A stretch of DNA of 64,000 nucleotides, from positions 399,779-463,778 of the forward strand of contig JBBHKE010000060.1 in assembly GCA_037447655.1 (NCBI GenBank), read 5' to 3'. Made by a program: the position numbers and the translations under genes. A model generated the notes under the pieces. It was given only the letters and a program-made list of their open reading frames with translations, was not told the origin of the DNA and ran no database searches. This DNA is from Zygnema cylindricum. Lineage: Eukaryota > Streptophyta > Zygnematophyceae > Zygnematales > Zygnemataceae. Shown here one piece after another: positions 1 through 64,000 of the stretch (position 1 is the first letter of the stretch; each line of letters opens with the position of its first letter).

Positions 1-125
1 ATTATAAAAAAGCACAAAACAAACCCTATGACCCTATTGAGATACCCGATTTCGGCCTGTGGGACTTCTACGTTAAGGTGTGGACACAGTGACACACGGT
101 TTTCTTAACTACTGGGCCTCGTAAT

Positions 126-460
126 CATAGTTCAAAAGTGGCGTTTTTATGGTAGGCCTTTGGTCGGCGCCTTTATCGTAAGTTGTGTTACGGGCTTTTC
201 ATGTGATCTTCTTAGATCGCTACTTTGATCATCGGCCGTCCGATCGTCCGAATCTGACGGTGTAAACAAAACTTTTTGGTCCGAATGCTTTAATTGGTAC
301 AATTTTTGGTCCGAATGTTTTAATTGGTCCAATATTTGGTCCGAATGTTTTAATTGGTCCGAATAGGTCCGAATACAATATGGGCCTTAAGGTCATATTG
401 TATGTTTTGCATACAATAGGCATATTGTATGGGCCTACTTTCACCTACTTTTGAACTATG
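126..460. mobile_element. Non-autonomous hAT-like inverted-repeat element, short copy
   Basis: The left end reads CATAGTTCAAAAGT (126-139) and the right end is its reverse complement (447-460). Flanks are CTCGTAAT (118-125) and CTCGTAAC (461-468), an 8-bp target duplication with one mismatch, as expected for hAT elements. The interior shares long blocks with the longer copy at 54264-55250, including the stretch around a TATTGTATG motif near the right end. No transposase is encoded, so this is probably an internally deleted derivative. Confidence 0.8.
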
Positions 461-502
461 CTCGTAACGAACCTAAGCTGAACATAGCAATAGCAAAAAA
501 CC

Positions 503-728
503 GTACATTGTGAACAACATCCGTACATTTGGTATCCGTACATTTAGCATCCGTTCATTTAGCATCCGTACAATTAATACCTGTACACTTGGCAGTTATT
601 CATTTGGCATTCGTACATTTATCATACGTACAACTGACATTCGTACATTTGGTATCCATACATTTGGTCTCCGTACATTTGGCCTCCGTACATTCGGTAT
701 CCGTACGTTTAGCTTCCGTACATTTTTT
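503..728. repeat. 15-bp minisatellite (CCGTACATTTGGTAT-like)
   Basis: About fifteen degenerate units of roughly 15 bp, each containing CCGTACATTT followed by a variable GGTAT, AGCAT or GGCCT. Because the unit is a multiple of three, long repetitive open frames arise in two phases. These are not considered genes. Confidence 0.8.
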
Positions 729-1528
729 AAATTCTGACTGCTTCAGTGTCCAAAGTTTCGTTTGGTAAAATAATTTCTTTTTCGAAGTTTTTTGACCTAA
801 TTTTGAAGACTCTCGGTCATGTCAGAGCCGTTTGAACTCGTTTTTTTTGCAAAATTGTAGAAAAACTGATCAAATTTATTGATATAGTACTTGGTATGGC
901 TGTTGAGAAGGTAATCTTCTATGTTTGTATTTATTTTTTTCTTTTGTTTTTCTTTTTTTTGCAAAATATTTAGAAAAAAATGAAAAAAAATGAAGTTTTA
1001 ATGAAGTGTTTTTTTGCAAATTTTAGGGTTTATTTTTATATATTCTAATATTATTTTGTGTTGCCTAACGAGTTTTTTTTCTTTTTTTCTTTTTTTTTCT
1101 TTTTTTTTTCTACATTATGATTCTCAGTATAAAAATCACTATGTTTTCTTACTTTTATTTATTTATTTTATTTATTTTTTTTGCAGAGAAATCATCATCA
1201 AATTTCAACAAATTTCCCCAAAAATCTTTTACACTTCTTTTAAATAAAATATTATTATCCAAAAACAAAAACTATCTTTCCTTCAACTACCTCCTCTCTT
1301 TCTTAAAGCTGAAAATTTCAAAAAAAACCAAAAAAAAAATCGAAAAATTTGTGAAATTCGAATTTAGTTAGATTTTAACTTTTTTTCCAGATTCCAGATT
1401 AGCAATTTCATCTTTTTGGTTTTACTATTTTAGAGTTTTAGTTGAAAAAAAAAGCTTTAAAACTTGAAAACTTCAAGTTTTCAGGACATTTACTTCCCTC
1501 TCTTATTTTCATCCAAAGAGGAGCAACC
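729..1528. other. AT-rich stretch with poly-T runs, no gene seen
   Basis: Dominated by T and A homopolymer runs. Short reading frames here are low complexity. The last part could be promoter or 5' leader of LSM4 if the start codon at 1529 is real. No other signal was found. Confidence 0.4.
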
Positions 1529-1539
1529 ATGGTATGGAG

Positions 1540-1735
1540 ACTCCCTCTCCCTCTGCCTTCCCTCTCCCTCTCCCTCTGCCTTCCCTCGCCCTCCCCCTCT
1601 CTCTCTCCCTCTCTCCCCTCTCTTCCCCTCTCCCTCTCCTCTCTGCCCCCTCTCCCTCTCCTTTCTGCTCTCTCTGCTGTTCCTCTCTCTCCCTATCCCC
1701 CTCTACCCTCCCCCTCCTCCCTCTTGCACCTTTCA
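1540..1735. repeat. Polypyrimidine (CCCTCT)n tract
   Basis: Almost pure C/T hexanucleotide-type repeat on the + strand. It gives long serine/proline/leucine-rich frames on + and arginine/glutamate-rich frames on -, none of which looks like a protein. It lies in the putative first intron of LSM4. Confidence 0.85.
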
Positions 1736-2744
1736 TTATTTCCACAGGAACAGACATGTGCTCTCTTTTTTTTTTTTTTTCAGGGCATGTTTTAGGGTTT
1801 TTTTTTTTTTTTTTTTTCAAACATGTTTTAGAGTTTTTAAAACTCTTTCAAAGCATGTTCTAAGGTTTTTTTTCTTTGTTTTTCAAATTTTATTTTTGTT
1901 TATGGTTTTATATATTGTTTTTAAGACTTGTTTCCGGGTTTTTTACGCGAGTTTTTTTTTTTTTTTTTTAGTTAATTATTTTTAAGGATTTTTTTTCATT
2001 TTTTTATTATTTTTTTTTTCTCGTCTATTTGTTTTACTTTCTAACTCTATCATCAAAATCTTGTACAAAACATAGAAAACAAAAATAAAATAAACTTTTT
2101 TTGGTATCTCCTTTGGGAATAAAGAAATAAAACCTTATTTCTGAAAGAAAAAAACATAAATTAAAGGCCTATTTTTGAAAAAAAAAAAAATAAAAAAAAT
2201 GAAAACCTGGTTTAGAAAAAAAATGAAAAAAAAAAAAAAAGCATCAAAACTCGATTTTGAAAAATATAATAAATAAATAAAAAAATAAAAAAACTTTTTT
2301 TGAAAGCATTTTCTTGCTGACTTTTTTTTGGAAACTTTTTAAAAACCTTTTTTTAAACCTTCCTGAAGTCCCATTTAAAAAGACAATTTTGATAACCTTT
2401 TCAAAAACTTTTTTGGGAAAACCTTTTTTGGAAATCTTTTTGGGATTATTTTCGAAATTCTCTTTTGAAAATCTTTTTTGAAAATCTTTTACGAAACCCA
2501 TATTGTAAAACCTTTTCCAAGCTCTAAAAAAATATTCATTGTCAATTTATCATCAGGTGTTCTCTTTGTGACAACTCATCTTAAATTGATTTTTTTTTGT
2601 AATGTATCATTAGTTAATTCAATGTCCTATTTACTAAAAAATAAATAATTAAATTTCTAGAAGAAAACCTATGAGAAAAAGGTCGAATTTATCCTTCATA
2701 ACTTGTTTTTCCATAGTTGTCAGTGTTCCCAACTCCTCCTCTTT

Positions 2745-2990
2745 TCATAATTCACAACCCCTCTCTCCCCTTCTCCCTCCACCTCCCCCGCCCTTCCCTT
2801 CCCCTTTCTCGCTCCCTCTCCTTCCTCGCGCCCTTTCTTCCTCGCTCCCTCTCTTCCTCCCTCCCTCTCTTCCCCCCTTCCCTCCTTCCCCTCCCTCCCT
2901 CCCCCCCTCCCTCCCTCCCCCCCCCACCCACCTCCCCCCCTCCCTCCCCCCTCTCTCCCTCCATCCCTCCTCCCTCCCTCCCGGCCTCCT
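2745..2990. repeat. Polypyrimidine CCCTCC/CCTT tract
   Basis: A second nearly pure C/T block, again with the pyrimidines on the LSM4 sense strand. Open frames through it are compositional artefacts. Confidence 0.85.
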
Positions 2991-3098
2991 CTTTTTTTCG
3001 TAATTATTTTCTTATACTTTTTCCAATTGTGGGTGTCAAACCTAAAAATAAAATTACTCCACATTATTTTTGGTGAATAGAGTTAAACATCTTTTGTA

Positions 3099-3126
3099 CC
3101 CCCCCCCCCCCCCCCCCCCCCCCCCC
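3099..3126. repeat. Poly-C run of 28 nt
   Basis: Uninterrupted cytosines within the putative first LSM4 intron. The assembled length may not be exact. Confidence 0.9.
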
Positions 3127-3366
3127 ACCAAAGAAATACCCTTTAAAACCCTAAGGGAGAAATTTATTTAACAGCTTTTGTATCTTCTCTTTCCCCCCTC
3201 CCCCAAAAAAAAAACCCTAAAAAAAACCTTAAAAACTTTAAATTAATAAAAACAATCTAACGTTTTTTGTATCCCCGAAAACAAAATCAACCCTAATAAG
3301 CACTAAATCATATAAATAATCATGTAAGTATTGATGACCATATATACATATATATGTATATATTAC

Positions 3367-3370
<4 letters not shown>

Positions 3371-3404
<34 letters not shown>

Positions 3405-3462
3405 TATATATATATATGTTATATTTATATGTATACAACATATATATACATACATACATGTA

Positions 3463-3545
<83 letters not shown>

Positions 3546-3546
3546 A
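3371..3546. repeat. Compound microsatellite (GT)n-(TA)n-(GA)n
   Basis: A GT run near 3373-3400, a TA-rich spacer, a TA run near 3461-3497 and a GA run near 3498-3546. It lies 65 bp upstream of the first recognised LSM4 exon. Confidence 0.9.
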
Positions 3547-3610
3547 AGCTAAATAAGTTTTGATGATTATAAAGTATGTAAAATTTATTTTTATTTTGGT
3601 TTTTTGACAG

Positions 3611-6170
3611 CTTCCCTTATCGTTGTTGAAATCGGCTCAAGGACACCCCATGGTAAGTCCTCCCCTTGATGCACACTAATTGTGGAAACCTGAAAAACTA
3701 ACCTGAAAAATTTGAAACTCTTGAGGATCTTGGAATACTTGAAAACCTTGAAACCTTGTAAATTTTGAAATTTGAAAAACTTGAGAATATTTAAAACTTT
3801 GAAAACCTTGAGAAATTTGAAAAGTTTGGAAAATGTTGAAAACTTGTAAAACTTGAAAAAGTGAAAAACTTAGAATACTTTAGAAACTCGAAAAACTTTA
3901 GAAACTTGAAAAGTTGAAAAGCTCGAAAAAAGTGAAACACTTGAAAACCCGGGAAAATTTTAAAAAAATTGGAAAAACTTGAAAAAAATTGAAACATTTT
4001 AAAACTTTTTAAACTTGAAAAATTTGAACACCTTGAAACTTGACTGAAGAAAAAAAACGTGAAAAATTTGAAAATCTTGAAAACTTTGAGAAACTTGGAA
4101 AACTTGAATAACCTTGAACCTGAATTTTGAAAATACTTCAAATAGTTGAATGAATCCACAATATATTATGTAGAAGATAATATAGATACGATGTAAGAAG
4201 AATTCAATAGACTAATTTGCGATAATGACGGAAAATAACACTAATTAATGACTTTAAAAGTGCTTTTGTTCCTATTTTATTCCTATTCTGTACCTATTTT
4301 GTACCTATTTTGTTCCTATTTTATTCCTGCTTGTATAAGGAATTTAATAAATAAGTAAATGAAGAGAATATACGAAGCACATATGTCCCCCAATATTATC
4401 GTGCCACGTTAAATTTGAATGGGGAAATCTAAAGTGACCCACGGGTTCGAATTGAAAATCATTTAATTAAATTGGATTTGGAACTAGAGTGGTCAAATAC
4501 TGATTGTTGGGAAAGACATAAAAATCTCAATTATCTAATTTAGTGTGGATCACGAGGATATTTCGTTTCAACTACGCTGTTTCTATAGAATATATGTTTT
4601 TTACCTCCTTTCTCTCTCCCTCGTTCTCTTCCTCTCCCTCTTCCTCTCCCTCTTCCCCTCCCTCTCCCTCTTCCCCTCCCTCTCCCTCTCCCTCTCCCTC
4701 TTCCACTCCTCTTCCTTCCTCTCCCTATTCCTCTCCCTCTTCCTCTCCCTCTTAAAATGGGTCTTCCCATGTGATAGTCAGTGGAACGGAGAGACTTACA
4801 ACGGCATTTAGTTGAACCTACAGAAACTTATAAACACTCGGTGCTGTAGAATTTCGTGGTTTGAATGTGGTTCAAACTTTGTTTAAATACAATATGAAGG
4901 CGTTTTAAATACGGTTTAAAGGTGTTTTCAATGGTTTATTTGAGTACAACAAGGTTAATGTGGTTTTAACAGAGTTCAGATGTGGTCTAGACAGAGTTTA
5001 ATCGTTTTTTCAACGAGGTTTTATCAGGCTTTTTAGGGCTTTCTTTTTTTAGGGTTTTTAGAAGCTCAATATCGCGATATTTTACCGATATATTGGCTCG
5101 ATATGCTGATATATTTATACCGCGATATATCGAAGTGACTTTGGTTTTCAAAAAAAAATCAAACCCCCCCCCCCCCTCCCCCTTGTGGCCGTGGGGGGTA
5201 GGGGGGAGGGGGGATCTTCCGTACGATTTACTGTACAATATTTCTGTACGGACACCTGCCTCCCACCAAATATATTGTGATAATTTTTGCTGGTCCTGGA
5301 GCGATATATTGAGCCCTTTGGCCATTTGTATCGAATTTATCTCGATGAGTTTTTACCCGATACACAACACTAGTTTTTAGGATTTTTAGGGTGTTTCAAC
5401 GTGCCAGTGGATAAAAATTGAGAGATATGGTTTAATCATGGTTCAATCTGGTGTTTAATCCGGTGTTTAATCTGGTTTTTAATTCCTATTTTACTCCCTA
5501 TTCAACCCCCTCTTTAACCCTCACTTTAACCCCTTATTTAACCCCCTTATTTAACCCCCTTATTTAACCCCCTTATTTAACCCCCTTTTTAACCCCCTTT
5601 TTAATCCCCTTTTTTACCCTCTTTGTGCCCGTATGTTTGAAGTAAACGTCTGTTCAACGTTTAATCTAATGTTTAATCAACTTTCCTCTGTTTAACCGTG
5701 TACTTAACCTCGTGTTTAAACAGTGTTTAACCGCTTCTGTATGTTTAACTGCGTGTGTTTTTAAACGTGTGTTTAACCGTGTATTTAACCGTATTTTTAA
5801 CCATATCTCTAACCGCATGTTTGTCTTTAACCGTCTATTTCAAAGCGTGTTTATGTTTAACTGTGTTTAACCGTCTATTTCATCGCATGTTTATGTTTAA
5901 CCGTGTCTAACCGCTTGTTTAACCGTGTTTAACCGCTTGTTTAACCTTGTTCAACTTTGTTTAACTGGTTGTTTAAACGCTTGTATCTACCAGTTGGTGG
6001 AGCTGAAGAACGGCGAGACGTACAACGGCCACCTGGTGAGCTGCGACACGTGGATGAACGTGCACCTCAGAGAAGTCATCTGCACGGCCAGGGAGGGCGA
6101 CAGGTTCTGGAGGATGCCCGAGTGCTACGTGAGGGGGAACACAATCAAGTACCTGAGGGTGCCGGACGAG
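3611..6170 (+). CDS. LSM4: U6 snRNA-associated Sm-like protein LSm4 (partial; two exons)
   Basis: LSm4 is a subunit of the nuclear LSm2-8 ring that binds the U6 snRNA 3' end and of the cytoplasmic LSm1-7 mRNA-decay ring. Exon 3611-3652 follows an acceptor (TTTTTGACAG), encodes [14 protein letters not shown] and ends at a GTAAGT donor. Exon 5994-6170 follows CTACCAG, encodes 59 residues beginning [14 protein letters not shown] and ending KYLRVPDE, and ends at GTAAGG. Both junctions are phase 0, and together they make the Sm fold (Sm1 with NGETYNG, Sm2 with IRGNT-like VRGNTIKYL). In plant LSm4 only a methionine precedes LPLSLL, so the start codon should close an upstream exon; ATG at 1529-1531 followed by GTATGG is a candidate (inference). 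The C-terminal RG-rich tail is lost beyond the gap at 6211. The intron between the exons is 2341 bp and carries a relic exon and a MITE. Confidence 0.9.
3680..4145. repeat. Degenerate ACTTGAAAA minisatellite
   Basis: About 45 imperfect units of 9-12 bp (ACTTGAAAA, TTTGAAAAC) inside the LSM4 intron. A 122-codon phenylalanine/serine-rich frame on the minus strand is a by-product of the repeat. Confidence 0.8.
4605..4755. repeat. Polypyrimidine CCCTCT tract upstream of relic exon
   Basis: Nearly pure C/T repeat ending about 25 bp before the AG of the exon-like fragment at 4782. It could act as a polypyrimidine tract for that acceptor. Confidence 0.8.
4779..4811 (+). pseudogene. Relic or poison copy of the LSM4 exon start
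   Basis: After a CAG acceptor-like trinucleotide (4779-4781) the sequence reads, in phase 0, W-N-G-E-T-Y-N-G-I followed by TAG (4809-4811). This aligns with [14 protein letters not shown] at the start of the true exon at 5994, with the first codons deleted. Splicing the 3611-3652 exon to it would give a premature stop after nine residues. It is either a decayed exon duplication or a poison exon; the sequence alone cannot decide. Confidence 0.65.
5062..5372. mobile_element. TAGTGTTGGGTATCG-family MITE in LSM4 intron
   Basis: Rich in ATATCGCGATAT-type palindromes and ending with CGATACACAACACTA, close to the terminal repeat of the complete copy at 20550-20906. An 8-bp direct repeat GTTTTTAG flanks it (5054-5061 and 5373-5380), but the area is T-rich, so this duplication is tentative. 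The left terminal repeat is not intact. A C-run/G-run pair near 5165-5210 could form a hairpin. Confidence 0.55.
5490..5975. repeat. TTTAACCCCC and GTTTAACCGTG tandem repeats
   Basis: A run of TTTAACCCCCTTA-like units (about 5490-5625) passes into 10-14 bp GTTTAACCGTG units that continue to within 20 bp of the LSM4 exon acceptor at 5993. Confidence 0.8.
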
Positions 6171-6210
6171 GTAAGGGGAGGGGAGAGGGGGAGGGAGGGG
6201 AGGGGGGAGG

Positions 6211-6220
6211 NNNNNNNNNN
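6211..6220. other. Assembly gap (10 N)
   Basis: Ten Ns follow the purine-rich start of the LSM4 intron (6171-6210). The remaining LSM4 exons are not found after the gap, so more than ten bases may be missing. Confidence 0.95.
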
Positions 6221-6840
6221 GTAAATTAGGCAGGTCGGTTACTAAGTTAAACTACTTATTTCTGTTACTATCAAAGTAAAAATAGAAAAACTCGTGGCAA
6301 TTTGATAGCTGCATCGCGGTTTGTTACACCGGTTCACAGTCAAAGCATCCGCGCCGTGTTTTAAACGGTGCGGAGTACCCTCGCGCGTAGATTAAGCGTT
6401 AAAACAGCAGGTTTCTTTCCTGTACTCCTCTTTCACGCTGTTTTAGAAAAAGTTGAGTACTTCGCTGTTGACAGACACGCCGTGTGTTCACCGTCGTCAC
6501 CGCAGTTCACCAACGTCATTTGGGGACATATTTAATGGCACTGTCACGTTGCCAGTCCTTTCTGATGCCATCGATGCCACTTGACGCCACTGATGCCACT
6601 TGTCGCCACTGCAACCACTTGACGCCACTGCTGCCACTTGTGTGCCGCACAGACAGTTGTCGCTTCATGAGTTGAAAAAGATTTTGTCGCACTTTCTCCT
6701 CATGTCCTTTCTTTGGACGACAAAATTGCGAATTAGATGCGCGCTCCCATGAGGCGTGGCAAATTTTGTGCCGCGCCTACGAAACTGACACTTGGCCACA
6801 TTGTTTGGCGCTACGTCGATAGTTTAACGGTGCTCAAAAA
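6221..6840. other. Non-coding stretch with 12-bp GCCACTGATGCC repeats
   Basis: About ten degenerate 12-bp GCCACT(T/G)NNGCC units lie at roughly 6530-6650. The rest may hold the missing 5' end of the Copia relic that follows, but no LTR matching the one at 8624 was seen. Confidence 0.5.
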
Positions 6841-6849
6841 GATAAAAAT

Positions 6850-8571
6850 GAAACTATCATTGTCTTTATTCATCAAATTGAATCATTGGCTGGACGGATT
6901 AAATGCATTAATTACACTATCACTCATGAGGATCTCATAAGTACTATATTCAGCGGATTACCTATCTTGTTTGACTCTTTGGCAAGTAAGGTCAGCATTA
7001 ATGCCTCCACGGTCACGCTGTCAGATCTCACTAACCGTTTGTTACATGAAGTGACGCGCGTGAATCTTAACAAACCTGTCGTTCCCATTGACAATTTGGC
7101 TTTTGTTGTCTCTCCCCCAAGAAACTCTCAATCTTGCCCATGTCGCAAAGTTTGACTCCATCCGTACGATTTTGTCACCTGTCGCCCTTCATGATTGGGA
7201 GTTACAACACTCGACGTTAAAACTACTTTTTTTCACGGTAGTCTTGTATAAAACATTTTTATGGAACAATGACCTAGTTACGCTCTCTCGGTAAGTTTGA
7301 CTCCATCGGTGAAATTTTGTCACTTGTCGCTCTTCACATTTGGGAGTTACAACACTCGACGTTAAAACTATTTATTTTCACGGTAGTCTTGTAAAAGATA
7401 TTTTTATGGAACAACCACTTGGTTACGCTCTCTCGGTTTTGAAACTTTGTCATAATTTTAAGTCTATTTATGGTCTTAAACAGACATGTAAAGTATGGCA
7501 TCACAATCTTCTCGCAACATTAATTAAAGAAGGTTTTAGGGAGATCACTGCAGATCTTGGAATATATATTAGAGGTATAGGTGACTAGTTAATCATCATT
7601 ATTATTTACGTCGATGATTTAATTCTCGCAGGTCCTAGTAAGTCCTCCATTCATCAAGTCAAAGGCATTCTCTCTTTCTGTTAGTCTATCACTGATTTAA
7701 GAGATTGTGACTATTGCTTATGCATCACTATTCTACGTCAAAGGTATGCACACATTTTACAAATGAGTCAAGAGAATTACATTTTTGATCTCCTTAAGCA
7801 TTTTGACATGTCCAATTGCAGTTATGTGCCTACTCCCCTTGATTCTAACACCCCTCTCACCAAAATTTCCTCCAATGGGAATGCCCAAGGAGATATAAGC
7901 TCACTCTATCCGTCGATTATAGGAATATTGATTTATGCTATGCTTGGTACACGACCGGATATTTGTATTGTTATTTGCCTTTTGTCTTAATTCTCGCATT
8001 GTACCACTCAAACCCTTCTCCAAGCCGCCAAATGTGTCCTTCGATATTGCGAAGGAACAAAGCATCTTCATCTCACTTTTTCCCACCTTTCTCCTCTCTT
8101 ATCTTCCTCCTCTTCCTTTTCTTGGGACACTTCTATTATTGGTTTTTGCGATGTGGATTGGGGGAATCAACTCGACGATCGTTGCTCCATTTATGGTGTA
8201 TTTTTTTTTTTAGGTGGTGGCCTCGTCTCTTGGTCTTCCCGCAAGAAAGTCACTGTTTCTCTTTCCTTGATGGAGGCAAAATATATGGCCGGCACAACTG
8301 CCACAAAATTGGCTATTTTTTTCTCACGCCTTCTTTTTGATCTCTCTTTTCCTCCCTCATCTATAAACTCCATTTTTTGTGATACCCAAGGGGCATTAGC
8401 TCTTGTGAAAAATCCTATCCATCATACATGCACTATGCATATTGAAATTCAATTTCATTTTACGCGTGATCAAATTCTTGATGGCAATGTCTCTTTCTCT
8501 CATTGTGCCGCCGACTCTCAACTTGCCGATATTCTCACAAAACCTCTTTCTCGTCCCTTATTTCATCATTA
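6850..8571 (+). pseudogene. Decayed Copia gag-pol relic (third family)
   Basis: A gag remnant (about 6850-7080) has the helical pattern of Copia gag with a stop inside it. Reverse transcriptase begins around 7205 and 7350 with TTLDVKT and continues to YGLKQ. The catalytic YVDDL lies at 7607-7621, in a phase that has a stop just upstream (TAG at 7586). RNase H follows (SLMEAKYMAGTTATKL near 8262-8310, ending LADILTKPLSRP near 8523-8558). Protease and integrase are missing. A 145-bp tandem duplication lies inside the RT region. The relic is not functional and is clearly different from elements A and B. Confidence 0.85.
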
Positions 8572-8612
8572 AATTTTCTATGTTGGTCTTCGTGACTAAC
8601 CATGTTTTAATC

Positions 8613-8930
8613 GAGGGGGGGGGTGTTGATATACACTCAAAGCATTCTACATTTTTTTTTCTACACTAGTTTTAGAGTCCTACTCGCTACGTCATATGTC
8701 TAGCACTACGGTTTAGCATTTTGTACTTTATTTTGTGGAATGTACATACCTTTTTTAGAGTTGATTCGGTAGAGAATCCGAATCCGTATTATTTCTACTA
8801 TGTCCTACAAACTATTTTTCGGTAGAAAATCCAAACTCTCTATATATGCATGATATAATCGTAGATAGACAGTTGTCCGCCGCGAGCGTCAATTCAAGCA
8901 TATTTTTCGTCAGGAGGTTTCACACCGGAG
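8613..8930 (+). mobile_element. Polypurine tract and putative 3' LTR of the Copia relic
   Basis: A G-rich polypurine tract (8613-8623) directly precedes TGTTGATATACACTC (8624), the canonical arrangement at the start of a 3' LTR. The LTR end near 8930 is a guess, because no matching 5' LTR is present. Confidence 0.6.
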
Positions 8931-9613
8931 AAATTGCACAAATGTCATGACGAAATCCATGCGGTATGTGGAACATTAGCACTAAATTATTAATTTGTTG
9001 GATACTTTAAATGTTTGTGCTTCATGATATCGCGATTTCTTTGCGAGCGGGGCGAGTCCCGGCATAGTGTTAGGTATCGGTAAATTGATATCGCGATGGT
9101 TTAAATAATCGTTCTCGAATATCGATTGAGCGAATCGATATCGCACGGGCCAGCTTATAAATAATCGGTGTATATCGCGTGTATAGTATTTTAAAGTATT
9201 ATTTTATATAATATGATACGTGAAAAGACAAATTATGCACTTTATACATTGATGTTTTTCCGGCGACTTAAAGGTAGGCGGCCATTCGGCGTTTTAGGCG
9301 GCGACTTAAAGGTAGACGGCGCAAAATGTAACTGACAAAAAAATACTTATTTTCTAATTCATATAATAAATTATTTAGTACATAGAGAATTTCACATACG
9401 AAAAGTTCACACTATTTTTGTCAAATTATGATAAAAAAAAAATTGCAGACTGTTCATTTCAGGCTTTCAGGCAAGAATACCTTTAATATGCAAGTAGTAC
9501 AAAATGTGAATTTTGATTATTATTTTTATTCATTATTTTTTGAAGTGTAAACAATGTGAATTTTCATTCCTATTTTTAGGGTTAAGTTTTTGAAATGTAC
9601 AAAATGTGAAAGC
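8931..9613. other. Intergenic, with a fragment of the ATATCGCGAT MITE family
   Basis: At 9066-9085 the sequence TAGTGTTAGGTATCGG matches the terminal repeat of the element at 20550, followed by ATATCGCGAT-rich sequence to about 9190. Its other end was not found. Nothing else was recognised. Confidence 0.45.
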
Positions 9614-9616
9614 TTA

Positions 9617-10311
9617 GGGTGAACTTCCATTAGAGGAAAAGTGGGGTTGTTTACTGGAAGCCGTACAATTTCGTACATATTTGTACCATTTTTTTTGTTT
9701 GTCAGACGAAACATGTCTACTGGATGGCTCCAATATTATAGGCATAAATGTCGACCGTTGGATTTTTCACTTTTTTAGATTCGCAAAGCAATCACGCACA
9801 TCGTCCAGTGTGAAGAGACTCTCCTCGGGAGGAGAGTTTATTCACACTGGTCGCGTACGATTGGTACACGTGAAACTTAGAAAAAAAATCCACCACGAAT
9901 AGGCAATGTGAATCGAACACGTCGTACACGCCATTTGCCTTCCGCCTCGGTGTATGAAGGTCGAAAGAAATATCTTCGCACCCTCCTTCTGACATCAGCT
10001 GCTCTTAAAAGTTTTTGGCGCCCTTTTTGACACTTCGTTCCGAAATTTTGATTTTCATTTCAAAAAATAAAATGTGGTCGCAAAATTTTCGTACGAGTCA
10101 TTAACTACCTCCACCCGTACAAATATTACATACAAATTTTCAGCTTGAAGAATATTTATAGATTTTAAGAATCTGAAAACTAACCTACGTGGCGCCAATC
10201 ATAATTGAGAAACATTGTCTACTGGCACGACATAATGGAAGGCTGTGCCAGTAAACTCTAGAAATAGACGTATCCGCATGTTAACTGGGACCGCCTAATG
10301 GAGAAAAAACC
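9617..10311. mobile_element. Harbinger-like non-autonomous element, copy 1
   Basis: The left end is GGGTGAACTTCCATTAGAGG; the right end, in reverse complement, is GGTTTTTTCTCCATTAGG. TTA occurs directly outside both ends (9614-9616, 10312-10314), the 3-bp duplication typical of PIF/Harbinger. The interior has a hairpin-forming stretch (AGAGACTCTCCTC near 9815) shared with copy 2 at 19794-21218. No transposase is seen. Confidence 0.75.
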
Positions 10312-10439
10312 TTATTATTATTTTTATCAATTTGGAGTAGCAATAACTAGTACTACCAACTTCAGTAGCACTAGTACTGGCAGCGGCAGTAGTACTAGCA
10401 GCAGCAGAAACAATAGCTATATATATATATATATTAAAA

Positions 10440-10580
10440 GCCTCGACATATTGGCGATACGGTAAATTGGTGATGTATTGGATATTTAGATTTTCGATAC
10501 ATCCAAGTGATATAGCGATTATTGGCTACCTACATTCGATATATATCGAATATCAGCAAATGGTCCTCGATTCCCAACAA
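10440..10580. mobile_element. Partial TAGTGTTGGG-family MITE
   Basis: Shares the segment ending GGTCCTCGAT(A/T)CCCAACA with the right end of the complete copy at 20550-20906. As there, a B-type MITE follows immediately. Confidence 0.5.
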
Positions 10581-10797
10581 TATACCTTGAATCGCTATTA
10601 GTGTCAATGTTTTTTTTGCCACTTAAAACATCTTTTCTCCGTACACACTTGTCGGATAGTGGATCCGACGGTTGCGATTGAAAGGTACAATTCTCATCTT
10701 TCGATCGCCGATCTTAAATTGAAAATCCGACAAGTGTGTACGCACAAAAGATGTTTTAAGTGGCGAAAAAACTAATAACACTAATAGCGATACACGG
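10581..10797. mobile_element. MITE with about 70-bp terminal inverted repeats (B type)
   Basis: The left arm (TACCTTGAATCGCTATTAG and onwards to ACACTTGTCGGAT) and the right arm (to CTAATAGCGATACACGGTGTA) are inverted copies of each other over roughly 70 bp, leaving only a short centre near 10665-10720. The ends read TACACCGTG-like, compatible with a TA target duplication (Tc1/mariner type). A related copy is at 20904-21123. Confidence 0.7.
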
Positions 10798-11223
10798 TGT
10801 ACCACGACAGACGTAAATGCACGAATTTAGAAGTTAGGACTGTTCAACGTGTATCGTTATTAGGGTACTTTCGCATGTGTTAAAGTTACAGTTATTTCGT
10901 GTCGATTTCCCTCATAATTTAGAAAAAAACAAGAAAATACGCAACCTACCAAAAATTGAAATTATCACTGCACAAGTTGCATTACCATGAAACTTTATGC
11001 GTACAGTAGTATGTCGTCTAGCACAATGCAGTTTGTCGTTTAGCGCAGTTCGACCCATTTTCGCGTCCTTCCATCACATGTTCAAACTTTATATCAAACC
11101 ACCTCGCGAGGTGATTTGAAATAAAGTCCAATAAGGTAAGCGAATAAGCAGACCCTGCTGCACGTGTCTGAAGTTTTTTACATTTTTTGTGCGAGGAGTA
11201 CCCAAAAAAAAAACACTGCACGT
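10798..11223. other. Intergenic stretch before Copia A
   Basis: No credible reading frame or RNA gene was seen. CACGT at 11219-11223 directly precedes the 5' LTR of Copia A. Confidence 0.4.
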
Positions 11224-12281
11224 TGTAGAAATTACTGGTCAGTTTAAAGTATTTTCTAGGTCTAAATAGAAATATAGAAAGAAGCCGAAGCAGTCTACCT
11301 CTAACTTCTCTTTCCAACTCTCAAACTTGTCGCAGTCACTGAGAGTTCAGAGAGGGAGCCAGAGCCATGGCTACCTAGGCTATCCAGAGGTTTACGGGAA
11401 ATATATATTAGTTAGGGGTTTATTTACTAAAAAGATAAGTGCCGGTCACAGGATTTGATCCTGGAACCTGCCAGACGGCAAACTGTCGGTAGCCGGTAGT
11501 CTTAACCGTTAGTTCTTTAGCTAGTGTTACATACTATATGGATTGATTTTTAATTATACATTAACAAGTAGGATAATTCATTTAGCTGATACTATTTACG
11601 GGATACATATAATCAGTAATGTAAAGTACGGATTGTAGTACGGATAAAGAAACGAATACCGCGCATTTGTTTCTTTAGTGAAACGAATACCGCGCAGGTA
11701 TTTATTACAGCTACGATTAAATGTAAATTTAATCGGACGGTCGGAATGAATGCCGAGATCGTGGAAGAGAATTTCGGCGGTTTGTGGTCATCGCCACATC
11801 GGATGACACGTGGCGAAATTACATTGGATCGTGGTATCTCATGAGATTACGGCACCGAATTCGGATATGACATGTGTCAACATTTAGGCCATGTCGAACA
11901 ATGTCCGTACAAAAAAATACACCGGCAACTGTACTTTTGTGTACGAAAGTGGAATATGATTGGCAACGTACATCAGTAGATAGAGTTTGTGACAGAGAAA
12001 GGAATTAGAAATAATTAGGAGATAGGATCCTCTCTCCCAGAGAGCTTCTAGAAAAAATGTCAACTTTGACCCTCCATAACTTACTGCTTAGGGAAGCAAA
12101 TTCAGAGATACTTTTTGCTATCGACTCAGGGGAGTCTTGCCTTTAAAGGGGTGAAGGTGGTCAGAGTTATTGTCTGCCAAGGTGGTAGTTGTTCTTGCTG
12201 AAACACAAAGGGGCCAGGGTTATCCTAGAGGCTTCTAAGAAGCTGTCCACTCTGAGGACTTATGGAGGTCTCAGAGTTTCA
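11224..12281 (+). mobile_element. 5' LTR of Copia element A
   Basis: Starts TGTAGAAATTACTGG and ends GAGTTTCA, 1058 bp. At least four other full or partial copies of this LTR type occur downstream (18319-19373, 21969-23016, 23030-23834, 27958-29012). It is followed at once by the primer-binding site and gag. The left flank is CACGT. Like the other copies it contains, in antisense, a tRNA-like block with GGATTTGATCC at 11451-11461. Confidence 0.9.
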
Positions 12282-12296
12282 AGTTATGGGCCCACC
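12282..12296 (+). other. Primer-binding site of Copia A (half-tRNA-iMet type)
   Basis: AGTTATGGGCCCACC abuts the LTR end. From position 12283 onwards it is complementary to the anticodon arm of plant initiator tRNA-Met (from memory GGUGGGCCCAUAAC), the half-tRNA primer mode known from Drosophila copia and yeast Ty5. The ATG at 12286-12288 also starts gag. Confidence 0.75.
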
Positions 12297-15200
12297 CTCT
12301 AGGGTATCAATCTTTAATGGAATTGACTTCATATACTGGGAAAGTATGATGATAGGAGCTCTATGCGAAAAAAGGTTTTGGGGGATAGTGAGAGGAAGGT
12401 TGGGGCGTCCATCAAGTCTTGGAATCCCTCCAGGGTTTGGAGGAAGCAGATTCACCAGGAAAGGGGATCCACCTTCAACGGAGGAAACAAAGGAAGGCGA
12501 GGTGGTGGACAAAGGAAAGGAGAAGGAGACGACCACACTAATTGCAACTGGTTCGGCATTCATGTCACTTATTCCGAGGAACGAGGAGAATGATACTGAA
12601 ATTTGGGACTTCAACAATATGGTGGCAAAACACTTCATCCTACGCCATCTCACTCAAGGACTTACATTTCCTCATTTGCAGGTAGAAAGGGCATCCGATC
12701 TTTGGATGGCTCTCATAGAGATGTACCAAAGTGGTACGATTCAGCAACAACAGTTGGCTGATCAGGAAGTTAAGGACTATGTATACGAAAGGGGGAAGAT
12801 GTTGGATTTTTGCAATGAGCTTGCTACACTCTTCATGGAGCTAGAGAGTGCGGGAAAAGTTTTTAGTGAAAAAGAAAAGGTTAACTGTTTACTGATGAAG
12901 TTACCTGATGAGTTCGAGAACATAGTCAACCGTGTGCAGGACTTCTGGGACTCAAGATGGATATAGAACTCCGTGGTAGGGATGATTCTCGTTCGGGAGA
13001 ATAAGATTGAGATCCGAAGGGGAGGAAAGAGTAGCTAAGCATGGCAACTGCGACCGATAGGAGGAACAAGGATTCCCGGAAACCGGTCGGAAACTATGGG
13101 GGGAGGGAGCAGAAAAATCAGATCGACGAGTTCGGACCAAGGGCTCCCAAAGGTTTATGTCATTTTTGTAAGAAACCTGGGCACTATATGGCAGAGTGCA
13201 CTAAACTAACCGAGCTTCGGTTAAAGGAGGGGTAGACCGGTGGATTCCTAGAGGAAAGAAAAAGGCCCTTGTGACACAGGTACATGAGGCGGAATCCGAG
13301 GGCGAGGACGATGAGCTCTTTTTAGATGAGGAGTTGGAGGCGAAAAACGAGGTCGAAATTCCACGAAGGCAGAAATGTGCTTACGGTGGATTGAAAGGTG
13401 AAGCCGGCTGGATTGTAGATTCAGGTTCCTCCATGCACATCTGTAAGGATAGGCACCTCTTCACTAAGAAAAGAAAGATTCCCATCGTAGAGATAGAGTA
13501 CGGGGATGTGAGGATAGTCACCACTACTCTTGTAGGATCGGTAGATTTGAAAGTGTTAGTAGAAGGAAAGACATCCATAGTAACATTCTCCGATGTATTG
13601 TTTATTCCGGAGCTGAACAAAAACCTCATCTCTACATCTGTATCAGATGATAAGGGAATTTTTTCTAGCACTAGGGAAGGAGTCTTTACTGCTAGTTTTG
13701 AGGAGGATGTCTATTTTATTGCTGAGAAAGGTAGCCATGGGATGTTTAGGCTGGTTTTAAGTAATGAAATGAAGAAACTTTGTTATGCTGGTGTTCATGA
13801 TATTATGATGTGGCATAAGAGGCTTGGGCATGTGAATCTAGATAAGTTAAGAGAGATGAAAAAGACGGGAGTGGTGGAAGGGATTAAGTTCACTGAGAGT
13901 GATAATATAAGTCATTGTAGTGATGTGCTCAAGGTAAAACACACAGATTACCCTTTCCTAAAACAACCACCTATAAGGGAGAAAAAATTCTAGATCTAGT
14001 ACACACAGATATTTGGGGACCGACTAGAGTGCCCTCACCGGAGGGGAAGAGATTTATGATGACTATCACTGATGATTGGTCTCGGTATTCCCGAGTGTAT
14101 TTTCTGAAAAATAAGTCAGAAGCTCAAGATTGCTTTAGACAATATAATGCATGGAGTGAAAAACTCCATGAAACTCCAATCAAGAGAGTAAGGAGTGACA
14201 ATGGTGGGGAGTATACTTCTAACCAGTTTGAGGATTTTCTGAGGGAAGATGGAGTCCAACACCAAAAGACAGTTCCAGAAAACACGGAACAGAATGGGGT
14301 AGCTGAAAGGTTAAATAGTTCACTAAGTGATAGTGCTAAAAGTATGTCGTCAGATAAAAAGATAGGAAAAATGTTTTAGGCAGAAACAATGAACTATGGT
14401 ATTTACCTCAAAAATAGAGTTTTTACCTCAGCTATAAAAGATCAAACACCTTATGAGAGATGGACAAGCTTGAAACCGGACATATCTCACTTAAAGGTTT
14501 TCGGCAGTCAAGTTTTTAGTCTAGATACAGATCGATCCAATTGGAAGCTGGATCCTAAAGGAAAACCGGGATACTTATTAGGATATGATGAGGATGTTAA
14601 TGGATATAGAGTTTACGATCTAAAAAGGGAAGATATAATCTTAGTAAATCATCTAGTAGTTATGGATGAAGGAAAGTCTGTGGATCCCTTCAAGTATACA
14701 AAGTCAATAAAAATCAGATTTGAGTCAGAAAATTCTGATGACTTAAAGCCTCCTAACTATCTAGGTTTTAGAGAAGATGACATTCTTGCAGGTACAAATC
14801 AGACCAAAAAGGACTCGGCTGTGGAAACTCCAGAGACAACTCTACCCGAAGCGGAAGACGTGGTGGAAATTGATTCGGAATTAAAGGATATGGAAGAATC
14901 CGAGTTTGTTCGAAAGAATCCACGAGAACCATCTATTCCTGCCTCAAATTTTGAGGGGGGAAGGAGAAGTAGCAAAAGACTGCAAGAAAAACAGGTTAAT
15001 AACAAGGTAACTAAACTATCTCATCAAGATGAACCTCAAACTTATGGAGAGGCGATGACTTGTCCAGAAAGAAACCGGTGGAAGACAGCCATCAATGAGG
15101 AGATGGCCTCAATTATGGCAGCCGATACTTGGGAGCTGGTGGATTGTTCACCTAACTGAAAACCAATCGGTTGTAAGTGGGTTTTCAATTTAAAACTGAA

Positions 15201-16598
15201 CCCAGATAACACAATCAAGGGCTACAAGGCCCGATTAGTGGCAAAGGGATTTACACAAAAGGAGGGAATTGACTACGAGGAAACCTTTGCCCCGGTGGTC
15301 AGATTTCCCTCCGTCCGCATACTTCTTAGTCTGGCAGCAGTGGAAGACATCGAAGTGCACCAGATGGACATCAAGACAGCCTTTTTGCATGGAGAATTGG
15401 AAGAGGAGATCTTCATGCGACAACCCGAAGGGTTTGTGGAGGAAAGAGAGGAGAGTAAGGTATGCCGGTTGATTAAATCTCTTTATGGTTTGAAACTGGC
15501 GCCTCGACGGTGGAATAAGAAGCTCGATGGGTTTCTTACCAGTCTGGGATATATCCGGATCAGCTCAGATCACTCAATCTATGTTTTCGAAGATGAGGAA
15601 GGTTTGATATTTATTGCAATTTATGTTGATGATTTGCTTGTTTTAAGTAAACTAATGGAAAAAATTAATAAACTGAAAACCAATCTCAAGAGGAGATTTG
15701 AAATGAAGGATATGGGGGAAGCAAAATATATTTTGGGAATTCAAGTAGAGAGAGACCGGAAAAGAAAGATTATATGATTTACTCAAAAGGAAGCAATAGA
15801 GAACATGCTTGAAAATTTCAGATGGATAAAGCTAATAGTTGTACAACTCCAATGGAGGGAGTTGAAGAAGGGAAGTGAAAGGAGTGAGGAAGAAGGAGTC
15901 GTAGTCTTGGACGAGGAATTATCTCTTGAAGAAGAGAAGTTCATACAGTGCGAAGTCTAATCTATTTTATGAATTGTACCCGGCCGGATTTAGGTGCAAC
16001 TGTAGGAGTGCTGAGTAGAAGTCTAAATGCTCCCACTAAGAGGGATTGGGAGGCAGCTAAGAGAGTCCTTAGATACTTGATAGGAACTAGGGATCTATGG
16101 TTTCATTTGGGTGGGGAGAATACTGACATCACTACTTGGAGTGATGCCAGTTATGGTGATGCTTCGATGAGGAGATGCACTTCTGGATATGTATTATATG
16201 TGGGTGATAGGGCTTGCTGTTGGAGTAGCAAACAACAAAAAGTTATTGCTCAGTCCACCTTGGAGGCTGAGTATATGGCCTCTTGTTATGCTGTAAAAGA
16301 ATTGATGTGGGTCAAGTCTTTGCTTGGTGAGCTTGGTCACATTAATAGTGGTGTGCAATTTTTTTTTTGGGATAATCAGGCAGCAATCGCTATTTCTGCC
16401 AATCCTAAACATCATTTTAAAGCCAAACGCATGAACATCAGACTCAACTTTGTTAGAGAGAAAGTAGAAAACAAAATAATCAGTTTAGAGTATCGACCAG
16501 ATAGTGAGATGGTAGCAGATATGATGACCAAACCTGTGCCTTCCCTTAAGCTAATTTTCTGCAAGGAGAAGTGTGGCCTGAAATTAAAGATTGATTAG
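12286..16598 (+). pseudogene. Copia A gag-pol, interrupted
   Basis: Domains occur in the Ty1/Copia order. Gag from 12286 is stopped by a TAG at 12964 where a Trp codon is expected. The CCHC zinc knuckle is at 13158-13199 (CHFCKKPGHYMAEC). Protease has an intact DSG (VDSGSSMHIC near 13418-13443). The integrase zinc region has lost its second CxxC cysteine (CSDV instead of CSGC), and a frameshift lies near 13990. The integrase core runs about 13995-14376 (TDIWG, SDNGGEY, NGVAER) and ends at a TAG replacing Trp. RT is broken by TGA near 15157 and 15775 but keeps YVDDLL at 15622-15639. RNase H runs 15948-16598 (EAEYMA, DMMTKPVPS). At least five disruptions make it non-functional. Confidence 0.9.
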
Positions 16599-16609
16599 AA
16601 AATAAGGGG

Positions 16610-17697
16610 TGTTTAGAAATTAATGGTCCATTTAAAGTATTTTCTAGGTCTAAATAGAAATATAGAAAGAAGCCGAGGCAGTCTACCTCTAACTTCTCTC
16701 TCCAACTCTCAAACTTGTCGCAGTCACTGAGAGTTCGGAGAGGGAGCTAGAGCCATGGCTACCTAAGCGATCCAGAGGTTTATGGGAAATATATATTAGT
16801 TAGGGGTTTATTTACTAAAAGATATGTGCCGGCCACAGGATTTGATCCTGGAACCTGAGAGACGGCAAACTGCTGGTAGCCGGTAGTCTTAACCGTTAGT
16901 TCTTTAGCTAGTGTTACGTACTATATTGTTTGATTTTTAATAATACATTAACAAGTAGGATAATTCATTTAACTGATACTATTTACGGGGTACCGAAAGT
17001 ACCAAACTTCAAACGTACTCCAAATGTGTACTTGCGAATCGAAGTCAAACGCTTCGATCGCGAACCCGATATAAAAGTGACGTTCAACTCAAATCGTCAC
17101 AAATCCACCCGTGCGAAATAATCGCACGAAATATCTCCATACAATTACATAGACGCGAATCGAAGTTGAGCGCTTCCTACGCGAACGCGAAATACATTGC
17201 GGTTTATTAAAGCGTCACGTCTCGCGATTCAACAATGAACCTAACAGTTTTGAATTAAGCAGCGGGGATCTCGAGCGACATAAGGACGACTCAGACGACA
17301 ACACGGGTCTACTCCATGGCCTTGTCGTACAGATGTCGTACATAAAGTACATCGGCAACAATACTTTTTGGTACTTTACAATATTCTGATTGGAGCGTAC
17401 TTTAGAAGATAGGGTTTGTGAGAGAGATGTAGGACTTAGAATATTTTCGACAGTCACCTCTCCCTTGGGTATTTTGTATAAATTGGTATCTTTGCCGGCT
17501 CATAACGTATCGGTTGATTGGTCGTTTTTAGTGATTCTTTTTGCTACTAACTTAAGGGAGTCCAAGCTCCACAAGGGTGCAGTCAAATTGTCAGTTTGCC
17601 TTCCTGGACAGCAATGGTTGTGGCTTGAAGTGGGTTAGTTAAACACTATCTAGAGGTTTCTTGTATTCTGTAGTCCAATGGAGGACACAAAATTGCA
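16610..17697 (+). mobile_element. 3' LTR of Copia A, chimeric
   Basis: It follows the polypurine tract AAAATAAGGGG directly. The first part (to about 16990) matches A-type LTRs. The remainder (16990-17697, ending GGACACAAAATTGCA) instead resembles the 3' half of the B-type LTRs at 26930 and 37047. The flank after it (ACTTT) does not match the CACGT before the 5' LTR, as expected if ectopic recombination exchanged LTR halves. Confidence 0.75.
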
Positions 17698-18318
17698 ACT
17701 TTACTGTTACACAACGATGCTGGGAGGAACCCTAATACTGTGGTCCTTATGGAACTAATTAATACATATTGAATTTCGTGCATAGTTGTATATTGTCGTG
17801 GATGAGATTGCGTGACCAAGACTTGACAATTTAGTTTCTCACATGTGGAGCGGATATTTTTAAGCTTTAAATAAGTCTTTTGATAATTTCCTCTATAATT
17901 GTGACATAAAACCATTTGAATCCAAAGGTTTGAAGAGTACTTCGGCGGGCCTTTTACTGCTCCATGGTGTCAACGTGTGTGATTTGCTCTTCAACAAGCC
18001 CAACAAGTCGCATTTTTTCAACGAAACAAAATGGCAAACGACGTGTAGGGGATTTAAGATCTTTGGCTTAAGAATACGTTCCATATCTACCATAAGTTTG
18101 GATTTAGACCTTAACATGTTAGGTTGGTGAGTAATCATCTACCGTAGGATATGTTTTTGTGGATAAAATACTTTGGTAGTTTTAGTTATCTTTCGCCGTC
18201 GCCTGATTTACTTCGGTGGTTTTGTTCATTCTTTCCTTTTATACTCCCTTGTTTTCTTTTAACACTTGTGCCCTATAAGTGTTTTTCTTTTCTGTGTGAC
18301 ACTTTTACTCACGTTGTT
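17698..18318. other. Unassigned 0.6 kb between two LTRs
   Basis: Unique-looking sequence without recognisable coding domains. It ends in CACGTTGTT just before the next LTR. It could be old host sequence or a fragment of another element's interior. Confidence 0.4.
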
Positions 18319-19373
18319 TGTAGAAGTTAATGGTCCGTTTAAAGTATTTTCTAGGTCTAAATAGAAATAAAGAAAGAAGCCGAGGCAGTCTACCTCTAAC
18401 TTCTCTCTCCAACTCTCAAACTTGTCGCAGTCACTGAGAGTTCGGAGAGGGAGCTAGAGCCATGGCTACCTAGGCTATCCAGAGGTTTATGGGAAATATA
18501 TATTAGTTAGGGGTTTATTTACTAAAAGATATGTGCCGGCCACAGGATTTGATCCTGGAACCTGAGAGACGGCAAACTGCTGGTAGCCGGTAGTCTTAAC
18601 CGTTAGTTCTTTAGCTAGTGTTACGTACTATATTGTTTGATTTTTAATAATACATTAACAAGTAGGATAATTCATTTAACTGATACTATTTACGGGGTAC
18701 ATAGAATTAGTAATGTAAAGTACGGATTGTAGTACGGATAAAGAAACGAATACCGCGCATTTGTTTCTTTAGCGAAACGAATACCGCACAGGTATTTATT
18801 ACGGCTACGATTAAATGTAAATTTAATCGGACGGTCGGAATGAATGCCGAAATCGCGGAAGAGAATTTTGGCGGTTTGTGGTCATCGCCACATCGGATGA
18901 CACGTGGCGAAATTACATTGGATCGTGGTATCTCAGGAGATTACGGCACCGAATCCGGATATGACATGTGTCGACATTTAGGCCATGTCGTACAATGTCC
19001 GTACAAAAAATACATCGGCAGCTGTATTTTTGTGTACGAAAGTGGAATATGATTGGCGACGTACATCAGAAAATAGAGTCTGTGACAGAGAAAGGAATTA
19101 GAAATAATTAGGAGATAGGATCCTCTCCACAGAGAGCTTATGTACAAAAGGTCAACTTTGACCCTCCATAACTTACTGCTCAGGGGAGCAAATTCAGAGA
19201 TACTTTTTGCTATCGACTCAAGGGAGTCTTGCCTTTACAAGGGTGAAGGTGGTCAGAGTTATTGTCTACCAGGGTGGCAGTTGTTTTTGCTGAAACACAA
19301 AGGGGCCAGGGTTATCCTAGAGGCTTCTTGGAAGCTGTCCACTCTGAGGACTTATAGAGGTTTCTGAGTTTCA
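18319..19373 (+). mobile_element. A-type LTR, probably solo
   Basis: Runs from TGTAGAAGTTAATGG to GAGTTTCA. The right flank is CACGT (19374-19378). CACGT also occurs at 18310-18314, four bases before the LTR start, and at 11219-11223. No polypurine tract precedes it and no primer site follows, which supports a solo LTR. Confidence 0.75.
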
Positions 19374-19378
19374 CACGT

Positions 19379-19793
19379 TTACAACATGTGCGTACTGTTT
19401 TCCGTGCGCTGATTTTTGTACAGGGGCCGTCTTCTCTCAAATACACCTGTCTTCACACATACGGCGTATGAAAATCATTGACCTCCTGTTGGCAAGTGGG
19501 AAGACAAAAAACGAAACCGTATTTCTGTGCGATAGCGAAAGGATTTTTTGGATTTCGACACGTCGACAATGTGGTGTACGGATATTACGAAGTCAAAAAA
19601 ATTGTACAGCGTGCAGGGAAACGCCTCTAATTGAACCAGAGTGTGAAGTTTCGCTTCATTTTGTTTACCACTTCATGTTTCGTACAAGTCTACTTAAGTC
19701 ACTTTTTTAAGTGACAAGTTATTTTCGTTTACATCCAAATGCTCTGAAAGTTATACGGAGAATCTTCGCTAAAAAATAAAGTAATAAGACTAA
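19379..19793. other. Intergenic, nothing recognised
   Basis: An 80-codon frame at 19468-19710 has no recognisable family or neighbouring gene signals. The stretch ends at the TAA target site of the next element. Confidence 0.35.
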
Positions 19794-20549
19794 GGGTGAA
19801 CTTCCATTAGAGGAAAAGTGGTGTTGTTTACTGGATGCTGTACACTTTCGTACAGATTCGTACATTTTTTTTTTTTTGTCAAACGAAACATTTCGAAACA
19901 TGTTTACTGGATCGCTCCAACATTATAGGCGTAAATATCGACCGTTGGATTTTTAGCTTTTCTAGATTCGCGAAGCAATTGCGCACGTCGTTTAGCGTGA
20001 AGATACTCTCCTCGCCGAGGAGAGTATCTCCACACTGGACGATCGCGCACATCGTCCAGTTTGACGAGAGTCTCTTCAAACTGGACGATGTGCGCGATGT
20101 TCAAGTGAAGAGTACAAAAAATCGCCAACACGAACAGGCGATGAGAACCGAACACGTCGTACATGCCATCCACTGTCCACAGTTTGCCGCGCTTGCACTT
20201 TATTAACACACGTAATAGTGTGACGGATGTCACATAATACGGCAGAGGCTTTCCGTTGGAGGCAGGCGTTCAAATAAAAGCCATTGCAGTGAAGAAGTTA
20301 GGGTTTGTTACAAACCCTGATGAAGGTACAAATAGTACGTTAGAGCATACTCGTACTAAACTTTAAGTACATTACGCTGGTACAAATGTTTCGTTCTGAC
20401 TTTCCGTTGAAGATATTCTGCAGATTTTCAATTTTTTTAGGTGGCCCACATATTTCGTTTTGACTTTCCGTTGAAGATATTTGGCAGATTTTCAAAATCT
20501 TGACTCTAACCTACGTGGCGCCAATCATAATTGAGAAACGATGTTAACC

Positions 20550-20906
20550 GTAGTGTTGGGTATCGGGTAGTTTCATATCGCGATAACTTCGATATTTAAT
20601 ATATTGAATATCGATCGAGCAAAGTCCTCAATGTATCGTACCGCGACCAACATAAATTATCGCGATATATATCGCAAAACAAAGGTGTCCGTACGTATAC
20701 CGTACAATTACCGTACAGTTACAGTGCGGTAATCCGTACGCAAAATAGTACGGACCTCCCCCCCCCCTTAGGGGAGGAGGGGGCTTTTTGAAATAAAAAA
20801 TCCGGAAAAAAAAAATCTGGATATTTAGCTTCTCCGTACATGGTCTCAATATATCGATTATCGGGTACCTAAAATTCGATATATGGTCCTCGATACCCAA
20901 CACTAC
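20550..20906. mobile_element. Complete TAGTGTTGGGTATCG-family MITE
   Basis: A perfect 16-bp terminal inverted repeat, GTAGTGTTGGGTATCG, at 20550 with its reverse complement ending at 20906. The interior is rich in TATCGCGATA palindromes and has a C-run/G-run hairpin near 20758-20782. No clear target duplication is present. Confidence 0.75.
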
Positions 20907-21123
20907 ACCGTCGATCGTATTTAGCGTGTATGTTTTTTTAGCCACTAAAAACATCTTTTCCCCGTACACATTTGTCTGATTTTCAATTTGAGACCGACAA
21001 TCGATCGCTGAGAATCTTACCTTTCAATCGCAATTGTCAGATCCACAATCTGACATGTATGTACGGAGAAATGATGTTTTAAGAGACAAAAAAACATACA
21101 CGCTAAATAGGATCGACGGTGTA
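20904..21123. mobile_element. B-type MITE, copy 2
   Basis: Inverted ends TACACCGTCGATCG and CGATCGACGGTGTA extend to about 35 bp with one mismatch. The inner arms share CATCTTTTC(T/C)CCGTACACA with the copy at 10581-10797. Confidence 0.75.
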
Positions 21124-21242
21124 GTTAACTGGCACAGCATGATGGAAGGCCACGCCAGTAAACGTAAAAAATAGACGTATCCGCATGTTTAATGGGACCG
21201 CCTAATGGAGAACAGACCTAAGTTTCAGTTACATGCGAAAGT

Positions 21243-21330
21243 ACTACACTGTGAATCGCTATTAGCGTAATGAAATAGATAGCGTAATGAAACAATTAGC
21301 GTTATTTACGCTAATTGAGAATGTCGTTTT
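21243..21330. mobile_element. Fragment of TACACTGTGAATCG MITE family
   Basis: TACACTGTGAATCGCTATTAGCG is followed by inverted GCGTAATG/GCTAAT motifs. It is truncated near the gap at 21366. Related ends are seen at about 24315-24345, 26840-26878 and 47488-47510. Confidence 0.45.
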
Positions 21331-21365
21331 TTTTGGAAATAATTTTTATTCTAATTTTTCGTACA

Positions 21366-21375
21366 NNNNNNNNNN
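21366..21375. other. Assembly gap (10 N)
   Basis: Ten Ns separate the Harbinger/MITE region from a truncated LTR array. Confidence 0.95.
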
Positions 21376-21510
21376 CCGTGTCCAAACCAGTAGTATAGAC
21401 GATGGTAGAGGGATAGACCAGCTATGAGATTTGATTAATAAAACAAAAACTTTGAGACTCTGGAGGTATTCAGGAGTCTCACCTGTCGAAGGTTCTTCGG
21501 AGATCCTATC

Positions 21511-23016
21511 CGTACATCAGTAGATAGAGTCTGTGAGAGAGATAGGACTTAGAAAAATTAGGAGATAGGACCCTCTCTCCTAGAGAGCTTCTGTACAAAA
21601 GGTCAACTTTGACCCTCCATAACTTACTGCTCAGGGGAGAAAATTCAGAGATTCTTTTTGCTATCGACTCAAGGGAGTCTTCTCTTCACAGGGGTGAAGG
21701 TGGTCAGAGTTTTTGTGTTCCAGGGTGGCTGTTATTTTTGCTTAAACACAAAGGGGTCAGGATTATCCTAGAGGCTTCTTGGAAGCTGTCCACTCTGAGG
21801 ACTTATGGAGGTCTCAGAGTTTCAAAAACAAAATAATTAGTTTAGAGTATCGACCAGATAGGGAGATGGTAGCAGATATGATGACCAAACCTGTGCCTTC
21901 CCCTAAGCTAATTTTCTGCAGGGAGAAGTGTGGTTTGAAATTAAAGAGTGACTAGAAAATAAAGGGAGTGTAGAAATTGATGGTTATTTTAATATTTTCT
22001 AGGTCTAAAATAAAGTGCAAAAAAAGAAGGCGAGGCAGTCTGTCTCTAACTTCTCACTCCAACTCTCACACTTGTTGCTGTCACTAAGAAGCTAGAGAGG
22101 AAGCTAGTGTCATGGCTGCCTATGCTATCCACAGATTTACGGGGTGGTATAGTAGTTGATTTACTAAAAGGAAAGCTGGCGACTAGAGGATTTGATCCTG
22201 GTACCTACAAATAGGAAATGTTGTCGGTAGCCGCTAGCCTCATCTATTTAGTCTAGGATTAGTGGTAGACGATATAGAGTGTAATAAATATATAATAGTT
22301 AACATATAGGCTAATTCATTTAACGACAACTATGTACGGGATAGATAGAGTCAGTTAGAAAAAGTACGGATTACGAGTACAAAGAATAAATAAGTACCGT
22401 GCATTTGTTTCGATAGCGAAACAAATACATTGCAAATATTTATGACGACTACGATTGAAATTGACATTCAATCGGACGACCAGAAAAAATGCCGAGATCG
22501 CGGAAGAAGATTTCGGCGGTTTGTGGTCGCTGCCACATCGGATGACACATGGCACCACGACATTCGATTTCAGCATCTCTAAGGATTACGGAAACGAATC
22601 CAGAAAAGACATGTGTCGGTATTTTGGTCATGTCGTAGAATGTTCGTACATAAACTTCACCGACAATTGTACCTTTCTGTACGGTAGAGTTATATAATTG
22701 GTGCCATACGTCAGTAGATAGAGTTTTAAAGAGAGATAGGACTTAGAAAAAATTGGTAGATAGGACCCTCTCTTCAGAGAGCTTCTGTACAAAAGGTCAA
22801 CTTTGACCTTGCATAACTTACTGCTCAAGGGAGCAAATTCAGAGATTCTTTGTACTATCGACTCAAGGGAGTCTTGCTTTCACGGGGTGGATGTGGTCAA
22901 AGTTTTTGTTTGCCAAGGTGAAAGTTATTTGTGCTGAAAGACAAAGGGGTCAGGTTATCCTAGAGGCTTCTTGTGAGCTGCTTACTCTGAGGTCTTATGG
23001 AGGTCTGACAGTTGCA
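21511..23016 (+). mobile_element. Deletion derivative of a Copia A-type element
   Basis: The 3' part of an A-type LTR (21511-21824, ending GAGTTTCA) is joined directly to the last codons of RNase H (21825-21953; the frame contains EMVADMMTKPVPS). A polypurine tract (AAATAAAGGGAG) and a complete LTR (21969-23016, ending CAGTTGCA) follow. All of gag and nearly all of pol are missing. The 5' side is cut by the nearby gap. Confidence 0.75.
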
Positions 23017-23029
23017 CATACCGTTTGAT

Positions 23030-23834
23030 AGAGCCGTCGGTAGCCGGTACACTTATCTATTATGTCTAGGACTAAAGTTACATGTTATACGGTTTGCTAG
23101 TTATTTAAATGTTAGCCATGTAGGATAATTCATTTAACGGCAACTGTTTACAAGAGACATAGATTTAGTTATATAAAAGTACGGATTACAGTACGGATAA
23201 AAAACGAGTAACGCGTATTTGTTTCTTTAAATGAAACAAATACCACGGAAGTGTTTATGACGGCTACGATTGAAATTTGCATTCAATTGGACGACCGCGG
23301 AGAATGCCGAGATCGCGGAAGATAATCTCGTCAGTTTGTGGTCATCGCCACATCGGATGACACGTGGCACAATTACATTTGATCGCGGCATCTCCATGGA
23401 TTACGGGACCGAATCCGGATATGACATGTGTCGACATTTAGGCCATGTCGTACAATATTTGTACGGAAAGTACACCGGTAGCTGTACTTTTGTGTACGGC
23501 AGTGTAATATAATTGGTGCCGTACATCAGTAGATAGAGTTTTAGAGAGAGATAGGACTTAGAAAAATTTGGTAGATAGGACCCTCTCTTCCGAGAGCTTC
23601 TGTACATAACCTACAACTATGACCTTCCACAACTTACTGCTCAAGGAAGCAAATTCAGAGATTATTTTTGCTATCGACTCAGGGGAGTCTTGCCTTCACA
23701 GGGGTGAAGGTGGTCAGAGTTTTTATCAACCAAGGTGGCATTTATTCTTGCTGAAACACAAAGGGGTCAGGGTTATACTAGAGCCTTCTTGCAAACTGTC
23801 AATTTTGAGGATCTATGGAGGTCTTAGAGTTGCA
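23030..23834 (+). mobile_element. 5'-truncated A-type LTR
   Basis: It starts within the LTR near GTCGGTAGCCGGTA and runs to the end GAGTTGCA. It lies directly behind the complete LTR at 21969-23016, giving a tandem LTR arrangement typical of unequal recombination. Confidence 0.7.
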
Positions 23835-24734
23835 GAATCACATCGCGATTTTTTTTGTTAACATGAGGTTATCAAGGGCGATTCACATCCAAACAAAAAA
23901 AAAAGAATTGCATTTCCTCTTCTCATCCATCATCCATTTCTAGTGTGAATGCAACATCTAATTTGGGCGTAAATTTGGGCGTTGAATATATCCATTGTAA
24001 ATTAAATACAAGTACACAATTTGACAAAACGTACAATTTTACGTCATTGTGACGTTTGCATTACGCGGTTTGTTAAAACGCAGTTACATGAAAACGGCAT
24101 ATACCAAATCATTGTTTGTACTTTTTTACTTAATAAAGTACACTTTTGCACGGTTAGACACCGACCGTAGGCCACACTATTTAAAATGACACATTATTAT
24201 AGTTATTAACGCTCATTCAAAAAGTAGCTTAAATAATGTAAAGAATAATTTAGAATAATGTACTTTATTTTTAGTGATAGAGTCAAAATTTGGGGTGACA
24301 TTATTAGCGTGCATAAGTCTAATTACGATTCGCGGTGTACTATACAGTGCACCGCTAATCGTTATTAACGTTAAGAAATTATTAGTGTTAAAAATAATTT
24401 TAGTTTTTCAAGATTTCGAAAATAAAAGTTTACTCTAATTGATATATAACGTTTATTTGGGTACAACAGATCTGCCATCAGGATCTTCTCAGTAAAATAA
24501 GTAAAAATACACAATTTGACAAATCGTACACTATCGCGTCATTTTTCTCTAATTCATATATAGCTCTACTTTGGGTTTTCTTGAAATTATATGGGTTCCA
24601 TTGCCACACAGAATTCGCAGGTCCAAAGGAAGCTAATCTAGATAGTGACGACTCCAAGTTTATATAAACCCAAATGATCGACCCCTTGACAATCACAACC
24701 CCATTAAAGCTTCACCCTTGTGAAACAAGACTTT
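23835..24734. other. Intergenic with MITE remnants
   Basis: At about 24190-24345 lie paired GTTATTAACG and GATTCGCGGTGTA motifs of the TA-type MITE family, with a second family end (CAGTGCACCGC) head-to-head just beyond. No gene was seen. Confidence 0.4.
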
Positions 24735-25913
24735 CTGTGTGCTCAGTTCCACCACAGAATGCAAAGTTAGAATATGTGATTTGGATACATTCATCCACTT
24801 TGACTTTCCCTTAGAAATGCAGCTACCTAGGCAGGCAAAAACTCTGACTGACTACACCCCTGTGTAGCCTAGACTCCCCTTAGTCCGCAGCAAAAAGAAT
24901 CACTGAAATTGGTCAACTGAATTGATTGTTGGTCAACTGAATTGATTGTTATGGCTGGCCAAAGTTTACCATTTATACAAGGTGCTCTTGGGAGAGGCAG
25001 CTACCTACCAGATTATATTCTAAGTCCTAAAACCCCTCTCTAAGCCCCCTAGTACTAAAGTACGAACGAATGACAAGACTCTAAAGTACATAAAGGTACA
25101 GGTGTCGATGTACCTTTTGTACGGCCATCGTACAGCATGGCCAAAAACCAACACGTGTCTTATCCATATTCTTTTTTTTAATTCCCGGAATTTGTGCTGT
25201 CAAATATTATCTCTCCACGTGGCTCTAGATCATGCCACGTCTGAAAAATGGTACCGTACAAGAAAGTACAAGTGTCAGAGTACTTTTTGTACGGACAATG
25301 TACCAAATCGCCATAGTGCGACATTTGTTACTTCCGGATTTGTTTTCTGCCGTTCCGGAAATTCCGTAAGCCCATATGATGTTGCCACGCGTTATCCGGA
25401 GTGGCGGCGTCTGCAAACTACCAAATTGTCCTTTCCGCGATGTCGGCGCTGACCACGGGCGTCCGATTTACATTGTTATTTAAAACGGACCGTCGAAATA
25501 AATGTCCGTACTATTTATTTCGTCCGGTACTAAAAGTACAACTGTTTCTATGCCCCATATACCGTAATCTAGTTAAATGGAAAACCCTACCTGTAACTAT
25601 ATAAATATTTGTCAAACCCTATATGTCCTAGCACTAGTCCTAGGCTAAATGGACAAAGCTAACGACTGCGGGATGTTTGACGGCCGGTAGGTACCAGGAT
25701 CTATTCCTAGGCCCATCAAATATCTTTTTAGTAAACATATCTATTATCTACTACTGTCTCTCTGGAGAGCTTAGGCAGCCATGGGCTCTAGCTCCCTCTC
25801 CAGCCTTCAGTGACTACAACAAGTGTGGGGGCTTGGAGAAGGAGGTTAGAGGCAGACTGCCTCTGTTACTTTTCTATCCTAAAACAGACCTAGAAAATAC
25901 ATAAATATCAACA
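24735..25913 (-). mobile_element. Antisense Copia-related LTR
   Basis: On the minus strand it begins at 25913 with TGTTGATATTTATG and continues with GTATTTTCTAGGTCT, an ATGGCTGCC-containing block and other segments shared with A and B LTRs. The purines GGAGAAA precede it on that strand. The distal end near 24735 is approximate. No primer site or coding region was recognised beyond it, so it is a solo or truncated LTR of a third related subfamily. Confidence 0.6.
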
Positions 25914-26924
25914 TTTCTCCTGTATAGTTAATACGCAATCAATATCTTTACATTAAAATAAGCACGATCTCATTTTTTCTTTTATTTGGAGCGCACTTTT
26001 ACATGCGATCGTGATTATTTTAATCCATGTTTTATACTTTTTTACTTAACAAAATACCATTTTTACAGACTGACATGTCTGTTCACCCTGCTATTCAATA
26101 ATTTAATAAATTGTAATTATTAACGCTAAGGGTCAAGTAACATCAATCGTTTTTGTAATCGTACCTGGTCGATTGAGTCAATGTTCGATCACGGAGAGTC
26201 TGTAAAAATCGTGTTATGCATTGAGTGGCACCACATAAGCTATGATCCAATAATGAATATCCTTCGAAATTTTCACACCGACAAATTTCACTTCAAATCT
26301 TCACTAGCATACCATGAACCTGCGTACCAAGACACACTACGACAAAACGTTTGTATTTTTTTACAAATGTTAATATTTTGCACTTGCTCACTATTTAGAG
26401 TTATTGTTTTCAAACATGACGAAAATCCTTTGCGGTAAATAGTGTGACGAAAGAGCATTGCGAAAAATAGAGAGACGAAATACTGTTTGGAGATTGTTTT
26501 TTTATTTATTTTTAGTTAAATTTTGAAAGGTACAAAACCAAATGCAAATCTTGTGGTTTTCGTTGGTTGTCCATCGTGACACGTAGCTTAATGGTCCAGC
26601 GAGTATTACCTCCCAGACCTTCAAAGGGTATTGGCAAGATTCTCTATAATGTTGTTTCGCGTATAAAAACAAAATAAGCAGTATGGTTTGATGTGGATAA
26701 GCGCAGATTTTTGTAAACTACCCACTTTTCGACCGATGGAACTTGACCCTAATTCACCAGAACCTTAATTATCGTAAAATTAAAATAGTGTTATTAATTA
26801 TATTTCTAGATTTCGGGTCAAAATTTGGGGTTGCCGATATTGCGTTAATAATGTTAATGATGATTGGCGGTGTACCTTCCACGATACCAAGAGTACAAAG
26901 TACAATAATGTTGGATAGTATAGA
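25914..26924. other. Intergenic, MITE remnants
   Basis: AT-rich. The end GATTGGCGGTGTACC (about 26863-26877) belongs to the TACACCG MITE family. The following block (26877-26921) recurs inverted at about 38697-38741, on the far side of Copia B. An 85-codon frame at 26181-26438 is unrecognised. Confidence 0.4.
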
Positions 26925-26929
26925 CACTA

Positions 26930-27938
26930 TGTTGAAATAAGTAGTTTTTTGTATTTTCTAGGTCTAAAATAAATTAGCGGAAAAACATATATAGAAAATG
27001 ATGGCAGCCTGCCTCCATCTCTTCTCTCTTTCCCCCATACTTGTTGTAGTCACTGAAGGAGAGAGAGACCGATCGATCCATGGCTGCCTCAGCTCCATAA
27101 GAAAGACTAAAGAGTGACTTAAGTCACTCTCAACAAAAGGTTGAGTACGGCAGGACTCGAACCCCCGACCGGTAGAGCGCGGCGTAGCCGTTAGCTCTAA
27201 CCAGTCTGTCGTAGAAGTCCGTTAGATGATATAAGGTTTCATTTATATTTAAACTATTGTATTACACTGAAATGATTTAATAGAAATATGGACCAAACGA
27301 ACATAGAACTTGTTAAGGTTTAGTGCGAACGTCATTTCGCACGAAACAAATGAAACGGACATTTGTTTTAAACGGTCGACATTTAATGTCGGATTTAATC
27401 CGACGGCGCACGTCATCGCCGAGATCGCGCAATGGTCACTTTGGATTTTATGGACGTGGCATGACGTGGCCCCGCGTGGAAGGATGACATTCGGTCGCGA
27501 GAATTCCAAAAAATATACGAACGAGTGGAAAAATGACACGCGTCCACTCAGTAGCCTTGTCGTACACCGGCCGTACAGAAAGGACATCGACCGTAGTACC
27601 TTTCTGTACTTTACAATAATATGATTGGTTCGTACTTTAGTAGATAAGGGTTGTGAGAGCGATTTAGGACTTAGGAAATTTTGTTAGATAGACACCTCTC
27701 TCTCTAAGAGAGCCTTGTATAAATTGGCATTTTTGCCGCCTCATAACTTATCGGCTGGTTGGTCGTTTTCAGTGATTATTTTTGCTACGCACTCAAGGGT
27801 GTCCAGGCTACACAGGGGTGCAGTCAAATTGTCAGTTTGCCTTCTTGGGCAGCAGTGGTTGTGGCTTCAAGTGGGTTAGTTAAATACTATCTAAAGGCTT
27901 CCTGTATTTTGTGGTCCAATGGAGGACACAGAATTGCA
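26930..27938 (+). repeat. 5' LTR of Copia B
   Basis: From TGTTGAAATAAG to GAATTGCA. In antisense it contains a tRNA-like segment around 27140-27225, with a B-box-like GGTTCGAGTCC (complement of 27153-27163). Confidence 0.9.
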
Positions 27939-27953
27939 GGTTATGGGCCCACC
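27939..27953 (+). other. Primer-binding site of Copia B
   Basis: GGTTATGGGCCCACC directly follows the LTR. All 15 nt are complementary to the anticodon arm of plant initiator tRNA-Met as I remember it. ATG at 27943-27945 opens gag (MGPPS). Confidence 0.8.
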
Positions 27954-27957
27954 CTCT

Positions 27958-29012
27958 TGTAGAAATTAATGTCTTTTAAAGTATTTTCTAGGTCTGAATA
28001 GAAATAAGAAAGAAGCCGAGGCAGTCTACCTCTAACTTCTCTCTCCAACTCTCAAACTTGTCGCAGTCACTAAGAAATTGGAGAGGGAGCTAGAGCCATG
28101 GCTAACTAGGCTATCCAGAGGTTTACGGGAAAATATATTTTAGTTAGGGGTTTAATTTAGTAAAAGATATGTGCTGGCCACAAGATTTGATCCTACTACC
28201 TACCGGCCGGCACACAGTCGGTAGCCGGTGGCCTTAGCTGTTAAGTCTAGAAGTAGTGTTACCTATTATAGGGTTTGATAATTATTTAAACATTTATACG
28301 TAGAAAAGTTCATTTAACTATACCTGATTACGGGAGACATATATCCAGTAAATGTAAAAGTACGGATTCCGGTACAGATAAGAAACCAATACCGCGCATT
28401 TATTTCTTTAGTGAAACGTATACCGCGCATGTATTTATTACGGCTACGATTAAATGTGAATTTAATCAGACGGCCGGAATTAACGTCGAGATCGCAGAAG
28501 AGGATTTCGGCAGTTTGTGGTCATCGCCACATCGGATGACACGTGGCGGAATGACATTGGATCGCGGCATCTCCAAGGATTAAGGGAGGGAATCCGAACA
28601 AACCACGTGTCCACATTTAGGCCATGTCGTACAATGGCCGTACATAAAGTACACCGGCAGCTGTACTTTTGTGTACGAAACTGAAATCTGATTGGCTCCG
28701 TACATCAGTAGATAGAGTCTGTGAGAGAGATAGGACTTAGAAAAATTAGAAGATAGGAACCTCTCTCCCAGAGAGCTTTTGTACAAAAGGTCAACTTTGA
28801 CCCTCCATAACTTACTGCTCAGGGAAGCAAATTCAGAGATTCTTTTTGCTATCGACTCAAGGGAGTCTTGTCTTCACAGAGGTGAAGGTGGTCAGAGTTT
28901 TTGTCTGCCAGGGTGACAGTTATTTTTGCTGAAACACAAAGGGGTCAAGGTTATCCTAGAGGCTTCTTGAAAGCTGTCCACTTTGAGGACTTATGGAGGT
29001 CTCAGAGTTTCA
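27958..29012 (+). mobile_element. Solo A-type LTR nested in Copia B
   Basis: Runs from TGTAGAAATTAATG to GAGTTTCA, 1055 bp, with a perfect target duplication CCTCT (27953-27957 and 29013-29017). It separates the first five gag codons and the primer site from the rest of gag. Confidence 0.92.
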
Positions 29013-29017
29013 CCTCT

Positions 29018-31010
29018 AGGGTGCCCACCTTCAATGGATCTGGGTTCATCTATTCGGAAGCCATGATGATGGGAGATTTGTGTGAAAAACGATACTGGGG
29101 TATCGTCAGTGGACAAGTGAAACGTCCACCTTCGGGAACTCCATCAAGATTTGGGGGAGTAAGGTTTCCTGCAACAACGGTTGCCTCAGCGGAGGAGGCA
29201 GATGATGGGGACAGCAGTGTGTTCGAAAAGGGGAAAGGGAAGGAGACACCCCTCACTCCTATTGCCACAGTATCGAGAGCGACGACTGTGAAGACCGTGG
29301 AGAACGATACTCAAATGTGGGAGGATGTAAACATGGCTGCCAAGAACTTAACTCTGAGGCACCTCACTCAAGGTTTGGTCACTCCTCATCTTCACATATA
29401 CAAGGCCGAGGAGTTGTGGATGAGTTTGGTGGAGATTTATAGAGTTAGAACTATTCAGGAGCTCCAGTTGGCTGAGCAAAAGCTAGTGAGTTACACTTAC
29501 AAACGAGGAAAGATGTTACATTACTGTAATGATCTTTTTTGTTTGTATATGGAAATGGAAAGTGCCGGATGGACAGGTACAATGAAAATGAAAGTTAACA
29601 CCCTTATCATGAAATTACTAGATGAGTTCGAAAACATAGTGTACCGAGTACAGGGAATGCCTGATAGTTCATGGAAATGGAACACAGTAGTCAAGATGAT
29701 ACTTGTGCAGGAAAACACAATGGAGATTAGGAGAGGAGGAAAGAGCATTCAAGCTCGGATGGACAGGTACAATGAAAATGAAAGTTAACACCCTTATCAT
29801 GAAATTACCAGATGAGTTCGAAAACATAGTGTACCGAGTACAGGGAATGCCTGATAGTTCATGGAAATGGAACACAGTAGTCAGGATGATACTTGTGCAG
29901 GAAAACACAATGGAGATTAGGAGAGGAGGAAAGAGCATTCAAGCTCTAGCAGCAGGAGGGGACCGATGGGGGAAGGACCCGAAGAAACCTTATAGAGGGG
30001 AGAGAGATCATTCTGGGGGACAGAGGCCCCCAAAGGGTCTTTGTCATTATTGCAAAAAGCCGGGACACTTTATTGCAGATTGTGTGAAGCTATCAGAGCT
30101 GAGGCTCCAAGAGAACCGTGGAGGGGGTTCTTCCGGAGGGAAGAAAAATGCACTTGTGGTTACAAAAGTGTTAGGAGAAACCGAGGAAGAGTCATCTGAG
30201 GAGGATAGGAAACTTCTTCTTGACGAGAGTCTGGAGGAGAAGGATATTCCTCGAAGGCAGAAGTGTGCCCTTGGAGCAATCGGGGAGGCTCCACAAGAAG
30301 GATGGATCATCGACTTAGGTCCATCCATGCATATGTGTCGTGATAAAGAACTCTTCACTAAGTTAAAAAAGATTTCAACTCTAGAGATAGAGTATGGGGA
30401 TATGAGAGTGGTTACTATAGATCTAGTGGGATTAGTAGATCTTAAAGTCTTAGTAGAGGGTAAGACTTCTATACTTACATTCTCAGATGTACTATACATT
30501 CCTCAGCTGAGTAAAAATCTTGTCTCTACGTCTGTGTTAGATGACAAAGAATTTGATACTTTCACTAGAATGGTAGTCTTTACAGCTAAATATGGGGATG
30601 AAGTTTACTTCACAGCAGATAAGGGTAGCCAAGGAATGTTTAGGCTTAACTTGAGTAATGAAAAGAAGAATGCTGACTATGTTGGTGTTCCTAAGGTGAT
30701 GATTTGGCATAAGCGGTTGGGGCATGTGCATTTTGATAGGTTAAGGGAAATGAAAAAGCTTGGGGTAGTAGATGGCGTTCAGTTTGAGGATAATGAAATG
30801 ATGGATGATTGTAGTGGTTGTGCTCAAGGTAAGGCTCACAAACTTCCCTTTCCCAAAGCCGCCACATATAGAGGTGAGAAAGTGTTAGATTTGTTCCACA
30901 CAGATATTTGGGGAATTGCAAAAGTACCTTCGGTTGGAGGAAAGAGGTTTATGATGAGAATAACTGATGACTGGTCTAGATACTCTATGTTGTTAATTGG
31001 TCTAAAATAG
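29018..31010 (+). pseudogene. Copia B gag, protease and integrase N-terminal part
   Basis: Gag continues from 29018 (RVPTFNG). A 190-bp tandem duplication (unit starts at 29566 and 29756) shifts the frame, so the reading moves to a new phase in the second copy. The zinc knuckle CHYCKKPGHFIADC is at 30042-30083. The protease motif reads DLG where DSG or DTG is required. The integrase zinc region is intact (WHKRLGH, then CSGC), and the core starts with HTDIWG and ends at the nested insertion at 30988. Confidence 0.88.
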
Positions 31011-32304
31011 ACCGCAGAAGCCACCCAAACTATCATGCAAGAAGCTAAGCGAAGCTAGGCCAATGAACAATCATTTGAAATGCATCCTCCATTTAACATA
31101 CAACAACATTTAGGGTTTCATGGAATAATCAACATAAATAAACCCTATGACAATATCTAAGGTTTGATGGAATAATCGACATAAACAAACCCTAAGACAA
31201 ATGCATAAACAATGCATATCAAACATATATAAAAACATAAATAAATAATAACACACAAATGCATCACACATAAACAAAAGTATAATCAAATAAACATTAT
31301 ATCATTCAAAGTGCATGACCTAATCGACAACCCTAAAACACTACATCTTTGGTCCCCACTTTACTAACCAGCATTAATTGTTCATTCCTAACAAAGCTCA
31401 TTCCTATATATACACTTGTGAGCTGTCAAATAATCACTAAGTGTCATAAATTACGTTACTGTCACTAAATCCTATTTACGCATAATAACCTTTTAGTAAG
31501 AGTAAACTAATCGTAAGCGTACACCTGAAAGACAAGCAATCGTAAGCGTACACTTGTCTGCAAATACGACACATAAAGACACACAATTAAACTGTCGATA
31601 TCCTCATTGATCACCTAAAATATAACTATTTTAATCAACACTAAATCATTAATTCAAATAAGACAAAACATTGATGCTTCAAATATTTACACCGACGCAT
31701 CCAAAAATCCGCGTCATAAGTGACAACTTGCTTAGTCACTTGTCGATAAGTCCACGCAGCAAGCCGATGTCACATACTTACGGCCCACTTGATCATACAT
31801 TCTCAAAATAGTGTGATCCATCAAAAAGCGGCGACCTTTGTCCGCCGTCCGTAGCTCTTTATTCGGCACCTTCGATGTCGCGCCACGTGGTCACAAAAAT
31901 CCAAGTGAAATCTGCGCGTGTCGTTAAATATCCCACAACTGTCGCGAAGTGAATTCACGTCCACTTGCCGAAATAATATCGTACAGCCGAAATCATTTTC
32001 GTACCGCAAGCGCGTCCCTTGTAATAAATGCGCTTGTCGCATTTTGTTTCGTACGCCATGCGTACATTTTCACACTTCGAAAATTTCAAATCGGATCGCT
32101 TCGCGATCCGCCGTCCATTTACATTGCGCATTCCGCGCAACTCAATTAGTCCTTCACGTACATTTAATTTTCTTCGTACATTTACTCCCCCAATCCGCAA
32201 ATCTATTCGAACCTCCACACTACATCGCGTAAATGCGCACGCACGCGAACACGCGCACGCACGAAACGCTCCGTACGCACGAAACTAATTTTTCAAAAAC
32301 AACA
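30988..32304 (-). repeat. LTR copy 1 of the nested non-coding element
   Basis: Starts TGTTGTTAATTGGTCTAAA on the + strand and ends AACAACA. Dense CG-containing blocks lie around 31850-32110, including palindromic GATCGCTTCGCGATC at 32093-32107. Confidence 0.88.
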
Positions 32305-33182
32305 CTCCCCCGAAAAATTAGTCTCGTGCATCCATGGCGCCACGTCATCAGCTGTCACCAATGTTACCAGGTGTCACACCTGCTTTCAACTCCCTTCTCC
32401 ATCTTAATCAGCCAAATTCCTCCAACAAAATTTTCCCACTTGTTTCACCATCGCTTCCGCTTCCTCCACATACCATCCAGATTTCATAATACATAATATA
32501 TATATTTTTCATTTTCCGATTACAACAAAATAATTCCTTCCAATATCTAAATCCGGATTTACATTCCCAAAATTCTATCACAAATCAACTAAAAATTAAA
32601 GCCAAAAGGTCACACTAATAATATATCTTCCCTCAAATAATTCCTACCTCATTATAACAAATCTAGATTTCAATAATAATTTTTTTTTTTCTTTTCATAA
32701 ACTATCAAATCCCAAAATTTCCCATAAAAAATTCATAAACAAAATAGTATTTTCCCAAAAACTATAATAATGTCACATTTCGCAAAAATTTCCAACAACT
32801 CAAAATCTACATTACAAATCCAATTTTCAACAATCATCGATCCTCAAAATTTGGATCTCTCCACCACATGTCACAACTCCACCTTCCGGATCTCTCTCCC
32901 CCAAACGTCGAATCTCCACCTTCCACATCTCTCCATCAAACGAATATGTATTTTCCAAAAATAAATTATCATTTCTCATAATTAATCATTTTCATTGAGG
33001 GTAGACATTCGGCACTGTCACTAAGTTAACCCTTGGGGCGATGCAAGATTAAACTCGGCACATACCAACACTATGATAAGGCCGATCTCATGGGTACACA
33101 GACACCATTACTGCAATACAACCAGCAAGGACAATATTAACCCGCTACAATGCGTGTGACAAAAACCTACATCGACTTAACC
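32305..33182 (-). other. Interior of the nested non-coding LTR element
   Basis: AT-rich, without a reading frame of known type. The CTCCCCCG end (minus-strand CGGGGGAG) is the likely polypurine tract. No recognisable initiator-tRNA primer site was found at the opposite end (GGTTAAGTCGATG on the minus strand). Confidence 0.7.
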
Positions 33183-34498
33183 TGTTGTTCTTTGGTCTAA
33201 AATAGACCGCAGAAGCCACCCAAACTATCATGCAAGAAGCTAAGCGAAGCTAGGCCAATGAACAATCATTTGAAATGCATCCTCCATTTAACATACAACA
33301 ACATTTAGGGTTTCATGGAATAATCAACATAAATAAACCCTATGGCAATATCTAAGGTTTGATGGAATAATCGACATAAACAAACCCTAGGACAAATGCA
33401 TAAACAATGCATATCAAACATATATAAAAACATAAATAAATAATAACACACAAATGCATCACACATAAACAAAAGTATAATCAAATAAACATTATATCAT
33501 TCAAAGTGCATGACCTAATCGACAACCCTAAAACACTACATCTTTGGTCCCCACTTTACTAACCAGCATTGATTATTCATTCCTAACAAAGCTCATTCCT
33601 ATATATACACTTGTGAGCTGTCAAATAATCACTAAGTGTCATAAATTACGTTACTGTCACTAAATCCTATTTACGCATAATAACCTTTTAGTAAGAGTAA
33701 ACTAATCGTATGCGTACACCTGAAAGACAAGCAATCGTAAGCGTACACTTGTCTGCAAATACGACACATAAAGACACACAATTAAACTGTCGATATCCTC
33801 ATTGATCACCTAAAATATAACTATTTTAATCAACACTAAATCATTAATTCAAATAAGACAAAACATTGATGCTTCAAATATTTACACCGACGCATCCAAA
33901 AATCCGCGTCATAAGTGACAACTTGCTTAGTCACTTGTCGATAAGTCCACGCAGCAAGCCGATGTCACATACTTACGGCCCACTTGATCATACATTCTCA
34001 AAATAGTGTGATCCATCAAAAAGCGACGACCTTTGTCCGCCGTCCGTAGCTCTTTGTTCGGCACCTTTGATGTCGCGCCACGTGGTCACAAAAATCCAAG
34101 TGAAATCTGCGCGTGTCGTTAAATATCCCACAACTGTCGCGAAGTGAATTCACGTCCACTTGCCGAAATAATATCGTACAGCCGAAATCATTTTCGTACC
34201 GCAAGCGCGTCCCTTGTAATAAATGCGCTTGTCGCATTTTGTTTCGTACGCCATGCGTACATTTTCACACTTCGAAAATTTCAAATCGGATCGCTTCGCG
34301 ATCCGCCGTCCATTTACATTGCGCATTCCGCGCCACTCAATTAGTCCTTCACGTACATTTAATTTTCTTCGTACATTTACTCCCCCAATCCGCAAATCTA
34401 TTCGAACCTCCACACTACATCGCGTAAATGCGCACGCACGCAAACACGCGCACGCACGAAACGCTCCGTATGCACGAAACTAAGTTTTCAAAAACAAA
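33183..34498 (-). repeat. LTR copy 2 of the nested non-coding element
   Basis: Nearly identical to the copy at 30988-32304. It lacks one base in the terminal AACAACA and differs by scattered single substitutions. Confidence 0.88.
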
Positions 34499-34503
34499 CT
34501 CTA

Positions 34504-37033
34504 GAGTCTACTTTCTGAAAACAAAGTCTGAAGCATCATCTTACTTCAAAGTATATAAAGCTTGGAGTGAGAAGTTGCATGACACCCCCATTAAGAGGAT
34601 AAGGAGTGATAATGGGGGGGAATATACCTCTAACGAGTTTGAGGAATATCTGAGAGATGAGGGAGTGCAGCACCAGAAAACTGTACCATATAACGCGAAA
34701 CAAAATGGGGTAGCTGAGAGGTTGAATCAAACACTAGGAGATAGTATACGTAGTATGTTGGCAGTCAAGAAAATAGGAAAGAGATTTTGGGCAGAAGCAA
34801 TGAATTGTGCTAACTACATTAAGAATAGAGTCATTACCTGAGCTGTAAAGGGAGTGACACCTTATGAGAGATGGGTTGGAAGGAAACCAGATATCTCATA
34901 CCTTAAAGTATTCGGTAGCCAAGTTTACAGTCTTGACACGAATAAGAAAAATTGGAAACTAGATGCTAAAGGAAAACCTGGATACTTTGTGGGATATGAT
35001 GAGGATGTTAAGGGATATAGAGTTTATGACTTAGCAAAAAAAGATATCATTCTGGTCAAACACTTAGTTGTCATGGATGAAGGGAAGTCATTTGACCCTT
35101 TTAAATATACGAAGAAGATAAGGATCAGATTTGAGTCTGAAAGTGAGGACAACTCGGTCGTTCCCGAAAGGGACATGGGTGAAACCGTGATTACAGATTC
35201 AGGGGAGATCCAAGATACAGGAGACTCACCGGAAACCTCACATACTCCTATGGACTTCGAGGAGAAAGAAGAAGCGGGATAAGAACCGGTTTTCATGGAC
35301 AGGGGAGCGGATGAGAATGTGAGAAGAAATCCAGGACTTCCATCCATTCTTGCTTCGGAGTTTGAGGGAGGAAGGAGGAGCAGCAAAAGATTACAGGAAA
35401 AACAAGCCGCTCATAAGGTAACAAAGCTATCTCAACCTGATGAGCCCCAGTCTTACTCGGAGGCAGTGAATAGTCCAGAAAAAGAAAGATGGATTAGAGC
35501 TATAAATGATGAGATGGCTTCTATCATGGAAGCAAATACTTAGGAACTAGCAGATTGTCCTCCAGACAGAAAACCTATTGGGTATAAATGGGTATTTAAA
35601 CTAAAACCGAACCCAGATAATACCATTGAAAGATATAAGGCTCGATTAGTAGCGAAAGGGTTCACCCAAAAGGAGGGTATTGACTATGAGGAGACCTTTG
35701 CCTAGTTTTTCGGTTTCCATCAGTAAGGATTCTCCTTAGTCTGGCAGCAGCGGAAGACATGGAAATACATCTGATGGACATTAAGACTGCTCTCCTCAAT
35801 GGTGAGTTAGAGGAAGAAATTTTCATGAGACAACCCGAGGGGTTCGTGGAAGAAGGAGAAGAGAGCAAAGTCTACAGGCTCATAAAGTCCTTATATGGAC
35901 TAAAGCAGGCTCCACGACAATGGAATAAGAAACTAGATGAATTTCTTACCGGTCTGCGATATATCCTTGTCAGCTGTGACCATTCTATATATATGTTTGA
36001 AGATGAGAATGGTGTCATTTTTATTGCAATTTATGTGGATGATCTGCTTGTGTTGAGTAAATCCTTGGAAAAGATCAATAAGTTAAAAACAGATCTTAAA
36101 AGCAGATTTGATATGAAAGATTTAGGGGAGGCAAAATATATTTTGGGGATCCAAATGGAGAGAGATAGGGGGAAGAAGATTATCAGACTTACTCAGAAAG
36201 AAGCAATACGAAATATGCTTGAGAAATTCCAGATGGAAAATGCTAACAGTTGTACCACTCCCATGGGCTTGAAAAAAGTAAGTGATGGGAGTGTAGAAGG
36301 AGGAGTGATGATCTTAGATGATCAAATGAGTACAGAAGAGAGAGATTTTATGAAGACTATCCCTTATAGACACGTCGTAGGAAGTTTAATCTATTTTATG
36401 AATTGTACCAAGCTGGACATAGCGGCAGCTATTGGAGTACTCAGAAGGAGTCTTAATGATCCTAGGAAGAGGGATTGGGAGGCAACCAAAAGAGTCATGA
36501 GATATCTCGTAGGAACCAGAGAGTTGTGGTTGCACTTGGGAGGGGAGCACACTGACATCACTACTTAGAGTGATGCCAGTTATAGGGACGCACCTATGAG
36601 ATGATGCACTTCTGGGTATGTGTTGTATGTTGGGGAAGGTGCATGCTGTTGGACCAGTAAGCAACAAAAGGTGGTTGCTCAGTCCACTATGGAGGCTGAA
36701 TACATGGCCTCTTGTTCTGCTGTGAAAGAGTTGATGTGGATCAAGTCCTTGTTGCAAGAACTGGGGTATATCATTGAGGGAGTGTATGAAGTGTTTTGTG
36801 ATAATCAAGCGGCCATAGCAATTGCAGCCAATCCAAAACATCATTTTAAGGCTAAACATATGGACATAAGATTAAGTTTTGTAAGAGAAAAAGGTGAGAA
36901 TAAAATAGTGAATCTTGTATATAGATCTGATGAGGAAATGGTAGCGGACATGATGACCAAACTTGTGCCCTCACCAAAGTTAAAATACTGTAAGGAAAAA
37001 TGTGGATTAAAAGAAAAATTAAAAATAGTCTAG
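34504..37033 (+). pseudogene. Copia B integrase core, reverse transcriptase and RNase H
   Basis: The integrase resumes behind the nested element with SDNGGEY and NGVAER, and is stopped by TGA near 34840. The C-terminal integrase region (GKPGYFVGYDEDVKGYRVYD) is read at 34854-35282. RT is stopped by TAG near 35541 (Trp expected) and near 35703. It keeps MDIKTALLNGE and the catalytic YVDDLL at 36032-36049. RNase H is stopped by TAG at 36566-36568 (Trp expected) and resumes at 36620-37033 (EAEYMASC, DMMTKLVPS). It is clearly homologous to element A through the whole length and is not functional. Confidence 0.9.
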
Positions 37034-37046
37034 AAAATAAGGGGAG

Positions 37047-38051
37047 TGTTGAAATAAGTAGTTTTTGTATTTTCTAGGTCTAAAATAAATTAGCGAAAAC
37101 ATATATAGAAAATGATGGCAGCTTGCCTCCATCTCTTCTCTCTTTCCACCCTACTTGTTGTAGTCACTGAAGGAGAGAGAGAGCGATGGAGCCATGGCTG
37201 CCTCAGCTCCATAGGAAGGACTAAAGAGTGACTTAAGTCACTCTCAACAAAAGGTTGAGTCCGGCAGGACTCCAACCCTTGACCGGTAGAGCGCGGCGTA
37301 GCCGTTAGCTCTAACCAATCTGGCCAATAAGTCCTTTAGATGATATAGGGTTTCATTTATATATAAATTATTGTACTACACTGAAATGATTTAACTGAAA
37401 TATGGACGAAACGAACATAGAACTTGTTAAGGTTTAGTGCGAACGTCATTTTGCACGAAACAAATGAAACGGACATTTGTTTTAAACGGTCGACATTTAA
37501 TGTCGGATTTAATCCGACGGCGCACGTCATCGCCGAGATCGCGGAATGGTCACTTTGGATTTTATGGACGTGGCATGACGTGGCCCCGCGTGGAAGGATG
37601 ACATTCGGTCGCGAGAATTCCGAAGAATATACGAACGAGTGGAAAAATGACACGCGTCCACTCAGTAGCCTTGTCGTACACCGGCCGTACAGAAAGGACA
37701 TCGACCGTAGTACCTTTTGTACTTTAGAGTAATATGATTGGTTTGTACTTTAGTAGATAAGGGTTGTGAGAGCGATTTAGGACTTAGGAAATTTTGGTAG
37801 ATAGACACCTCTCTCTCTAAGAGAGCCTTGTATAAATTGGCATTTTTGCCGCCTCATAACTTATCGGCTGGTTGGTCGTTTTCAGTGATTATTTTTGCTA
37901 CGCAATCAGAGGAGTCCATGCTACACAGGGGTGCAGTCAAATTGTGAGTTTGCCTTCTTGGGCAGTAGTGGTTGTGGCTTCAAGTGGGTTAGTTAAATAC
38001 TATCTAAAGGCTTCCTGTATTTTGTGGTCCGATGGAGGACACAGAATTGCA
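37047..38051 (+). repeat. 3' LTR of Copia B
   Basis: Directly behind the AAAATAAGGGGAG polypurine tract. Ends GAATTGCA, followed by the target duplication CACTA. Confidence 0.9.
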
Positions 38052-38056
38052 CACTA

Positions 38057-39700
38057 CTGTACTATAATGAATCTAGCAATGTTTGGGTGCCGAAGGCGTC
38101 TACGTCGCCCGTATTATCCGCTCGACCGTATGTTTAGGACTTGTATTATATGTTTTTGTTTTTTTTTTTATTTAAAAACCAACCCTAAACAAAAAACCCT
38201 ATTTCACATACCCGATCCCAAGAGGTGCCAAAGGTCCGCGCTAGGTGACGAAGGTCCCACACTTGTATGGAGGCTTGTTTAATACATACTGTATTGAACT
38301 ACCGTGGAACGTACCTACGAAACCTTTATTTTTTTTTGTATTTTGCTAACTCGGATGTACCCATTTTTTTTTGTTTTTGATCACTTGGCCGATTATGGCC
38401 GGCCCCCAAAATTTTGCACCCGAATCCGTTCCGGATACGACGCGGCCGGCCAAATATGGATCGGGTACGGATTGGATTACCCAATTGCGGCCTCTGATTC
38501 ACGACCAGAGGTCGCAAACGGTTAACTGAAACCGTAACCGACCATTTACCGACCGCCTGCGTCGGATCCGGAACGGATTTGGGTGCCAAATTTGGGGGAC
38601 TGGGCGAATTCGGGTGGTGGGTGATTCACAAAAATAAAAAAACATCGGTTACGGTCGGGTAAGCAAAAAACGAAAAAAAATGAAAGTTTTGTACATACTA
38701 TCCAACATCATTGTACTTTGTACTCTTGGTATCGTGGAAGTTATGAGGGAGATGTACCACTATTGTACTTATTCGGGTACGGGTGGTTACGGGTAGTCGC
38801 GAGAAATCGAGTTTCGGTTAAACTTTTGTTTTTGTAAACTCTTTCGGGTAACGGTTAACAATTTTCGAGCGTGACATAACCCAGTCGGGTGTTGGGTACT
38901 CAGATTTTGAAAAGAAAAGCGGTCGGTTTCGGTTATTTAAAATTTTGACTTTTGCGACCTCTGTTCATGGTACGAGTTCTTGAAAGTCCCATGTTACTCG
39001 ATACGATCCCGTTACCGTATTGAGGTTCTGGAATTTTTGTCGATACGCTATACCGACTACTGTACTGTGATGTACAGCATTGTAGTTTTGGAACGGATGT
39101 GCTACACACTTTACGTTTATAGTAAAAAGTCCGAAGGGCTAGGTTCCTATATGGTCATAAAACGCACTGAATGCTTATATATATCGTACTAAATACGAGA
39201 TACTCGTACGAAAGTTCCGCACTTGAGAAAAAATAGTTCAACAGTCGCACCAGCTTCCGTCCCTAGAAGGATACGGTCTGCCGTACGGTCATATGGACGG
39301 CTTTTAGCTCTCCGTCAGAATGTACGGCTAAGAGACTCTGTACGTACGGCTCAGAACCGCTGGGATAGGCCGATGGCTTTCCCGCCCAACATCTTGTCAT
39401 TTTGGTGAGCTCAGAGCGCGGGAAAAAACATTGCCCAGCAACCGTTGTTTGACACGTGGCAAAAAATTTGTTGCTGTTGCTATGTACGTTTCGCTTCATT
39501 ACAGTACTGTACTGTAGCTCAGCTGCCGTTAAAAAAAAGAAAGAAAAAGTGTACCAAAAAAATTAGGGTTTGACTCAAACTTCCTGCAAGGCAGAAAACC
39601 TACACCATTAATACTCTTGCCAGAGAGACCAGAAAGTGACCGCCATATCTGAAAAACATAATACTAGATTTTTTAACTCCTAAAACTTTAGGTTATAGTG
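38057..39700. other. Intergenic with an inverted repeat and palindromes
   Basis: Arms of about 45 bp at 38404-38450 and 38553-38600 (CCGTTCCGGAT core) form an imperfect inverted repeat. GGTTACGG-type motifs recur on both strands to about 38950. At 38697-38741 lies the inverted partner of 26877-26921. No gene was recognised. Confidence 0.45.
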
Positions 39701-40617
39701 ATTCTTTTTTACTTTAAGATTTTACTGATTTTATTTTGCGAGGATGGGAGGATTGCCATTGGAAATTCTCTCTCTCTGTGAAGGATTTTTTGATCCACCG
39801 AATTCGATCTGCTGATGAAGGATGGTTCGAGAATCGACTGTCCGAGATCCTCTTTGTTTTCCGTCGGTTGAATCCGACCACTTTGCTGCTGTTGAGCTTC
39901 ATTTAAAACACTTTTTTTTCAGTAAAAACCTAAAAAATCTAAAAGCTATAAAAAATTGGACTAGGAAACTCTAACAAACTATAAAAAACAGCCTCTTAAA
40001 CAGCCTCTTAAACCTAGAAAACCCTCTTAAATTCCGTAAAAACCCTAGAAATAACCACTTTAGTAAACCTTGATGTTATTACAGTTTATTATTTGTTATC
40101 ACATTTTATTAACTGAAGGATACACTAAGTACTTCTCTGTTTTCTTTTTGATGCTTCTTTTTGCTTTTTTTTTTTTTTTTTCCCTCTAAAAACCCTAGAT
40201 GTAACCACTTTAGTAATTTTTTATGTTTTCACACTAATTCAAACCTCATCACATTCAATCAACTGTTATTACACCTTATTAACTGTTACTGCATTGCATC
40301 ACAGTTTATTAGATTTTAACTTTGTTAACTGTTATTACACCTGCTTTAACTGTCAACACTTGGTTAAATGTTGTCACCTCTTTTTAGTTTTCTCCCTTTT
40401 TATTTTTTTCGCTTTTTGTCTTTTTTCAGGATTCTCTTTGGGGTAACTCTCTTTGTGTGGCAGTTTCTGATGCCTTAAATCTCTTCAATTCCCTAGAAAT
40501 AATTATTGTTACAGTTTTAACTGTTGCTACACTTTATTGCTTATTATTGCTACACTTTAATACCTGTTGTGACACTAAATTTTTTCATTTTTGTTTTCCT
40601 TTTTTTTTATTTCTCAG
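39701..40617 (+). other. Probable 5' region of the CXC gene
   Basis: Upstream of the first recognised coding exon. A start exon ending in phase 0 is required but could not be chosen. ATG codons near 39745 and 39821 were considered without convincing donors. An exon-like duplicate at 40430-40480 lies in this region. Confidence 0.4.
40430..40480 (+). pseudogene. Duplicate of the CXC-gene exon start
   Basis: After TTTTTTCAG it reads D-S-L-W-G-N-S-L-C-V-A-V-S-D-A-L, aligning with [16 protein letters not shown] of the exon at 40618, with about 80 per cent nucleotide identity over the first 50 bases. It is either a relic exon duplication or an alternative exon. Confidence 0.55.
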
Positions 40618-41191
40618 GATTCTCCTTGTGTTAACTCTCCTTGTGAGGCAATTTTCGACGCCTTATCTCCGATTCGCCACACGAGAGCTTTCCACACCCA
40701 AGTGTACCAGGACCTCTCCTCCCTCCATCACTCCCCCCCTGCCATCTTTGTCTCTCCTCTGCAACACCGGCCTCGTCCTCGAAGGTCCTCCTCATCTCTT
40801 AATCTTTAATTACTTTTATTTCTGTGGCGCTATTTTTTGTGATAATATGATTGTTTTTTGTACATATGATTATAGTATAATTATTTCTGTGATAGTATAT
40901 TGTATAATAGTGTTTATTTAAACATTTTACTATATAGTGATATATATATATATATACATTCTATCATTTTTTTTGTGAGAATGTTATGTATAATGATATT
41001 TCTGTGAACTGGTTGTGTATACCGTTTTTATAATGTAATCATTTTTGTGACAATATAGCATATAATGATGTATGTTATAGTATTTCTGTGAACTGGTTGT
41101 GTATACTGTTTTTCTACCACGGATCTCAATGACTGAAGAATTTGTATCTTTGTCATGCAAACTGGTTCTGTATGTATATACCTATACAGGC

Positions 41192-41267
<76 letters not shown>

Positions 41268-44200
41268 GTGTGTGTTTTCAACCATGGATCTCAATAAAGA
41301 CCTTTAATTTTTTTTTTTTGTCTTTAAGCAGGAAAAAGTTTTTTATTTTTTATTTTTTTATTTTCAATGTAGCTTGTGTTATCAATGTTTTCTTGCTGAA
41401 CGTGTATTAATGTAGACTTAAATACTCATTGCAAATGCACTTACCATGGTCAGCTATGTACTTTTTGTCATGTTTGATGTTGTGTGATTTCTTCATTTGT
41501 TTTGAAGTTATTGCTCTTTTCTCAACTTTGAATAATTTACAAAATTACTAAATCTTTATGGTTTACTTAACTGTTAATATGTTTGAGTGACTTGGAGACT
41601 GACACAAAGGCTGGTGCTCTTCTGGTTTTCGGGTCCAGAGAGCTCGTTTTGGTTCTCAGGGATTTCTTACTTGCTTTACGAAGTTTATTGTTCTCTCTCG
41701 TCTTACAATTGTTCACCTGATTGTTTTAAGTGATATTTTACAAGGTTGGATGGCTTGGAGACGGATAAAGACGGTTCTTTTTTCTTCAATTAATTGTTTT
41801 TTGTGATTTTTACAAGTTTGGAAGATGGCCTCGAGACTGATACCGACAATTCTTTGTTATTCGGATGGACAGAGCTCGAGGGTTTTCAGCCTCCGATTTG
41901 ACTTCCAATCGAGGGCCCGAATCCGGTTCAATAGGAGGAGAAGGAGAGCCCCAAACACCTCCTCAAGTTGCTGTGGAAACTGGACGTTCTTCCTCTTCTT
42001 TGGAGGCTCCTTGTAAAGCTGGACAGAGCCTTTTCGTAACTCCACGGAGTTCTTTATCAATTGTCAATAATGATTCTCCTCCGAGTCGAGAGTCCATGGA
42101 AGCTTGTTTAATGGAAGAAAATGGCAGGATAATAGAGCATCCATTATCAGATGGTGAGAATAATCTGGACAAAAGGGGAATGCAGCAAGAATTTGGGAGG
42201 AGGAGTAGTGGCCACTGTTCTTCGAGGAATTTGGGTTTTCGTGAATTGGAGAAGCCGGGTGTTGCGTTGTTTTGCGAGTCTACCGATCTTCTTCGTGGCA
42301 GCAATTCTTCTTCTGATGGAGTTCACTGTTTGGTGGGAGCATCTTCAGTGGAGGCAAAAGTCAAAGTTGAAACTATTTGTCGGAGGACACTGGTGACACA
42401 TGCAGAAAAAAGATCGGATTACTATGAAGAAGAAGATGTATCTCTCAACGAAAGAGATTGGGAGGAAGAGTATTCTATCAGACAACCGAGTGATGGGACC
42501 GCACGTGAAGGAGCTTCTACGGATATAAACACTTCCGTTAATGCCAAAAATGACGAAGAAAATGATGAAAACCGATATCGATCTCATTCTGGATTAAAAT
42601 TGAAAAATCCATGCAGGATGTTTCTCCAGACGTCTTCGGTAAGCGAAGTTGAAAGTGATGTTTTGGATATGACTGTCCTTTTACTGCACATATTGTTGTC
42701 CTTTGTTATAAATGTCCATCATTAATGTCCTTTATTGCACACATTAATATCCTTTACCATTGTGACTGTTCTTTTATTCAAATTACTGTTCTTTTATTGC
42801 ACATCTTAGTGTCTCCTATAATTTTTACTGGCTTTTGTGTATATTATGTCCTTTGTTGCAGTTACCGGCTGGTTTCGAATGGAATAATGGAGGGAATTGG
42901 AGCCCAAAACGCAATGTCACAGCGTCTGTTACGCAGACAGTGAACTCGAAAGTCATGACAACTGTTACAACTCTGGTGACCATGACTGAAAATCAAACTA
43001 TATTACAAAATGTCTCCATTCCTGACTCTCCCGAAGAACATATTCTTACAGCGGCAAGTTTAGAGGAGCCACAACATGGAAGCTGGAGTATCAATTGCAT
43101 GGAAGCTCCCGCCTCGTCGAATATGGACGAGCTTCTTGCACCTGTGAACGAAGGTCCCGATGCGAATATGGAGTCTTTACAAAATCTGGATGACGATCCT
43201 ATAGACAATATGGACGGTTGTAATAAATCGGTTGTGGATACTGATATGCAGGCGGCGGCTGAGTCACTTGAGTGGATACGCTCTTCACCTTTGAAAATTG
43301 CTCGTCCGAGTTCTAAGTCTGGAGAAAAATTTCGGAAAACGCAGAGTGAAATTCAAACAACAAACAGCAACGAGTCGTCGAAAGTGCCCATGAAGGAAAT
43401 TTCTGGTGAACCACAGCAATTTTCTGAGCGAAACAATGTTTTGTCAGGCGGGACAGCTGTTATCAACAACTATAAAACAGAAAGCTCGAAACAGGAGTTG
43501 AATGGTTCAACCGTTCGGTTTGTTAGAGGGGGAAATACTGTAAAAGCAGCAAGATCCATAGCTTTCAAAGACTCTGTTGTTGTTGCTGGTCAGGAAGAAT
43601 CCCTTAAGAGCCCATCCAGTTCTCCTTCTCACACAAATTTGCCGAAAGAAAATTTGAGCATTCCCACGGCCTCGCAAGGATATCCCAGTCTCAATCCCAA
43701 TCCCAATTCCAATCCCCATCCCAATCCCCATCTCAATCTCAATCCCAATCCCGATCCTAATCCCAATCCCGATCCCAATCCCAATGCTAGCATTAATGTG
43801 GGGGCTTTGCCAAGTAATACACGAACAGGGTTTGGATTGCATTTGAACAGTCTTAAAGGCGTGACCGTGAATCCTCTCCTTCGTGGAAATTCCCTTAAAG
43901 AACAAACATGGCAAATGAAGTCAGGAGCTGCTTCGTCAACCCTTGTGATTGGTCCTTCTTCCTCCACCGACCCTCCAGATTCGAAAGCAGTTAAAAATTT
44001 GGATATTTCGTCATCTTCTTTGGTTCAGTCACAAATCTTTTCGCTTACAAAGTCGGTCTCGTCTCTCAATCCGGGTCCCGTTCCTGTAAAGCCTTCGATA
44101 TCGGAACTGAGCTCATCTTCACCGTCCGTCACACTATCAGATTCTCCATCAACTGGTTCTCAGGCGATCCATGGGGAAGTTTCAGTTGAACAAAGAACTG

Positions 44201-47200
44201 AAGGCATAAAGAGTGATTGCGTAAGGAGTGAGGGTGTAAAAACTGAATTGGTAAGAAGTGAAGGCATGTCGATTGTGGGAGCGGGAGATCCAAGCCCTAC
44301 CCCTTATCCCACCTGGAATTACGCTCAAGACTCGTTGTTAGTGAAGACAGCTGTCACGAGGTTTCCTTCCTCAGAAACACCTTCTACTTCTACCAGCCAC
44401 CTCCATTCTCCTACTTGTGAGGACAGACAGTCTTTACAGGATACTCAGACATCCTCCTCCTTTTCTCAAAGTTCAATTTTGGGAGGAGCACCCAGACAAA
44501 TTACTGCTCCAATAACTGTTACAGATTTTAACAGACAGAATGGTAATGTGACAGAGAGTAATTCGACTCCATCATCAGAATTGGTCATGGGATCCAGTAA
44601 TAGAATTATGCATAGTTGGGAGATGACAAGTTCCTATGGTTGGGAGGAAAGTAAGGCCGAGGAGAGTCATTGTGATCGAATAGTTGTGACTGAAGGAAAA
44701 CGTCTCCTGGGAGAGTATGGAGCCATTGAAATGGGCCCTTGTGAAAGCGAGGAGATGATTCACAGCAGTGACAGCAAACGAAAGTGAGATGGTTTCTTTT
44801 TCTTTTTTTAGGTCTGAAATATGTTAGTTTTGGACAGCGTAATAAATTCTCCTAGTGCCACAGCTATACTCGGAAGTCAAATGACGAACAGCATATCTTA
44901 GCTTTCTTTTCTTAGCTTTTATCTTATTAGCTTTTTCTTTGAAATTGTTGGTTGTTATCGAGACAGCTGGGCTTGTCTATTCGTCTGTCAGGTAGATGTC
45001 TGAGACCGTGTTGGTCCTGGGTTTTTTCCGAATTGGTATAACATGTTTATTATGACCTGGCTTTGATTTTCTGTTTTTGAAGGTGTTTGAAGTAATTTAT
45101 ATTTTTACGTCCCAGTAGGACTTCCACCTTGAGGAGTTGCTGAAAGTTCAATTTTTGCTCGTTGTTGTTCCCTTTCAAATGACGAACAAAACATTCTCTA
45201 ACGGATTCTGTTGAGTTTCTTATTTTTGGCTGCTCTACAGACAAAAGGACGTATCCGCATGTAGGCGATGCAGTTGTAAGAAATCAAGATGCTTAAAGCT
45301 GTAAGGGCCCCACTTTGGTTTTGTATGGTTTTCTATGGTTTTTGGGCTTTTTTAGGATTAGGATCATTTCATATTTGATAGACAGTGACTTTGAGAGTCT
45401 CATTACTTCATTTTTTTTTGCAGGTACTGCGATTGTTTCCGGTCCGGCCTTTATTGCACAGGTCCGTGTCGGTGTGAGGATTGCCAAAATACACCCGAAT
45501 TTGCAGAGCTTGTCAGGGGAACAAGAGAACAAATTGAAAGTCGAAATCCTCTCGCTTTCACTCCAAGGATCGTCCACGCTTCGGATTCTGTACAGCAAGC
45601 AGCAAATGTACGATTGTGGAACTGAAAATTGTTTTGTTTTGCAACTGACGTATGTATACATAGTTTCTGAGATGGAAAAAGAGCCTTGCTGAAGAATATT
45701 ACAACATGTATCACTAGTTCTAAAGGACTTTTTAGCCTTGAAGCAGAATAATCGATGCTATTTGTAGTGTAAGCATGGTTTTATGGATGATTTTTGGCTG
45801 CCTGTACAATCAAGTTTTCTACTGTTTTCTTTTCAAAGGCAAAAAAAAGAAGAAAAAGATTGTGTTGTTAACTTAATAAGGATTCAGGGTGGAGTCGAAG
45901 ACTCTGCCTTATATATTGTAATACATTTCCCTGACTTGATAGTTTTTGAACTTCAGTGAGTTTGGCCTGAATTCGAGACACATCCTTTATACCCTAACTA
46001 CCCTTGATAACCTGCAGAAAGCATCATGGAATAGGTGTAGTTCACCTACTTATGGTGAAAAAAATGATAAAAACACGGATGTGAAAGTCTTTTGAGGAAC
46101 TTGCCACACCATTTTACAGTTCCTGGATGTTTTTATTTAGGTCTAGCATCCGCTTTAATTAATGGACTTATTATCCTTATGCCTGTATCTACTATTCTTA
46201 TTAACTTTTTATTTTCCATCGCAGGAAGAAGGACAAGAACTGATACCCGCAGCAAAACGACATAAGAGCGGTTGCAATTGCAAAAAGTCGATGTGTTTGA
46301 AGAAGTACTGCGAGTGCTACCAGGTGAATTGACACAAAAAGGCCTTTATCTGTTAATTGAGTATTCGTTTATGGAGTATTCTTTACTGGAGTGTTCGTTA
46401 ATATGCATTGTATCGCTTTTATTGAAGTTTTCAGTCCGTGTCTAGTTGTTACCAGTGAGTTTCCATCTAATGTTTTTGCAAACGTAAATTGTGTGTTTTT
46501 TTTCTTTTTCTATGCATTCTTGGGAAGGAGGAGGATATTATATTGAAAAGGACAATAGTCACATGAGTTCTTAAGGATTACCAATTTTCAAGTGTCCCTG
46601 ACAGTCATTTTTAGTGATACTAAACTTTCAAGAACTTTTTTATTGCAGGCTGGAGTGGGATGTACCGATGGATGTCGATGTGAAGGGTGTCAAAATATTC
46701 ATGGGCAAAAAGGCAGTAAGTCAAACTTCTAAATTTGGCAATATATGTTATTTTATTATGGACATCCTTTTATACCGTAATACTGCTCATTTTAAACTTT
46801 GACTTCCGACTCAATTTTCCTTTTTTTTTGTGGGAAACGGGTTTGAGAGAACAATTTTGTAGTGGTTTGACTTATGGGAGGGACTATACATCGTTGTATT
46901 GAACCAATGGTACATCGTTGTATTGAACCAATGGTACATCGTTGTATTGAACCAATGGTTAAGCTATGTATGTGTACTTTTAGGGTGTTTTAGGTTTTTT
47001 ATGTACATACATAATGAAAATCTTGAAAACGTCAGCGAATAAAATAAAACGAAGTGCTAGTATATACTTTCCCGTAAGAAAATTAAAAATATCTTTTGTT
47101 GTTGTTTTTTTTTCATTTCCCTCTGGTTGCAGATGTCCCCTCTTATCCCGATGAAACAATTCGTTCTCAAGACTTTTCTATCGCAATCGAACATCATCAT

Positions 47201-48618
47201 GGAGGTTTGGAAAATTTGGAGGAACAGACAGGCGCCCATGGATTTTTATCTCCCAGCAATGTGGACGGGCCTCGCAAACAATCGGTTTTCTCTCCCATAA
47301 CTCCATTTCAACAATCAGGGTAAGAAACTGAGTTTTTTCTTAACCGTTTTTACCACAAGTGAATGGTTTTGGGCCTTTGAAAAATGTAACAGGTTTCCTT
47401 ATTTGTAAATAAGGAATCCGTGTTTTGTTGACAGCAGTTTTTGACTGCAGTCGGTTTATAAAATAGTAGTACACTCCTTTTTTCCTTCATTACATTGTGA
47501 ATCGCTTTTGTTGTTAAGAAATTTATAAGCGTCGATTTTTAATCGCTTACCATATTAGCGTTAAGAATAGAAGCAACTATTATTGTAAACGCTATTTGAT
47601 GTTCATGGGCCAGAATTAGTTTTTTTTCTTTTCCATTGTTTGTCATTTTTTTGATTATGTTCTTTGCGATTTTCTGCCATCGCTTCTTTTTTATTATTCT
47701 TGACGAAAAATCGGAATCTTTTTGTCTTTTCTTACCCGCAGGATTGTACCTTGGTCATTATCCAAAGAATATACTCCTTCAAGAAAGTTTTCTTTGGACC
47801 CGGGCAGTGGACAGTTACACCCCTTTTTCATCGCCCCATCTCCAAGAAAAGAACCGAAAAAGGCCTCTCTCTCTCCCCGAGCAAGTCTCTTGGGCGGTAA
47901 CGATTCTGTCTCCTCCCTCTCCTCCCTCTCTCCTCCTCCAACCGTGGAAAACTCAACTACTGTCACTCACGGCTTGGGGAGAACTAGCCATGCCTTCTCA
48001 AATAGTTCTTATGAAGATGGACCTCACGGGGGAGGGACGTCCAGGAAAATGACGACAAATTCGATGGGAGGGGGAGGAGGAGATAATACTCCTTTTACTT
48101 CACCTTCTACTTTACGACAATTGACATCGTGTACTCTTGCCACTACTCGGGCCATTTTTCGAACTCCGGCTCCACGGTCTCCCTCCTCTTCTATCTCTCA
48201 ATCGACTTTGACAAAGATAACGGGAGGTAGTACTATCCACGGAGGAGGAGGAGGAGGAGGAGGAGTTGGAGGAGGAGGAGAGGTTTATACTCCAGGAATT
48301 ACCTCGGAGATGATTCACATGTCGACATTGGATGAAGAATCGGACGAAGAGGGAGAGGGAGAGGGAGGAATTACCGACAGCTTCGAGGCTCCTCCTATGG
48401 TCTCCACCAAACTGAGTTCACCGAATAAGAAGAGAGTGTCTCCCGTAAAGCAAGTGAAAACGTCTCAAGCAGGTACAAAAAGGGGCATTCGTATCATGTA
48501 TGGCAACAATAATCATAATAATAATAACAATATGAATAGTAATAACATCAGTTTATCGGAAAATGATCAATTTGGAGCTCCGCGAGCTTTGAGGGACGAG
48601 GTCAATTCTTTGATGTGA
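40618..48618 (+). CDS. TCX: TSO1/tesmin-like CXC (CPP family) transcription regulator
   Basis: CPP proteins are nuclear DNA-binding regulators (plant TSO1, animal LIN54/tesmin). Nine exons join with matching phases: 40618-40784, 41873-42638, 42862-44783, 45241-45300, 45424-45607, 46225-46323, 46649-46715, 47133-47319, 47742-48618, for 1442 codons plus TGA; the initiating exon is missing. The start carries the family's N-terminal motif (DALSPIRH, then [10 protein letters not shown]). CXC1 (residues about 958-994, [18 protein letters not shown]) is followed by the linker signature RNPLAFTPR (1012-1020). CXC2 (about 1047-1083) is [18 protein letters not shown] then [14 protein letters not shown]. 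The C-terminus has the family-like FSPITPF and [10 protein letters not shown]. The protein is unusually long, because about 640 Ser/Asn-rich residues separate the N-terminal motif from CXC1; this stretch includes a PNPN/DPNP repeat at 43690-43790. The 41873 junction is the least certain. Confidence 0.9.
41193..41264. repeat. (TA)n microsatellite in CXC-gene intron
   Basis: About 35 TA units between the first two recognised exons; it gives artefactual Tyr/Ile frames. Confidence 0.95.
47488..47600. mobile_element. Degenerate TACATTGTGAATCG MITE in CXC-gene intron
   Basis: TACATTGTGAATCGCTTTTG resembles the ends of the TA-type MITEs elsewhere in the window. Inner AATCGCTTAC and TTAGCGTTAAG motifs repeat the pattern. 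Lies in the last intron. Confidence 0.4.
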
Positions 48619-49170
48619 GATTTGAACTGAGATGGGAAAAAGGTTTTGGTTTTTTCTTTTTTCCGGTGCCCGAAAAAGAAGTATTGGTCGATGTGTCCCG
48701 AAAAAAAAAACATTCGATTTTACAAGACTGGATTCTCATGGATGTCTTTTTCGCTACAAAAAGTTTCGTATTCTGGTGAAGGGAATTAGGGAGAGAGGGA
48801 CAGGAGGAGTGACTCATGGAGGGGTTCGTTGGGGTTTTACCGGAAAACATCTTTTTTTTTTCCCTCTCTGGTAGCCTTGAGATCGGCTACTTAAATACTG
48901 TTGCCTCATGGAAAAAAAAAGCCTCTCTCTGAGAGGTTAAAAAAACTACATTCCTGGTATTATCTCAAAGAGGAAAAGTTTCCAGGTTTCTAACTGGTCG
49001 TTTTACAGTAAAAAAATTTGGGCCCAGCAACCATATATAGTGTGGACGTTTTTTGTATTACAAGCTTTTAGTGACAATATAACACGAGCAAATGAGAAAT
49101 AAGAGGCGATAAATAGTGCGGGTTTGGGTAGGATTGTTTTTGGGTATAAAGAGGCAATAGGATGGGACTG
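48619..49170 (+). other. Probable 3' UTR and downstream region of the CXC gene
   Basis: Downstream of the stop codon; no further domain. A minus-strand 82-codon frame here is not supported by anything else. Confidence 0.4.
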
Positions 49171-49177
49171 TACAAGC

Positions 49178-49425
49178 TACGGAAAGGGAGAGGAGAGAGG
49201 AGAGTGGAGGAGAGGGAAGGAGAGTGGAGAGAGTGAGAGTGGAGAGAGTGAGAGTGGAGTGGAGAGAAGAGTGGAGAGAGGAGAGATTGGAATGAGGAGA
49301 TTCAGAGAAGAGAGAGGAGAGGAGAGTGGAGAGAAGAGTGGAAAAAGGAGGGAGTGGCAAAAGGAGAGAGGAGAGAAGATAAGAGAGAGAAGGGAGGATA
49401 GGGAAAGGGAGGAAGAGGAAGGCCG
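49178..49425. repeat. Purine-rich GGAGAGA tract
   Basis: Nearly pure A/G on the + strand. The Arg/Glu-rich and Leu/Ser-rich frames through it are compositional. Confidence 0.85.
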
Positions 49426-50370
49426 GTTAGGCAAGACTTCCAGTTGTTTGGTAAACCAAGCTCGCTCGAGAAAAAAAAAAAAACTCGTCGTATAAAAGTC
49501 GAATGGAATGGGGATATATGAAAAAATGTAAAACAACTCCCGCTTGACTCCCATAGAAATTGGAGAGCTTGCGATGTACATATTTTAATGTGGGTAATAA
49601 CGACATCTTGTATGTGTTTTTTTGACTTTATCGCTGTTATAATAGCACCTTTTTTTGGAGTTGGAATGGAAAATTTTGTTTTCGAATATGCTTAATTTTT
49701 TTTTTTATTGGGTTGAAACCCTAAAGATACCTGGAATAACAGGGAGTGTTTTTTGGACTGACATGTAAATCATTTTGTTGTTAAAACCTTGTCTTAAAAA
49801 CAGTTCGTCAAAAAATTAAGAGGTAAAGGGTAGATTTGTGAGTACAAACAAAAATTATATATGGGCATATTTGTTTTGTTTTATTTTTGTGGTTTTGAAC
49901 CTCGAACCTTTTTTCTCATTTTTTCTATAAATTAGTCAAGATCGGTTTACAATAACAATACGCTACACTGTTTCTTTGTTTTGCCGTTGATATTATTCAC
50001 GAAGATTAATAGACATTCACTAGCATTCAACAAAACATTCACAATTGATATTCGTTATTTTCACCATCTCAATAAACTCCTGTATTGCACATGATTTTCA
50101 TTTGGAGAATGCAAATAAGAGTGGTAATAATAAAAAAAAAAAGAAAAAAAAAGGGGCCGACTTTATTAAAAAGTGCGATGGTAAACCATCTGAGTCCATA
50201 GGAACAAAAAGAAGTAGAATTGCTAAAACTGAAAAACCACAGAACAAGGGAATAAACAAAAGGGAAAATCAAGGCAAAACCTACGAAAATACGAAAGGAT
50301 GGCAGGGAATTCGAAAACACCCAAAAAAGCAAAACCCAACAAACGAAACATCAAAGGAAAAAACTAACAC
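49426..50370. other. Intergenic, A/T-rich
   Basis: No gene seen. About 50180-50370, read on the minus strand, matches 53300-53480 on the + strand and is probably the 3' tail of the non-LTR element family described next. Confidence 0.45.
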
Positions 50371-50399
50371 ATAGCAAAAAACCCCCAACAAAACTAAAA

Positions 50400-51650
50400 A
50401 TTTACAGAAAGCAACCACGTAAGTCCCCGAAACCCGGAGGTGCATGAGGAGGAAGTTCCGGAACACGCCGTCGATCCATAACAGCGATAGACAATCGAAA
50501 TAATATAGAAGCCAACCCCCGTTGTAGGGCCACAGAAAAACGTTGACGATAAAAAGAAGTAAGGACTGAAACTGGAGGGCTCCGAGGTCCTCACCTCTCG
50601 AACGAGCGCCGACCACAAGTACGGAAAAACTCGTCCAAAGCCACACCAAAACAACCAAATATCTCGACCGCCATCGGAATGAAGCCATCCATATCGTCGC
50701 GATGGGCATAATCACGCTCTTTCCTTTTAGCTGCGTCACGCGCAGCCACTCCCATATGCCGAGCCGCTTGGTTGACGACTGTAGTTGAGGTAGGGTTCGT
50801 AAAAACAATGTCACCAAAAATACAACGTGCACCATCAAGTAATACAAGGTCGATCCGACGCGAAGGAATAATGTGAGAGACCTCGCGACGAACAGAAAAT
50901 CCCCCCTCAGAAGCGATAGTAGCGATGGTGTCTCGAATCGTGTCGTGCGCATGAATCAACTCGCCCCCGTGGGAGCAACGAAGCAAATGGACCCCGTCCG
51001 CCTCGAAAACGTGGCCGCAGAAGCAAACAAGTGAGCCAAGCAAAGGTGGGTGAGGGAGGCCAAGCCGGAACCTAAGGACCGTGGTGAACTAAGCCGGGGT
51101 GAAACGAATAGTGGATAAGATGGGGACGGCCAATAGCCAAGCTCCAGAGCCAGGTCCACCACAAGACAGAAAACGTGCACGCGAAGAATTGGAAGGAAGC
51201 GCCTGAAGAAGCTTGGATTTAATAGCGGCGACAACCCTATCAGAAATGGATTCTTGAACACGCGCAACTGATGTCGTAACGAGAGTGGAAAAATTGGCAT
51301 GTCCTCGATAGCAGCCGGATTAAGAGAACGTGATGTATCCAAAAGGGACCGCTGGAAGGCGAGCTCACCATCCGAAACACGGGGAACCAAGGCCGCAAGA
51401 ATAGGAGTGTCCCCGGCCCGAAACAAGAGACAATAGTGGAAGCAACAAGGCACTAACTCCCCGAATAGGCGGCTGGAGCAACACGCACCGTCGAGAGTAA
51501 CCCAAACCGCCAATTGAGACAGGAAGAGAGGCTTGGATGCGTGCCGCAGGCCCAGGCTCGCGATCAAAAGCTCCACGGCCCAACAAAGTGTGGAGGACAT
51601 CCATAAGGCGATCATCGAATGTAGAGAGTGAGGACACAAAGGATGGGGTG
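50400..51650 (-). pseudogene. Non-LTR retrotransposon fragment: RT C-terminus and endonuclease-like region
   Basis: On the minus strand the part at 51365-51637 reads FDDRLMDVLHTLLG and ARIQASLPVSIGGLGYS, the pattern at the C-terminal end of LINE-type reverse transcriptases. Part 50591-51043 reads CFCGHVFEADGVHLLRC (CxC, H, C zinc-knuckle-like), then HDTIRDTIATIA, RRIDLVLLDGARCIFGDIV and KERDYAHR, the layout of a PD-(D/E)XK-like endonuclease found after the RT in R2-type elements. The RT core (FADD box) is not present and frameshifts separate the parts. The family assignment rests on motif pattern from memory. Confidence 0.7.
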
Positions 51651-51816
51651 GGAGGGGAAGTCCGGGTAAGGTAGGAGGGCCGGTGAGTGAAACACCCATT
51701 GCAACTTTAGCCTTTGTAAGCCGACGAGTGTGCACGAAAAAAAATTGAGTCTAAAGGCACTAAGACCAAAAGGTTTACATGATGTACAGATCAATTGGAC
51801 AAATTTCAGATAGGAC

Positions 51817-52083
51817 TGTGTTTTAAGACTGTTATTGGTCATGTCGCTTGTGTTTTTAGTGCGAAATTAGAATATGTAATACTAATTTAGTGCAAAGAGA
51901 CGTGGCACATTGTAATCCACTCCCGTAAATAGTGTGTTCAACACTATTATGATTATCGACCTAAAAAAGTTGAGATTGTATGTGTTATAAACTCAAATAA
52001 TAGTGTGTAGTGTTCTGTTTTTTAGACTGACTCGTCCCACGTGTGAAGACCCCTCCAAGCACCCTAAAACCCTTGGGTAACTG
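51817..52083. repeat. Direct repeat, left copy (about 265 bp)
   Basis: Alignable along its length with 53038-53305: starts GGACT...TTGGTCATGTC, contains TTGTAATCCACT and ends with CTCCAAGC-CCT. The two copies enclose the + strand LINE fragment. Confidence 0.75.
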
Positions 52084-52189
52084 TTACACGTTTTAGACTG
52101 GGCGTTCCACTGTGTTACCTCTTAGGGGCACTACCTTCCGCTCAATCGCATGAAAGTTTACGCCCGTGTTCGGGGCGCGGGGCCGGTAT

Positions 52190-52720
52190 GTGGCTTTGCA
52201 ACCAACCTATTGATGTTGAATGAATACATTCACTTTGTTGCTCACATGGTGGGGAACGTACTTTCTCACATAATTGGGTGCGAGATGCCATGGTTGCCAT
52301 TGGCATTGAGGTGGGCTACATCGTCAAACGAGAGGCTTCTCATATACTCTCGCCTCGACCCTAGTCTAAGGATTTTTGGAGCTCTCGAGTTGACTTGGTT
52401 TTCCTCCATGGTGTTGGGGGGACCCGTGGGGATGTGGTCCGCACTAGTCTGATTGGACACACGTTTCATCTCGTGTTGCTTTGCATACAAGTGCCGATGC
52501 TCGGGATGTACGGGCTACTAAGGAAAGAGAATACGTTCCCCAAGGCCTGTAGGATCAGTTTTTGGCATTTGCGGCGGAGATTTTTGGATCTTTGGACAAG
52601 TCATTTGACCATTTCCTCTGTTAGTGTGCGCAAAAAACGTTTGAATCCATCCTTCGCCGAGCTATTTGGCTGCCTTCTACCGTCAACCTGTAACATTTGC
52701 CCTTCAACGAGCGCAAGTTG
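52190..52720 (+). pseudogene. Second non-LTR endonuclease-like fragment, plus strand
   Basis: In shifting frames it encodes VRDAMVAIGIEVGYIVKREASHI, SRVDLVFLHGVGGTRGDVV, ADARDVRATKEREYVPQ, FAAEIFGSLDKSFDHFL and AAFYRQPVTFALQR. Each aligns in order with a segment of the minus-strand fragment at 50400-51043. Stops and frameshifts make it a relic. Confidence 0.65.
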
Positions 52721-53037
52721 GGGCCCTCCTTCGAAGAAGCTGGGTGGCAGATCACACTGGGTCTTCCAGATCTTCCACCAAAGGACCCTGTCCACATCCA
52801 TGATCTCCGTGGTTGTGGACCTTAGCTTGATTGTGGGTAGACTCGTCTAAGTTTTTTTCTTTTTGTCAACAGTCAACGTCGGTATTCTTGTTCAAATTTG
52901 TTTTTGTTATGACTGTTTTGTTTGTTTTAATATTTTAGACTTAACTTACATTCTTGTGAGTCAAATAGTGTTGAAGTATTTTTTTCAGTTTTACCCCTTT
53001 TATACATAGATGGTTGTACCATCGCAATTTTTGTAAC

Positions 53038-53305
53038 AAGGACTCTACTTCTTTAAGAGTGTCATTGGTCATGTCACTTGCGTTTTTAAAGCGAAATTAT
53101 AATATATAACTATATTTCATTGCACTCAGGTGCGCCAGGTTGTAATCCACTTCCTTAAAACATTGTTTCTAACACTTAACCAAAAAAAGTCAAGTTCGAA
53201 GTAGTGTTATCAACTCTGATAACTATAGGTAGTGTAGTGTTCTTTAGACTGACTTGTCCAACGTGGGAAGACCTCTCCAAGCTCCTTAAGACCCTTTGGT
53301 GACTT
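53038..53305. repeat. Direct repeat, right copy
   Basis: Partner of 51817-52083. It is followed at once by the 53305-53480 stretch that matches the tail of the minus-strand LINE fragment. Confidence 0.75.
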
Positions 53306-53463
53306 TTTCGTTTGTTGTTTTTTGCTTCTTTGGGTGTTTTCGGTTTACCGACCATCTTTTCGTATTTTCGTTGCTTTTGCCTTGCTTATCGTTTTTGTTT
53401 CTTCCCCCGACATGTAGTTTTTCAGTTTTTGCCATGCTTCTTCCTTTTGTTCCCATAGACTCA

Positions 53464-53938
53464 TAGCCTGTTCCCACCGGAAAAAAAATCACTTCCGCAA
53501 CAGACGGGCGTTCGAATAATGTACGGATTTCCGAGCACTGACTTTTTTGTTTTCGGAAATTTTTCGGAAAACCGTACAAACTAACTTCCTTAAAAAATTG
53601 GGGGATATTGAAGTCGGGTTAAAGTAGCGTATTTCTGTGAAACAAATCAACGGTAACCCGAAAAGCTGACGTAGCAAAAACAACATTCGAAAGGCTATTT
53701 CGATTTGCAGGACTTTAAACCACTGTCGTCGTCCTTCGAACATAATAAATTTGAAAATCTGCAGGTTTGTTTTCGCGCCTTTGTTTAATGACGTCAAAGC
53801 GGGTGACATGTCACAAGACACCTTCATTCAAAGTTACGTGCCGAAATTTTGGTGTGAACAAGACCCGTTTTCCGATGAGTTCTCGGAAAATCATCGGAAT
53901 GGGCAAAAAGTTACAAATGCTCCTGTGGGAACAGGCTA
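53464..53938. mobile_element. 475-bp inverted-repeat element
   Basis: Perfect 14-bp ends, TAGCCTGTTCCCAC (53464-53477) and its complement (53925-53938), flanked by TCA on both sides (53461-53463, 53939-53941). The interior has GGAAA-rich inverted motifs but no transposase. The superfamily is uncertain; a 3-bp duplication fits Harbinger or CACTA types. Confidence 0.65.
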
Positions 53939-54263
53939 TCATATAGATTACCATCGCGCTTTTTAATAAAGTCAGCCATTTATTTATTTATTTTTCTTTT
54001 TTTTACACTTTTATTCAAGGGGTGTCAACCGTACACTATAATTATTGACGACACTAATTGGTCCGTACACTCTTAGACAAGATCCTCCCGTACGTAGGAG
54101 GACATGACCTCCTTAGGGCGGAACGTGAACGTGATTGGTCCATAGCTCCCAGGAGCGGGAAGAGTACAATAATATCTTCTCGCATCCACAATATGGATAT
54201 TTTATGGAAAAAATGTAAACGGACGGCCGAGATTACTTCCAAAAGCTGCCACAATGTTTCATC

Positions 54264-55250
54264 CATAGTTCAAAAGTAGGCTTTTTTATGGTAGGCCTTT
54301 GGTAGGCGCACAAAACTTTGCACAAAACTCTCGCGACGTAGGCATACTGTATGTGTGTGCGTCGTGCACACTCCTGTACGAACGTCCGAATCTGACGTAA
54401 GATCAAGTACAGCGCACGTCGCCGGACGGAATTTTTCAGCGAACTGACACGGCGTAGGATGACATTCCGTGGGAAAAAAAACCGGGAAAAAAAAAACCGG
54501 GAAAATTCTCAAATAGCGTAGTTTACTCTATATTTTTCATTACTCTAATTAGGGTTATTTTCCAAGTACCGTAAAAAATGAAAGTACGTTGTCTCTTAAA
54601 TATAGTGGTGTACGGTCAGTGTCATATCGTACATAAATGTACCTTTTTGAAGTTAAAAAGTACAATAAATTAGATTTAGTAACCGCGGACGCATGAGAAT
54701 GTGCGTTCTAAAAAGGGAAAAAAACCATGTCGTAAAAAATCCCGTTCACACACATTCGTCTGACAGCCGCGTTTCGACCGTGTGAACGCCAACGGGGTTG
54801 GTCCGTAGGTTTTGGTAATTTTTTTGGCAGTGTGGTATTTTATTTTTTTTATCGTCCCATACTGCCTGGTTGGTCAATTTGAGGCTTTATTTAGTGTGGC
54901 CCTCAAAATTGAAGACGCTAATATGACAGATTGTCCTTTCGTAAATTGTGTTATGGGCTTTTCATGTGATCTTTTTAAAATCGCCTACTTTGATCAGTGA
55001 CCGTCCGATCGTACGAATCTGACGGTTATAAAAAGTCCCTCAAAACTCACAGAAATATTTTTTTTTGTCCGATTTTTTTTCAAAATTTAGTCATGTCGCT
55101 TAATTCTCTATCGATCGATGTGCAACTCAACCCTGTCCCTATTTTATTTCATTTTGCGGCCAATACAATATGGGTCTTAAGGGCATATTGTATGTTTTGC
55201 GTACAATAAGCATATTGTATGGGCGTACGGTCACCTACTTTTGAACTATG
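54264..55250. mobile_element. Non-autonomous hAT-like element, long copy
   Basis: Ends CATAGTTCAAAAGTAGG and its reverse complement at 55250. Perfect 8-bp target duplication GTTTCATC (54256-54263 and 55251-55258). The 987-bp interior shares blocks with the short copy at 126-460. No transposase frame, so it would need trans mobilisation. Confidence 0.88.
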
Positions 55251-55548
55251 GTTTCATCTTATTGTTTTCGGACGAACGGTCGTCCCGAACGCCGTCAATA
55301 TCTTATATGCGAAAAATATATTGACGGGATTGCCCGACGGCCGGCCGTTCCCATTGGCCGTCACAAAATATCCTAGTACCTCAAAATAGACACGTGTTCC
55401 CATTGAACTTGTTTGTGTCCGCTACTGTAGATTTTCCGTCCCGCAGGCTTAAAATAGCCTACTTTTAGAGGTGTTTTTTACCCCCTTTGTACCCTGATGA
55501 TTTTTCCTCTATGTTGACCTCGGGATCGGTAAGTTCTGCGAGTTTTTT

Positions 55549-55732
55549 AAGTGCGTACTATTTATTACGGTTTTTAGCTGTGCGTACTATTTATTACGGT
55601 TTATCTGTGCGTACTATTTATTACGGTTTATCAGTGCGTACTATTTATTACAGTTTATCTGTGCGCACTATTTATTACAGTTTTTCTGTGCGTACTATTT
55701 ATTACGGTTTTTATCTGTGCGTACTATTAGTG
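55549..55732. repeat. 27-bp minisatellite
   Basis: Seven tandem units built on GTGCGTACTATTTATTACGG, followed by TTTATCT-like spacers. The SVRTIYYGL-type frame through it is an artefact of the 27-bp period. Confidence 0.9.
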
Positions 55733-55739
55733 CTGGATT

Positions 55740-56765
55740 AAATTTCTGCGAGATTTCGTGCGAACTTTCGCGCATTTTTTTCGGTCCGCGCGTTTTTTTG
55801 AGTTTCAACTTCTTCATTTTTTAACGCCTATTTTTTCAAACTTACAAAAACAAGGATCGAGAAATCTTCCAGCCATGGTTCAAAAATGTCGTCATCTTGT
55901 CACTTTTTGATCATCTCCTTCTTTCAAATCTAAACTAAAAAGATTTTTTCTTTTTGTAAATAAGATTCGTAAACCCTAAAAATGCAACAACTCTATTTAA
56001 GACTCTCAAACTCTTATTGATTCTCAAAATCTTTGATAGATTCTCAAAATCTTTTATAGATTTTCAAAATCTTTTATAGATTCTCTATTTTCTACATTGT
56101 CCAAAATATAATTTTTGTATACTTTTTCGCAATCTTAAGGATAACAAATTGAAATATTTAACTTTTTAACACTTTAAACATCATTTAAATTGGTTTCTAG
56201 GGTTTTTGCTACTTTTCCAAAAGCCTAATGTATTTGAAAACCTTACAAATTCCTCAAACTCTTCTGACCTCAAAAGCAATTCAACCTTTAAAATTTACTT
56301 CAACACCTTAAACTTTTTTCAAAAAACATACGACATCAAAACCTCGCAAACTCCTCATAAGTTTTTAGGGTTTTTTAGGGTTTATTAGGAGTTTGTAGGG
56401 TTTTCTCATGAGTTATAGGGTATCGTGTGCCCTAAAATTTTGTCGAATTCAACAATCCTGGGTTTGCAAACCCTAAAATTTCAAATTACTAATTCTAAAA
56501 TCCTCGATCCTTAAAACCCTTTAAGTCCCTAAAATTCTATAAACCCTAAAGCCCCCGAACCCTAAACAAAAATTCTAAACCCTAATTAGCCCTAAATTTG
56601 TAAAAATTCCTAGCCCATGAAATTCGTAAACCTTGAAAACCCTAAAAAACCCTAAAAAACCCTAGGAAACCCTAAAAATCCCATTAAGAAACTGTTAAAA
56701 ACTCGAAAAAACCCTAATAAAACCTCACAAAACCCTAGATGGTTCTTAATCCCATTGTACGGTAG
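55740..56765. other. Upstream region of the BED gene, CCCTAAA-rich
   Basis: The second half is full of scattered AAACCCTAAA words but not in a tandem array. An in-frame TAG (56763-56765) directly precedes the ATG at 56766. Promoter elements were not identified. Confidence 0.45.
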
Positions 56766-57720
56766 ATGATTTCTGACACGAGTCCTATTCCCATGGATCC
56801 TCCTCCCACCCCTCCTCCTCTCCCTCCCTCCCCCGAACAAAACCAAGAACCACAACAAAATCCTGAAGGAAACTCAGTCTCTCCCACGCTCTCTTCCTCT
56901 CCCTCTCCCCCCCCTCCTCCAAGTGGAGACCCCCCTTCATCTCCTCCTCCTCTCCCCCAACCAAATGACAGGACTCCACCCTCTCTCTCCCTCCCTTCTG
57001 AAAACACTCCCTCTACTCTCCCCTCTCACTTATCTCAGACACTGACTCGGGACACACCTCCCTCTTCTCCCTCTCCTCCTTCTGACACCTCTCCCTCTTC
57101 CCAGCCTCCGGAAACAGCTCCCTCTCACACCTCTCCCTCTCACCCCTCTCCCTCTCACCCCTCCTCTCCCCCTTCCCTCGCTCCCTCTCACCTCTCTCCC
57201 TCTCCCTCTAACCTTCTTTCGTCTGACCCCTCTTCCTCTCCCTTCCCTCCTCTTCCTCCTGCTCTTGTACGGGGCACCTTCCCTTTGTTTGAGTCCTTAC
57301 CTCGTGGTCCTCATCCCCTCTCCCTCTCCCTCCCTCCTGACTCTTCCCCTTTCCCTCAGCCTCCTATGCCCTCTACCTCCCCTACCTCTTCTCTCCCCTC
57401 TCCTTCTCTAGCGACCTCTATCCCCTTCCTCTTCTCTCCCTCTCACCCTTTGACTACCCTCCTATCCAACGTTTCCACTCTCTCTCACCTCCCTCCCTCC
57501 TTTAACCTTTCCGTCACTCCCGTCACCCCCGTCCCTCCTATTCCCTCACCCCCCCATGTCCCTCCCGTCCCTTCCTTCACCTCCCTCTCCTCCAACCATT
57601 CCCTCTCTCCTGTCCCTCCGGTCCCTCCCTTCACCTCCCTTTCCTCCAGCTCTTCACTCTCCTCCAGTCCCGCCTTTCCCTCCTTCCCCTCTCCCCCCCC
57701 CCTCCCCTCTCCTCCCCCCC

Positions 57721-57796
<76 letters not shown>

Positions 57797-60588
57797 TGCC
57801 TGGCCCTCTATTCACGCTGTGGACCCCCCCTCTTCCTCCCTCCCCTCTCCCTCCCTCTCCTCTTCCTCCCTCCCGTCTTCCTCCCTCCCTTCTTCCTCTT
57901 TTCCCTCCCTCTCGCACCCTTCCTCTTCCCACCCTTCCCATCCCTCTTCCTCCCACCCGTCTTCCTCCCACCCCGCTCACGCCTTCCACCTCTCTCCTTC
58001 TCCCTCCCTCCCCTCCCACCCTTCCACCTCCCACCCCACCCACCCCTCGCCCGCCCTCTCCTCTCCCTCCCGCCCCTTGCCCTCCCATTCCTCCATCCTC
58101 GCACTTCCCTCCCCCTCGTCCCCCTCCCCCTCTCCCTCTCCCTCCTCCCCCTACAGCCGTGGCAAGGAGGCTGGACCCGCTTGGCAGTCTGTACAGGTAT
58201 TTCCTTCCCCCTCCTTCCTCCCCTCCCTCCCCTCTCCCCCCCCCTCCCTGCCTCCCACCTCTCTCCCCCTTTCCTTTCTCCCTCCCTCCCCTCTTCCTCC
58301 GCCCTCCCTCCCCTCCCGTCTGCTTTTCCCTCCCTTTTTCTCCTTCCCCTGTCCCTCCCCTCGACTCCTTCCCCTCTTTCTCCTTCCCCTCTCCCTTCCC
58401 TCCTTCCCCTCTCCCTCTCCCTCTCCTTCCCCCGATATTCACCCTGAAATATCCTGGACTTGAAACTACCCCCAGTGGTTCTACTCTTAGTACCATTTTA
58501 GTACATAGATATATAACTATCGAATACATATATACATACATGTACACACACACACACGCACAAACATATATGTATGTATATATATATATATAATACTTAT
58601 ATACATATATATATATACGTACATACATACCTATGTACATATACATATACATACATATGTATGTAGAATACTAAAATGGTATATAGAATATATACCATTT
58701 TAGTATTTTACATACATATGAATGTATATGCATGAATGTATGTATGTATGTATGCATGTATATATATGTATATATATGTATATATGTATATGTGTTTGTA
58801 TATATGAATATGTATGTATATATGTGTATATATATGTATGTATGCATATATATGTATGTATGTTTATATATGTGTGTATGTATGTATATATATGTGTGTA
58901 TATGTGTATCTATGTATATTTATACACGTATACGTACATATGCATATACACATATTTGTGTTTGTATATGTGTATATATGTATATACGTGTATATATATG
59001 TGTGTATATATGACACACACACAGACACGTATATATATATATATATATATATGTGATATTATAGGGTTATATCAAAGAATTTATTTTGCACATGAGGTAA
59101 TATTGAGTCTGTACATTATATTTTTCCGTAAAGGTAGTGAGGCTAAGGGGACTGTATGGGACAAGGTATATAGAATTTGGGGTTTGTTGTTATGCACATG
59201 AGAGAATGTTGATTCCATACATTGTCTTTCCCATACACTGTACTTTCCCGTAAATTGTATTTTTTATCCGAACATTGTGCTTGTCCATACATTGTTATTT
59301 CTATTTTCTCCGCTCATGTCCTTTTCCTTACACACCTGTACAATTGTACTGTTCGGTTCACCAATACAATTGTACTATCCGTACTCCCATACAGTTATAC
59401 TATTCCGTACACCCATACACCGCACCTTCCCGTACAGGTGGTGAATTTGTCCGTACTTTTATTTTTTCTTTTTTTCCTTGGTTTTTCCCTGTACATTTGT
59501 ATTTTTCTGTACATCCTCACAATTGCACCATATATTCACACAATTGCACCATACAGCGTAATACAATTGTGCCAATTGTCCTTTTCTGTACACCCACACA
59601 ATTGTACTTTCCCGTACATCTGTACACCTAGCTATCCCGTACAGGTGGTGAATTTGTCCGTACTTTTATTTTTTTTCCCCTCATTGGTTTTTCCTCGTAC
59701 ATTGTACCTTTTCTATACTCGTTCAATTGTACCGTACACCCGTACAATTGTACCATATATCCGCACCATTGTACTGTACAGTGTAAAACTGTACCACATT
59801 GCCTTTTCTGTGCACCCATACAATTGTACTATTCCGTACATCTGTCCACTGCACTGTCCCGTACAGCGGGTGTACTTGCCCATACTTTATTCTTTTCTTC
59901 TTTGCTCATTGGTTTTTCCCCTGTCAATTATCCTTTTTCCATGCACCCTATGACTACACCTTACATCCGTACAACACACACCCTACACCCGCACAACTGT
60001 ACTGTTCTTACAACTACAATGTCCGTACAGCCACAATGTTCGTACAGCCACAATGTCCTTACAACTGCACTTTCCGTACTACTACACCGTTCCTTACAAC
60101 CACACTGTCCGCACAACTGTACTGTCCGTACAATTTTCCCGTACAGCCACAATGTTCTCACAACCACACTGTCCGTACAACCGACCCGTACTGCACCGTA
60201 CTATGTCCGTACAGGTGGTGGGACCGGGCGGCAGCAACCGGCAGCCGCGGGTGGCGTGTCGGCACTGCGGGCACCGCTTCACGGGGGGGAGCTTCCGGAT
60301 AACAGGGCACCTGCTGGGGACGCCGGTGGGGGTGGCGAGGTAGGGAGAGAGTGAGAGAGTCTTTTTTTTTGGGTTTGTTGAGGGTTTTTTTTTTTTTTGA
60401 TGGAGGGAGTTTTTGGATAATGGGGCGTTTCCGGAGGAAGAGTCGCGAAGCAAAGATAGTTTTTTTTTGTTTTGTTTTGATTTCTATTGTTTAGTGGTTG
60501 TTGAGTGGTTCGTTTGTGTTTTTTTTAAGAACATGGACTTTTCTTTTTGGGTGGTTTTCTAGCCATTCTGTCTTCAAACCGTTTCTCC

Positions 60589-60625
<37 letters not shown>

Positions 60626-63600
60626 TCTCTCTCTCTCTATATATATATATTTCCCACTCTCTCTCTAGCTCTCACTCTTTCTCTCTCTCTCTCTTGCTCT
60701 CTCTCTCTCTATTTCTCACTCTCACTCGCTCTCACTCTATCTCTTTTTTTTCTCTCTCTCTCTCTCCCTCTCTCTCTCTCTCTATTTCACAGAGGAAACG
60801 AAAGGAAAAACTCTTGAACAAAAACTAATAAAAAAACAAAAATAAAATATAATGAAATTATATATATAAATTAACATAAAATAACATAACATAACATAAA
60901 ATAAAATAAAACTAAATGTCATAGTTTATTCTTTTCATGCAGACGTGAACACAAAGTCAGAAATCAAACACAAAAGACAAAAAAGAAAAAGGCAAATAAA
61001 TTGTCCCCTTCTTCCTTTTTCTTTTTTTTGCACTTTTCTTTTTTCCCCCTTTTTCTTTTTCTCCCCTTTTTTTTTTTTTTTTTTTCTCCGGGCAGATGTG
61101 AAAGAGTTCCGCAAGAGGTTCGAGACGCCCTCTTGAAACACGAGAGAGGGAAGAAAAAAGCGAAGGGGGGAGGGGGAGGGGTGAAGGGAGGGAATGGGAC
61201 AACAGCCAGTGGAGGGAAGAGAAGGAGAGAGGAGGGAAACTTGCCGCCAGAGGGAGGTAAGGGAGGCAAGAAAGGGAGGAGTGAGGGAGGGAAGACGGAG
61301 AGAGGGAGAGAGGGAGAGAGGGAGAGGGAGAGGGAGAGGGGGAGGGAGAGGGGGAGGGAGAGGGGGAGGGAGAGGCAGTGGGAGGAAGAGAGAAGAGAGG
61401 GAGAAGTAGAGGCTGTAAATAACTCCAACAATAAAGAGTTATTGACATATTTAGGAGAAATCCTGGTAGAAATTCAGAGGAAAAAACAAAAAAAAAATCA
61501 GAAATATAACCAAAGCAGAAAATGTCAGAAAAAGAAAAAAGATAAAAGAAAAAAACTGAGCAAAAACTGAACAAAAATTCAAAAAAATATAGTCAGCAAA
61601 AAGTGAAAAAAAAATAAGCAAAAATTGGACAAAAATTGAACAATAATTGAGCAAAAATTGAACAAAAAGTGATCAAAAATTCAATAAAAACTAAACAAAA
61701 ATTGAACAATTTTTTTACAAAAGCTGAACAATTTGTGAATAATAAATGATAAAAAAGTGAACAAAAACTGAGAAAAAAACGAACAAAATTTGATAAGAAA
61801 GTGAGAGAAGATTAAACTGTAAAAAACTAAAACTGAACAGAATTGAACTTAAGTCGATTGAAAACCGAAGAAATTATCGAATCGAGACCTAATAGGGACG
61901 TATTTTCGTTGAAGTTTTCTTTTCTTTTCTAATCTTTTCTATTACAATTTTTATTTTCTTTTCTTTATCTTTTCAGTTTTTCACTCCTTTTCTTTTTTGG
62001 AACTAAAATTTTTTGAGGACTAAAAAAAAAAAAGGGTATTTTTTTTGCAGTCATCCCTGGGATTTTACGGAATTTCTCATTGAAGGAGCCGGAGGAATGC
62101 AAAGAGGAAGAAATGACAGCTGTAGGTTAGGCACTCTCCCTCTCCCTCTCCCTCTCCCTCTCCCTCTCCCTCTCCCTCTCCCTCATCCTCTCTCTCCATT
62201 CTCATTCTTGCCCTCTCTCCTTGCACCAATCACGACTGCAATTTTATCATTTTTCCAATTGTATTTCTTCCCGCCATGTATATATATATATTATATTATA
62301 TATATAGGTATATTTTTTTTGTTTGTTTTTTTTAGACTGAATCTTATGGCTCAGTATCGTCACTCTTCTCCGGTGACTGTCCTTTTTTTATATTAGGCAC
62401 GAACGTTTCTATGTTGTCAGTCGGAACGGAATTTATTTGAGCCCTAAAAACCCTTTTTAGTAATAACAGTTTAAATGTTGTCAGTTGAAACTTATCTTCT
62501 TTCTTTAAGTAACAAAACTTCCTTTCTTTGGTTGAGTAAAAACTGTTTTCTGTTGTCAGTTAAAACTTGCTTTTCTTTTTTGAAGTAACAACAGTTTCTA
62601 TGTTGCCTCTCCCTCTCCCTCTCCCTCTCCCTCCCCCACAGTGGAATCGGAAGCTCCCCATGTGGCTGTAGTCGCGGGAGGTGATTCTGATTTGGCGGTA
62701 ATGAGAGGGGCAGTGGAAATTTTCGAAAATTTCGGTGTTAAATATGAGGTGAGAGGGGCGTTCTATGCACTAGCAGTTCAGTTTCCAGTTTCAACTTTCG
62801 AGTCTTTATTCTAAAGCTTTTTCCGTTTTCTCGAATCTCAGTTATCTGTTCCCAGTTCCCAGTCTCCGGCTTCGGTTTCAGTTTCAGTTTTAGTTTCAAT
62901 TCCAATTCTGTTCCAGTTCAGTTTTCCGTTCAGTTTTGAGTTCAGGTTTCAGGTCAGTTTTCTTGTCAGTTTTCAGTTCAGATTTGAGTTCGGATTTCAG
63001 TTTAGATCTCAGTTCAGTTTTCAGGTCAGTTTTACGTTCAGTTTTCATTTTAGATTTCAGTTCGGTTTCAGGTCAGTTTTCCGTTCAGTTTTCACATAGA
63101 TTTCCGTCCAGGTTTTTGTTTACAGTTCATAATTCAGAACAGTTTTCAGTTCAGATTTTAGTTAAGAATTCAGTTTAGGTATCATTTCGGTTGTCAGCTC
63201 AGTTTTAAATTCAAATTTCCGTTCAGATTTTTGTTCAGTTTTCAGTCTTGTTTTCAGTTTAGTTTTCAGTTCAGATTCCGTTCACTTTTCAGTTCAGATT
63301 TCAGTTCTGTTTTCCGTTCGGTTTTCAGTTCAGATTCCCCTCCGGTTTTCAGTTTAGTTTTCAGTTCAGTATTCAGTTGAGTCTTCAGTTGTCAAACGTC
63401 GGTGCTGGTACAAGCTTCAATGCTCAGTTGTTGGTTTGCCAGTTTTCAGGGAAATTTTCAAGTTCCAGTTTCCAGTTTTCAGTTTTTAGATTTCAGTTTT
63501 CAGTTTTCTAAAGAAAAAAGACTCTAAAAACGTCACAGACCTAATTCTTTCTACCTCTTTTTCAAACAAAAGACACTAAAAATTTAACAAAACTGTATTT

Positions 63601-63946
63601 TTTTGTTTTTCCTCTTTTTCCAACCGGTGAAAACCTTATCGGCTCACAAATCTCCGGGAAAAAAAAAAGTGAAAAGAGTCTGAAAACGTCACGCAAACTT
63701 GCTTTTTTTCACCTCTTTTTAAAAGAGAGAAAGACGGTAAAAACTTCACCAAAGTTTACTTTGTCTTACCTATTTTTTTTTTTTTTTTAAAACTCCATTT
63801 TTTTTCTTTTACCTCCTTTTTTGGGCAGGTAAAACTTTTATCAGCCCACGAGTCGCCCGAAAAAGTGGCCCAATTCGCTCGAGAAGGGCAGCGGAGGGGA
63901 CTGAGAGTGATAGTCGCGGGAGCCGGGGGAGCCGCCCACTTGCCAG
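56766..63946 (+). CDS. Proline-rich BED zinc finger joined to a PurE-like domain (3' end outside window)
   Basis: Six exons join without stops and with matching phases: 56766-58196, 60215-60339, 61096-61256, 62051-62125, 62642-62748, 63829-63946 (donor GTTAGG), giving 672 codons so far. Exon 1 is Pro/Ser-rich, with a poly-Pro run encoded by pure C. Residues about 470-534 form a plant-type BED finger: AW, then [15 protein letters not shown], and CERVPQEVR (C492, C495, H509, C520). After a Lys/Gly-rich linker, residues 598-672 match PurE (AIR carboxylase/NCAIR mutase, purine biosynthesis): [18 protein letters not shown] and [13 protein letters not shown], where the usual motifs are GSDSD, SAHRTP and [11 protein letters not shown]. 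The Arg of SAHRTP is Glu here. No PurK/ATP-grasp part precedes it, unlike plant AIR carboxylase. Exon recognition is good; that all exons form one transcript is inferred from phase. Confidence 0.75.
57719..57796. repeat. Poly-C run of about 78 nt within exon 1
   Basis: Encodes poly-proline in the chosen frame. Because any change in run length would shift the frame, the assembled length matters; upstream and downstream frames agree as assembled. Confidence 0.9.
58500..59060. repeat. TATG/TATA microsatellite array in intron 1
   Basis: Long run of TATATATG, TGTATATA and TATGTATG units. Tyr/Ile/Met/Val/Cys frames through it are artefacts. It holds a near-perfect 18-bp hairpin at about 58667-58707. 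Confidence 0.9.
59270..60205 (+). repeat. Array of about 207-221 bp units with CCGTACA and acceptor-like motifs
   Basis: CCCGTACAGGTGGTG, or a near copy, starts at about 59429, 59636 and 59857, and recurs as the authentic exon 2 boundary near 60206. Each is followed in the array by a TTTTATTTTT-TTGGTTTTTCC block and many GTACAATTGTAC words. Long frames (for example 59222-59953) are repeat-derived. Confidence 0.75.
60595..60785. repeat. (CT)n microsatellite in intron 2
   Basis: Mostly CTCTCT with short TATA interruptions; no coding meaning. Confidence 0.9.
61140..61420. repeat. Purine-rich GGGAGA tract spanning exon 3 and intron 3
   Basis: Nearly pure A/G. The 5' part is coding (Lys/Gly/Arg-rich linker of the BED protein) and the 3' part, after the donor at 61257, is intronic in the chosen model. 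A longer exon remaining open to 61570 is possible but would break the phase to the next exon. Confidence 0.75.
61550..61860. repeat. Degenerate AAAAATTGAACA repeat
   Basis: Tandem 10-14 bp units (ACAAAAATTGA) in intron 3. Confidence 0.7.
62129..62640. repeat. CCCTCT tracts at both ends of intron 4
   Basis: CTCCCT repeats lie just after the donor (about 62131-62183) and again immediately before the acceptor (about 62606-62640). A TA-rich and T-rich centre separates them. Confidence 0.8.
62850..63520. repeat. TTCAGTTCAGTTTTCAG minisatellite in intron 5
   Basis: Dozens of 6-12 bp CAGTTT/CAGTTCAG units fill most of the intron between the two PurE exons. Confidence 0.85.
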
Positions 63947-64000
63947 GTTAGGGAGTGTGGACCACAATAAGTGTGGATGAAAGAGGGAGGGAGAGGGAGA

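Follow-up and report, generated by a model that had tools for sequence, protein, structure and literature searches.

We conclude that one gene joining a BED zinc finger to a PurE-like domain probably lies at the end of a contig of a streptophyte alga, a reading drawn from the DNA itself. The predicted product of this host gene would begin with a Pro/Ser-rich region, followed by one BED finger of hAT type, a linker of basic character and a domain of the AIRC fold that resembles PurE. The locus lies in a stretch of 64,000 nucleotides, here called the window (C47:399779-463778; the genome comprises 352.8 Mb across 2689 contigs), and all positions below are counted within it. The initial annotation had claimed that BED and PurE exons are connected in one open path with matching phases at five junctions. 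Rebuilding that path by script bore this out: six plus-strand exons join through GT-AG sites, in phases 0, 2, 1, 1 and 0, to give a stop-free translation of 672 residues. The features are as follows.

Candidate promoter and 5' leader, 56300..56766, plus strand: holds 9 of the 23 plus-strand matches in the window to the telobox-like AAACCCTA
Exon 1, 56766..58196, plus strand: predicted Pro/Ser-rich N-terminal region; the least certain exon
Exon 2, 60215..60339, plus strand: BED finger, CxxC...H
Exon 3, 61096..61256, plus strand: last BED cysteine, VPxxVR tail and basic Gly/Lys-rich linker
Exon 4, 62051..62125, plus strand: linker of 25 residues; alternative start ATG at 62113
Exon 5, 62642..62748, plus strand: PurE-like, first part (VESEAPH...GGDSD...FGVKYE)
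Exon 6, 63829..63946, plus strand: PurE-like, second part (VKLLSAHES...); the remainder of PurE would lie past the contig end

Teloboxes are marks of plant promoters; part of the AAACCCTA matches in the leader belongs to a 10-base tandem repeat at 56636-56737. Homology to other sequences shows the predicted exon 2-3 and exon 5-6 junctions, as set out below.

The BED finger and the exon upstream of it

In the joined translation the BED ligands C492, C495, H509 and C520, together with the CxxVPxxVR tail (here CERVPQEVR), stand where they had been annotated. The profile search that had been suggested for this translation gave a divided answer, with a strong match to AIRC (E 2.1e-22) and none to Pfam zf-BED at E<=1. 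A protein-database search with exons 2 and 3 weighed 242 candidates, and likewise none of them reached E<=1.

The joined exon 2-3 peptide has 37 matches in the same genome, two of them its own exons and 35 elsewhere; these 35 have E values between 0.00996 and 1.95, are 27-37% identical and for the most part cover residues 12-61. The reversed peptide, used as a control, has one match (E 0.113). We fetched 13 of the 35 relatives for comparison, and in them the CxxC, H, C and P..(V) tail align with exons 2 and 3 and lie in a single exon. In one relative, L015, DUF659 is also present (7.6e-39), and the hAT dimer family matches weakly. Because L015 and two further relatives, L012 and L014, reach just 11.8-12.9 bits against zf-BED, under its cut-off of 20.6, the Pfam model is evidently too strict here. 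A family profile was built from 12 of the 13 relatives, L022 being dropped for an internal stop. The joined exons score 37.7 bits against it, an absolute value that is favoured and partly circular because the relatives were found using the query itself. The telling part is the rise on joining, from 16.7 bits for the exon-2 open reading frame and 10.3 for that of exon 3, since the relatives have no intron at that point. The best of 2000 shuffles scored 6.5 bits, and none of 199 PurE-type proteins was reported at E<=10. These comparisons show that exons 2 and 3 encode a real BED finger of a hAT/DUF659-type family. A chance motif is ruled out by the family profile and the reversed-query control; Pfam alone would have dismissed the finger. 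Downstream of it, tblastn with four hAT/BED open reading frames found no DUF659 or hAT dimer region in the window, the two weak rows that it gave (E 0.06-0.07) both being the BED exon.

Exon 1 is harder to judge. It is pyrimidine-rich, and C and T alone cannot spell a stop codon; a stretch of 75 consecutive C, at 57722, also leaves the frame across it unsure. Of 2000 dinucleotide shuffles, 15 kept the frame of its first 935 bases (56766-57700) open, against 1217 for its last 397 (57800-58196). Its terminal codons, GPAWQSVQ, align with the start of the BED domain at its Trp and raise the score by 2.8 bits, a gain matched or beaten by 1 of 300 random exon 1 pieces and by 2 of 113 open alternative donors, namely the exon 1 donor itself and 59166. 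With the latter donor, a different exon would supply the BED start from upstream, at the higher score (41.6 versus 39.5 bits). Exon 1 is a plausible part of the gene, and its coding status is not firm.

A second and altered copy of PurE

The annotated PurE domain is present: exons 5 and 6 match AIRC (PF00731) at E 2.1e-22 over profile positions 2-70 of 148, the match being partial (69 positions) because the contig ends there. Against TIGR01162 they score 76.1 bits, below the whole-protein cut-off of 149.6, as expected of half a domain, and they match 34 distinct solved PurE-type sequences. It had been proposed to look for the rest of PurE beyond position 64000; that is where the contig stops, 54 bases past exon 6, and the 3' half is absent from the assembly. 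In the whole genome the AIRC profile has five matches, exon 6 and four on another contig, C1885, and the assembly holds no other 3' AIRC exon save that of C1885.

The initial annotation had itself named the case that would overturn it, that the PurE exons belong to an ordinary PurK-PurE gene. This is ruled out. The ordinary gene is on C1885, to which a Selaginella PurK-PurE protein (P0064) maps over both halves; the PurK ATP-grasp domain (PF02222) has two matches in the genome, both on C1885 and none on C47, and tblastn with 79 PurE-type proteins, 6 of them lacking a PurK Pfam entry, found no PurK in the window. Given the intact PurK-PurE gene there and the lack of PurK here, the diverged PurE part at this locus is, as judged from sequence, certainly a genuine second PurE copy of the genome, partial in the assembly.

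Where this copy came from can be approached through its introns. The intron after FGVKYE, which follows FGVPHE in the C1885 gene, is in phase 0 in both genes, and that within HLPG is in phase 1 in both. The intron before VESE is also in phase 1 in both, at the same site or two codons off: the C1885 acceptor directly before VESE scores -5.8, and a same-phase one six bases upstream looks better by eye. Exon 6 is 118 bases long in each gene, and the VESE linker is common to the two copies (11 of 12 bases). The proteins are identical at 34 of 69 residues. Over the 69 codons they differ at 22 first, 18 second and 42 third positions, and this third-position excess, with a dN of 0.37 against a dS of 2.3, near saturation, indicates coding constraint on the copy. 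The comparison speaks for an old PurE duplicate that was held under such constraint, the pairwise ratio being silent on the branch concerned and on when the constraint ended.

Two results count against a duplication from PurK-PurE. The copy is no closer to the C1885 gene (35 of 70) than to database matches (median 40 of 70, these having been picked for their likeness to it), and a 70-residue tree places it, with a weak support of 0.79, among bacterial-type sequences rather than with C1885. The best 120 of 7003 protein matches are headed by bacterial PurE at 55-65% identity, so that acquisition of the PurE exons by bacterial gene transfer has to be weighed. Such a transfer would leave unexplained the intron phases common to this copy and the host PurK-PurE gene (GVKYE|V versus GVPHE|V, HLPG and VESE), as well as the VESE linker present in both. 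In our assessment the shared introns weigh more than tree and identity, which makes gene transfer improbable and favours descent from the host gene.

The copy has altered active-site residues. M, S and R of the motifs MGSxSD and SAHR are invariant in all 197 relatives that aligned without gaps, out of 199 PurE-type proteins of which 2 could not be aligned. Here they are replaced by A, G and E (GGDSD, SAHE); the two motifs retain their Ser, Asp, Ser and His. The GSxSD and SAHR active-site motifs of class I PurE (N5-CAIR mutase) are thus not found in intact form in this copy. In human PAICS, Lys304 holds the substrate phosphate together with the hydroxyl groups of Ser274 and Ser276; Asp277 binds the ribose, and His303 acts as general base (PMC9376930). 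Matched by motif, Ser274 and Lys304 would correspond to the G and E of the copy. Because two substrate-phosphate contacts would then be changed, normal PurE chemistry is unlikely. The same changes weigh against nucleotide sensing as the initial annotation had put it.

One gene or two

We infer the exon 3-4-5 join of the BED and PurE halves from splice signals only. Sites were scored with an approximate, untrained plant matrix, which gives 0.6 to 5.9 for the donors and -5.8 to 6.6 for the acceptors of the C1885 introns, a range implying that it separates true sites only moderately. None of the other plus-strand GT dinucleotides between 56 and 64 kb, 420 in all, scores as high as the exon-3 donor (61257), and the acceptor of exon 4 falls in the top 0.5% or 3.2% of 370 AG, depending on the matrix. 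Between a fixed BED tail and a fixed exon-5 acceptor, the real sequence allows five one-exon paths, of which the annotated one is best. Block shuffling of the stretch in between (3-8 bases per block) gave any path in 102 of 500 shuffles and one as good in 3 of 500; in an earlier version, whose cut-offs had been taken from the annotated path, the count was 0 of 100. These figures flatter the path because it had been seen before the test. An open path arises so often by shuffling that phase matching alone is weak, and the weight for the join comes from site strength, not from matching phases. A homologue of exon 4 was searched for elsewhere and none was found.

The weakness of phase matching leaves room for two adjacent genes on the same strand, one for a short BED protein that stops at 61570 (or is spliced elsewhere) and one, PurE-like, that starts from the ATG at 62113. 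The BED exon-3 frame does run open to a stop ending at 61570, and the ATG, which has A at -3, shares the PurE frame and precedes the exon-4 donor by 13 bases. Against this arrangement stand the exon-3 donor, the strongest in the region, and a 3-4-5 path so rarely equalled in shuffles; the exon 4 frame upstream of the ATG is open back to the acceptor, and the boundary between the genes would need to fit into about 0.8 kb. We regard two genes as unlikely, if a serious competitor.

Assembly error or decay could also produce such a locus, either as a chimera, close as the locus is to simple repeats and a contig end, or as a dying partial PurE duplicate that lies behind a BED exon by chance. The surroundings give some grounds for suspicion, with the 75 consecutive C, the (AT)n, (TC)n and (CTCTCC)n repeats that lie between exons, the proximity of exon 6 to the contig end, and the altered active-site residues. 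Against this, the final 441 bases of the window have no second occurrence in the assembly, the BED exons are open and spliced as their family predicts, and both PurE exons are open with intact GT-AG sites at a dS of about 2.3, with substitutions concentrated at third positions. Artefact or decay is the least probable of these explanations, a shade below even gene transfer, and a single BED–PurE gene remains our preferred reading.

No protein with both domains was present among the 79 matches listed or among the best 120 of 7003, an absence that falls short of proof because these searches reach a protein only if its length is limited and it has exact words in common with the query. Our literature search found no report joining a BED zinc finger and AIR carboxylase.

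A proposed function, and related proteins

Host genes are known to capture transposase fingers, usually beside chromatin or immune domains. In the single gene that we favour, the PurE half would have been copied from a PurK-PurE gene and placed behind BED exons of hAT origin. The copy would no longer perform PurE chemistry, its catalysis being lost or changed. The AIRC fold might then serve as an oligomer platform that groups several BED fingers on DNA for multivalent binding, possibly tuned by a changed ligand; the E. coli PurE enzyme is octameric (PMC11451730). Overall, we tentatively suggest that a duplicated PurE domain, its substrate-phosphate site lost, captured a BED finger of hAT origin, and that the result is a DNA-binding protein that forms octamers and perhaps answers to a purine-pathway metabolite or other ligand; this is possible, and clearly less probable than the existence of the gene itself. 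If true, capture by a core purine-enzyme fold would mark a route from a metabolic fold to a DNA-binding regulator. The active site is altered here while the ordinary enzyme is kept elsewhere, and the lost invariant residues offer direct handles for testing.

The closest known systems each share one part of this predicted protein. The plant and fungal PurK-PurE enzymes (AIR carboxylase), represented by the C1885 gene and Selaginella P0064, have the same PurE core, intron phases and VESE linker, whereas the locus described here is without PurK, has changed M, S and R in its motifs and carries BED exons upstream. The hAT-type transposases and domesticated BED proteins (DUF659, Dimer_Tnp_hAT) have the same single finger, CxxC...H...C, with its C..(V/C)P..V tail; here, by contrast, an intron interrupts the finger, neither DUF659 nor a hAT dimer region is found in the window, and PurE-like exons follow. 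BED fingers are also integrated in other plant proteins, the wheat BED-NLRs, in which a finger has likewise moved into a host gene; here the partner would be an enzyme fold instead. Finally, human PAICS, with class II PurE, also has the AIRC fold joined to another domain, and its catalytic Ser and His of the SAH motif are kept in the copy. The phosphate contacts Ser274 and Lys304 of PAICS would be Gly and Glu here, and the proposed partner of the fold is a DNA-binding finger rather than SAICAR synthetase.

Upstream sequence and the start of the BED finger

Immediately 5' of the exon-1 ATG of the candidate BED-PurE gene, AAACCCTA / TAGGGTTT repeats are dense (window 56300-56766). Further downstream, window 59131-59165 holds a short open stretch of 11 residues, followed by GT at 59166. 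At its beginning, the BED profile, built from 12 relatives in the same genome, matches this stretch even better than it matches exon 1.

Other elements in the window

Features of the window outside the candidate gene
12256-16598, + strand: Copia-type retroelement, frames broken
28886-37033, + strand: second Copia-type retroelement, frames broken
41841-44787 and 47704-48618, + strand: long open frames, Ser/Pro-rich
50281-51750, - strand: overlapping open frames, without Pfam match

For the Copia-type elements, gag was identified by Retrotran_gag_2 matches (1.4e-13 and 1.6e-10), and the remaining ORFs were judged by eye. The minus-strand frames resemble the end of a non-LTR element. A Pfam search of the Ser/Pro-rich frames gave no match; they probably represent another host gene.

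PurE in other proteins

Pfam annotation of two PurE-type database matches, P0072 and P0074, joins PurE to PDZ/S41-type and to Sua5-type domains; either genuine fusions or chimeric contigs could account for this. In the Selaginella moellendorffii PurK-PurE protein (P0064), the normal PurE is followed by a second, degenerate AIRC-like stretch (residues ~609-766), from which the active-site motif SAHR is absent. This degenerate stretch is a further indication of drift among streptophyte PurE copies.
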